Assembly: GCF_910592395.1 (NCBI RefSeq)
Contig: NC_088312.1
Span: forward strand, 16,935,292 to 16,999,291
From: Lineus longissimus
Lineage: Eukaryota; Nemertea; Pilidiophora; Heteronemertea; Lineidae
Direction of reading: 5' to 3'
DNA: 64,000 bases
Shown: positions 1 to 64,000 of the stretch, in pieces
Layout of the letters: every line of letters begins with the position of its first letter
How positions within the stretch are numbered: position 1 is the first letter of the stretch
The notes under the pieces: model-generated
What the model saw: only the letters and a program-made list of their open reading frames with translations
Told to the model about the DNA's origin: nothing
Databases searched by the model: none
Made by a program: the position numbers and the translations under genes

Positions 1-3000
1 TAATACGTAACCATATATACGCATAACGAAGATGAAAACAAATGTATATAATTCACTACATAAACAAATAAATGTGACGATAATGAGTGTAATTGTATCA
101 ATATATTACTGTACTTAATCAGTAATAATGAGGATACTAGGAATGATACTAGGAATCAATCATATCACAACATGCCTATCGATAAAACTCAAGGGTTGAC
201 GGAGTGAATGAAACCATATAGCTAAATATCACGACTAAGCGAAAGTATAATAGTCGTTTATAATACGTAACCATAACTACGGATACTAGGAATCAATCAA
301 ATCACAATATGCCTATCGATAAATCTCAAGGTTTGACGGAGGGAATGAAACCATATTGCTAAATATTACGACTAAGCGATAATAGGCGTTTATAATACGT
401 AACCATATATACGCATAACGAAGATGAAAACAAATGTATATAATTCACTACATAAACAAATAAATGTGACGATAATGAGTGTAACTGTGTCAATATATTA
501 CTGTACTAATCGGTAATAATGAGGATACTAGTAATGAGGATACAAGGAATCAATCAAATAACAATATGCCTATCGATAAAACTCAAGGTTCGACGGAGTG
601 AATGAAACCATATAGCTTAATATTACGACTAAGCGATAATAGGCGTTTATAATACGTAACCATATATACGCATAAAGAAGATGAAAACAAATGTATATAA
701 TTCACAACATAAACAAATAAATGTGACAATAATGAGTGTAATTGTATCAATATATTACTGTACTTAATCGGTAATAATGAGGATACTAGGAATGAGGATA
801 CAAGGAATCAATCAAATCACAATATCTCTATCGATAAATCTCAAGGTTTGACGGAGTGAATGAAACCATATAGCTAAATATTACGACTAAGCGAAAGTAT
901 AATAGACGTTTATAATACGTAACCATATATACGCATAACGAAGATGAAAACAAATGTATATAATTCACTACATAAAAGAAATAAATGTGACGATAATGAG
1001 TGTAATTGTATCAATATATTACTGTACTAATCGGTAATAATGAGGATACTAGGAATGATACTAGGAATCAATCATATCACAACATGCCTATCGATAAAAC
1101 TCAAGGGTTGACGGAGTGAATGAAACCATATAGCTAAATATCACGACTAAGCGAAAGTATAATAGTCGTTTATAATACGTAACCATAACTACGGATACTA
1201 GGAATCAATCAAATCACAATATGCCTATCGATAAAACTCAAGGTTCGACGGAGTGAATGAAACCATATAGCTAAATATTACAACTAAGCGATAATAGGCG
1301 TTTATAATACGTAACCATATATACGCATAACGAAGATGAAAACAAATAAATGTGACGATAATGAATGTAATTGTATCAATATTAATTACTGTACTAATCG
1401 GTAATAATGAGGATACTAGGAATGATACTAGGAATCAATCATATCACAACATGCCTATCGATAAAACTCAAGGGTTGACGGAGTGAATGAAACCATATAG
1501 CTAAATATCACGACTAAGCGAAAGTATAATAGTCGTTTATAATACGTAACCATAACTACGGATACTAGGAATCAATCAAATCTTAATATGCCTATTGATA
1601 AAACTCAAGGTTTGACGGAGTGAATGAAACCATATAGCTAAATATTACGACTAAGCGAAAGTATAATAGGCGTTTATAATACGTAACCATATATACGCAT
1701 AAAGAAGATGAAAACAAATGTATATAATTCACAACATAAACAAATAAATGTGACAATAATGAGTGTAATTGTATCAATATATTACTGTACTTAATCGGTA
1801 ATAATGAGGATACTAGGAATGAGGATACAAGGAATCAATCAAATCACAATATCTCTATCGATAAATCTCAAGGTTTGACGGAGTGAATGAAACTATATAG
1901 CTAAATATTACGACTAAGCGAAAGTATAATAGACGTTTATAATACGTAACCATATATACGCATAACGAAGATGAAAACAAATGTATATAATTCACTACAT
2001 AAAAGAAATAAATGTGACGATAATGAGTGTAATTGTATCAATATATTACTGTACTAATCGGTAATAATGAGGATACTAGGAATGATACTAGGAATCAATC
2101 ATATCACAACATGCCTATCGATAAAACTCAAGGGTTGACGGAGTGAATGAAACCATATAGCTAAATATCATGACTAAGCGAAAGTATAATAGTCGTTTAT
2201 AATACGTAACCATAACTACGGATACTAGGAATCAATCAAATCACAATATGCCTATCGATAAAACTCAAGGTTCGACGGAGTGAATGAAACCATATAGCTA
2301 AATATCATGACTAAGCGAAAGTATAATAGTCGTTTATAATACGTAACCATAACTACGGATACTAGGAATCAATCAAATCACAATATGCCTATCGATAAAT
2401 CTCAAGGTTTGACGGAGGGAATGAAACCATATTGCTAAATATTACGACTAAGCGATAATAGGCGTTTATAATACGTAACCATATATACGCATAACGAAGA
2501 TGAAAACAAATGTATATAATTCACTACATAAACAAATAAATGTGACGATAATGAGTGTAACTGTGTCAATATATTACTGTACTAATCGGTAATAATGAGG
2601 ATACTAGTAATGAGGATACAAGGAATCAATCAAATAACAATATGCCTATCGATAAAACTCAAGGTTCGACGGAGTGAATGAAACCATATAGCTAAATATT
2701 ACGACTAAGCGATAATAGGCGTTTATAATACGTAACCATATATACGCATAAAGAAGATGAAAACAAATGTATATAATTCACAACATAAACAAATAAATGT
2801 GACAATAATGAGTGTAATTGTATCAATATATTACTGTACTTAATCGGTAATAATGAGGATACTAGGAATGAGGATACAAGGAATCAATCAAATCACAATA
2901 TCTCTATCGATAAATCTCAAGGTTTGACGGAGTGAATGAAACTATATAGCTAAATATTACGACTAAGCGAAAGTATAATAGACGTTTATAATACGTAACC

Positions 3001-6000
3001 ATATATACGCATAACGAAGATGAAAACAAATGTATATAATTCACTACATAAAAGAAATAAATGTGACGATAATGAGTGTAATTGTATCAATATATTACTG
3101 TACTAATCGGTAATAATGAGGATACTAGGAATGATACTAGGAATCAATCATATCACAACATGCCTATCGATAAAACTCAAGGGTTGACGGAGTGAATGAA
3201 ACCATAAAGCTAAATATCACGACTAAGCGAAGTATAATAGTCGTTTATAATACGTACCATAACTACGGATACTAGGAATCAATCAAATCACAATATGCCT
3301 ATCGATAAAACTCAAGGTTCGACGGAGTGAATGAAACCATATAGCTAAATATTACAACTAAGCGATAATAGGCGTTTATAATACGTAACCATATATACGC
3401 ATAACGAAGATGAAAACAAATAAATGTGACGATAATGAATGTAATTGTATCAATATTAATTACTGTACTAATCGGTAATAATGAGGATACTAGGAATGAT
3501 ACTAGGAATCAATCATATCACAACATGCCTATCGATAAAACTCAAGGGTTGACGGAGTGAATGAAACCATATAGCTAAATATCACGACTAAGCGAAAGTA
3601 TAATAGTCGTTTATAATACGTAACCATAACTACGGATACTAGGAATCAATCAAATCTTAATATGCCTATTGATAAAACTCAAGGTTTGACGGAGTGAATG
3701 AAACCATATAGCTAAATATTACGACTAAGCGAAAGTATAATAGGCGTTTATAATACGTAACCATATATACGCATAAAGAAGATGAAAACAAATGTATATA
3801 ATTCACAACATAAACAAATAAATGTGACGATAATGAGTGTAATTGTATCAATATATTACTGTACTTAATCAGTAATAATGAGGATACTAGGAATGATACT
3901 AGGAATCAATCATATCACAACATGCCTATCGATAAAACTCAAGGGTTGACGGAGTGAATGAAACCATATAGCTAAATATCACGACTAAGCGAAAGTATAA
4001 TAGTCGTTTATAATACGTAACCATAACTACGGATACTAGGAATCAATCAAATCACAATATGCCTATCGATAAATCTCAAGGTTTGACGGAGGGAATGAAA
4101 CCATATTGCTAAATATTACGACTAAGCGATAATAGGCGTTTATAATACGTAACCATATATACGCATAACGAAGATGAAAACAAATGTATATAATTCACTA
4201 CATAAACAAATAAATGTGACGATAATGAGTGTAACTGTGTCAATATATTACTGTACTAATCGGTAATAATGAGGATACTAGTAATGAGGATACAAGGAAT
4301 CAATCAAATAACAATATGCCTATCGATAAAACTCAAGGTTCGACGGAGTGAATGAAACCATATAGCTTAATATTACGACTAAGCGATAATAGGCGTTTAT
4401 AATACTTAACCATATATACGCATAAAGAAGATGAAAACAAATGTATATAATTCACAACATAAACAAATAAATGTGACAATAATGAGTGTAATTGTATCAA
4501 TATATTACTGTACTTAATCGGTAATAATGAGGATACTAGGAATGAGGATACAAGGAATCAATCAAATCACAATATCTCTATCGATAAATCTCAAGGTTTG
4601 ACGGAGTGAATGAAACCATATAGCTAAATATTACGACTAAGCGAAAGTATAATAGACGTTTATAATACGTAACCATATATACGCATAACGAAGATGAAAA
4701 CAAATGTATATAATTCACTACATAAAAGAAATAAATGTGACGATAATGAGTGTAATTGTATCAATATATTACTGTACTAATCGGTAATAATGAGGATACT
4801 AGGAATGATACTAGGAATCAATCATATCACAACATGCCTATCGATAAAACTCAAGGTTTGATGGAGTGAATGAAACCAGTATAATAGGCGTTTATAATAC
4901 GTAACCATATATACGCATCAAGAATATGAAAACAAATGTATATAATTCACAACATAAGCAAATAAATGTGACGATAATGAGTGTAATTGTATCAATATTA
5001 ATTACTGTACTAATCGGTAATAATGAGGATACTAGGAATGATACAAGGAATCAATCAAATCACAATATGCCTATCGATAAATCTCAAGGTTTGACGGAGT
5101 GAATGAAACCATATAGCTAAATATTACGACTAAGCGATAATAGGCGTTTATAATACGTAACCATATATACGCATAACGAAGATGAAAACAAATGTATATA
5201 ATTCACTACATAAACAAATAAATGTGACGATAATGAGTGTAATTGTATCAATATATTACTGTACTTAATCAGTAATAATGAGGATACTAGGAATGATACT
5301 AGGAATCAATCATATCACAACATGCCTATCGATAAAACTCAAGGGTTGACGGAGTGAATGAAACCATATAGCTAAATATCACGACTAAGCGAAAGTATAA
5401 TAGTCGTTTATAATACGTAACCATAACTACGGATACTAGGAATCAATCAAATCACAATATGCCTATCGATAAATCTCAAGGTTTCACAGAGGGAATGAAA
5501 CCATATTGCTAAATATTACGACTAAGCGAAAGTATAATAGGCGTTTATAATACGTAACCATAAATACGGATAGAAGGGAATCAATCAAATCTTAATATGC
5601 CTATTGATAAAACTCAAGGTTTGACGGAGTGAATGAAACCATATAGCTAAATATTACGACTAAGTGAAAGTATAATAGGCGTTTATAATACGTAACCATA
5701 TATACGCATAAAGAAGATGAAAACAAATGTATATAATTCACAACATAAACAAATAAATGTGACAATAATGAGTGTAATTGTATCAATATATTACTGTACT
5801 TAATCGGTAATAATGAGGATACTAGGAATGAGGATACAAGGAATCAATCAAATCACAATATCTCTATCGATAAATCTCAAGGTTTGACAGAGTGAATGAA
5901 ACTATATAGCTAAATATTACGACTAAGCGAAAGTATAATAGACGTTTATAATACGTAACCATATATACGCATAACGAAGATGAAAACAAATGTATATAAT

Positions 6001-9000
6001 TCACTACATAAAAGAAATAAATGTGACGATAATGAGTGTAATTGTATCAATATATTACTGTACTAATCGGTAATAATGAGGATACTAGGAATGATACTAG
6101 GAATCAATCATATCACAACATGCCTATCGATAAAACTCAAGGGTTGACGGAGTGAATAAAACCATATAGCTAAATATCACGACTAAGCGAAAGTATAATA
6201 GTCGTTTATAATACGTAACCATAACTACGGATACTAAGAATCAATCAAATCACAATATGCCTATCGATAAATCTCAAGGTTTGACGGAGGGAATGAAACC
6301 ATATTGCTAAATATTACGACTAAGCGAAAGTATAATAGGCGTTTATAATACGTAACCATAAATACGGATAGAAGGGAATCAATCAAATCTTAATATGCCT
6401 ATTGATAAAACTCAAGGTTTGACGGAGTGAATGAAACCATATAGCTAAATATTAAGACTAAGCGAAAATATAATAGACGTTTATAATACGTAACCATATA
6501 TACGCATAACGAAGATGAAAACAAATGTATATAATTCACTACATAAAAGAAATAAATGTGACGATAATGAGTGTAATTGTATCAATATATTACTGTACTA
6601 ATCGGTAATAATGAGGATACTAGGAATGATACTAGGAATCAATCATATCACAACATGCCTATCGATAAAACTCAAGGGTTGACGGAGTGAATGAAACCAT
6701 ATAGCTAAATATTACAACTAAGCGATAATAGGCGTTTATAATACGTAACCATAACGAAGATGAAAACAAATGTATATAATTCACACCATAAACAAATAAA
6801 TGTGACGATAATGAATGTAATTGTATCAATATTAATTACTGTACTAATCGGTAATAATGAGGATACTAGGAATGATACAAGGAATCAATCAAATCACAAT
6901 ATGCCTATCGATAAATCTCAAGGTTTGACGGAGGGAATGAAACCATATAGCTAAATATTACGACTAAGCGAATAGTCGTTTATAATACGTAACCATACAT
7001 ACGGATACAAGGAATCAATGAAATCACAATATGCCTATCGATAAAACTCAAGGTTTGATGGTGTTAATGAAACCAGTATAATAGGCGTTTATAATACGTA
7101 ACCATATATACGCATAACGAAGATGAAAAGAAATGTATATAATTCACTACATAAGCAAATAAATGTGACGATAATGAGTGTAATTGTATCAATATTAATT
7201 ACTGTACTAATCGGTAATAATGAGGATACTAGGAATGATACAAGGAATCAATCAAATCACAATATGCCTATCGATAAATCTCAAGGTTTGACGGAGTGAA
7301 TGAAACCATATAGCTAAATATTACGACTAAGCGATAATAGGCGTTTATAATACGTAACCATATATACGCATAACGAAGATGAAAACAAATGTATATAATT
7401 CACTACATAAACAAATAAATGTGACGATAATGAGTGTAATTGTATCAATATATTACTGTACTTAATCAGTAATAATGAGGATACTAGGAATGATACTAGG
7501 AATCAATCATATCACAACATGCCTATCGATAAAACTCAAGGGTTGACGGAGTGAATGAAACCATATAGCTAAATATCACGACTAAGCGAAAGTATAATAG
7601 TCGTTTATAATACGTAACCATAACTACGGATACTAGGAATCAATCAAATCACAATATGCCTATCGATAAATCTCAAGGTTTGACGGAGGGAATGAAACCA
7701 TATTGCTAAATATTACGACTAAGCGATAATAGGCGTTTATAATACGTAACCATATATACGCATAACGAAGATGAAAACAAATGTATATAATTCACTACAT
7801 AAACAAATAAATGTGACGATAATGAGTGTAACTGTGTCAATATATTACTGTACTAATCGGTAATAATGAGGATACTAGTAATGAGGATACAAGGAATCAA
7901 TCAAATAACAATATGCCTATCGATAAAACTCAAGGTTCGACGGAGTGAATGAAACCATATAGCTTAATATTACGACTAAGCGATAATAGGCGTTTATAAT
8001 ACGTAACCATATATACGCATAAAGAAGATGAAAACAAATGTATATAATTCACAACATAAACAAATAAATGTGACAATAATGAGTGTAATTGTATCAATAT
8101 ATTACTGTACTTAATCGGTAATAATGAGGATACTAGGAATGAGGATACAAGGAATCAATCAAATCACAATATCTCTATCGATAAATCTCAAGGTTTGACG
8201 GAGTGAATGAAACCATATAGCTAAATATTACGACTAAGCGAAAGTATAATAGACGTTTATAATACGTAACCATATATACGCATAACGAAGATGAAAACAA
8301 ATGTATATAATTCACTACATAAAAGAAATAAATGTGACGATAATGAGTGTAATTGTATCAATATATTACTGTACTAATCGGTAATAATGAGGATACTAGG
8401 AATGATACTAGGAATCAATCATATCACAACATGCCTATCGATAAAACTCAAGGGTTGACGGAGTGAATGAAACCATATAGCTAAATATCACGACTAAGCG
8501 AAAGTATAATAGTCGTTTATAATACGTAACCATAACTACGGATACTAGGAATCAATCAAATCACAATATGCCTATCGATAAAACTCAAGGTTCGACGGAG
8601 TGAATGAAACCATATAGCTAAATATTACAACTAAGCGATAATAGGCGTTTATAATACGTAACCATATATACGCATAACGAAGATGAAAACAAATAAATGT
8701 GACGATAATGAATGTAATTGTATCAATATTAATTACTGTACTAATCGGTAATAATGAGGATACTAGGAATGATACTAGGAATCAATCAAATCACAATATG
8801 CCTATCGATAAATCTCAAGGTTTCACAGAGGGAATGAAACCATATTGCTAAATATTACGACTAAGCGAAAGTATAATAGGCGTTTATAATACGTAACCAT
8901 AAATACGGATAGAAGGGAATCAATCAAATCTTAATATGCCTATTGATAAAACTCAAGGTTTGACGGAGTGAATGAAACCATATAGCTAAATATTACGACT

Positions 9001-12000
9001 AAGTGAAAGTATAATAGGCGTTTATAATACGTAACCATATATACGCATAAAGAAGATGAAAACAAATGTATATAATTCACAACATAAACAAATAAATGTG
9101 ACAATAATGAGTGTAATTGTATCAATATATTACTGTACTTAATCGGTAATAATGAGGATACTAGGAATGAGGATACAAGGAATCAATCAAATCACAATAT
9201 CTCTATCGATAAATCTCAAGGTTTGACAGAGTGAATGAAACTATATAGCTAAATATTACGACTAAGCGAAAGTATAATAGACGTTTATAATACGTAACCA
9301 TATATACGCATAACGAAGATGAAAACAAATGTATATAATTCACTACATAAAAGAAATAAATGTGACGATAATGAGTGTAATTGTATCAATATATTACTGT
9401 ACTAATCGGTAATAATGAGGATACTAGGAATGATACTAGGAATCAATCATATCACAACATGCCTATCGATAAAACTCAAGGGTTGACGGAGTGAATAAAA
9501 CCATATAGCTAAATATCACGACTAAGCGAAAGTATAATAGTCGTTTATAATACGTAACCATAACTACGGATACTAGGAATCAATCAAATCACAATATGCC
9601 TATCGATAAATCTCAAGGTTTGACGGAGGGAATGAAACCATATTGCTAAATATTACGACTAAGCGAAAGTATAATAGGCGTTTATAATACGTAACCATAA
9701 ATACGGATAGAAGGGAATCAATCAAATCTTAATATGCCTATTGATAAAACTCAAGGTTTGACGGAGTGAATGAAACCATATAGCTAAATATTACGACTAA
9801 GCGAAAGTATAATAGGCGTTTATAATACGTAACCATATATACGCATAAAGAAGATGAAAACAAATGTATATAATTCACAACATAAACAAATAAATGTGAC
9901 AATAATGAGTGTAATTGTATCAATATATTACTGTACTTAATCGGTAATAATGAGGATACTAGGAATGAGGATACAAGGAATCAATCAAATCACAATATCT
10001 CTATCGATAAATCTCAAGGTTTGACGGAGTGAATGAAACCATATAGCTAAATATTAAGACTAAGCGAAAATATAATAGACGTTTATAATACGTAACCATA
10101 TATACGCATAACGAAGATGAAAACAAATGTATATAATTCACTACATAAAAGAAATAAATGTGACGATAATGAGTGTAATTGTATCAATATATTACTGTAC
10201 TAATCGGTAATAATGAGGATACTAGGAATGATACTAGGAATCAATCATATCACAACATGCCTATCGATAAAACTCAAGGGTTGACGGAGTGAATGAAACC
10301 ATATAGCTAAATATTACAACTAAGCGATAATAGGCGTTTATAATACGTAACCATAACGAAGATGAAAACAAATGTATATAATTCACTACATAAACAAATA
10401 AATGTGACGATAATGAATGTAATTGTATCAATATTAATTACTGTACTAATCGGTAATAATGAGGATACTAGGAATGATACAAGGAATCAATCAAATCACA
10501 ATATGCCTATCGATAAATCTCAAGGTTTGACGGAGGGAATGAAACCATATAGCTAAATATTACGACTAAGCGAATAGTCGTTTATAATACGTAACCATAC
10601 ATACGGATACAAGGAATCAATGAAATCACAATATGCCTATCGATAAAACTCAAGGTTTGATGGTGTTAATGAAACCAGTATAATAGGCGTTTATAATACG
10701 TAACCATATATACGCATAACGAAGATGAAAAGAAATGTATATAATTCACTACATAAGCAAATAAATGTGACGATAATGAGTGTAATTGTATCAATATTAA
10801 TTACTGTACTAATCGGTAATAATGAGGATACTAGGAATGATACAAGGAATCAATCAAATCACAATATGCCTATCGATAAATCTCAAGGTTTGACGGAGTG
10901 AATGAAACCATATAGCTAAATATTACGACTAAGCGATAATAGGCGTTTATAATACGTAACCATATATACGCATAACGAAGATGAAAACAAATGTATATAA
11001 TTCACTACATAAACAAATAAATGTGACGATAATGAGTGTAATTGTATCAATATATTACTGTACTTAATCAGTAATAATGAGGATACTAGGAATGATACTA
11101 GGAATCAATCATATCACAACATGCCTATCGATAAAACTCAAGGGTTGACGGAGTGAATGAAACCATATAGCTAAATATCACGACTAAGCGAAAGTATAAT
11201 AGTCGTTTATAATACGTAACCATAACTACGGATACTAGGAATCAATCAAATCACAATATGCCTATCGATAAATCTCAAGGTTTGACGGAGGGAATGAAAC
11301 CATATTGCTAAATATTACGACTAAGCGATAATAGGCGTTTATAATACGTAACCATATATACGCATAACGAAGATGAAAACAAATGTATATAATTCACTAC
11401 ATAAACAAATAAATGTGACGATAATGAGTGTAACTGTGTCAATATATTACTGTACTAATCGGTAATAATGAGGATACTAGTAATGAGGATACAAGGAATC
11501 AATCAAATAACAATATGCCTATCGATAAAACTCAAGGTTCGACGGAGTGAATGAAACCATATAGCTAAATATTACGACTAAGCGATAATAGGCGTTTATA
11601 ATACGTAACCATATATACGCATAAAGAAGATGAAAACAAATGTATATAATTCACAACATAAACAAATAAATGTGACAATAATGAGTGTAATTGTATCAAT
11701 ATATTACTGTACTTAATCGGTAATAATGAGGATACTAGGAATGAGGATACAAGGAATCAATCAAATCACAATATCTCTATCGATAAATCTCAAGGTTTGA
11801 CGGAGTGAATGAAACCATATAGCTAAATATTACGACTAAGCGAAAGTATAATAGACGTTTATAATACGTAACCATATATACGCATAACGAAGATGAAAAC
11901 AAATGTATATAATTCACTACATAAAAGAAATAAATGTGACGATATTGAGTGTAATTGTATCAATATATTACTGTACTAATCGGTAATAATGAGGATACTA

Positions 12001-15000
12001 GGAATAATACTAGGAATCAATCATATCACAACATGCCTATCGATAAAACTCAAGGGTTGACGGAGTGAATGAAACCATAAAGCTAAATATCACGACTAAG
12101 CGAAGTATAATAGTCGTTTATAATACGTACCATAACTACGGATACTAGGAATCAATCAAATCACAATATGCCTATCGATAAAACTCAAGGTTCGACGGAG
12201 TGAATGAAACCATATAGCTAAATATTACAACTAAGCGATAATAGGCGTTTATAAAACGTAACCATATATACGCATAACGAAGATGAAAACAAATAAATGT
12301 GACGATAATGAATGTAATTGTATCAATATTAATTACTGTACTAATCGGTAATAATGAGGATACTAGGAATGATACTAGGAATCAATCATATCACAACATG
12401 CCTATCGATAAAACTCAAGGGTTGACGGAGTGAATGAAACCATATAGCTAAATATCACGACTAAGCGAAAGTATAATAGTCGTTTATAATACGTAACCAT
12501 AACTACGGATACTAGGAATCAATCAAATCTTAATATGCCTATTGATAAAACTCAAGGTTTGACGGAGTGAATGAAACCATATAGCTAAATATTACGACTA
12601 AGCGAAAGTATAATAGGCGTTTATAATACGTAACCATATATACGCATAAAGAAGATGAAAACAAATGTATATAATTCACAACATAAACAAATAAATGTGA
12701 CAATAATGAGTGTAATTGTATCAATATATTACTGTACTTAATCGGTAATAATGAGGATACTAGGAATGAGGATACAAGGAATCAATCAAATCACAATATC
12801 TCTATCGATAAATCTCAAGGTTTGACGGAGTGAATGAAACTATATAGCTAAATATTACGACTAAGCGAAAGTATAATAGACGTTTATAATACGTAACCAT
12901 ATATACGCATAACGAAGATGAAAACAAATGTATATAATTCACTACATAAAAGAAATAAATGTGACGATAATGAGTGTAATTGTATCAATATATTACTGTA
13001 CTAATCGGTAATAATAAGGATACTAGGAATGATACTAGGAATCAATCATATCACAACATGCCTATCGATAAAACTCAAGGGTTGACGGAGTGAATGAAAC
13101 CATATAGCTAAATATCATGACTAAGCGAAAGTATAATAGTCGTTTATAATACGTAACCATAACTACGGATACTAGGAATCAATCAAATCACAATATGCCT
13201 ATCGATAAAACTCAAGGTTCGACGGAGTGAATGAAACCATATAGCTAAATATCATGACTAAGCGAAAGTATAATAGTCGTTTATAATACGTAACCATAAC
13301 TACGGATACTAGGAATCAATCAAATCACAATATGCCTATCGATAAATCTCAAGGTTTGACGGAGGGAATGAAACCATATTGCTAAATATTACGACTAAGC
13401 GATAATAGGCGTTTATAATACGTAACCATATATACGCATAACGAAGATGAAAACAAATGTATATAATTCACTACATAAACAAATAAATGTGACGATAATG
13501 AGTGTAACTGTGTCAATATATTACTGTACTAATCGGTAATAATGAGGATACTAGTAATGAGGATACAAGGAATCAATCAAATAACAATATGCCTATCGAT
13601 AAAACTCAAGGTTCGACGGAGTGAATGAAACCATATAGCTAAATATTACGACTAAGCGATAATAGGCGTTTATAATACGTAACCATATATACGCATAAAG
13701 AAGATGAAAACAAATGTATATAATTCACAACATAAACAAATAAATGTGACAATAATGAGTGTAATTGTATCAATATATTACTGTACTTAATCGGTAATAA
13801 TGAGGATACTAGGAATGAGGATACAAGGAATCAATCAAATCACAATATCTCTATCGATAAATCTCAAGGTTTGACGGAGTGAATGAAACTATATAGCTAA
13901 ATATTACGACTAAGCGAAAGTATAATAGACGTTTATAATACGTAACCATATATACGCATAACGAAGATGAAAACAAATGTATATAATTCACTACATAAAA
14001 GAAATAAATGTGACGATAATGAGTGTAATTGTATCAATATATTACTGTACTAATCGGTAATAATGAGGATACTAGGAATGATACTAGGAATCAATCATAT
14101 CACAACATGCCTATCGATAAAACTCAAGGGTTGACGGAGTGAATGAAACCATATAGCTAAATATCATGACTAAGCGAAAGTATAATAGTCGTTTATAATA
14201 CGTAACCATAACTACGGATACTAGGAATCAATCAAATCACAATATGCCTATCGATAAAACTCAAGGTTCGACGGAGTGAATGAAACCATATAGCTAAATA
14301 TCATGACTAAGCGAAAGTATAATAGTCGTTTATAATACGTAACCATAACTACGGATACTAGGAATCAATCAAATCACAATATGCCTATGGATAAATCTCA
14401 AGGTTTGACGGAGGGAATGAAACCATATTGCTAAATATTACGACTAAGCGATAATAGGCGTTTATAATACGTAACCATATATACGCATAACGAAGATGAA
14501 AACAAATGTATATAATTCACTACATAAACAAATAAATGTGACGATAATGAGTGTAACTGTGTCAATATATTACTGTACTAATCGGTAATAATGAGGATAC
14601 TAGTAATGAGGATACAAGGAATCAATCAAATAACAATATGCCTATCGATAAAACTCAAGGTTCGACGGAGTGAATGAAACCATATAGCTAAATATTACGA
14701 CTAAGCGATAATAGGCGTTTATAATACGTAACCATATATACGCATAAAGAAGATGAAAACAAATGTATATAATTCACAACATAAACAAATAAATGTGACA
14801 ATAATGAGTGTAATTGTATCAATATATTACTGTACTTAATCGGTAATAATGAGGATACTAGGAATGAGGATACAAGGAATCAATCAAATCACAATATCTC
14901 TATCGATAAATCTCAAGGTTTGACGGAGTGAATGAAACCATATAGCTAAATATTACGACTAAGCGAAAGTATAATAGACGTTTATAATACGTAACCATAT

Positions 15001-18000
15001 ATACGCATAACGAAGATGAAAACAAATGTATATAATTCACTACATAAAAGAAATAAATGTGACGATAATGAGTGTAATTGTATCAATATATTACTGTACT
15101 AATCGGTAATAATGAGGATACTAGGAATGATACTAGGAATCAATCATATCACAACATGCCTATCGATAAAACTCAAGGGTTGACGGAGTGAATGAAACCA
15201 TAAAGCTAAATATCACGACTAAGCGAAGTATAATAGTCGTTTATAATACGTACCATAACTACGGATACTAGGAATCAATCAAATCACAATATGCCTATCG
15301 ATAAAACTCAAGGTTCGACGGAGTGAATGAAACCATATAGCTAAATATTACAACTAAGCGATAATAGGCGTTTATAATACGTAACCATATATACGCATAA
15401 CGAAGATGAAAACAAATAAATGTGACGATAATGAATGTAATTGTATCAATATTAATTACTGTACTAATCGGTAATAATGAGGATACTAGGAATGATACTA
15501 GGAATCAATCATATCACAACATGCCTATCGATAAAACTCAAGGGTTGACGGAGTGAATGAAACCATATAGCTAAATATCACGACTAAGCGAAAGTATAAT
15601 AGTCGTTTATAATACGTAACCATAACTACGGATACTAGGAATCAATCAAATCTTAATATGCCTATTGATAAAACTCAAGGTTTGACGGAGTGAATGAAAC
15701 CATATAGCTAAATATTACGACTAAGCGAAAGTATAATAGGCGTTTATAATACGTAACCATATATACGCATAAAGAAGATGAAAACAAATGTATATAATTC
15801 ACAACATAAACAAATAAATGTGACAATAATGAGTGTAATTGTATCAATATATTACTGTACTTAATCGGTAATAATGAGGATACTAGGAATGAGGATACAA
15901 GGAATCAATCAAATCACAATATCTCTATCGATAAATCTCAAGGTTTGACGGAGTGAATGAAACTATATAGCTAAATATTACGACTAAGCGAAAGTATAAT
16001 AGACGTTTATAATACGTAACCATATATACGCATAACGAAGATGAAAACAAATGTATATAATTCACTACATAAAAGAAATAAATGTGACGATAATGAGTGT
16101 AATTGTATCAATATATTACTGTACTAATCGGTAATAATGAGGATACTAGGAATGATACTAGGAATCAATCATATCACAACATGCCTATCGATAAAACTCA
16201 AGGGTTGACGGAGTGAATGAAACCATATAGCTAAATATCATGACTAAGCGAAAGTATAATAGTCGTTTATAATACGTAACCATAACTACGGATACTAGGA
16301 ATCAATCAAATCACAATATGCCTATCGATAAAACTCAAGGTTCGACGGAGTGAATGAAACCATATAGCTAAATATTACAACTAAGCGATAATAGGCGTTT
16401 ATAATACGTAACCATATATACGCATAACGAAGATGAAAACAAATGTATATAATTCACTACATAAACAAATAAATGTGACGATAATGAATGTAATTGTATC
16501 AATATTAATTACTGTACTAATCGGTAATAATGAGGATACCAGGAATGGTACAAGGAATCAATCAAATCACAATATGCCTATCGATAAATCTCAAGGTTTG
16601 ACGGAGGGAATGAAACCATATAGCTAAATATTACGACTAAGCGAATAGTCGTTTATAATACGTAACCATACATACGGATACAAGGAATCAATGAAATCAC
16701 AATATGCCTATCGATAAAACTCAAGGTTTGATGGAGTGAATGAAACCAGTATAATAGGCGTTTATAATACGTAACCATATATACGCATCAAGAATATGAA
16801 AACAAATGTATATAATTCACAACATAAGCAAATAAATGTGACGATAATGAGTGTAATTGTATCAATATTAATTACTGTACTAATCGGTAATAATGAGGAT
16901 ACTAGGAATGATACAAGGAATCAATCAAATCACAATATGCCTATCGATAAATCTCAAGGTTTGACGGAGTGAATGAAACCATATAGCTAAATATTACGAC
17001 TAAGCGATAATAGGCGTTTATAATACGTAACCATATATACGCATAACGAAGATGAAAACAAATGTATATAATTCACTACATAAACAAATAAATGTGACGA
17101 TAATGAGTGTAACTGTGTCAATATATTACTGTACTAATCGGTAATAATGAGGATACTAGTAATGAGGATACAAGGAATCAATCAAATAACAATATGCCTA
17201 TCGATAAAACTCAAGGTTCGACGGAGTGAATGAAACCATATAGCTAAATATTACGACTAAGCGATAATAGGCGTTTATAATACGTAACCATATATACGCA
17301 TAAAGAAGATGAAAACAAATGTATATAATTCACAACATAAACAAATAAATGTGACGATAATGAGTGTAATTGTATCAATATATTACTGTACTTAATCAGT
17401 AATAATGAGGATACTAGGAATCAATCAAATAACAATATGCCTATCGATAAAACTCAAGGTTCGACGGAGTGAATGAAACCATATAGCTAAATATTACGAC
17501 TAAGCGATAATAGGCGTTTATAATACGTAACCATATATACGCATAAAGAAGATGAAAACAAATGTATATAATTCACAACATAAACAAATAAATGTGACGA
17601 TAATGAGTGTAATTGTATCAATATATTACTGTACTTAATCAGTAATAATGAGGATACTAGGAATGATACAAGGAATCAATGAAATCACAATATGCCTATC
17701 GATAAAACTCAAGGTTTGATGGAGTGAATGAAACCAGTATAATAGGCGTTTATAATACGTAACCATATATACGCATCAAGAATATGAAAACAAATGTATA
17801 TAATTCACAACATAAGCAAATAAATGTGACGATAATGAGTGTAATTGTATCAATATTAATTACTGTACTAATCGGTAATAATGAGGATACTAGGAATGAT
17901 ACAAGGAATCAATCAAATCACAATATGCCTATCGATAAATCTCAAGGTTTGACGGAGTGAATGAAACCATATAGCTAAATATTACGACTAAGCGATAATA

Positions 18001-21000
18001 GGCGTTTATAATACGTAACCATATATACGCATAACGAAGATGAAAACAAATGTATATAATTCACTACATAAACAAATAAATGTGACGATAATGAGTGTAA
18101 TTGTATCAATATATTACTGTACTTAATCAGTAATAATGAGGATACTAGGAATGATACTAGGAATCAATCATATCACAACATGCCTATCGATAAAACTCAA
18201 GGGTTGACGGAGTGAATGAAACCATATAGCTAAATATCACGACTAAGCGAAAGTATAATAGTCGTTTATAATACGTAACCATAACTACGGATACTAGGAA
18301 TCAATCAAATCACAATATGCCTATCGATAAATCTCAAGGTTTGACGGAGTGAATGAAACCATATAGCTAAATATTACGACTAAGCGAATAGTCGTTTATA
18401 ATACGTAACCATACATACGATACAAGGAATCAATGAAATCACAATATGCCTATCGATAAAACTCAAGGTTTGATGGAGTGAATGAAACCAGTATAATAGG
18501 CGTTTATAATACGTAACCATATATACGCATAACGAAGATGAAAACAAATGTATATAATTCACTACATAAACAAATAAATGTGACAATAATGAGTGTAATT
18601 GTATCAATTGTATCAATATATTACTGTACTTAATCGGTAATAATGAGGATACTAGGAATCAATCAAATAACAATATGCCTATCGATAAAACTCAAAGGTT
18701 TGATGGAGTGAATGAAACCAATATAATATTCGTTTATAATACGTAAACACATTTACGCATAAAGAGTATGAAAACAATATAATTCACAACATAAACAAAT
18801 AAATGTGACGATAATGAGTGTAATTGTATCAATATTAATTACTGTACTAATCGGTAATAATGAGGATACTAGGAATGATACAAGGAATCAATCAAATCTC
18901 AATATGCCTATCGATAAATCTCAAGGTTTGACGGAGGGAATGAAACCATATAGCTAAATATTACGACTAAGCGAAAGTATAATAGTCGTTTATAATACGT
19001 AACCAAAACTACGGATACTAGGAATAAATCAAATCACAATATGCCTATCGATAAATCTCAAGGTTTGACGGAGGGAATGAAACCATATTGCTAAATATTA
19101 CGACTAAGCGAAAGTATAATAGGCGTTTATAATACGTAACCATAAATACGGATACAAGGGAATCAATCAAATCTTAATATTCCTATTGATAAAACTCAAG
19201 GTTTGACGGAGTGAATGAAACCATATAGCTAAATATTAAGACTAAGCGAAAATATAATAGACGTTTATAATACGTAACCATATATATACGCATAACGAAG
19301 ATGAAAACAAATGTATATAATTTACTACATAAAAGAAATAAATGTGACGATAATGAGTGTAATTGTATCAATATATTACTGTACTAATCGGTAATAATGA
19401 GGATACTAGGAATGATACTAGGAATCAATCATATCACAACATGCCTATCGATAAAACTCAAGGGTTGACGGAGTGAATGAAACCATATAGCTAAATATTA
19501 CAACTAAGCGATAATAGGCGTTTATAATACGTAACCATAACGAAGATGAAAACAAATGTATATAATTCACTACATAAACAAATAAATGTGACGATAATGA
19601 ATGTAATTGTATCAATATTAATTACTGTACTAATCGGTAATAATGAGGATACTAGGAATGATACAAGGAATCAATCAAATCACAATATGCCTATCGATAA
19701 ATCTCAAGGTTTGACGGAGGGAATGAAACCATATAGCTAAATATTACGACTAAGCGAATAGTCGTTTATAATACGTAACCATACATACGGATACAAGGAA
19801 TCAATGAAATCACAATATGCCTATCGATAAAACTCAAGGTTTGATGGAGTGAATGAAACCAGTATAATAGGCGTTTATAATACGTAACCATATATACGCA
19901 TCAAGAATATGAAAACAAATGTATATAATTCACAACATAAGCAAATAAATGTGACGATAATGAGTGTAATTGTATCAATATATTACTGTACTTAATCGGT
20001 AATAATGAGGATACTAGGAATGAGGATACAAGGAATCAATCAAATCACAATATCTCTATCGATAAATCTCAAGGTTTGACGGAGTGAATGAAACCATATA
20101 GCTAAATATTACGACTAAGCGAAAGTATAATAGACGTTTATAATACGTAACCATATATACGCATAACGAAGATGAAAACAAATGTATATAATTCACTACA
20201 TAAAAGAAATAAATGTGACGATAATGAGTGTAATTGTATCAATATATTACTGTACTAATCGGTAATAATGAGGATACTAGGAATGATACTAGGAATCAAT
20301 CATATCACAACATGCCTATCGATAAAACTCAAGGGTTGACGGAGTGAATGAAACCATAAAGCTAAATATCACGACTAAGCGAAGTATAATAGTCGTTTAT
20401 AATACATACCATAACTACGGATACTAGGAATCAATCAAATCACAATATGCCTATCGATAAAACTCAAGGTTCGACGGAGTGAATGAAACCATATAGCTAA
20501 ATATTACAACTAAGCGATAATAGGCGTTTATAATACGTAACCATATATACGCATAACGAAGATGAAAACAAATAAATGTGACGATAATGAATGTAATTGT
20601 ATCAATATTAATTACTGTACTAATCGGTAATAATGAGGATACTAGGAATGATACTAGGAATCAATCATATCACAACATGCCTATCGATAAAACTCAAGGG
20701 TTGACGGAGTGAATGAAACCATATAGCTAAATATCACGACTAAGCGAAAGTATAATAGTCGTTTATAATACGTAACCATAACTACGGATACTAGGAATCA
20801 ATCAAATCTTAATATGCCTATTGATAAAACTCAAGGTTTGACGGAGTGAATGAAACCATATAGCTAAATATTACGACTAAGCGAAAGTATAATAGGCGTT
20901 TATAATACGTAACCATATATACGCATAAAGAAGATGAAAACAAATGTATATAATTCACTACATAAACAAATAAATGTGACGATAATGAATGTAATTGTAT

Positions 21001-22035
21001 CAATATTAATTACTGTACTAATCGGTAATAATGAGGATACTAGGAATGGTACAAGGAATCAATCAAATCACAATATGCCTATCGATAAATCTCAAGGTTT
21101 GACGGAGGGAATGAAACCATATAGCTAAATATTACGACTAAGCGAATAGTCGTTTATAATACGTAACCATACATACGGATACAAGGAATCAATGAAATCA
21201 CAATATGCCTATCGATAAAACTCAAGGTTTGATGGAGTGAATGAAACCAGTATAATAGGCGTTTATAATACGTAACCATATATACGCATCAAGAATATGA
21301 AAACAAATGTATATAATTCACAACATAAGCAAATAAATGTGACGATAATGAGTGTAATTGTATCAATATTAATTACTGTACTAATCGGTATTAATGAGGA
21401 TACTAGGAATGATACAAGGAATCAATCAAATCACAATATGCCTATCGATAAATCTCAAGGTTTGACGGAGTGAATGAAACCATATAGCTAAATATTACGA
21501 CTAAGCGATAATAGGCGTTTATAATACGTAACCATATATACGCATAACGAAGATGAAAACAAATGTATATAATTCACTACATAAACAAATAAATGTGACG
21601 ATAATGAGTGTAACTGTGTCAATATATTACTGTACTAATCGGTAATAATGAGGATACTAGTAATGAGGATACAAGGAATCAATCAAATAACAATATGCCT
21701 ATCGATAAAACTCAAGGTTCGACGGAGTGAATGAAACCATATAGCTAAATATTACGACTAAGCGATAATAGGCGTTTATAATACGTAACCATATATACGC
21801 ATAAAGAAGATGAAAACAAATGTATATAATTCACAACATAAACAAATAAATGTGACGATAATGAGTGTAATTGTATCAATATATTACTGTACTTAATCAG
21901 TAATAATGAGGATACTAGGAATCAATCAAATAACAATATGCCTATCGATAAAACTCAAGGTTCGACGGAGTGAATGAAACCATATAGCTAAATATTACGA
22001 CTAAGCGATAATAGGCGTTTATAATACGTAACCAT
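1..22035. repeat. AT-rich satellite array with long and short monomers
   Basis: The whole interval is made of one repeat family. Units open with taatacgtaaccata and recur about every 260 bp (starts near 1, 390 and 650). They alternate irregularly with short units of about 130 bp (for example 261-389) that lack the middle part, from gcataacgaagatg to the first gaggata. Larger blocks are also repeated: private variants such as gatggtgttaatgaaacc (near 7057 and 10659) and gaaaagaaatgtatat recur exactly 3602 bp apart, so kilobase segments were duplicated after the monomers diverged. The array ends abruptly at about 22035 and runs off the left edge. Short open frames of 61-64 codons recur on both strands because the monomer recurs; they are not genes. 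Confidence 0.95.
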
Positions 22036-22084
22036 ATAAATACATTATCAAGTTATGAGGTCTTTTTCTGTATGAAACCTTTAC

Positions 22085-22127
22085 TGTGGGGCATATCTCG
22101 CTGGTGGTCCATATATAATGCCCCACA
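22085..22127. repeat. tgtggggcat / atgccccaca hairpin
   Basis: The 10-bp arm tgtggggcat (22085-22094) is the exact reverse complement of atgccccaca (22118-22127). A shorter relative lies at 22266-22292, and diverged ones near 23496-23542 and 39377-39426. The phrase gccccaca also occurs twice in each intron of the 520-bp exon array. It looks like a small dispersed foldback family; no function is evident. Confidence 0.55.
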
Positions 22128-22265
22128 ATTTTTTCAACGTTTTTCAGACCCCTTTGGCCTCATGGGACACCGTAGTGTCACTCTCCAATAACTCTGTTTT
22201 ATACACACTTGTCCCGTTTTAGTTCCAACTTGCAGTCTAGATGGCACTACGTGTACTTTTGTCTT

Positions 22266-22292
22266 TGTGGGGCATATAATTACTGCCCCACA
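22266..22292. repeat. Short gccccaca hairpin
   Basis: The arm tgtgggg faces ccccaca across 13 bases. It belongs to the same small palindromic family as 22085-22127. Confidence 0.45.
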
Positions 22293-23005
22293 TATTTATC
22301 ATCGATAGTGGGATTGAAAAATTTGTGGGATATATAATATGTTATAAAATTTTTAAGCGCTTGCAGGCAACTTTTACAGTGGTTTCTCTTTATCGCATCA
22401 CTAAACAAACGAACATCGCTCTGTGAGGATGGCATTAGGCAGGTTATGGGGTCATTCAAGCATTATATTATGCAAACTTTTGGGGTATTTTAGACCCCCC
22501 ATCTGGAAAGAACCCCTGCCCGTGTACGCCCCCCCCCCCAGCTGCGTATTTAATACTTGAACGACTCCTTACGTAGCCCAGAACCTCCAGACAGGTTTAA
22601 AAATGTGCGTATTTGGAATTAAATAAACTATGCCCAGATTTTGTCGTTTAGGAATGAGGTTCAATTATCATATTCTGGGATTTTTTTCTGGGGGAGGCCC
22701 CAGACCCAGCCCCAGACCCAGGCTCTGTCACCCCCCCCCCCCCGGCGCCCCACAATTTTTGTACGTGCCCTGATTGGGCAGATCCCTTCCAAGTGTCACG
22801 CCTTTTAGCTCCGTTGCTCCAGCAGTCAGCGAGAAAAAAATATATTAGAGAAGTTCAGACTCCGACTTAGCATTGTGATTGATTTAAACTGGTCATTTCG
22901 AGACATCTTTAATCAAACTAATTTGAAAACGGCTTCATACTATAGACCATATTTCCTGGTTAAAAACTATGCAAACTATTCATTGGAAGTGTGCCTCAGC
23001 CACAA

Positions 23006-23068
23006 ATAATGAAGTCGTATTCCAAGCCGGGGAGTGCTGGCTTCCGACTTGAAATACGACTTCATTAT
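23006..23068. repeat. 63-bp perfect-stem hairpin
   Basis: A 16-bp arm ataatgaagtcgtatt (23006-23021) is exactly reverse-complemented at 23053-23068. An inner aagcc/ggctt pairing lies between the arms. It resembles a foldback element or a transcript hairpin; no coding sequence is present. Confidence 0.6.
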
Positions 23069-24697
23069 ATCCGCCATTATGCTAACGTCTAGATTAGAAT
23101 TTCAAAAGTTCCTGTGGACAAAGATTTGGTTCAACAATATTTGAAAGTGTTCTTTAGTTCAACTCAGTCGAAAGCATCACTATAAGACAAAATGTGAGTC
23201 GGAAATTCACCATCGACCAAACGATGAAAATGGCAATATTTGATAGTTCTTGGGCATTAAAAGGGAATGGATAAACACCCTGTTCATTTCTGTCCGCAGA
23301 AAGATACTGGTTTTAGTAAAAGCTTTTTATTGGGGAGAGTTTTGTCCATTAGGCTTTATGGTATACCCCACAATTTTCACTCTCGTAGTTTTGCTTGATT
23401 TCAAGAAACGCATCGTCCAAAATTACCGTACAGTGCTGCCACCTTTGGACCAATTGAAAACAAAATATATGTGATTTTTTTACAAATGAAACCTGTCTTG
23501 TGGAGTATCTAAAACTACGGGACGTATTCAATGCCCCACAAATTATATACACTTTTGGGAATGGACATTTTCTACAAAATGAAACCTGTCCTGTGGGGCA
23601 TCCAGAAATAGGGGGCATTTTTAATACCCTTCGAGATACCGGTTTCAGGGGCACAGCTAGTGAGGGGACAGGGCTCAGCACTATGCCCCCCCCCTCGCCC
23701 AGCGATCCCGACAAATTTTGTTTTTCATGCAAATATTGGCCGAAAATGGCAAAATAGTGCCCCAAAGCAGCAATTTATGTATTAGTGTTGCCATCCAGGG
23801 TCTGTCTGCAAATCTCAATCACATCCGCTTCTGCTTGTCCTTGATTTCATATCCACTACAATTTATGGTCTCAAGAATGACAGTGGCAAGGAAAGTGCAT
23901 TAACAGACGAGATTTGCAAATTTGTCTTTGGTGTAATACTCGCAAAATTCCTAGATGACTACGGCGAGACAAACCGTCATCTCAAACGAGACAATACAGC
24001 TATAGATCAGATGGTGCCTACACAACGCGGGGTAGGGGGTTATTTCCAGAGATTGTCGCCTGTTATAGGACCACCATTCGTCTTGGCAACACATGGTGCA
24101 TTATTTCGAGATGATTGAGATACTAGTAGATATCATTTTTAAGACACCATTGGTGGCCTCTTGTGTGTCAATTCCGTCGACATCATGTCTTCGGTAATGG
24201 ATTGTGCTGTGTTATGCTGGTCTCCGATAATCTGTCCTCAACAACGTTGGTGGAGCTAGCTTTGTGCAGTCAAAAGTACCACGGGTTTTTATAGCTGCAA
24301 AGATGTCTCACCTCATTACCGTAAAACCTGCTTACCGCATGTTAGACACAGCCAGTGGTCACCCGCATTAAAGGACGTTTTGATGTCCTCTGAATTACAA
24401 TGATTCCTTTGTTAAAATGTGTCTTACGTAGTGCCGACTTTGAGATACCAAAGTTCTATTTCAGCAGCCCGATTCTGCAGTCTCTGCTAGAAATGGGCCC
24501 AAACTGTTTGCCATTGACCCGCTGTGGGTGCTAGTGTAGGCCTAGATGTAGAGGCTAGGCCCTAGTACCCGTCTTGTTAGTTTGGGTCCGGGCACATGCA
24601 CGCCGCCATTGGCTTTAACCCTCGATCGATCCTGTCTTCATTTTCAGTTGTCAGTGTTTTGAGTGGTACACTGACAAGGAAGTCGTCTTTGTATTAA

Positions 24698-26416
24698 AAT
24701 CCAACGATGTTGGTTGTGACTAGGCCCTGTGTCGTCTCCTCCTCACCCACAATGTTGGTTGTGACTATACCTGATACGACCAGGTCTTGACCGTCCCTGT
24801 ATTGTCTCCTCCTGATCACCCACAATGGTGGTTGTGACTTTGTCTGATACGATCAGGCCATATTGGCAGTACCTATGTCGTCTCCTTCTCGCCGACAATG
24901 TTGGTTGTGACTATGTCTAGGTCCTATTGACAGTCCCTGTGTCGTCTCCTTCTCACCGACAATGTTGGTTGTGACTATTGTCTAGGTCCTATTGACAGTC
25001 CCTGTGTCGTCTCCTTCTCACCGACAATGTTGGTTGTGACTATGTCTAGGTCCTATTGACAGTCCCTGTGTCGTCTCCTTCTCACCGACAATGTTGGTTG
25101 TGACTATTGTCTAGGTCCTATTGACAGTCCCTGTGTCGTCTCCTTCTCACCGACACTAGTGGTTATGACCATCCCATGATTCCACAATGGTGGTTGTGAC
25201 TATACCTGATACGATCAGGTCATATTGACAGTCCCTGTGTCGTCTTCTCCTCACCAACAATGTTGGTTGTGACTATGCCTAGGTACTGTTGACAGTCCCT
25301 GTGTCGTCTCCTTCTCACCGACAATGTTGGTTGTGACTATATGCCTAGGTCCTATTGACAGTCCCTATGTCGTCTCCTTCTCACCGACAATGGTGATTAT
25401 GACCATCCCATGCCTCCACAATGTTGGTTGTGACTATACCTGATACGATCAGGTCTTGACCGTCCCTGTATTGTCTCCTCCTATCACCCACAATGGTGGT
25501 TGTGACTTTGTCTGATACGATCAAGCCATATTGGCAGTCCCTACGTCGTCTCCTTCTCACCGACAATGTTGGTTGTGACTATGCCTAGGTCCTGTTGACA
25601 GTCCCTGTGTCGTCTCCTTCTCACCGACAATGGTGGTTATGACCATCCCATGCCTCCACAATGTTGGTTGTGACTATACCTGATACGATCAGGTCATATT
25701 TACAGTCCCTGTGTCGTCTCCTCCTCACTGACAATGGTGGTTTTGACTATATGCCTAGGTCCTATTGACAGTCCCTATGTCGTCTCCTTCTCACCGACAA
25801 TGGTGGTTATGACCATCCCATGCCTCCACAATGTTGGTTGCGACTATACCTGATACGATCAGGTCTTGACCGTCCCTGTATTGTCTCCTCCTGATCACCC
25901 ACAATGGTGGTTGTGACTTTGTCTGATACGATCAGGCCATATTGGCAGTCCCTATGTCGTCTCCTCCTCACCGACAATGTTGGTTGTGGCTATGCCTAGG
26001 TCCTATTGACAGTCCCTGTGTCGTCTCCTCCTCACCGACAATGTTGGTTGTGACTATGCCTAGGTCCTATTGACAGTCCCAGTGTCGTCTCCTTCTCGCC
26101 GACAATGTTGGTTGTGACTATGCCTAGGTCCTATTGACAGTCCCTGTGTCGTCTCCTCCTCACCGACAATGTTGGTTGTGACTATGCCTAGGTCCTATTG
26201 ACAGTCCCTGTGTCGTCTCCTCCTCACCCACAATGTTGGTTGTGACTATACCTGATACGATAAGGTCTTGACCATCCCTGTATTGTCTCCTCCTATCACC
26301 CACAATGGTGGTTGTGACTTTGTCTGATACGATCAGGCCATATTGGCAGTCCCTATGTCGTCTCCTTCTCGCCGACAATGGTGGTTATGACCATCCCATG
26401 CCTCCACAATGTTGGT
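24698..26416. repeat. Minisatellite, about 64-bp unit
   Basis: Tandem units contain gtccctgtgtcgtctcc, ccgacaatgttggttgtgac and tatgcctaggtcctattgaca, about 64 bp each. Longer variants carry tatacctgatacgatcagg or gaccatcccatgcctcc. Unit types are mixed, which suggests a history of higher-order reshuffling. Frames open on the minus strand (25381-25566 and 26160-26378) are by-products of the repeat. Confidence 0.9.
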
Positions 26417-26736
26417 TGGTGAAGTCAGTCAGCAATAAACAAAAACAACTTCACTTCTTCCTTCCCGAATTATAGACTTTGTATAGCCTACTATTAAGCC
26501 CATAAGTATAGATTTATAGACCCAGTAAAAATACCCCATTGCCCATAGCCCATGGAAGTATATACATGTAGCTGACTTCCCAAATCGCGAATTCCCTCTA
26601 TAATAGACAATGGACCTACTGTGGAGCTACAATGAGCTAGCTCCATAACCAGATGAAGTCACTTCGTTTTTTTGCATCAAAACACGCTCGACTGTTTGAG
26701 ACGGCCCCCTCCATTTAGCTTTTACCTGGCAAGATA
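26417..26736. other. Putative upstream region of the SET/recombinase gene
   Basis: This is non-repetitive sequence between the minisatellite and the proposed first ATG. I see no clear TATA box or initiator. It would hold the promoter and 5' UTR if the first-exon call at 26737 is right. Confidence 0.3.
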
Positions 26737-26811
26737 ATGAGACGATCCCCGCGACTCTCCCACTCAAACACGATGCATGCATCCAATATGGAAGTACGAA
26801 GCAGCATGAAG
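26737..26811 (+). CDS. Putative first coding exon
   Basis: An ATG at 26737 opens 25 codons beginning MRRSPRLSHSN and ending at a strong donor, atgaag|gtaagt, in phase 0. The next exon (28844) also enters in phase 0, which is the main reason to call it. The peptide is short and basic and has no known motif. The frame stays open past the donor to 27105, so an unspliced reading is possible, but that extension shows no domain. The true start could lie elsewhere in intron 1. Confidence 0.4.
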
Positions 26812-28843
26812 GTAAGTTTTGGTTATGCTCCTGATTGTTTATATAGCCATCTGTTTAATATGTGCCACAGGCCTGACGATGATAACAATCAAATCCTCTG
26901 CGGTATGTTCATAATGTTTTTTAATCGAAAAGTAGGGCCTAAGACTAGATCTAATGCATCTTTTTCAATAATGTGTCAAAAACACGAGCCGACATGGCCG
27001 AGGCCGGGCGAGGGCGAGGCCGGCTGCTGTCTCAATGCTCAGTCAGTAGGGTCAACTCACTACAGATCTATGAATACCGCCTACAGACGCCAAACTTTCG
27101 GCTAACCCCATAATTTCGGACGGCCCACTTTTATATGTAGGCCTCTCCCGTATCCAAGCCCTTTGCCCACACCTTCTCATTCTCCCGCGAGTGATGCATG
27201 GTCATATGCGCGGAGCATGCATGTGATTTAGCATACTAGGTCATATGATGTAGTGTTCAGCTATGGCCACGCCCGAACGACCAGTGTAGAAGTTTGAACC
27301 ATGCTGATTTTATTTCTTGAACCAGAAGAGTTCATTGCAAGCTACCAATGTTTCTCAGATAAAGAATATGACTTCACCGATTTGGAATACCACGGATTAA
27401 ACTGCATTTGTTTTTTTGATACTGAACTGATGACTTTCTTCTGGCTGTTGATTGGCTCATTGACACTGGGATGTCAATCCTATTACTGTTGCATCAACAA
27501 TAAGTTATTGCTGTGGCATGTACTCGAAATGGTAAGAATAAATGATTCAGGACAAGGCCAACATCCCTCATTAGTTGTGTTTGGAACTAAATTTTGTGCG
27601 GCCACCTCAATTACCAAAAATTAGTAAAAAAAAAATTAAAAAATTTTGGGGGTGGTGGCCCCAAAAAGCCCCCTCCTTGGGATGGCGGCCCCTGGGGTCA
27701 GGGTGGCGGCAGGTACCCTGCTAATACTAATAGGAGTTGGAGAACACTGTAAACATCCAAGTAATATCTCGATGGTAAGATAAAGTGGATGGCAACTTTT
27801 GACTGACATGACAGATAGAATAGATTAATAGCCAATGCAAGGAAATTCAGAAACATGTTATGTTAATTTAATAATAACCAATTTACAAATAACAATTTAT
27901 TATGTTGTGACATCACTGTACACCTGTTCACGTAGCTTGAGAGGGGGAGAGTTACATTGTGGCACTGCCTTAGGAATTAGAGACTGATTCAGGGTTCTGC
28001 CGGTGCCAGTGGTGGTCGGCAGTGGACCCTGTCCACTACACCACTTGGCAGAATACAGGAAAATCTGTCCACTTAATATACTTTTGTTTTAGCCAAGTTT
28101 CAAAAATTGTAAAAAAACAAAAAAGAACAAGCGTATTGTGTTTTTGAGCCATCCGAAAAGTTGGGTCCCGTGATTTTCACAGATTTGTAACGGTAAAACT
28201 GAGAGCCACCATCGATCAAATTCATGCGCAGTGCAGTGGAGTCAGTTTTTCGCGCATAATGATCAGATGAATGAACCTCTTATAAATACATGTAATGGTA
28301 ATGATGACCATATAATTTGTAGAACGTATAGTAAACGCGAGCTACTGTCATATCATTTTATTCATTGCCTATATCTTGCCTGTCGTGCTACCACGGCTAC
28401 AGTACGTTGACCGCGGCTGGAAATCGTTTGGTGGCGCAACGATCACTCCGCATAAATTATCTACGGGCTATTTACCCGATACGCTGCGTATCATCGATGA
28501 AGTATTTGGTCTCCCAGTCCCAGCATTACGGTGGCACGCACCGCTTTCACTTTAACAACGCAGCAGGCTGCCGTATTTGCCTTTTTCCAGATAAAACAAC
28601 ATAGAAATTGGGTCTCACTCTCAGATGCTTGGAAATCGCATATAGAGCCTTCTCAAATTCAAATATTTCTGGCATGTCTGGGGAGGGCCACCAGACCCCG
28701 GTTGGGCGGTGCACATCGGTAGCTTCACCTATGCTCTGTTTTCCGTCCACCTCTAATTTCAACCTGCCCTATGATTCAGTGTGTTAATCCCATACTTCGA
28801 TTATCAATAAATACTTATTCTGAACTTTCTTTTCTTAATACAG
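26812..28843 (+). other. Putative intron 1, including a small unassigned open frame
   Basis: No repeat array or recognisable domain is seen. An open frame of 107 codons (27301-27624) starts MLILFLEPEEF and has a hydrophobic stretch (FFWLLIGSLTLGC). A donor-like atg|gtaaga falls inside it near 27530, so it could be an unrecognised exon. Nothing else supports it. GC-rich simple sequence follows at 27640-27715. Confidence 0.3.
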
Positions 28844-28943
28844 ACAAGGGGAAGGCGAGGTGAAAATGGTGCTGATTTTGAAAAGAAGGAAATGCTGGAT
28901 TGTTGTAGTAGTCTCCAAATGAATTTTTTTGGTCCGAGAAAAG
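28844..28943 (+). CDS. Pre-SET linker exon
   Basis: The acceptor aatacag precedes 100 bp that read in phase 0 as TRGRRGENGADFEKKEM and on to FFGPRK, then stop at the donor aaaag|gtagga in phase 1. Joining to the next exon gives ..PRK-GRGITA.., the usual entry into a SET domain, where Gly-x-Gly lies in the cofactor-binding N-terminal strand. The exon is 12 bases upstream of a foldback element. Confidence 0.75.
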
Positions 28944-28955
28944 GTAGGATTATAG

Positions 28956-29080
28956 ATCCATGCACTTGATTGGGGAAAACATTTCGAAGATGTCGCGTCA
29001 CGGTAATGTAAAATGCATGGTGACACGACGACGGCCAACACTACGTCATGTAAACGTTGTCCCCAATCAAGTGCATGGAT
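28956..29080. repeat. Foldback element in a SET-gene intron
   Basis: The 20-bp arm atccatgcacttgattgggg (28956-28975) is perfectly reverse-complemented at 29061-29080. Weaker pairing continues inward. It is about 125 bp long and begins 12 bases after a splice donor. It looks like a tiny MITE; no clear target duplication is visible. Confidence 0.7.
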
Positions 29081-29328
29081 AGGAAGAAGCACATTTTCAA
29101 ATTCCTTTGCATCATTCATTTCAGGTCATACAGGTTGTGATTCTGGGCAAAGAACATCTTTAATCCAAGTGCACAAACCAAACATATTTCTGAAAGTTTT
29201 AAGTCTAAAGTCAGTCTTTACCCTAATGCCCCATGAAGAAAGTTTGGATATGTTTACAACCATACAACAGGCAACAGAAAGTGTCTAACTACAATTAGGC
29301 CTATTTCTTCAAAATTGTACATTTTCAG

Positions 29329-29494
29329 GTAGAGGTATAACTGCCACACACGATATAAAATCAGGAACATTTCTGCTGCGGTACTCTGGCGAACTCATTA
29401 CAAGTGATGAGGGTGACCGTAGAGGGCTCCAGTACAAAAAAAGGCAACTGGGCAACTATCTATATTTTTTTTCCCACCGTGGAAAAGAATGCTG
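29329..29494 (+). CDS. SET domain exon 1 (KMT5A-like, N-terminal half)
   Basis: Flanked by attttcag and ctg|gtaagg, this 166-bp exon enters in phase 1 and leaves in phase 2. It encodes the first half of a SET methyltransferase domain: GRGITATHDIKSG (cofactor-binding strand), LLRYSGELI, a charged DEGDRRG segment, and GNYLYFFSHRGKEC. The order and spacing match the KMT5A/SETD8 (H4K20 monomethyltransferase) type, recalled from memory. SET enzymes transfer a methyl group from S-adenosylmethionine to lysine. The second half follows at 29899. Confidence 0.85.
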
Positions 29495-29898
29495 GTAAGG
29501 CAGTTCTTTAATACATATGACATGATTGCCTTTTGGATAGCTTAAAGGTTGGAATCACACTGACACTAGCGCTGATTAGCCAAGCTATGGACACTAGTAG
29601 TGACTAGCGTATATGGGTCTTTCCGTCATTTTGAATCCAGTAAACTGTGCAATAAACACTACAGGTGCAGCCTGAGCTGTTTACACATGGAACATGTACA
29701 AGGAAATGTGTGACTTCAGACTATAGATGACTAGAAAATTTGCGTTTGCCAAACAGTGAGTTTGGAAAAAATTATGGCGATTTTGTGCTTGCCGATTGGC
29801 GAGTTCGTTAGCAAGCTCATGGGGTTAAGTACAATCTGCCGTACCAAAAATCATCATCTTCCACCATGATTACAAATGATTTATGTCGATTTTCTCAG

Positions 29899-30088
29899 CA
29901 TTGATGCCACTTCAGAAGTGTGCCTGGCGAGACTAGTGAATGATGCCAAAGGGAGGGAGAGGAATGCCAAAGTGCAGAAGATGGTAACAAATGGTCAGCC
30001 TCATCTCTGCCTGTATTCCACAAAAGAAATACAGAAAGGGGATGAAGTTGCGTATGATTACGGCGAGAAGGATTTGGAGTGGAGAAAG
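29899..30088 (+). CDS. SET domain exon 2 (KMT5A-like, catalytic half)
   Basis: The acceptor attttctcag and donor aag|gtatgt bound 190 bp that continue the SET frame. The junction restores KECC-IDATSE, resembling the C-V-DAT segment of KMT5A. Then come LARLVNDAK, HLCLYSTKEIQKGDE and the conserved AYDYGEKD, whose tyrosine is catalytic in SET enzymes. Odd point: the usual Asn-His-Ser after the LI/LV pair reads Asn-Asp-Ala (Asp codon 29942-29944), so the cofactor-contacting histidine is replaced. I recall the same Asn-Asp form in related fish proteins, so it may define a subfamily rather than decay. No post-SET cysteines are visible, as expected for KMT5A. Confidence 0.85.
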
Positions 30089-30499
30089 GTATGTTGTGGA
30101 TCCAAAGATGATTAGTATGGGTGGTTATATTCCCGCAGATTTTCACATTTTCTGTAAATCAATTTTGTCTAGTTTACCCCCCTAAGACGCTTGGTGGCTC
30201 CCTTCCCCTTGTGTCGTTCCTAGGCCGGGAATCTGGTAAATTTACAAGTAAGATGACACCTGTGCACCTGTAGATGACAACATTGTCAAATTGAATGTGT
30301 GTTCAGTTGGGAGATTGATTCTTTTGGTTTTTTTGTTTATTTAACCGAAATACTCATACTCATAATACTTCTAAACTTATGGATTGTGCACAGTAGATAG
30401 TTTGGTTGACACTCACCCAGCTTCCCAGCTTGAAGATATTTTATCCTCAAAACGCTTGAACTTGTGAGCACTAGTTTATTGGACTCATTTTAATTTCAG

Positions 30500-30533
30500 G
30501 AGCCAGGAAAAACCATTGACGATATTGATTCCT
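30500..30533 (+). CDS. Short linker exon after SET
   Basis: A 34-bp micro-exon between taatttcag and cct|gtaagt. It enters in phase 0 and leaves in phase 1, encoding EPGKTIDDIDS. Support is splice motifs and phase only; it carries no domain. Confidence 0.6.
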
Positions 30534-31411
30534 GTAAGTACAAGTAATAGTTTTGGCATGGTACCCCCAAATAAAGGCCCTAATGAAAAATAATCGGGAT
30601 ATTCAGGGCAACTGCCCCCTATAGAGCTCTAGCTGGGATTTTTGATGCATCCCAAAAATGCATTTTGGCATAGAGAAGTGTAGCATAAGAAACTGGTCTT
30701 CTTGAGAAGCTGATGTGACGAGCATGATCCGAGTGCTGACAACAGTGCATTATTAATATTCAGATAATCAATTCAGCTTTTAAAACAGTTTGGCAAAAGT
30801 GCTTATAATAGAACGTTGTCATAATAGTTGTATTATACAACACAGTCAGCCGGCCACGGGCTGCTTTCAGGTGAATTCTCTGACCACTCTGACGTCATTT
30901 TTTGCTAATCAACATAATTTTAGGTGGCAATTTTGCGTGATTTGGCACAGTTTGGAAATTGCTTGTTATCTCTATCAATCCTGCAAACAACCCATGAAGC
31001 CGCATGGCATAGATTTATATGACCTTAGCATATAGGTAAAGTAAGACGGTGATTAATTTCAATTCGGCGTTTTAAGACGGGGTTGACCCCAAATTTGACA
31101 TAAATTTTTTGAATATTTGTGCTTCTTCACCTGAATAGAAGATGAAAAATATGGTTGTCCAAGTTTGAAAGATCAATTTATCGTTATAAATGGTATCAAT
31201 ATCAACCTCTGTAAAAATGGTATCATACTTTTATCAAACACTTGTTGTGGTGCAAGGTTTTTGAATCGTGCCAGACTCATTTCGATTTCAACTTTCCACC
31301 CCTAAAATCCTGATTGATGACATTATCAAACACTTCTTGTGGTGCAAGGGTTTTGATTCATGCAGTTTGCCTGGTGTGAATATTCTATTCTAGTGGGCTC
31401 TTCACTTTCAG

Positions 31412-31494
31412 GGAGGCTGTTTCTAATCCAGCTCAATCATGACATCAGCCATGCCATTTGCGTTAGCCAACAGGGAGCCGAAGGAGTTGAACAG
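31412..31494 (+). CDS. Linker exon
   Basis: An 83-bp exon between ctttcag and gaacag|gtcagt. It enters in phase 1 and leaves in phase 0, encoding WRLFLIQLNHDISHAICVS followed by QQGAEGVEQ. No domain is recognised. Phase agrees with both neighbours. Confidence 0.55.
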
Positions 31495-31918
31495 GTCAGT
31501 GTCTGACCTTTATTTATTTATAGTCTTTAGTTTTAAAGAGTCAGTAGATTAGAGCCACACTGCTTTGCATTATGCGTAGTCACACTCACAGCGAGCATTT
31601 AAAACTACCCAGAAACATCTGAGCCGAAATCGGGTCACTTATGACTTCTACTTTTTGTCTACTGGCCCATTTACGTTTTGCTGGCAAATCTGCCAAATAT
31701 CGCATTGCATCGTTTTGTTTCGATTCGTTAATGCCAGAAGAGTACGTGGTTCTTGCCTTGCGGGCACAGACCCTCTTTCCCCAACAATGTTCGCAAAGCT
31801 CCCCTTAAATCGTGAATCGCAAATAGCGGGTAAGCTAGGCGATCGTGTTGCTTTATTCACTCATTGTTGCTTCTATAGATCTAAAGCAGTATAACCCTAG
31901 ATGAATACGTGCTTAGTT

Positions 31919-31964
31919 ATCTCCACTGAAGAGAGACTGTGGTAGTCTCGGCTTCAGTGGAGAT
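31919..31964. repeat. Intronic hairpin
   Basis: The 13-bp arm atctccactgaag (31919-31931) is perfectly reverse-complemented at 31952-31964 across a 20-base loop. It lies in the intron between linker exons. Confidence 0.5.
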
Positions 31965-32374
31965 ACCACAGTGCCTCTTCATACCATCCTTCCCGACGAC
32001 CGCAGTCGTCCTCCACCCCACCCTCAACCCTCAAAATTATCATTCCTCTGGATCAGAGAATGTAGTCCGAATGAATCATCCGAATGTCCACAACTCCACT
32101 AATGGTCATGATCAGCTAGCCTGAACACTGACATAAAATTTAAAGTTAAGTCCGAAAAAAAGTAATCTCATAGGCATTGGCAATTATAGCATTTATATGT
32201 TGAAATAAATAAACAAGCACCACAATGTAATATAATCTGTCCGACGTTTCGGTGTATTGAACCTTCTACTGGGAATTATAGCATTTATAGTCAACATTTC
32301 CTCTCCACAAAGCCTATCAAAAGTTGTTAATTCGTTTAGTTTTATAATCATACCTAACCTTTTTGTACTTGCAG

Positions 32375-32488
32375 GCAAAACTCTTTACCAGGAGGACCTT
32401 AAGTATGATAATCCAACAAATAGAAGCAACACCAGAATTTTTAATTGGCCTCGAAAACGTCCCTCAACTCTTGTTAACATTTAACGAG
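32375..32488 (+). CDS. Linker exon, helical
   Basis: A 114-bp exon, phase 0 on both sides, between gtacttgcag and aacgag|gtgagt. It encodes a leucine/isoleucine-rich segment that includes MIIQQIEATPEFLIGLENV and PQLLLTFNE. This is probably a short helical region. No family is recognised. Confidence 0.6.
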
Positions 32489-32926
32489 GTGAGTCATAAA
32501 AGGGCCATTTAGATGGCAGATGAAAGGAATGCATTCAGATCTGATTCTGATGTAAACATAATGAACTGTCTTAAACACACTTCTCGTGCAATAAAGCTTG
32601 AGAGAAGAAGCTACGCTAATGCACCCAGGTAAAACGAATCTGGATTCAGTATCGATTTATGTGCCCATACTAAGGGGTCATGCCCAGTGTTATTTGTTCC
32701 AATCGCAGAGGTTGAACAAAAGGTTTAGCACAAATCAGCCACATGACCCGACCGAACGTCAGAAAATCAATACCGGTAATAAAATTACCAGTTCTGGTAC
32801 TGGTAGACTCCCGCGCTTCATTTAGATTGGAGGATACTCCACTCGACTCCATTCATCATTCCGCAAAGGCTGCAAAATTAAGAAGTTCGAGAAAATTTCT
32901 GGGAAATCCTGTCCTTTCTTTTACAG

Positions 32927-33029
32927 TGTACAAAAAGTCACGATGAAGAAACAAGGAAGAGTGCCGAAATCCTTCTTGTGAAGTTTAAAAAATCAAAGAA
33001 TAGACCGGACAGTAACAATCTGGAGGAAG
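32927..33029 (+). CDS. Basic/acidic linker exon before the exon array
   Basis: A 103-bp exon between tcttttacag and gaag|gtatat. It enters in phase 0 and leaves in phase 1. It encodes CTKSHDEETRKSAEILLVK followed by a Lys-rich stretch and NNLEE. Its phase-1 exit matches the phase-1 entry of every repeat exon downstream, which ties the SET half to the repeat array. Confidence 0.65.
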
Positions 33030-33289
33030 GTATATAAAGATAAAAATATTTTGAACTGTGATTTGTCATGGATGGGACAGTTGCTGCCAGTGCTAAACAC
33101 ATGTAACACTTTGTCAGGCACAATTGATATGCTTTTACAATAGCATATTTATACTTGATAGCCAGTAAATCACAGATGGCAGGCACAAAACGAACACTGT
33201 CTGACACTTAATCAGCGAAACACTATTCTCAGGTTTGCGCAAGTGTTCTCATGTGAGCCTTTTAATACCATGACAAAGGGTCCATCGTT

Positions 33290-33740
33290 AGACATGGGTG
33301 GCACGTTTCAAAAGCCACTGAACTGAAACTTGGTACAAATGTGCCCCTGAATGACCCCTACTCGGAGACCGAACTGCGGCCTTATATGCTTCATAGGTTG
33401 GCCACCAGGGAGCCATCAAATGTCAAAAGTGAAAATGTGCGATATCTCCCTTGATACTTGTTCGAATATTTTGAAAAAATATATGGTACGGTAGTAGGTA
33501 CTTCTAGCAAGGGTACATCACATATCTTTTGGGTTTTTATTTGACCTACTTTTCAAGGTCACTGAGGTCAAAGTCTTCTGAAACAGCAACCTCGTTGGAC
33601 AAAGAGTGTATGTTTTGTGACCACTACCTGACTGTCGCTTCAAACCTCAAACTTGGTACCAGTACAAATGCAGCAGTTATTGTCCATTGGTGATTCTCTC
33701 CTCTTCATGCCATTGTTGGTGTAAGACCATTTCATTTATG
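33290..33740 (-). mobile_element. Fragment of a dispersed element (E2 family)
   Basis: This stretch shares phrases with 47418-48530 and 48840-49250, such as gaaacttggtacaaatgtg, ggtacttctagcaagggtacat and gacctacttttcaaggtcac. Relative to the element at 47418-48530 it reads in reverse. Ends are not defined; it is a degenerate intronic copy. Confidence 0.5.
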
Positions 33741-33761
33741 TAAGATAGGGGGTGATGTATG

Positions 33762-36700
33762 AACACCTATTGTCTCAACTGCTTCAGCTGAGCTCCAGAC
33801 CTTTGTGGCCCTTGTGTTTTAACCATCAATTACCGATATATGCCCCACATTTTGGAAACGCCCAACAAGGAAGGTTTCATTCATTGAAAAATTACCATAA
33901 ATGCTTTGACCATTTCACTGTTTTGTTATTTAGAGTTTATAATATTTTCAGTTGAAAAGCAACCATTGGAAGCCTCTGCTGGCATCTCTGCAGATGATCT
34001 GGACATTAATGGCCCTGATGAGGAGCTGGAAGACACACATGGTGAGTTTGTTTTTGAGTGCTATATTAAGCAGTCAGAGTGGCAAACAGCAGATCCTCTC
34101 TATTTAAAAAAGGACACCTCTGCAACTGAGAAATGCTGTCCTTGATAGGGAGGTGTCCTGATTACAGAAGTCAAGTTGTATATAAATGATTCCATTTGGG
34201 ACCATCACTACTGCCCCTAGTTGTACACAGGACTGACTGTCCTGCTAAGAAAGGTGTCTGCAAAGGGAAGTTCCAATAATTACACCTATTGTCTCAACTG
34301 CTTCAGCTGAGCTCCAGACCTTTGTGGCCCTTGTGTTTTAAACCACCCATTACCGATATATGCCCCACATTTTGGAAATGCCCCACAAGGAAGGTTTCAT
34401 TCATTGAAAAATTACCATAAATGCTTTGACCATTTCACTGTTTTGTTATTTAGAGTTTATAATAATTTCAGTTGAAAAGCAACCATTGGAAGCCTCTGCT
34501 GGCATCTCTGCAGATGATCTGGACATTAATGGCCCTGATGAGGAGCTGGAAGACACACATGGTGAGTTAGTTTTTGAGTGCTATATCAAGCAGTCAGAGT
34601 GGCAAACAACATATCCTCTTTATTTAAAAAAGGACACCTCTGCAACTCAGAAATGCTGTCCTTAATAAGGAGGTGTCCTGATTACAGAAGTCAAGTTGTA
34701 TAGAAATGATTCAATATGGGACCATCACTACTGCCCCTAGTTGTACACAGGACTGACTGTCCTGCTAAGAAAGGTGTCTGCAAAGGGAAGTTCCAATAAT
34801 TACACCTATTGTCTCAACTGCTTCAGCTGAGCTCCAGACCTTTGTGGCCCTTGTGTTTTAAACCACCCATTACCGATATATGCCCCACATTTTAGAAATG
34901 CCCCACAAGGAAGGTTTCATTCATTGAAAAATTACCATAAATGCTTTGACCATTTCATTGATTTGTTATTTAGAGTTTATAATATTTTCAGATGAAAAGC
35001 AACCATTGGAAGCCTCTGCTGGCATCTCTGCAGATGATCTGGACATTAATGGCCCTGATGAGGAGCTGGAAGACACACATGGTGAGTTTGTTTTTGAGTG
35101 CTATATTAAGCAGTCAGAGTGGCAAACAGCAGATCCGCTCTATTTAAAAAAGGACACCTCTGCAACTGAGAAATGCTGTCCTTAATAAGGAGGTGTCCTG
35201 ATTACAGAGGTCAAGTTGTATAGAAATGATTCAATATGGGACCATCACTACTGCCCCTAGTTGTACGCAGGACTGACTGTCCTGCTAAGAAAGGTGTCTG
35301 CAAAGGGAAGTTCCAATAATTACACCTATTGTCTCAACTGCTTCAGCTGAGCTCCAGACCTTTGTGGTCCTTGTGTTTTAAACCACCCATTCCCGGTATA
35401 TGCCCCACATTTTGGAAATGCCCCACAAGGAAGGTTTCATTCATTGAAAAATTACCATAAATGCTTTGACCATTTCACTGTTTTGTTATTTAGAGTTTAT
35501 AATATTTTCAGTTGAAAAGCAACCATTGGAAGCCTCTGCTGGCATCTCTGCAGATGATCTGGACATTAATGGCCCTGATGAGGAGCTGGAAGACACACAT
35601 GGTGAGTTAGTTTTTGAGTGCTATATCAAGCAGTCAGAGTGGCAAACAACATATTCTCTTTATTTAAAAAAGAACAACTCTGCAACTGAGAAATGCTGTC
35701 CTTAATAAGGAGGTGTCCTGATTACAGAGGTCAAGTTGTATAGAAATGATTCAATATGGGACCATCACTACTGCCCCTAGTTGTACACAGGACTGACTGT
35801 CCTGCTAAGAAAGGTGTCTGCAAAGGGAAGTTCCAATAATTACACCTATTGTCTCAACTGCTTCAGCTGAGCTCCAGACCTTTGTGGCCCTTGTGTTTTA
35901 AACCACCCATTACCGATATATGCCCCACATTTTAGAAATGCCCCACAAGGAAGGTTTCATTCATTGAAAAATTACCATAAATGCTTTGACCATTTCATTG
36001 ATTTGTTATTTAGAGTTTATAATATTTTCAGATGAAAAGCAACCATTGGAAGCCTCTGCTGGCATCTCTGCAGATGATCTGGACATTAATGGCCCTGATG
36101 AGGAGCTGGAAGACACACATGGTGAGTTTGTTTTTGAGTGCTATATTAAGCAGTCAGAGTGGCAAACAGCAGATCCTCTCTATTTAAAAAAGGACACCTC
36201 TGCAACTGAGAAATGCTGTCCTTAATAAGGAGGTGTCCTGATTACAGAGGTCAAGTTGTATAGAAATAATTCAATATGGGACCATCACTACTGCCCCTAG
36301 TTGTACGCAGGACTGACTGTCCTGCTAAGAAAGGTGTCTGCAAAGGGAAGTTCCAATAATTACACCTATTGTCTCAACTGCTTCAGCTGAGCTCCAGACC
36401 TTTGTGGTCCTTGTGTTTTAAACCACCCATTACCGATATATGCCCCACATTTTGGAAATGCCCCACAAGGAAGGTTTCATTCATTGAAAAATTACCATAA
36501 ATGCTTTGACCATTTCACTGTTTTGTTATTTAGAGTTTATAATATTTTCAGTTGAAAAGCAACCATTGGAAGCTTCTGCTGGCATCTCTGCAGATGATCT
36601 GGACATTAATGGCCCTGATGAGGAGCTGGAAGACACACATGGTGAGTTAGTTTTTGAGTGCTATATCAAGCAGTCAGAGTGGCAAACAACATATCCTCTT

Positions 36701-37902
36701 TATTTAAAAAAGGACACCTCTGCAACTGAGAAATGCTGTCCTTAATAAGGAGGTGTCCTGATTACAGAGGTCAAGTTGTATAGAAATGATTCAATATGGG
36801 ACCATCACTACTGCCCCTAGTTGTACACAGGACTGACTGTCCTGCTAAGAAAGGTGTCTGCAAAGGGAAGTTCCAATAATTACACCTATTGTCTCAACTG
36901 CTTCAGCTGAGCTCCAGACCTTTGTGGCCCTTGTGTTTTAAACCACCCATTACCGATATATGCCCCACATTTTAGAAATGCCCCACAAGGAAGGTTTCAT
37001 TCATTGAAAAATTACCATAAATGCTTTGACCATTTCATTGATTTGTTATTTAGAGTTTATAATATTTTCAGATGAAAAGCAACCATTGGAAGCCTCTGCT
37101 GGCATCTCTGCAGATGATCTGGACATTAGTGGCCCTGATGAGGAGCTGGAAGACACACATGGTGAGTTTGTTTTTGAGTGCTATATTAAGCAGTCAGAGT
37201 GGCAAACAGCAGATCCTCTCTATTTAAAAAAGGACACCTCTGCAACTGAGAAATGCTGTCCTTAATAAGGAGGTGTCCTGATTACAGAGGTCAAGTTGTA
37301 TAGAAATGATTCAATATGGGACCATCACTACTGCCCCTAGTTGTACACAGGACTGACTGTCCTGCTAAGAAAGGTGTCTGCAAAGGGAAGTTCCAATAAT
37401 TACACCTATTGTCTCAACTGCTTCAGCTGAGCTCCAGACCTTTGTGGTCCTTGTGTTTTAAACCACCCATTACCGATATATGCCCCACATTTTGGAAATG
37501 CCCCACAAGGAAGGTTTCATTCATTGAAAAATTACCATAAATGCTTTGACCATTTCACTGTTTTGTTATTTAGAGTTTATAATATTTTCAGATGAAAAGC
37601 AACCATTGGAATCCTCTGCTGGCATCTCTGCAGATGATCTGGACATTGATGGCCCTGATGAGGAGCTTGAAGACACACATGGTGAGTTTGTTTTTGAGTG
37701 CTATATTAAGCAGTCAGAGTGGCAAACAGCAGATCCTCTCTATTTAAAAAAGGACACCTCTGCAACTGAGAAATGCTGTCCTTGATAGGGAGGTGTCCTG
37801 ATTACAGAAGTCAAGTTGTATAGAAATTATTCAATTTGGGACCATCACTACTGCCCCTAGTAGAGAGGGTGTCCTGCTAAGAGAAGTATCTGCAAAGGGA
37901 AG
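33762..37902 (+). repeat. Eight-copy 520-bp tandem array carrying one exon per copy
   Basis: A 520-bp unit is repeated eight times with no length change; the exons start exactly 520 bp apart. Each unit has an intron 3' end, a 90-bp exon and an intron 5' end. Copies 2, 4 and 6 share ggtgagttag and acatat variants; copies 3, 5 and 7 share tttcattgattt and a D-type exon start. So the last expansion moved in 1040-bp dimers, with copies 1 and 8 as edge hybrids. Introns are almost as conserved as exons, which implies recent amplification or homogenisation. Each intron carries two small inverted repeats (aggacacctc/gaggtgtcct and caggac/gtcctg). Confidence 0.95.
33952..37681 (+). CDS. Eight tandem 90-bp symmetric exons encoding an acidic 30-residue repeat
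   Basis: Exons: 33952-34041, 34472-34561, 34992-35081, 35512-35601, 36032-36121, 36552-36641, 37072-37161 and 37592-37681. Each follows attttca-g (aatttca-g in copy 2) and precedes catg|gtgagt. Each is 90 bp and phase 1 at both ends, so any number can be included or skipped without a frameshift. The encoded unit starts EKQPLEASAGISADD and continues LDINGPDEELEDTH; the split codon gives V (copies 1, 2, 4, 6) or D (3, 5, 7, 8). The unit is strongly acidic and probably disordered. Changes are few: N to S in copy 7, N to D and A to S in copy 8, and silent changes. All eight frames and splice sites are intact. Function is unknown; an acidic spacer or histone-binding tail is speculation. Confidence 0.85.
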
Positions 37903-39766
37903 AATGGTTATCATAGATCTGTGCCTGTGATCACCTTTTCAATCCAAATGTGGTTTAACCTAATTGCCCTAGCCATGTGCCTACATCAACTCTTGCACTT
38001 GCGATGGGTGCTCGCTCATCAGCAAGACTATGAGACATGAAGCAAGCACAGCTCTACTCTGCTTTCTTCTCCAACCTTCTAGATTTTTCCATCATGCCAT
38101 CGGCCAGCACTTAAATGATATATTATATCCATAGGCCTACCAGTATGTATCAGAGAAAAGACAATTGGCCACAAAATTTTGATCTCGCCTCCTGGGCTAG
38201 CCCTTTGTTTACTTAGAAGTTAATTGGACATTCCATTAGGTCTACAGGTATTTTTGTTCGAAGTGGCTATGTACACAGCAGTCTGTCGGCGTCATCATCG
38301 TCCGTCAACAATGATGGTGGCACGTTTGCTTACCTTTGAGCCTAGGAAGTTGAAACTTGGTGTGTGGCTGTCTTATAACAACATGACTTGACATACAAAA
38401 AATCATCGCCAATTGATCTTGATTCCAATTTGTGTTGTCATGGTTACATTCTACCTTGAATTTTAGGGGGTGTAGGCCTTGAATACTGTCTCCCACTTAA
38501 TCATTCCCAGGTGAGCACAATGTCCCCTGGACATTTCATATAACTTCGTGTTACGTGACAACCAGACTAGGGTGTCTTGTAGCACTTCACTTTCTGAAAA
38601 ACGGTATTGCCTTCTTTCCAGACTATACCACCCCATGCTGTGTCATCTCCCCTGATGGATACATCTGTTGTTATAACAATTGTGGGTTCTCAAAGATGTA
38701 TTCCAATTCGTGTCTAGGGCATTGTTGAGGTTGTCATTTCTATTCATCCACCATCAAGAGCTGGACAGTGGTTTTAATGGGTTGGTTACCCCATTCCATC
38801 CATCCATTCCACTTGATATTGTCTACCAGCAAGATTTCCTCAATTCCCTCGTGCACATAACTCACCTTACATTTGCTGAATGGTTTGCTCATCCTCTCTG
38901 TTGCCGTGGCAGGTTCACCGTGGCCTTCAGTCTTTTTTGCCATCAGAATGCTTTTGCACTATTGAGTGATCTGTCTCACCCTAACCAGAGACATTCCTAG
39001 CCAGTGGTGTAAACCTTTTCAAGCTGGAGAATAGATAGCATCTGATTTATTTCCACATGAATCACCAACAATGGAAACTTGGTTGTAGTTTTCACCGCTT
39101 TCATGACCATGTGATCATGTGAAAGCAACAGGTACTTCGATTAATTGGTGAACTCGGCCAGGGGCATCCTGTGTCTGTAGACTAGAGGGAGTTAATCATC
39201 GAGCAAAATGAGTCCACACACTACCTGCTGTCATTACAAAGATACATGGTCAGTCAGTGTATGACCTGGTTCTGGGACGATGAGTATCTGGCAATCTAGT
39301 TTTACATTCAATTTCAAGGGTAGAGATACTGTTTTATGGTTGCTGAATCTTGGCCCCTGACAGAGAGACTTACATTTGGGGCATAGTTCAGGTGTGGGAC
39401 ATATATAAACTGCTAATGCCCCACAATTATGAGCTCCACTTCCATGTATTTACATCTTATGTGCATGTGTTGACCTAAAACTTCCCTGAGAAGGCCCGGA
39501 TCCGAGGATGCCTGGAAAGTGTACCGGGTGCGGTAAAGCAGAAGGTTAGAGCATTGTGCTTGCAAAAGAGTTAAAAGGGAGCAGAGATTGATAATGAATG
39601 GTGGATTTTTGTGCTGGTTAGTTTTGCTGGCAAATATGGCATTATAATGGTTCCCATTTCAGCTAAATGAACTATTTCATTTGCCCATCCTGAGCAATCA
39701 CTCTGCACCTCATTGGGTAATTTTTCTGCACTTGTCTTTTAATCTGTCTTCTTCACTGTATTGCAG
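37903..39766 (+). other. Intron between repeat exons and recombinase exon
   Basis: No exon is recognised. It contains a dispersed-element fragment near 38270-38545 (ending aggtgagcacaatgtcccctggacatttcat), a gccccaca foldback near 39377-39426, and a weak tRNA-like stretch near 39526-39575. A 106-codon open frame at 38680-39000 has no domain and no matching splice sites. Confidence 0.45.
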
Positions 39767-42231
39767 CTAATTGGAATAAAGATAATGAACCTGATGTTGA
39801 AACCTCAATGGATTCTGGACATGCCACAGAGAGTGATGGTTCAACGGTTGGTTACGATGAACATGATGATGACGATGATTCTGTAAAGGATCCTGATTAT
39901 AAGCAGGGACCGAACGATGATTTAACGGACTCGGATGGTGACTCTGAATCTGATACTGTGATCATTGAAAATAGTGCAGATGATGAAGCCATGGACTGCA
40001 ACGAAGCTGATGATCATCATGGGGAGAAACGTAAGGCAAAGAAAAGTGTTCCACGGTACAGAGATGGTAAAAGCGATATAAAGAGACAATGCAGTGACTT
40101 GGAAAATAGTGCAGACAGTGTAGACATGGATTTAAATGAAGCTGCGGAAGATCATGTTGGGGAGGCACTTAAGGCCAAGGTGAAAATGCAGTTTGCACAC
40201 ATAACTGTTCCGCAGCACAGCGATAGCAAAAGTGAAAAGAGAAATTATAGTAAAAGTGACTATTGCCTTTATTGCGAGAGGCGATACCAATCAAAGATTT
40301 CAGTTCACTATCTTGCAGTTCATTGGAATGAATCGGATGTAAAATCAGCACTCATGGCTCCTGTCAAATCTGTTGAAAGAAAAAATGCCCTCCTTCTTTT
40401 GCAGAATAGGGGGAACTTCAAGCACAATGCAAAGTGCATTGAATTGGGTGAGGGAGAATTTGTTGTTTCCAGGCGGCCAAGTGAAAAACGTGACAGAAAA
40501 GCACACGATTTTTTGCCATGTGAATACTGCGTGGGCTTCTTTTTGAAGGATTCTCTATGGCTTCATATGAAAAACTGTCCCATCAGACCACGTGGAGAAC
40601 AACCTGAAACAAACTGTCTCCGAAATGCAAGAATCATGCTTGAACCATTTCTGCGCACATCTTCAACTGACGAAGAAAGTGAAATGATTGATGATCTCAT
40701 CAATGCCATGAAAGAAACCAAATCTAACCCAGGGATTAGAAAGATATGCTTTGATGATCCCTTGATAAGGGAATTTGCTGCATCTGTTCTGAGTAAAGTG
40801 GGTGAAATCGAAGACCAGAGGAGAAAAGATCTCATGAACATTCGCCAAAAGGTGCGATCTCTTGGCAGACTACTGAAAGCCCTTAATGAAGGATTAGGGG
40901 CTCTTCGGAAACCATTAACCTACTTTTTAAGAGCTAGACATTTCAAATTAGTTGTGAAAACTGTTAAGCAGCTTGCAGCAGAGAGTGGTTCCCCACAGCT
41001 TGCGATTGTGCTCGGCCATTACATCAAACAGGCTAATCTTCTTAAGATTAGCTTGGGCATGCGAGAAGACTCGGAGGAAATGCAGCGAGAAGCCAGATGC
41101 TTCAAGGAAGAATATGAAGCTCATTGGAATAATCATGTAGCTTCTGTTAGTGTGAGAAAACAGAAGTTGCTCAAGATCAATAAGTCTGAAAATATTCCTT
41201 CTACAACGGATTTGGTCAGGCTGAAAGACTGGCTCTCCACAGTTATATGCAAAGCCATGCAGAGGACAAACCAATCTAATGATGATCTGAAATGGCTAAG
41301 TCAGCTAGTGTTGACAAGAATTGTCTTGTTTAATAAGCGCAGAGTGAGCGAGGTAGAAGAGTTGAAAGTGAGTGACTTCCTAGGGAGAAAGAGCGAGAAG
41401 GATAATGAAGAAATACTAGCATCTCTTGATGTCAGTGAAAGAGTCCTGGCAAAAAGAATGGCACTGATAGAGGTGAGGGGGAAGAGTACCAGGTCACTTC
41501 GCAAAGTCTTCATCTTACTTTCTCCAGACATGGTAGAACAGATTGAGTATTTGATAAAAAAGAGGAAGATCATCAGCCCATATGTGTTTTCAAGACCGAG
41601 AGAAATTAATTCACCCATAGATGGCTGTGAAGCAATCCGAGTGGTAACGAGCAAATGCCCTATGCTCAGAAATCCAGGGAGTATCCGAACCAGGGGATTA
41701 AGGAAATACATGGCCACCACTGCACAAATAATTGACATGTCCGCCAATGAATTGAAGATGGTAGCAGACCACATGGGCCATAATGTCAACATCCACACTG
41801 ACGTGTACAGATTGCAAAGCTCAGTGCTTGAACGAGCAAAGGTTGCACGTGTTTTGATTGCCATGGAGAATGGTGTCATCAATAAGTTCCAGGGAAAAAA
41901 ACTTGATGCCATTAACATTGAAGAACTTCCTCCCCCGGTTTCCATAAATGATCAGCTGGAAAGAGGTGACCAGTTAGAGAGCAGGGAACTTACTTGTGAT
42001 GATGTCGATGGAAGCAGTCCATTTGATGGAGAACCACAACCAAGCTGCTCAGCTACTGGGGTTGCAGATGATCAGAAGTATGGCAGTCAAAAGAGAAAGA
42101 TGGTTTCCACTGATGACGGCATGTTCAAAACTAAGAGAGCAAGATGGTCTGAAGAAGAAAATGGCATATTGTTCAGGTACATGGATAAATACATGTGGAT
42201 AATTATGCTACTGTTCATTCCTCAATCCTGA
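39767..42231 (+). CDS. Zinc-finger / tyrosine-recombinase exon
   Basis: The acceptor attgcag at 39766 enters in phase 1, matching the repeat exons. Numbering from the in-frame ATG at 39808 gives 807 codons. Residues 1-145 are acidic, with NSAD repeats. A C2H2 finger is C153, C156, H167, H172; a second finger is C2HC type (C238, C241, H253, C257). The C-terminal half reads as a tyrosine recombinase: R512 (RRVSEVEEL), K559, R632 (RGLRKYMAT), H658 (DHMGH) and the nucleophile-like Y667 (TDVYRL). The usual His of the H-x-x-R box is R629. A likely donor, ttcag|gtacat at 42176, would cut off the last 18 residues just after a SANT-like start (RARWSEEENGILF). Otherwise the frame stops at 42231. The family resembles Crypton-like recombinases; whether it still acts on DNA is unknown. 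Confidence 0.85.
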
Positions 42232-42360
42232 CCATAATTCGGGTGAAATCATCGTATGAAAATATTTACCGAAACATGAAGTTTATGCCATGAATGAGGA
42301 TACTCATTGTCATAGCCTCGTTTACAAGTACGAAGTATTTTCCCGCGAATATTCAAAACT

Positions 42361-43596
42361 GCTTGGCTCCTTGCCAGTTAAATAACATGTGACTATACAC
42401 AAAATAGAAAACTTTGATGGAAATTGTAAATCATTTTTTTACCTATCAGGGGAAACAAGCTGATGATGATCAAATAAATCATTCATGAGAAATCGTTTTG
42501 TTGCTGAAGCTTGCATGACGAAGATAATGCTAAACCTTTTCTTGTGCTCTACTGCGCCACCGTAGTTTTCTATTTAGACCAGCGATGACGTCATTTCTGG
42601 TGATTCCCTACGTTGTCCAATGAGCGCTTTTTAAAATGTGCCATTTGGTATTGTACAAACAGAATGCCGTAGCTCCCTTAATTTCCAATCAATTTTTATG
42701 GGAGTGACATTATTGTATTGCTTAGAATGTCTACTTTTTACTCATGAAAGAATCGTAGAACTAAAACTTAATAGGCCAACAGAATCATGCCAATTCACTG
42801 CACATACTGTGGGAATTCTCCACTTCAAAATATATCGGCGATGTCATCGTGAACAGAGCATGCACTTCCGATATCGTTTTCACAGAAATGTGGCCAAATT
42901 TTCAAGAAATAATTTCTGAAAGTAGTCCCCAACGACCTTATGACTACCACTGAAACGAACTAGCGATAATATCGCCTACCAGACTAAGCAGAAAATTGGG
43001 TACTTGAGTGTCATTGAGCTCCAGGCGTAAACAACATGCCGCCATTTTGTCTCCGCTTCGGTATTTCGTACGCCGCTTATAATGCACCTTCTCAATTAAA
43101 ACCAACATAATAAGGCCTTACATCGTTGATTGAATAGGAACACCACACAAAACACAATAAAGTGGGGGTACAATCGATTACGAAGCTGAAGTGAACAGTG
43201 ATTTATTCCTGGAGCTACTGCTTTTGTTGTGTAGCTGCCATGTTTTGAGAACTGGCAAATAGGAGACTTCATTGATGGCTGACGTCATCGGGCGGGAATT
43301 TGAATCGGCAGAAATAATTAAAAGGCAGGTAGCGCCCTCTCCTGTTAAAATTTTGAACTTTTTCTCAATAAAATAGATTTTCAAGAATTTTATCTTAATA
43401 TTAGAGCATATTTCGACTAATTCTGCTGCTCCTAGGCCGATATAGGCCAGTTTCCTTCATGCACTCTCGCTCGCAGGAAGTAGGTCGAATGGCGACAGAT
43501 TTTGTTTTGAAAGTAGAGTTTGACCAGAAGTATCCAGAAATGCAAAATTGAAGTCTCTAGGTCTTACGGTTACAAAATGTGCACCATGGGTTTAAC

Positions 43597-43627
<31 letters not shown>

Positions 43628-43692
43628 CAGACGGACACCACTGAACAACTTATTTGACAAGCTCGGCTGACTTAGTCAGCTGAGCTAAAAAT
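42361..43692 (+). mobile_element. Partial copy of dispersed element E1
   Basis: This stretch closely matches 46011-47418, from gcttggctccttgccagtta to the terminal cagctgagctaaaaa. The 3' end has a tetranucleotide run (ggat, about 43596-43636), then a hairpin (ctgac-tta-gtcag within agctc..gagct) and CTAAAAA. A hairpin followed by CTAA recalls Helitron 3' ends, but no TC-type 5' end was found. An open frame of 93 codons inside it (42638-42919) is shared with the other copy and has no known domain. Confidence 0.75.
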
Positions 43693-43744
43693 GTGTCATT
43701 TTCCTACGTTCGGTCAGCACTGAAAGGGTTAATCTTTTTTGCAG

Positions 43745-43807
43745 AGGTCATAAGTGATGAGGAAGATGATGGGGACTCTGAAAATGAAGCCGAGCAACAA
43801 GAAGATG
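43745..43807 (+). CDS. Acidic linker exon
   Basis: A 63-bp exon, phase 1 at both ends, between tttttgcag and gaagatg|gttagt. It encodes EVISDEEDDGDSENEAEQQED, almost entirely acidic or polar. Its length and phase follow the same rule as the repeat exons. It starts about 50 bp after the end of an E1 copy. Confidence 0.7.
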
Positions 43808-44302
43808 GTTAGTAATTTTATGTTGCAATGTAGGGGAATTCTGCGGGTTGTCATGTGACTTGTGTTGATTTAAAGTTGATGCAACTTCACCATTAAGTAT
43901 TGATGCAACTTCACCATTAAGTAAGAGTACAGAAACATGGATCATCAGTATAGACTCGGCTATTAGTGTTTTAATACACACTCAACGTTTAAATGATGAC
44001 ACCGCTTCCAGTCAATAGTTTTAAAAAATTTTAGAATGAAATCAAATGTATGAGATTCTGTCTTGCAAGGATGATACACAAGTGTCAAAAGCAACATTTG
44101 ACGCCTTTGGTTATGACCTTTGACCTTTACTTTGTCTTCAGTGTTGCACTCCCTTCCATTATTTCCTCATTGAGATAAATCGCAGGATGTTAAGGTGATA
44201 ATTACATCTTGATACATATCAATGGCAAATTGACACTTCTGACTTCAGATTGTTATATTAATGTTTTCCTACTACTACTATTCATTTTTCATGTTTTTCT
44301 AG

Positions 44303-44374
44303 AACATTTATCCACTGAAACTGAAGATAGAGGGCAGTCTTCCACACAGCATCGAAAGCACAAAGTTGCTCAAG
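44303..44374 (+). CDS. Linker exon
   Basis: A 72-bp exon, phase 1 at both ends, between gtttttctag and caag|gtatgt. It encodes EHLSTETEDRGQSSTQ followed by HRKHKVAQ, moving from acidic to basic. No domain is visible. Support is the strong splice sites and the shared phase class. Confidence 0.65.
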
Positions 44375-45274
44375 GTATGTATAGCCTGAGTGTGTCCACC
44401 ACTTACTGACCAGACTCCCTGCTGCCATGGTAGCCTCTCTGCAGCAAGTTCAGAATATGCAACATGGCTGGTTGCCAGGCGTGGGAAGTATGACCACATC
44501 ACACCAATCCTCTGGGACCTGCACCGGTTCCGGTCATGTGGCTCATCCATTTACATAAGTGGTCCTCACAATCGCTGGTTATGAGAGAAAGAATACACTA
44601 GTCCTCGCTTCAGAAAGGTCCTTGTTCTTCAGTCTTATGTCAGGGCAAGGTCCCCATAATTATGGTGTGTAGTCATGTCAGTGTAAACAGCAATTTTACA
44701 CCAAAGTTTGGTCTGATACAAATACAATAACACCTTCAGTAGGCGGATTTCGCTAAAATTTTCATGGAAGTTTCTTCTAGCTCGGAGACATGACGTATCA
44801 AACAGGTTTTTGATTTAATTCATTTTTTAAGGTCGCAGAGATAAAGTTGCATCTTTGCGTGTACATACCTAGCTTTTAAACTCACAATTTGCCAAGGTGC
44901 ATGAGCACATAATCCCTGGACCATTTCATTTTATAAAAAAATTGATTCATGATTAAAATGTCCTGCTTCTGTGTGAAGGAGAAAAATTTGCATAACTCCT
45001 AATTTTGGAAGACTTATAAGTGGGTTGGCATTTATTGATGACTATAAGGGTAGGCCTAAATGTAGCAATCCTGATCGGCCCTAGAATTAACTCATGACAT
45101 ACCATTGTTTAGTAACATAATCCTTCTTTCCCTAATCGGCAATGGTAAAATGCAAAAAATTAGATTAGATATTGACACATTTAACAGATGCTGACATCTG
45201 AGCATTGTGTAGCCCAAGTACCTTGTTTTTTCATCACAACTTAATTAATCTCATGGTAATGGTCCTTATTGCAG

Positions 45275-48200
45275 ACACCATATCTTCAAGTGAAGAAGAC
45301 ATGCCACTGCCAGCTAAATGTAACAAGAGGCCCAAGGGCCTGGCGCTCAGCTGAGTTAATATCATTAATATCTTCCCGGTGTTTAGTTCATTATGCATGA
45401 AAATGGCATGCTCCATGGTATTTGATATCCTTTTGCATTCACTGCGGTACCAATGTTTTTGGTTGACATAATTATGCCACTGTTGGAACATTCTCATGGT
45501 TTATGGTATGCACCTGTTGATGGGCCATATGAATAAAAACTAGCATAAGCTTTTACTCCAGATTTTTCAGGTATTTGGTATGCTTCAAAAATTGGAATAG
45601 TTTAGTACTTGTGAAAGCAAAGGATTTTTAGAAATCAGTATTTGCTACCAAGTCAAGTAAATGCTAGACTACATATGAACGAAAATGTAGGATGAACCTT
45701 TTACTTGGTAGTATAAATGTATTTTCTTGGAATCATGTAGCCTTTAAAAGTCGAAGTGAATGGTTGGTTGTTCCTCTTTGCCGGACTGCATTCACATTTT
45801 GTTTGGTGGACATGTCATGCAAGAATTGGTCAAACCATACATCCATTTATGGAGAATCAGAGTACTGCATGGATTCCGATTCATTAAAAATGTCTAAAGA
45901 ATTATTCTTGGGTCATGAAGGGAAACCTGCGTTGTTTAGTATGAAAGTGAAAAATATGACAGAGTTAAGAAAATTATGTTTTATTGAACAATAGTAAGTT
46001 TTGATTGTCTGCTTGGCTCCTTGCCAGTTAAATAACATGTGACTATACACAAAATAGAAAACTTTGATGGAAATTGTAAATCATTTTTTTATCATTCAGG
46101 GGAAAACAAGCTGATGATGATCAAGTAAATCATTCATGAGAAATCGTTTTGTTGCTGAAGCTTGCATGACGAAGTTAATGCTGAACCTTTTCTTGTGCTC
46201 TACTGCGCCACCGTAGTATTCTATTTAGACCAGCGATGACGTCATTTCTGGTGATTCCCTACTTTGTCAAATGAGTGCTTTTTAAAATGTGCCATTTGGT
46301 ATTGTACAGTATGCAATGTATTTTTTCAGCGCTGTCAGTTGCCGAAGAGAATGCCGTAGCTCCCTCAATTTCCAATCAATTTTTATGGGAGTGACATTAT
46401 TGTATTGCTTTGAATGTCTACTTTTTACTCATGAAAGAATCGTAGAACTAAAACTTAATAGGCGAACAGAATCATGCCGATTCACTGCACATACTGTGGG
46501 AATTCTCCACTTCAAAATACATCGGCGATGTCATCGCGAACAAAGCATGCACTTCCGATATCGTTTTCACAGAAATGTGGCCAAATTTTCAAGAACTAAT
46601 TTCTGAAAGTAGTCCCTAAAGACCTTATGACTACCGCTGAAACGAACTAGTGATAATATCGCCTACCAGACTACCGTAGTACTAGCCCGTAGCCAGGTAG
46701 CGGGCCACCGTCATCGAGCTGAGTGTCATTGATGATTGAGCTCCAAGATTATTGCACATGGAGTAAACAACATGCCGCCATTTTGTCTCCGCTTCGGTAT
46801 TTCGTTGGCCGCTTATAATGCACCTTCTCAATTAAAACCAACATAATAAGGCCTTACATCGTTGATTGAATAGGAACACCACACAAAACACAATAAAGTG
46901 GGGTACAATTGATTACGAAGCTGAAGTGAACAGTGATTTATTCCTGGAGCTGCTGCTGCTTTTTTGTGTAGCTGCCATGTTTTGAGAACTGGCAAATAGG
47001 AGACTTCATTGATGGCTGACGTCATCGGGCGGGAATTTGAATCAGCAGAAATAATTAAAAGGCAGGTAGCGCCCTCTCCTGTTAAAATTTTGAACTTTTT
47101 CTCAATAAAATAGTTTTTCAAGAATTTTATCTTAATATTAAAGCATATTTCGACTAATTCTGCTGCTCCTAGGCCGATATAGGCCAGTTTCCTTCATGCG
47201 CTCCCGCTCGCAGGAAGTAAGTCGAATGGCGACAAATTTTGTTTTGAAAGTAGAGTTTGACCAGAAGTATCCAGAAATGCAAAATTGAAGTCTCTAGGTC
47301 TTACGGTTACAAAATGTGCACCATGGGTTTAACGGACGGACGGACGGACAGACGGACTGACAGACGGACGCCACTGAGCAGCTTATTTGACAAGCTCTAG
47401 CTGACTTTGTCAGCTGAGCTAAAAAACAAAATGAAATGGCCAGGGCCATTGTGCTCACCTCATGTGGAGGAAAGATGGATAAAGAACATGGTATTGTGTC
47501 ATGTAGTGTTAGGTTTGATGTAGGTCCAAGCAATTACAATTTCCCCAAAATGGCCAATTTACAGTACATTCGACCTCTGTGACCTTGAAAAGTAGGTCAA
47601 ATCAAAGAAGACCCTGGTGACACATTGAATGGTTGTTAGAATTAGATGTACCTATGATATAAAATTGGTGCCAATCGGGCAAGTCATTACTCGGAATAAT
47701 GGCATGGCCCCCTCCCTGGAGGCCAAACGGCAAATCAGATCGCACCAAACTTCGGTCCTGAGATCACCTGACCAAGGGGTACATGTGTACTTAATTTGTG
47801 ATCAATAGTCATTGCAGTTAAGAAACGTGCCATAGTTACGGCCTGACGGCGAATTTATGCCATTTGACCTCTGTGACCTTGACAAGAAGGTCAAATTAAA
47901 AACCTGTGTGACATATACTGTATGGTGGTTAGATGTACCCATGATATCAAATTGGTGGCAATCAATCGGGCAAGAAGTTAAGGAATAATCACATTTTTAA
48001 GGTTTTTGGATTTTGCCCCCTGGTGGTCAAGTGGTGAATCATATTGGACCAAACTTCGGTCCCTGAGATCACCTGACTAAGGGGTAAATGTGTACCAAAT
48101 TTGGTATCAATAGTCATTGCAGTTTAGAAACGTGCCATCGTTACATCCTAACAGCCAATTTACACCATTTGACCTCTGTGACCTTGAAAAGGAGGTCAAA

Positions 48201-48573
48201 TCAAAAACCCGGAGGATATATGATGCACCTTTGCTAGAAGTACCTACCATATTTTTTTCAAAATTTCCCGACTACTATTAAGGGAGATATTGCATATTTT
48301 CACTTTTAACGTTTGGCCCCCTGGTGGCCAAACTATGAAACGAATCGGACCGAAACTTGGTCTCCAAGGTGTCATTACATAAGGGTACATGTGTACCAAG
48401 TTTCAGCTCAATAGCTCTAACAGTTACGAAACGTGCCCTGCTAACGGACGACGGACGACGACGACGACGACGACGGACGACGGACGCCACGGTATGGGAT
48501 AAGCTCACCTCTGCTAAGAGGTGAGCTAAAAAGAGCAAACAAAAACCACAGAAGAGCAAGAAAGCAAAGAAAG
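45275..48573 (+). CDS. Linker exon split by a 3.2-kb mobile insertion
   Basis: After the acceptor cttattgcag, 45275-45318 encodes DTISSSEEDMPLPAK. The frame then runs into inserted sequence and stops at TGA about 12 codons later (45353-45355). From 48531 to the donor gaaag|gtaagg at 48573 the sequence encodes KSKQKPQKSKKAKK. Joining 45318 to 48531 gives an 87-bp exon, phase 1 at both ends, like its neighbours, so this was one exon before insertion. GCTAAA flanks both sides (45313-45318 and 48525-48530), either as a target duplication or as chance overlap with the element end. The result may be a protein truncated before the SANT domain. Alternatively the insertion may be removed as an intron, since t|gtaac at its start and gtgag|ct near its end would also keep frame. 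Confidence 0.7.
45319..47417 (+). mobile_element. Mobile element E1 in a coding exon
   Basis: It starts tgtaacaagaggcccaaggg and ends cagctgagctaaaaa at about 47417. From 46011 on it matches the copy at 42361-43692; its first 690 bp have no match there. The 3' end has a (cgga)n run, a hairpin and CTAAAA. No transposase or polymerase domain is visible, so it appears non-autonomous. Class is uncertain: Helitron-like and SINE-like readings are both possible. Confidence 0.65.
47418..48530 (+). mobile_element. Mobile element E2 with three internal subrepeats
   Basis: It opens with aaaatgaaatggccagggcc, followed by gtgctcacct, and ends in a perfect 10-bp hairpin, agctcacctc-tgctaa-gaggtgagct (48502-48527), followed by aaa. 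Inside are about three tandem units of 300 bp, each with gacctctgtgaccttga, a ggtcaaat segment and the gttacgaaacgtgcc or gtttagaaacgtgcc type ending. A (gac/gga)n run lies at 48444-48487. No coding domain is seen. It is adjacent to E1 within the same split exon. Confidence 0.7.
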
Positions 48574-49563
48574 GTAAGGGAAATGTATCTCTATCTATTA
48601 TGTATGCTGAGGGGGGTTAACTGCCTGGCGTACGCCTGCGCGTACAGGGGGAGGGGGTCCCAAAAATCGGGAAAATGTGCGTACGTACTAAAAGTATGGC
48701 CCCTAAGCTCACTGAGGTGAGCTTAAAATGAATGAATGAAACCCTTAAGTTCTATCAGTTTCACACATTTGTTACTTGTAGAGCTGGATTGGGAAGAGGG
48801 GGGAAGATGACAAGGACCATCCTGAGGACCGTGAGAGGTACTTCTAGCAAGGGGACATTACATATCCTGCAGGTTTTTGATTTGACCTACTTTTTCAAGG
48901 TCACCGAGGTCAAAGCTTGCCATCGGCATTGCCCTTAGTCAATGACAGCACGTTTTGTAATTGCTGATGCTATTGACTTCAAACTACATTTAAACTTGGA
49001 TGACTCCTTTTTATAGACTGAATTATGGCCGCATGTTGTTCCTAGTTTGGCCCCCAGGGGGTGTCATGTGAAAACAGAAAAAGTGCAATTACTCCCTCAA
49101 TACTGGTTGGATTTCACTCAAATCTTTATGGGAGGTAGCAACGGGACATTACATAATGGTGTGTGAACAATCTTGGTCACCAGGTGAGCACATGGTCCAT
49201 GGACCATTTCATTCAAGGTCACAGAGGTCAAAGTTCACCATAAGCATTCCCCTAATTCAGTAGTAGCATACATTAACCTTCAACAATGGTGGCACTGCTG
49301 ATTTTCATGACAAGAAATTTGTATTCCCGTGGATGCCCTTTCGTCATTTCCTTCTTTAGGGGATAGTTTAGTGAAAAATCTTGGTCCTCAGGTGAGCACA
49401 TGGTCCATGGACCATTTCATTGATTTAAGTTATTTTTTAAAGTTTTTATTTTTTCAAAGTTTCATCTTTGCATGAACATACTTACCATTTAAATCTCACA
49501 ATTTCCCAAGGTGAGCACATGGTCCCTGGATCATTTTATTATCAAGTTTTCTACAACTCATTG
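48574..49563 (+). other. Intron with several dispersed-element ends
   Basis: Three copies of an aggtgagcacatggtcc / ggaccatttcatt end motif occur near 49183, 49391 and 49509. E2-like phrases (tagcaaggggacatta, gacctactttttcaaggtcac) lie at 48840-48920. No exon is recognised. Confidence 0.5.
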
Positions 49564-49780
49564 CAGGCCTTGCCTTTTGAGGAGCTCAATCACTCTCAAG
49601 GTCCATCACTCCCTCGATTTCCACTGAGGAGAACTATTTACCACTTCCCTCAATTTCCCAATCACCACTGTCGTAACCATGTGAGGAGAGTGATTCACTC
49701 TCCTGAATTTGTTCACTCTCCTGAATTTGTTCAAGGGAGAGTGAAAAAGCTCTCCTTCAATTTTCAAATGGCAAGGCCTG
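49564..49780. mobile_element. 217-bp foldback element with 6-bp target duplication
   Basis: The ends caggccttgcc and ggcaaggcctg are exact reverse complements, and imperfect pairing continues inward (gaggagctc / gctctcc, cactctc / gagagtg). The element is flanked by TCATTG on both sides (49558-49563 and 49781-49786), a clean target duplication. It has an internal tandem of cactctcctgaatttgtt. It lies 58 bp before a SANT exon. Confidence 0.8.
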
Positions 49781-49838
49781 TCATTGATGGTTACAGCAGA
49801 TGATGTTTACAAAAGAAAGTCTGTGATTATTTTTCTAG

Positions 49839-50024
49839 GCCCAACAGAAAGACGTCCTTGGGCAAAAGAAGAAAAGGATGCCATCAGAGAACACCTCGGA
49901 AAATTCATTCGTTTGAGAAAATGCCCTGGAAAGAGGGATTGCGAGGAATGTAAGAGGCTAGCGGCCCCTGTGTTACAGGCGAGAGACTGGCAACACATAA
50001 AAATTTGTGTTGAAAACATGATCG
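49839..50024 (+). CDS. SANT/Myb-like domain exon
   Basis: A 186-bp exon, phase 1 at both ends, between atttttctag and atcg|gtaagg. It encodes PTERRPWAKEEKDAIREHL, then GKFIRLRKCPGKRDCEEC, then a second half with ARDWQHIKICVENMI. Trp in each half, a basic C-x2-C centre and the helix pattern are those of SANT/Myb-like DNA-binding modules. I recall this form (PGK..C..C...R.W..IK..V.N) at the C-terminus of the SET/recombinase family. That supports placing it in the same gene as 39767. The downstream exon is unresolved; the exon at 50214 is phase-compatible but looks like a separate Harbinger-associated gene. Confidence 0.7.
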
Positions 50025-50090
50025 GTAAGGTTGCAATAAGTGAACTTGATCACTGCAGAAAGTGACCAATTCTGACAAAAGGATGCCATT

Positions 50091-50121
50091 TGTGACCCAA
50101 CACAGCAAAACCAGGCATAAT
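50091..50121. repeat. Solo terminal-repeat relic
   Basis: tgtgacccaacacagcaaaaccaggca matches, with few differences, the terminal repeat of the element at 51077-51275. No partner end is found nearby, so it is a relic or the remnant of an internally deleted copy. Confidence 0.5.
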
Positions 50122-50213
50122 GCACCAAAGATGAATATTGAGTTATTGTCATTTCTGAATTCTCCTTGTCATAAGCTTCAAAATGAGGTACGGTTTGTTA
50201 TGATATCTTGAAG

Positions 50214-51664
50214 AAATACGAGAATATGAAGCGGCCTTTGCCAATTTTGGCAATGACCCGGCAAGGATTGGGGCCCTGCTTGGAGGCAACGCTGCCCTAA
50301 CCCCGTACTCAAGGCTGATTGATGCGGGGGGCGATTTGCGGCAAATCCGCAACCGCTTAAAAGGCGTCCGACGCCATATCGCCCGTCGTGATATGGTTGA
50401 TGGGCATCTGCCTCCTGGCAATCGGAGGGAAGAGAGGTTCGCTTACAAACTGGATGATGTACGAGACCCACAGGAATTGCGTGTAAGTGTTATTGGTAGT
50501 TCGGTCCGCCGATTCGTTCTATTCTTCTTAAAGGAAGATAATTGTTAGTGTACTTTAAAGTTAATCTGACAGTGCTCACATCTAGAAAAATGTGATTTAG
50601 CCCAGTTTGATACATTTCTGCAGTAATACATGTACCTAGCTATTTACATTGAAACATGCGCGCCTTATTCTTGATGTTATTACTTTCAGGATCTTATGCT
50701 CAGAGCAGAAAGACGGGAACATGAGGATCCAATGGCTGCCTTGCAACGGCAACCAGCTGCCCATCAGCCCGGTCCAGCTGCCGAAGCGGTGCGCCATCCT
50801 GCCCCAGCTGCTGCTCCTCGACCTGCCGCCCAAGACGTCCGGCCCCAGCCTGCAGTGCCCGGCCATCCTGCCCCAGCTGCTGCCCCTCGACCTGCCGCCC
50901 AAGATGTCCGGCCCCAGCCTGCAGTGCGCAATCCTGCCCCAGTTGCAGCGGCTGCCCCACAGCCTGGTCCAGCCGCCCAAAAACTAGCTGCCAAGGTAGG
51001 ATATGTTGTTTCCATGAAAGATACACAGGAGTGTTCCTCCTGTATGTGATGCAATGTATTTGCACTGAGGGTACTGCATATGTGACCCGTCACAGCAAAA
51101 CCAGGCGCATGTCGCTCTGAGCTTGGCAGCTTGAGACGGACTGTTTGATCAATTCTCTATTGTCTGCCTTTTTTTGAAATATGTGCACATCAATTTCTTC
51201 CATTATCTCCTGGTGTCACTTTGGCTCATCTTCTGTGCGACATGCGCCTGGTTTTGCTGTGACGGGTCACATATGATAAATGGCTATCACCTATGAATAA
51301 GAAAGGGGAAGGGGTACCTATCCCGACGTCCCGTTATAGGAAAAGGCCCCATCCAGATTCCCGACTGGCTTGTTTTGGCGAATCCCAACGCAATTTTCTG
51401 CTGCCTCTACCAAATCTTAGGGTTGCTATCCCGAAAATCCAGGCGGTCTTTTTCGCGAAAGCGACCATCCCCTCATAAGACTTCCTACATCTTCATTTCA
51501 GGGGTGGTCTCCGGCAATTGCAGGTGGAAAATCAATTACTACTCTGGCAAGTGTTGGAGGCATGGCCACAAAGGCAAGCGGCCCACACGGAGATGACGGC
51601 ATTGCTAACACGGTATCTGCAGAGGAGATTTCAGAATGAAGATGGCCGACAGAACCAGCAGTAG
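50214..51664 (+). CDS. Probable Harbinger partner protein (Myb-like fold, Pro/Ala linker)
   Basis: Exons 50214-50482, 50690-50995 and 51524-51664 (stop TAG) keep frame. Exon 1 has a Myb-like reading: YEAAFANFGNDPARIGALLG followed by LRQIRNRLKGVRRHI, a helix-turn-helix pattern lacking its first Trp. Its 5' end is uncertain: acceptors at 50213 and 50222 are both phase 1, with a poor pyrimidine tract, and an upstream exon is needed. Exon 2 is Pro/Ala-rich with a 69-bp tandem duplication at 50794-50931. Exon 3 begins VENQLLLWQVLEAW and looks like a short amphipathic helix. The stop is 150 bp from that of the minus-strand Harbinger transposase. Animal Harbinger elements carry a transposase plus a Myb-like partner gene, so this is probably the partner; sequence homology is not proven. 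Confidence 0.55.
51077..51275. mobile_element. MITE with 39-bp perfect terminal inverted repeats
   Basis: The 39 bases from 51077 (catatgtgacccgtcacagc and onward) are the exact reverse complement of those ending at 51275. Read as TGTGAC..GTCACA, it is flanked by TA on both sides, as in Tc1/mariner-type insertions. It is about 199 bp and non-coding. It sits in the last intron of the plus-strand gene, and its perfect ends imply recent movement. Confidence 0.9.
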
Positions 51665-51755
51665 CATAAGTACCTCGTGTTTCGATGTAAACTGTTTTAC
51701 ATGTAAGACCAATGTGATAAATTGAAAAAGAAGTAATTTCATTTTATCGCTCTTG

Positions 51756-51761
51756 TTTATT
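51756..51761 (-). promoter_or_regulatory. Poly(A) signal of the transposase gene
   Basis: TTTATT on the plus strand is AATAAA on the minus strand, 54 bases past the transposase stop codon at 51815. Confidence 0.5.
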
Positions 51762-51814
51762 TTCTTAATTTCATCTCAACACCAGTATCCACATGCATTG
51801 ACATGTACGGTACA

Positions 51815-53249
51815 TTACCCAACCAATACATTTCTTGACCTCAAATACATCCGTCTCATATTCCGAAGTCCAACTGCAGAACCGAATATGGCTGGTAGTG
51901 TCCTCCTTTGATGGCGTGTTCTAGACCCGGCAGACCGAAATATCTTGATGTCGTGCAGGGCGTGCTTGACCCGAACTCTGGCAGCTCGCAGTTCTCTGCC
52001 TCGACCTCTTGTTGTTACTAGGGGTGCTGCATCCGGATATCCCTGGTCAGCAAGAATGCTCAATCCTTGCGGAACATTGAGAGGTGTCATCAACCTGAAA
52101 TCAAAGAATAATAGAGAGGTTAAGATCATTTACGTGGAATGATAACATGGTAGGAATAAGATGATTTCCTTTTCTGTTCTCGCGGTAATTGTATCATGAC
52201 ATGGATGAGGTCTTACTTCCTAAAGCCAAGAACCAATTTTAAATGCAACTGAGCAAGCAAGATGGCGGAATATTACGCCATTCAGTTTTGCGTTTACGAT
52301 CGTTGGTCGGGGTCAGTGATGCTGATTATTCTTCCTCTGTCTTTCGCTCTGTGCTTGAGAGTATTAGCAATAATGTTAAGACTGTAAACCATAGCTGGGA
52401 GTAAGAGTATCTTGAATTATAAAGGTTACATGTAGCTGAGGGTGACCGGCCTGATTACATGGAAATGTTAGATATTAAAAATAGGTGCATTTATCACATC
52501 GTCTAAAAAGAGAACCAAACAATGTAAGATAATCGGGAAAATTAAATCAGCTGTTACCTGTATGACATCGCATCAGTTGTCGCACCAGTGAATCCCGACC
52601 GGCAGCCCACAACATAATTATCACCATCCACAATCACTTGATTGTTCATCACGTGCGTCTTCCTATGGCCAGAATAATACAGTTGCTGTAAGTTGCCTCG
52701 CCATGGTCTTCTTATAAGATGAGGGGTTCCATCAATTATTCCAACCGAATTTCCAGGTAATCGCGTCATCCTTTGCCACTCATAAAATGTAGGCCATCTG
52801 ACATGGCGACGGTACGTCGACAATGCCATCAAGGGGATCAATGTATCAACAATGCAATGGACGTATTGCTCATTTACATGAAATATAAGTGAAAGCAGTC
52901 CATAACTGGGATACTGTCTCATCCATATCATTAACAATAGAAGTTTATTCTTCGGCGTTAGTGCTTGCGGCCTACGTCTAGGCAGAAGAGCTTCCCGGAC
53001 GTCATCAAAAACACCATTGAACACGTCCACTGTAAGACCAGTCAACGTCCAAAATAACCGAGGCTTTTGGGCCAGTAATTCGAGCATATCTCTGCCAATC
53101 CTTGGCGAGTAAAAACGTCCAAATAAACCACTGTAAATGTCCTCGACAGAATGATCCCCAACCACCAGGGCAGCAATTAAAACGGTCATGTCCTGTAACT
53201 GCTGGAAACTAGATTCGCAGGCCAAAGCTAATAGAACTGCAATATCCAT
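51815..53249 (-). CDS. PIF/Harbinger-type transposase, two exons
   Basis: Coding exons on the minus strand are 53249-52558 and 52094-51815, with donor acag|gtaaca and acceptor atttcag|gttgat. Together they give exactly 323 codons plus stop. The start ATG at 53249 begins MDIAVLLALA; an acceptor-like ctgtgtacag just upstream suggests a 5' UTR intron, so the longer upstream frame is not used. A helix-turn-helix region (LTPKNKLLLLMIWMRQYPS) lies near residues 97-130. The DDE nuclease shows D173 in GIIDGTPHLIR, YSGHRKTHV, and D247 in ILADQGYP. The expected third acidic residue in the R-x2-V-E helix is K274 (ARVRVKHAL), so catalysis is probably lost. The length is slightly under the usual 350-400. 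It could be a dead copy or a domesticated gene. Confidence 0.85.
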
Positions 53250-53671
53250 TGCGCCAACCTGTACACAGACTAGACGAAAATTAAGCACATGGTCGCTTAT
53301 TGGTTTAATCTGCAATTCAGAAAACTCATTATTTTGTGTAGGCCTATGTTTGGTCATAATCAATAAACAGGACTGAAAACATCACCTAACTCATTCCCTT
53401 TTGACATGTAATCGACATTATGCCTAATTCAAGTTATATCATGTTGATCACACCTATTACATGACTTGTGTCATCATTACAGCATACCATGATCTGGGAT
53501 TTTTGAATTTTAGAACTGTTCTCTTCAGAGGACAACTCTATTGGGATATTTCCCTCAATCAGTGAACTTCCAAAGTGAGCATTTATCGTGTCATGGCAAT
53601 GATAACTATCTCGGTCTACCCTTCCTATTTGATTTTTTTTCCAATTTAAAATTGTTCAGTTGCCAGTAATT

Positions 53672-54763
53672 AGTCTCCGCCACGGCACGTAGTGGCCGTG
53701 AGAGGACTCTTGTGTTAGCTAGAGACTTCCTCGGCCAAACCAACCTCTACCCAGGGCGCTAATTTGTCTATGCTTATGTACACGTTCCAGTGCTTGCAGG
53801 TGCATTGAAATTGTCGTAATTTTGTGAAGATATGACACGAAGTTTTGAAAAACCTACACGGTAATTAAATATACTCTTCTTACGTATTGTGAGTGCATTT
53901 CTTTATCCATGTCCCCATCGGCAGCAGGTGTTTTATATCAGCTTAAATTGTGGTTGTTTTGTTGCATTTTCACAACAATGTAAACGATTGATGACCGGCT
54001 AGTCGCCATGTTTTCCGGGGATGTTCATTTGTTTTGATGCCACAAAGAATCCTGGGAGCAGCATACTTTACTCAGTGCCACATATGTACTGCGAGCATAT
54101 TCTGCACTGAGGCGGGATATCAGGCTAGTGCACTCAGAAATGACTGTTCGTTTGTTTCAAGAATTGTGGGATGGGACCAGAAAGTATTGGCGGCGTGTGC
54201 TGGTTTCGTAGCAAATTTGTCCAATTCGATCATTATCCCTTAATCATTGGAACAAAGCGTGAAGTTATTATGTGTGCTCAGCATTATTTTGTACCTTGGA
54301 TCAAATACTGGCAGCGCTGTAATTCCTCGTATTTGAGGAGTGGTTTCGGCTCTTTGTCCGAAAATACTAATAGGTCTCCACTTTATACGATGTATCTGTA
54401 ATCATAGCATGAATAGTGTACCTACTGCCTTCGGGCTTGCCGAAACTGTACTAGCTAATTGTTTGGATTACATACCCTTATTCGTACGTGTAGTTGTGCA
54501 CTCTATCTAGGTCGGCTTTTCCTTGAAATTAATCTTTGAATTGAGCCCTGAATAAGGTTGTTCATTCCGGGTAGCCTACTTGAATCAGAATAGGTATTGT
54601 TGTCTATCGTACATCTGACAGATTTCTAGTGCAATATCCCAAAGGTATCGGGCATGATAATGAACAGCCGACTAATTCAATGGATTTCACTCAATAAAAC
54701 CAAGCAGCTACACGAACGCCACACATCTTCACCACTAAAGCATTCCATGCCGTGGCGGAGACT
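53672..54763. mobile_element. Inverted-repeat-bounded 1.1-kb element
   Basis: The 16 bases agtctccgccacggca at 53672-53687 are exactly reverse-complemented at 54748-54763. The interior has no transposase domain. No matching target duplication is seen, so the true ends may lie slightly outside. It lies upstream of the transposase gene and could be a non-autonomous relative or part of the same Harbinger copy. Confidence 0.6.
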
Positions 54764-54890
54764 TCAGAGTATGCCTGCAGACTCAACTGACAACTCTAGT
54801 TAACTCCATTTTGGTCCTAATATACATGTACCTGCTTCAATAGCAATTAAATCTTTTAATCTTAATCTATAAATGCCAGGTTTTTTTTAA

Positions 54891-55124
54891 TTAAGGCGGT
54901 GGGTGATATATGACCCCCTCAGTCCAGAAATGTATCTGAAAAAAGAGTCACATTTACTAATAGTAGCATTTTGCAGTACCCCCTACAGGTGGCGCCCTCA
55001 ACAGCCCACCAAAATTTCTAAATTTTCCAATGCTCTTTCCATCATTGATTGACATCTATCAAAATTCAGGCAAAACGGAGGGGGTCATATATCACCCTCC
55101 AATAGAAATCCGCCTGAATCTTAA
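54891..55124. mobile_element. MITE-like element with 20-bp inverted repeats and TTAA flanks
   Basis: gggtgatatatgaccccctc (54901-54920) is perfectly reverse-complemented at 55078-55097. Outside it, ggcgg faces ccgcc, and TTAA lies at 54891-54894 and 55121-55124. TTAA is the piggyBac target, but the two outer spacers differ by several bases, so the class is tentative. Confidence 0.65.
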
Positions 55125-56589
55125 AAACTGGCACCTAGAAACTTCATATTTGGTTGGAACTTGCCGTATACGCAAATATGTTTGCAAATAAAAATTGCTT
55201 TGGGTACCGTGTAAAATTATTCCTTTCGAAAACTTGTAATTCTAATAGTATTTCAGTTACCATAGTATATGCAAATTTTGTTCCTCGTGAAAATGCCTGT
55301 AATAGACCAACCACAAAATATTTTACCTGCCAAAATATTTGCTTAATACGTGGAGAACTTGTATTGGGTGATCATGATGGATGAGTTTGATATGTGAATC
55401 GAATTCAAAATGGCCAACTGGTGGTCAATTTGCATCTAAGAAATGTATTTAAACCACAATACCTTCTGAAGGAAGGGGGTACAGATGCTTCATATTTGCT
55501 GAGAACTTGTGTTAGGTGATGATCTTAAGAGGGCAAAAATTGCATTTATATGACAAAATGAGGATATTCTGAGCATTTGGTATGAAAGCGGAATATCTAG
55601 TTGGCTTTATGGTCATGTGTGTGTGTGCATTTAACCTTAGTTGGATCTTCTTTTTGTACCAAAAGCAAGGGGTATGCTGCAAAAAGCATGTTAAACAAGA
55701 TTGATCTTTGTAATAATAAAATAGCAGTTTCAAATAAGATGAACTTGTCTTGTTGTCTTGAGTGAGTCTTCAAGGGACCCTCCATTAAGTATGTACGCAT
55801 GGAAGTAAGAATTTTTTAACCCCCTTCCCTTGTACGCTAAAAAGGCCAGGATGTAAAGAATTGATGGACTGGTATACGCAATTTCCTTTAAAAATCTCAA
55901 GACCCCCCCCCCCGTGTGTACATACTTAATGGATGGCCCATATGAGGCAAGGAGTTGTGTAACAAGAGTGAATGCATCTTTCCTAAAAATGTTCTGGTGT
56001 CTTAATCACCGACACATTCTACATTGTCTGCAATAAAAACCGTACAAAGGATCGAGGCCTTTTAATTATATTGCTCACTCTACACCCTGTATTTCTGTTC
56101 AATGTTTGGGACGTGTATCAAGTGAGTGAAATGTTAAATGAAAAACACTGAAAATGTTATTTGAGTGCTGCAACACTGTCAGATGCTTACAGTAATACAG
56201 TCTTATACAATCGTGTCCCTATTCAGCCCTTTATTTTGCCCTACTTCATGGACATCTTTGACCCTAAGTCAGGGACATTTTGTCACAGGAAAAAAATCTC
56301 TGGGATAAAGCAGGCCTCCCAATTACATGGTTTCTACACCCTTAAAGCAAGTAAAGGGAGTCCCCAAATTAGCAAAGGCACAACATAGTCCCTGATTTAG
56401 GGTAAAAAATGAAGAATGTGCCTGATTTCATGAAATTCAATGGAAGCAGGCTTTAGGCTTTGGGACTCTGAATCCTTTTACACATGTCTTGGACTTTTCA
56501 TCCGTGTTGTTAGGACCAGAAAGCTTTGTGAGGACCAGTACAAACAGCTCACATTCACCACCAGCAGAGGGCACCATCATACAGTATCA
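55125..56589. other. Spacer without a recognisable gene
   Basis: Short frames only, none with a domain. It holds a (gt)n run near 55615, a poly-C run near 55905 and the inverted repeat listed next. Confidence 0.5.
55782..55932. repeat. Inverted-repeat element with poly-C interior
   Basis: ccattaagtatgtac (55782-55796) is the exact reverse complement of gtacatacttaatgg (55918-55932). Pairing may extend slightly outwards (ggaccct / ggccca). This is a probable small foldback element. Confidence 0.55.
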
Positions 56590-57150
56590 TCCCAAGAAAC
56601 ATTGCAGCCTTTTGGTCTTTACAATCGCCTAATAACCCCATGATAACTTGTGAGCCCCTGTCCTCGCAGAGAAAACACACTTTTGGTCTTAATAAACCCC
56701 ATGGCACTTTATGAGCCCCGGTCCCCAGAGACATTACACACTTCAGGTCTTCATAACCCCATGGCACCTTATGAGCCCCGGTCCCCAGAGTCATTGCACA
56801 CTTTTGCTTTTCACAACCCCGACCTATATTAAGAGCCCCGGTCTCCAGAGACATTACACACTTTTGGTCTTCATAATCCCATGGTACCTTATGAGCCCCG
56901 TTCCCCAGAAACATTACACACTTTTGGTCTTCATAATCCCATGGTACCTTATGAGCCCCGGTCCCAAGAAACATTACACACTTTTGGTCTTTATAATCCC
57001 ATGCCCACCTTGTGAGCCCCGGTCCCCACAGAGATTTCACCCTTTTGGGTATTCATGACCTCGTGACACCTTATGAGCCCCGGTCCTTGTCCTCACAATC
57101 ATCCAATAGGCCACATCTTCTTACGAGTCCCGGTCCTCACAGGCATTTTC
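56590..57150. repeat. 60-bp minisatellite
   Basis: About nine units of 60 bp, each with tatgagccccggtccccag, acattacacacttttggtctt and cataatcccatggcacc. Outer units are diverged, inner ones nearly identical. Several frames stay open on both strands because 60 is divisible by three. Confidence 0.9.
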
Positions 57151-57307
57151 TAACATACTGTCCAGAGAAACAATTGGTCATGATTAGGCATGATTTTGGA
57201 TGTCCTCAAACTCATTTGTGAGAACAGCTTGTTAACACCACCTCTAGAAACCATGGTCCCCATACTTGGGGTTCTCGTCAGTGTCCTCACAGAAATAGGT
57301 AAACGCG

Positions 57308-60300
57308 TATGTGTGTGTGCGTGTGTGTGCGGTGCGTTTGACCGCGGTGAATAAGACACGCTTCACGCCGAGAAAGCGTTCGCGACTGATTCTGGACGGG
57401 AACATTTGCTCGCCTCCGGCTATGAACCCGTCTGGATGTGTTGTGATGGCGTCTTGGCCCTGTCGAGTTTACGGTCGGTTATTCGTATATCTGCGTCTGT
57501 GTGCGGTGCATTTGACCGCGGTGACTAAGACACACTTCACGCCGAGAAACCGTTTGGACTGATACTGGACGGGAACATTTGCTCGCCTCCGGCTATGAAC
57601 CTGTCTGGATGTGTTGTAATAGACCTTGGCCCTGTCAAGTTAACTGTAGGTTATTCGTATATCTGCGTGAGTGTGCGGTGCGTTTGACCGCGGTGAATAA
57701 GACACGCTTCACGCCAAGAAACCGTTTGCGACTGATTCTGGACGGGAACATTTGCTCGCCTCTGGCAATGAACCCGACTGGCTGGTTGAGATGGCCCCTT
57801 GGCCCTGTCGAGTTTACGGTGGGTTATTCGTATATCTGCGTGTGTGTGCGGTGCGTTTGACCGCGGTGAATAAGACACGCTTCACGCCGAGAAACCGTTC
57901 GCGACTTATTCTGGACGGGAACATTTGCTCGCCTCCGGCTATGAACCCGTCTGGCTGGTTGAGATGGCCCCTTGGCCCTGTCGAGTTTACGGTGGGTTAT
58001 TCGTATATCTGCGTGTGTGTGCGGTGCGTTTGACCGCGGTGAATAAGACACGCTTCACGCCGAGAAACCATTCGCGACTGATACTGGATGGGAACATTTG
58101 CTCGCCTCCGGCTATGAACCCGTCTGGATGTGTTGTGATGGTGCCTTGGCCCTGTCGAGTTTACGGTCGGTTATTCATGTATATGCGTGTGTGTGCGTGT
58201 GTGTGCGGTGCGTTTGACCGCGGTGAATAAGACACGCTTCACGCCGAGAAAGCGTTCGCGACTGATTCTGGACGGGAACATTTGCTCGCCTCCGGCTATG
58301 AACCCGTCTGGATGTGTTGTGATGGCGTCTTGGCCCTGTCGAGTTTACGGTTGGTTATTCGTATATCTGCGTCTGTGTGCGATGCATTTGACTGCGGTGA
58401 ATAAGACACACTTCACGCCGAGAAACCGTTTGCGACTGATACTTGACAGGAACATTTGCTCGCCTCCGGCTATGAACCTGTATGGATGTGTTGTAATTGA
58501 CCTTGGCCCTGTCAAGTTTACGGTAGGTTATTCGTATATCTGCGTGTGTGTGCAGTGCGTTTGACCGAACTCAATCAGACACGCTTCACGCCGAGAAACC
58601 GTTTGCGACTGATTCTTCACGGGAACATTTGCTCGCCTCCGGCTATGAACCCTTCTGGATGTGTTGTGATGGCGCCTTCGCCCTGTCGAGTTTACAATCG
58701 GTTATTCGTATATCTGCGTGTGTGTGCGGTGCGTTTGACCGCGGTAAATAAGACACACTTCAAGCCGAGAAACCGTTTGCGACTGATTCTGGACGGGAAC
58801 ATTTGCTCGCCTCCGGCTATGAACCCGTCTGGCTGGTTGAGATGGCCCCTTGGCCCTGTCGAGTTTACGGTGGGTTATTCGTATATCTGCGTGTGTGTGC
58901 GGTGCGTTTGACCGCGGTGAATAAGACAAGCTTCACGCCGAGAAACCATTCGCGACTGATACTGGATGGGAACATTTGCTCGCCTCCGGCTATGAACCCG
59001 TCTGGATGTGTTGTGATAGCGCCTTGGCCCTGTCGAGTTTACGGTGGGTTATTCATGTATATGTGTGTGTGTGCGTGTGCGGTGCGTTTGACCGCGGTGA
59101 ATAAGACACGCTTCACGCCGAGAAAGCGTTCGCGACTGATTCTGGACGGGAACATTTGCTCGCCTCCGGCTATGAACCCGTCTGGATGTGTTGTGATGGC
59201 GTCTTGGCCCTGTCGAGTTTACGGTCGGTTATTCGCATATCTGCGTCTGTGTGCGGTGCATTTGACCGCAGTGAATAAGACACACTTCACGCCCAGAAAC
59301 CATTTGCGACTGATACTGGACGGGAACATTTGCTCGCCTCCGGCTATGAACCTGTCTGGATGTGTTGTAATAGACCTTGGCCCTGTCAAGTTTTCGGTAA
59401 GTTATTCGTATATCTGCGTGTGTGTGCGGTGCGTTTGACCGAACTGAATAAGACACGCTTCACACCGAGAAACCGTTTGCGACGGATTCTGGACAGGAAC
59501 ATTTGCTGCCCTCCGGCTATGAACCCTTCTGGATGTGTTGTGATGGCGTCTTGGCCCTGTCGAGTTTACAATCGGTTATTCGTATATCTGCGTGTGTGTG
59601 CGGTGCGTTTGACCGCGGTAAATAAGACACACTTCAAGCCGAGAAACCGTTTGCGACTGATTCTGGACGGGAACATTTGCTCGCCTCCGGCTATGAACCC
59701 GTCTGGCTGGTTGAGATGGCCCCTTGGCCCTGTCGAGTTTACGGTGGGTTATTCGTATATCTGCGTGTGTGTGCGGTGCGTTTGACCGCGGTGAATAAGA
59801 CAAGCTTCACGCCGAGAAACCATTTGCGACTGATACTGGATGGGAACATTTGCTCGCCTCTGGCTATGAACCCGACTGGCTGGTTGAGATGGCCCCTTGG
59901 CCCTGTCGAGTTTACGGTGGGTTATTCGTATATCTGCGTGTGTGTGCGGTGCGTTTGACCGCGGCGAATAAGACACGCTTCACGTCGAGAAACCATTCGC
60001 GACTGATACTGGATGGGAACATTTGCTCGCCTCCGGCTATGAACCCGTCTGGATGTGTTGTGATGGTGCCTTGGCCCTGTCGAGTTTACGGTCGGTTATT
60101 CATGTATATGTGTGTGTGTGCGTGTGTGTGCGGTGCGTTTGACCGCGGTGAATAAGACACGCTTCACGCCGAGAAAGCGTTCGCGACTGATTCTGGACGG
60201 GAACATTTGCTCGCCTCCGGCTATGAACCCGTCTGGATGTGTTGTGATGGCGTCTTGGCCCTGTCGAGTTTACGGTCGGTTATTCGTATATCTGCGTCTG

Positions 60301-63300
60301 TGTGCGATGCATTTGACTGCGGTGAATAAGACACACTTCACGCCGAGAAACCGTTTGCGACTGATACTTGACAGGAACATTTGCTCGCCTCCGGCTATGA
60401 ACCTGTTTGGATGTGTTGTAATTGACCTTGGCCCTGTCAAGTTTACGGTAGGTTATTCGTATATCTGCGTGTGTGTGCAGTGCGTTTGACCGAACTCAAT
60501 CAGACACGCTTCACGCCGAGAAACCGTTTGCGACTGATTCTTCACGGGAACATTTGCTCGCCTCTGGCTATGAACCCTTCTGGATGTGTTGTGATGGCGC
60601 CTTCGCCCTGTCGAGTTTACAATCGGTTATTCGTATATCTGCGTGTGTGTGCGGTGCGTTTGACCGCGGTAAATAAGACACACTTCAAGCCGAGAAACCG
60701 TTTGCGACTGATTCTGGACGGGAACATTTGCTCGCCTCCGGCTATGAACCCGTCTGGCTGGTTGAGATGGCCCCTTGGCCCTGTCGAGTTTACGGTGGGT
60801 TATTCGTATATCTGCGTGTGTGTGCGGTGCGTTTGACCGCGGTGAATAAGACAAGCTTCACGCCGAGAAACCATTCGCAACTGATACTGGATGGGAACAT
60901 TTGCTCGCCTCCGGCTATGAACCCGTCTGGATGTGTTGTGATAGCGCCTTGGCCCTGTCGAGTTTACGGTGGGTTATTCATGTATATGTGTGTGTGTGCG
61001 TGTGCGGTGCGTTTGACCGCGGTGAATAAGACACGCTTCACGCCGAGAAAGCGTTCGCGACTGATTCTGGACGGGAACATTTGCTCGCCTCCGGCTATGA
61101 ACCCGTCTGGATGTGTTGTGATGGCGTCTTGGCCCTGTCGAGTTTACGGTCGGTTATTCGTATATCTGCGTCTGTGTGCGGTGCATTTGACCGCAGTGAA
61201 TAAGACACACTTCACGCCCAGAAACCATTTGCAACTGATACTGGACGGGAACATTTGCTCGCCTCCGGCTATGAACCTGTCTGGATGTGTTGTAATAGAC
61301 CTTGGCCCTGTCAAGTTTTCGGTAAGTTATTCGTATATCTGCGCGTGTGTGCGGTGCGTTTGACCGAACTGAATAAGACACGCTTCACACCGAGAAACCG
61401 TTTGCGACGGATTCTGGACGGGAACATTTGCTGCCCTCCGGCTATGAACCCTTCTGGATGTGTTGTGATGGCGCCTTGGCCCTGTTGTGTTTACGGTGGG
61501 TTATTCGTATTTCTGCGTGTGTGTGCGGTGCGTTTGACCGCGGTGAATAAGACACGCTTCACGCCGAGAAACCATTTGCGACTGATACTGGATGGGAACA
61601 TTTGCTCGCCTCTGGCTATGAACCCGACTGGCTGGTTGAGATGGCCCCTTGGCCCTGTCGAGTTTACGGTGGGTTATTCGTATATCTGCGTGTGTGTGCG
61701 GTGCGTTTGACCGCAGTGAATAAGACACGCTTCACGCCGAGAAACCGTTCGCGACTTATTCTGGACGGGAACATTTGCTCGCCTCCGGCTATGAACCCGT
61801 CTGGCTGGTTGAGATGGCCCCTTGGCCCTGTCGAGTTTACGGTGGGTTATTCGTATATCTGCGTGTGTGTGCGGTGCGTTTGAACGCGGTGAATAAGACA
61901 CGCTTCACGCCGAGAAACCATTCGCGACTGATACTGGATGGGAACATTTGCTCGCCTCCGGCTATGAACCCGTCTGGATGTGTTGTGATGGTGCCTTGGC
62001 CCTGTCGAGTTTACGGTCGGTTATTCATGTATATGCGTGTGTGTGCGTGTGTGTGCGGTGCGTTTGACCGCGGTGAATAAGACACGCTTCACGCCGAGAA
62101 AGCGTTCGCGACTGATTCTGGACGGGAACATTTGCTCGCCTCCGGCTATGAACCCGTCTGGATGTGTTGTGATGGCGTCTTGGCCCTGTCGAGTTTACGG
62201 TCGGTTATTCGTATATCTGCGTCTGTGTGCGATGCATTTGACTACGGTGAATAAGACACACTTCACGCCGAGAAACCGTTTGCGACTGATACTTGACAGG
62301 AACATTTGCTCGCCTCCGGCTATGAACCTGTTTGGATGTGTTGTAATTGACCTTGGCCCTGTCAAGTTTACGGTAGGTTATTCGTATATCTGCGTGTGTG
62401 TGCAGTGCGTTTGACCGAACTCAATCAGACACGCTTCACGCCGAGAAACCGTTTGCGACTGATTCTTCACGGGAACATTTGCTCGCCTCCGGCTATGAAC
62501 CCTTCTGGATGTGTTGTGATGGCGCCTTCGCCCTGTCGAGTTTACAATCTGTTATTCGTATATCTGCGTGTGTGTGCGGTGCGTTTGACCGCGGTAAATA
62601 AGACACACTTCAAGCCGAGAAACCGTTTGCGACTGATTCTGGACGGGAACATTTGCTCGCCTCCGGCTATGAACCCGTCTGGCTGGTTGAGATGGCCCCT
62701 TGGCCCTGTCGAGTTTACGGTGGGTTATTCGTATATCTGCGTGTGTGTGCGGTGCGTTTGACCGCGGTGAATATGACAAGCTTCACGCCGAGAAACCATT
62801 CGCGACTGATACTGGATGGGAACATTTGCTCGCCTCCGGCTATGAACCCGTCTGGATGTGTTGTGATAGCGCCTTGGCCCTGTCGAGTTTACGGTGGGTT
62901 ATTCATGTATATGTGTGTGTGTGCGTGTGCGGTGCGTTTGACCGCGGTGAATAAGACACGCTTCACGCCGAGAAAGCGTTCGCGACTGATTCTGGACGGG
63001 AACATTTGCTCGCCTCCGGCTATGAACCCGTCTGGATGTGTTGTGATGGCGTCTTGGCCCTGTCGAGTTTACGGTCGGTTATTCGCATATCTGCGTCTGT
63101 GTGCGGTGCATTTGACCGCAGTGAATAAGACACACTTCACGCCCAGAAACCATTTGCGACTGATACTGGACGGGAACATTTGCTCGCCTCCGGCTATGAA
63201 CCTGTCTGGATGTGTTGTAATAGACCTTGGCCCTGTCAAGTTTTCGGTAAGTTATTCGTATATCTGCGTGTGTGTGCGGTGCGTTTGACCGAACTGAATA

Positions 63301-64000
63301 AGACACGCTTCACACCGAGAAACCGTTTGCGACGGATTCTGGACAGGAACATTTGCTGCCCTCCGGCTATGAACCCTTCTGGATGTGTTGTGATGGCGTC
63401 TTGGCCCTGTCGAGTTTACAATCGGTTATTCGTATATCTGCGTGTGTGTGCGGTGCGTTTGACCGCGGTAAATAAGACACACTTCAAGCCGAGAAACCGT
63501 TTGCGACTGATTCTGGACGGGAACATTTGCTCGCCTCCGGCTATGAACCCGTCTGGCTGGTTGAGATGGCCCCTTGGCCCTGTCGAGTTTACGGTGGGTT
63601 ATTCGTATATCTGCGTGTGTGTGCGGTGCGTTTGACCGCGGTGAATAAGACAAGCTTCACGCCGAGAAACCATTTGCGACTGATACTGGATGGGAACATT
63701 TGCTCGCCTCTGGCTATGAACCCGACTGGCTGGTTGAGATGGCCCCTTGGCCCTGTCGAGTTTACGGTGGGTTATTCGTATATCTGCGTGTGTGTGCGGT
63801 GCGTTTGACCGCGGCGAATAAGACACGCTTCACGCCGAGAAACCATTCGCGACTGATACTGGATGGGAACATTTGCTCGCCTCCGGCTATGAACCCGTCT
63901 GGATGTGTTGTGATGGTGCCTTGGCCCTGTCGAGTTTACGGTCGGTTATTCATGTATATGTGTGTGTGTGCGTGTGTGTGCGGTGCGTTTGACCGCGGTG
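57308..64000. repeat. 173-bp satellite in a 1925-bp higher-order unit
   Basis: Monomers of about 173 bp contain gtgcgtttgaccgcggtgaa, gggaacatttgctcgcctcc and ccttggccctgtcgagttta, with a (gt)n-rich stretch of variable length. Private variants recur every 1925 bp; for example the same variant segments start at 58803, 60728 and 62653, and at 58187, 60112 and 62037. That is about 11 monomers per unit. The array continues past the window end. Frames up to 211 codons are open on both strands and recur with the same period; they are by-products of stop-poor repeats. Confidence 0.95.

Follow-up and report, generated by a model that had tools for sequence, protein, structure and literature searches.

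Introduction

The kringle IV type 2 unit of LPA holds exons. In this human host gene, the unit of 5.6 kb is repeated a variable number of times, and its number sets protein isoforms, many of which are known (PMC6314250). In tandem exon duplications, such as those of Dscam1 and obscurin, an exon is multiplied together with flanking intron and the phase is kept (PMC9013439). Among mobile elements, Crypton DNA transposons have short direct repeats of 4 or 6 bp at their ends (Kojima and Jurka, 2011; PMC3212892). The main text of the Crypton paper contains no match for a SET domain or a methyltransferase, and none of the titles and abstracts listed in literature searches describes a SET domain fused to a transposon-type tyrosine recombinase.

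The locus discussed here lies in a window of 64,000 nucleotides of the nemertean Lineus longissimus (contig NC_088312.1, positions 16,935,292 to 16,999,291). An earlier note on this DNA had described eight tandem exons in a SET/recombinase gene, and its interpretation is partly supported. With a probability of roughly two in three, we propose that these exons form a symmetric coding array of variable number, that the gene around them belongs to a Crypton-like element which moved recently, and that splicing includes them cumulatively in at least some transcripts.

An array of symmetric exons

All eight array exons of the window lie at 33952 + 520n, measure 90 bp, are bounded by AG and GT, have phase 1 at both ends and are free of stops. 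They span 33952–37681, and the 520-bp spacing is exact seven times out of seven. The array fits in frame between the exon ending at 33029 and the exon starting at 39767, and the phases of all the exons from 26737 to 33029, and of the last exon at 39767, are compatible with it. The earlier note had claimed the near identity, intact splice sites, open frames, spacing and matching phase of these exons, and each of these claims stands. Its repeated unit was right as to the exons and is corrected in extent, the repeated segment being 33763–37902, and in its first codon, which is V or D; a few other codons vary too (Table 1). Because the window units alternate between these two types, the visible unit of growth is mostly a 1,040-bp pair. 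In the reading frame of the array exon, 10 of 29 residues are acidic, and 10 or more acidic residues occur in none of 2,111 open 87-bp windows (overlapping, from non-coding parts of the element).

Table 1. Coordinates, in the window, of the element copy, its gene model and its exon array.
Feature	Position	Strand	Remark
Window copy of Crypton-like SET/tyrosine-recombinase element, 20 kb	22035..42194	+	3' end missing; common to 7 other loci
Left end of element	22035..22060	+	TATA at 22035-22038, then AATACATTATC; inserted in 260-bp satellite unit
Putative first coding exon	26737..26811	+	Start codon uncertain
Exon opening SET domain region	28844..28943	+	
SET exon	29329..29494	+	PF00856 match of spliced product
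SET exon	29899..30088	+	NDA replacing KMT5A NHS motif
Exon	30500..30533	+	Also in P0007
Exon	31412..31494	+	Also in P0007
Exon	32375..32488	+	Also in P0007
Exon directly before array	32927..33029	+	Phase-1 end; in P0007, joined there to 39767
Tandem array of 520-bp unit (exon + intron)	33763..37902	+	8 copies, last about 21 bp short
Array exon 1	33952..34041	+	V type
Array exon 2	34472..34561	+	V type
Array exon 3	34992..35081	+	D type
Array exon 4	35512..35601	+	V type
Array exon 5	36032..36121	+	D type
Array exon 6	36552..36641	+	V type
Array exon 7	37072..37161	+	D type, N to S
Array exon 8	37592..37681	+	D type, A to S and N to D
Last exon	39767..42194	+	Acidic stretch, CCHH and CCHC zinc-finger-like motifs (by eye), tyrosine recombinase

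The gene and its encoded domains

The gene that carries the array is intron-rich and joins a SET part and a recombinase part on one strand, in agreement with the single gene that the earlier note had drawn. Between the window copy and the copies C6, C10 and C15, the length of the first modelled exon changes by 4 bases, so the N-terminus of the model may be wrong; the exon at 28844..28943 differs in the same copies by 3 bases, that is, one codon. The last exon is free of stops and gaps over 2,428 bp in all eight copies. Its open frame encodes 866 aa in seven of them and 820 aa in the window copy, where the C-terminal end, weakly Myb-like in the other copies, has been lost.

The SET domain of the spliced product is complete (PF00856, E = 2.4e-16, positions 1–105 of 105), and residues 56–172 align with solved structures of KMT5A/SETD8 (E = 6e-19). 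The NHS motif is part of the KMT5A active site. It reads NDA in the Lineus protein and, by eye, NNA in a protein of the bivalve Mya arenaria, and the change from NHS to NDA makes methyltransferase activity doubtful. The Mya protein P0019 holds both the SET and the recombinase parts.

The catalytic residues of tyrosine recombinases are widely kept in 25 aligned proteins (R in 25, K in 24, R in 23, H in 24 and Y in 22, with positions assigned by eye). The histidine of the HxxR tetrad motif is absent in all 25, with T at this position in 17 proteins and R in the other 8; consequently, the element is called Crypton-like and is not filed as a Crypton. At E ≤ 0.01, PF00589 matches only two of the 25 family proteins. 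When a profile of the recombinase family was run against solved structures, four matches came up, all over the zinc-finger part and none to a recombinase. The assignment thus rests on the residues, the weak Pfam matches and the name of one relative, P0013, which one source calls Tyr recombinase domain-containing. Internal repeats in the spacer before the zinc finger are found in 13 of the 25 family proteins, whereas none of 23 control stretches taken from these proteins shows them. Proteins with such repeats come from a nemertean, oyster, scallop, zebra mussel and catfish, among others, and one of them is the element's own P0001.

A dispersed element with defined ends

The gene sits inside a dispersed Crypton-like tyrosine-recombinase element that occupies eight places on seven contigs of Lineus longissimus. 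The domains named in the earlier note are retained; that their gene belongs to a mobile element had escaped it. All eight loci carry the array unit, the recombinase exon, the left end and the SET exons. The left end is present from its first base at seven loci and from base 12 at C8b. Where the left flank was examined, the left boundary is identical (5 of 5 loci); the right boundary is identical in 6 of 7 loci examined, the 1-kb piece taken for C11 having missed it. Flanks are unrelated between loci where seen (by eye), and TATA stands at both ends in four of the four copies in which both ends were seen. As to terminal inverted repeats, comparison of the two ends of the C6 copy, anchored at their outermost bases, matches no more than 9 of 20 bases, and a weak inverted match lies further inside (P = 0.02).

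Beyond the point that matches 42194, the element continues for 3.1 kb in C6, C15 and C8b and for 3.6 kb in C10; it spans 26–33 kb in C6, C15 and C10, nested inserts included. At the lost end of the window copy, a 10-base sequence, ATAAATACAT, is shared with the left end, and recombination there was considered. A plain deletion is the simpler account, since the right-hand sequence resembles another repeat. Seven other open frames of the element were scanned and gave no Pfam match at E ≤ 0.01, and the open frame 26719–27105 gave none at E ≤ 1. Two more open frames, each of at least 90 aa, lie in the 3-kb tail of the C6 copy.

Of 42 recombinase places, 27 have a SET match on the same strand no more than 45 kb away, and 19 of 34 do so when the eight-copy subfamily is set aside; the 45-kb limit was our choice, and the match lists were merged by hand. 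Other multi-copy relatives exist. At one close relative, C16:10437369, the array is absent, and no clear unit-like exon was found in the 4 kb before the recombinase match. Based on this one locus, the array may be limited to the eight-copy subfamily. A whole-genome search with the array unit gave no full copy beyond the eight loci among the matches listed.

Array number differs between element copies

Each of the eight element copies has an array, with 10, 8, 7, 7, 6, 5, 5 and 5 exons. The 53 exons were counted by blastn, which supersedes a fuzzy-pattern count (36 of 53). Equal length, phase and splice sites, the features by which tandem exon duplications are recognised, are found in 53 of 53, all of which are 90 bp long, open and bounded by AG and GT. 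Unit length varies in the introns only (517, 519, 520 or 531 bp). Full units are 95–100% identical across loci, and the exons encode 12 different peptides, the commonest of them in 25 exons. C6 and C10 show no differences in the 2,428-bp recombinase exon, yet their arrays have 6 and 7 exons; array length also differs between copies with nearly identical recombinase exons. The order of unit classes shows pairs in one subfamily and a duplicated triplet in C15, and several arrays have their own order and variants. The recent growth proposed in the earlier note is borne out. Its copy-number variation is seen between element copies at eight loci (5–10 exons), rather than between individuals, where the note had suggested that it could occur.

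Use of the exons and competing explanations

We infer from the DNA that the array exons are included cumulatively in at least some mRNAs, since all splice dinucleotides are intact and any number of units keeps the frame. The array donors score 10.3; the scores of the model's eight other donors run from 5.7 to 12.5. A competing explanation, unlikely but carrying real weight, is that the exon was once used, that transcripts now join 33029 to 39767, and that the units multiply neutrally in a 6.7-kb intron. Exactly this join appears in P0007, the only NCBI-derived protein found for the window locus, which omits all eight array exons, begins inside the SET domain and stops at an internal splice site; P0001, from the contig of C6, begins inside the last exon. 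The unit occurs in 0 of 85 proteins among the matches listed (protein searches with length limits and, in part, over 8,000 scored candidates), and pyrimidine tracts are poorer at the array acceptors than at any other acceptor of the model (0.47–0.53 versus 0.59–0.88). Exon and intron also vary alike across 44 units (13 of 90 versus 58 of 430 variable sites, P = 0.87). Selection between array copies, raised in the earlier note, gave no signal: the array exons alone show no departure from neutral (N11:S6, P = 0.30), and the non-array exons are under purifying selection (N22:S20, P = 0.0011). When a unit occurs about 53 times, its reads are often masked by annotation pipelines or left unplaced, and the skipping model in P0007 is for this reason weak evidence of silence. 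Silent units would also have kept length, phase, frame and splice dinucleotides in 53 of 53 exons, a weak objection given that only 17 changes are seen, and they are acidic to a degree that sets them apart from open windows of the element's non-coding parts.

Mutually exclusive splicing, also suggested in the earlier note, would place one array exon in each transcript and keep the spacer constant. It is left without support and is highly improbable: the copies encode almost identical peptides, so that a choice among them would change little, the phases permit any number of units, and one array intron folds with hardly more structure than its shuffles (−102.2 versus −97.3, sd 6.0, 30 block shuffles). 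The eight copies could instead be segmental duplications of a host gene, as an intron-rich gene in so long a unit might suggest, but identical start and end bases, unrelated flanks, TATA wherever ends were seen, dispersal over seven contigs, the recombinase gene inside and the existence of multi-copy relatives make this very improbable. Near-identical units are hard to assemble, and a mis-joined or over-expanded repeat is conceivable in principle; the existence of eight arrays, among which several are distinct in variants and in the order of their units, renders it scarcely credible. Moreover, HiFi DNA for the assembly was sheared to 12–20 kb (PMC8593623), and the arrays span 3.7 kb in the window, 4.8 kb in C15, which has the most exons, and 9.0 kb in C10 including an insert, so collapse or over-expansion is unlikely.

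A possible spacer of variable length

If at least some transcripts include the array exons cumulatively, as we propose, the gene product would run from a KMT5A-like SET domain through a linker, the acidic array and zinc-finger-like motifs to the tyrosine recombinase and a weakly Myb-like end. Each unit would add 30 residues of acidic character, giving 150–300 aa for 5–10 units, and the resulting spacer would separate the SET part from the DNA-binding and recombinase part. This predicted acidic spacer of potentially variable length agrees with the one put forward in the earlier note. The change in array length was probably driven by unequal exchange or slippage between units, and the unit order fits steps of one to three units. 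At a guess, the spacer could serve as a flexible acidic tether, either to chromatin or in a self-inhibited state of the recombinase. More tentatively, and with the odds somewhat against it, the element may be a self-diversifying transposon in which each insertion encodes its own length of acidic spacer, tandem spacer growth being a repeated habit of this animal family.

Should the exons be used, each element copy could give a protein with an acidic spacer of different length, and one genome would hold a natural length series of the same protein (5, 5, 5, 6, 7, 7, 8 and 10 units). How spacer length affects a recombinase or a chromatin protein would thereby become directly testable. Such use would also suggest that a mobile element has a rapid way of altering its own protein with the frame unbroken.

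Comparison with known systems

The Lineus element shares with Cryptons a tyrosine recombinase, short direct repeats at its ends (here TATA), the lack of long terminal inverted repeats and a dispersed distribution. Unlike the Cryptons of the paper cited above, it is at least 20 kb long and intron-rich, and combines a tandem exon array with a KMT5A-like SET domain. Its protein resembles KMT5A/SETD8 in the aligned SET domain and differs in the NDA that replaces NHS. As in the tandem duplications of Dscam1 and obscurin, an exon has been multiplied with its flanking intron and its phase kept; in contrast to the cases described there (PMC9013439), the Lineus units are near-identical, lie inside a mobile element and differ in count between dispersed copies. 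LPA, too, has a within-gene repeat of variable number, which there sets the protein isoforms (PMC6314250); the Lineus unit is 520 bp rather than 5.6 kb, and its number varies among eight element copies in a single assembly.

Exon number differs among copies of a mobile element

The array gene sits in a mobile element found as dispersed copies with precise ends. A genome search, in which the window itself maps to C5:16935292-16999291, placed the 520-bp unit at eight loci on seven contigs, with full units 95-100% identical, and these same loci carry the full-length recombinase exon, the SET exons and a left-end match (starting at base 12 in the C8b copy). The left start base is identical in all five loci with the left flank in hand, and the right end base in six of seven loci examined, the 1-kb piece for the C11 copy having missed the end. 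TATA flanks both ends wherever both were seen (4/4), and the flanks of the copies, compared by eye, are unrelated to each other. Including nested inserts, the C6, C15 and C10 copies span 29.0, 26.4 and 33.0 kb. The window copy, inserted in a 260-bp satellite and truncated at 42194, is without the element's final 3.1 kb; its last exon frame covers 820 aa with a foreign tail, compared with 866 aa in the other seven.

The satellite extends over ~22 kb, and a TATA within it is the insertion point of the element's left end. The cut lies directly 3' of ATAAATACAT, 10 bases that also occur at that left end, and the DNA to its right resembles another repeat. Two exon-like acidic phase-1 pieces past the cut, recognized by eye, are perhaps remnants of another family member. 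A minisatellite inside the element appears to differ in length among copies.

The number of array exons changes between element copies of one genome: C15 has 10, the window copy 8, C8a and C10 7 each, C6 6, and C8b, C11 and C9 5 each (53 in total). Variation in copy number, raised as possible between individuals in the earlier note, is seen among element copies at eight loci. The recombinase exons can be the same while array length differs, because C10 and C6 are identical over 2,428 bp (0 differences) yet have 7 and 6 array exons; the C8b recombinase exon differs from theirs by 2 bases. All 53 array exons are 90 bp long, bounded by AG and GT, and open. Units measure 517, 519, 520 or 531 bp, with the differences confined to introns, and a 5.75-kb insert splits one C10 unit. 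The order of unit classes shows repeated pairs in one subfamily, and in C15 a triplet that has been duplicated.

Features of the window
Feature	Position	Strand	Basis or remark
Whole repeated segment of array	33763-37902	+
Exons upstream of array	start 26737, 28844, 29329, 29899, 30500, 31412, 32375, and 32927-33029	+	in-phase join with array
Last exon	39767-42194	+	in-phase join with array
260-bp satellite	281-22038
64-65-bp minisatellite	24717-26391		within element
Cut of window copy	42185-42199
Exon-like acidic pieces	~43746, ~44303		by eye
Myb-like open frame	49745-50065		similar to C-terminal end of P0005, a distant recombinase relative
Transposase-like open frame	52554-53381	-	HTH_Tnp_4 match; DDE_Tnp_4 match below cut-off
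Second satellite, 173 bp	57318-63972

The array exons and their proposed use in mRNA

The array structure reported earlier was borne out in the window: eight open 90-bp exons in phase 1, the first starting at 33952, recur with a period of exactly 520 bp, each with AG 5' and GT 3', and the array joins the flanking exons in phase, as had been claimed. Each exon encodes a V/DEKQPLEASAGISADDLDINGPDEELEDTH-like unit. Because exon types with V or D as first codon alternate along the array, this copy has grown mainly by 1,040-bp pairs. The frame used is not a chance reading, since its 10 acidic residues in 29 were reached by none of 2,111 open, mutually overlapping windows drawn from the element's non-coding parts. 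The N-terminus is the least certain part of the gene model, because the first and second modelled exons in C6, C10 and C15 differ from those of the window by 4 and 3 bases in length, respectively. The C15 copy has two examples of the 83-bp non-symmetric exon that lies at 31412-31494 in the window (C15:1543032 and C15:1544850, 1,818 bp apart); both copies used together would change the reading frame, whereas array exons do not.

That 53 symmetric exons are all intact is most simply explained by their cumulative splicing into mRNA, an inference to which we give a probability of about two in three; what the acidic spacer might do is a guess. Of the splicing modes proposed earlier, skipping is seen in P0007 (LOC135488563, Lineus longissimus), the one NCBI-derived protein for the locus, in which 33029 is spliced straight to 39767. 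This protein begins inside the SET domain, its first 8 residues encoded just 5' of the 29899 exon, and ends after an internal donor at 40231; it is identical to the window-derived model at 329 of 330 compared residues, the sole exception lying at its own splice end. The array unit occurs in none of 85 collected proteins (admitted lengths 451-1435, 291-924 and 314-997; first and third sets from the best 8,000 candidates). Together these give evidence for a skipping form and no support for inclusion, and this evidence is weak because annotation may mask or fail to place a unit present in 53 copies.

Selection

Differences from the window copy outside the array comprise 22 amino-acid-changing and 20 silent (P=0.0011), where about 75% would be changing under neutrality; for the SET and linker exons the counts draw on only 4, 5 or 8 loci of the eight, and a difference shared by several copies entered the count a single time. 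The comparison of array copies suggested earlier detected no selection: 11 changing and 6 silent differences among 53 exons (P=0.30). Variable sites are 13/90 in the array exon and 58/430 in the intron (P=0.87; 44 of 53 units, last and interrupted units excluded). On its own, the array offers no proof of selection.

The SET-recombinase family

With a cut-off of 45 kb, which we chose, SET and recombinase matches pair on the same strand at 27 of 42 recombinase places in this genome, and at 19 of 34 outside the eight-copy subfamily (42 and 49 places were merged by hand from 69 and 114 matches). Because of these places and the clam (Mya arenaria) protein P0019, which unites both parts, the pairing characterizes a family rather than the window locus. 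A different subfamily shows SET and linker exon matches twice, at C1:15986883 and, at a distance of 5,100 bp, at C1:15991983, both upstream of a recombinase match.

An internal repeat precedes the zinc finger in 13 of the 25 proteins (of 85) with at least 70 residues there, at the lowest P attainable, 0.016, with 60 shuffles preserving composition only; the same test after the zinc finger found none in 23 (40 shuffles). The 13 include this element's own protein, P0001, and two weak cases (P0051, P0061), and low-complexity runs account for some (P0002, P0006, P0068). The clearest are in Crassostrea virginica P0010 (55 residues, 98%) and P0033 (48, 90%) and Clarias P0047 (35, 97%). By eye, P0033 also has a long near-identical repeat C-terminal of the recombinase domain. 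At one other family locus of the same genome, the corresponding 4 kb holds no array.

The last exon encodes two zinc-finger-like motifs, identified by eye, and a tyrosine recombinase, which Pfam detects weakly (2 of 25 proteins at E<=0.01). Among 25 aligned proteins, the residues R, K, R, H and Y are conserved in 25, 24, 23, 24 and 22, respectively, and the HxxR histidine in none. The Myb-like C-terminal end of P0001 scores below the Pfam cut-off. Pfam identifies the N-terminal part as a complete SET domain (PF00856, E=2.4e-16), for which KMT5A/SETD8 is the closest solved structure by sequence; unlike KMT5A, the element has NDA in place of the NHS motif.
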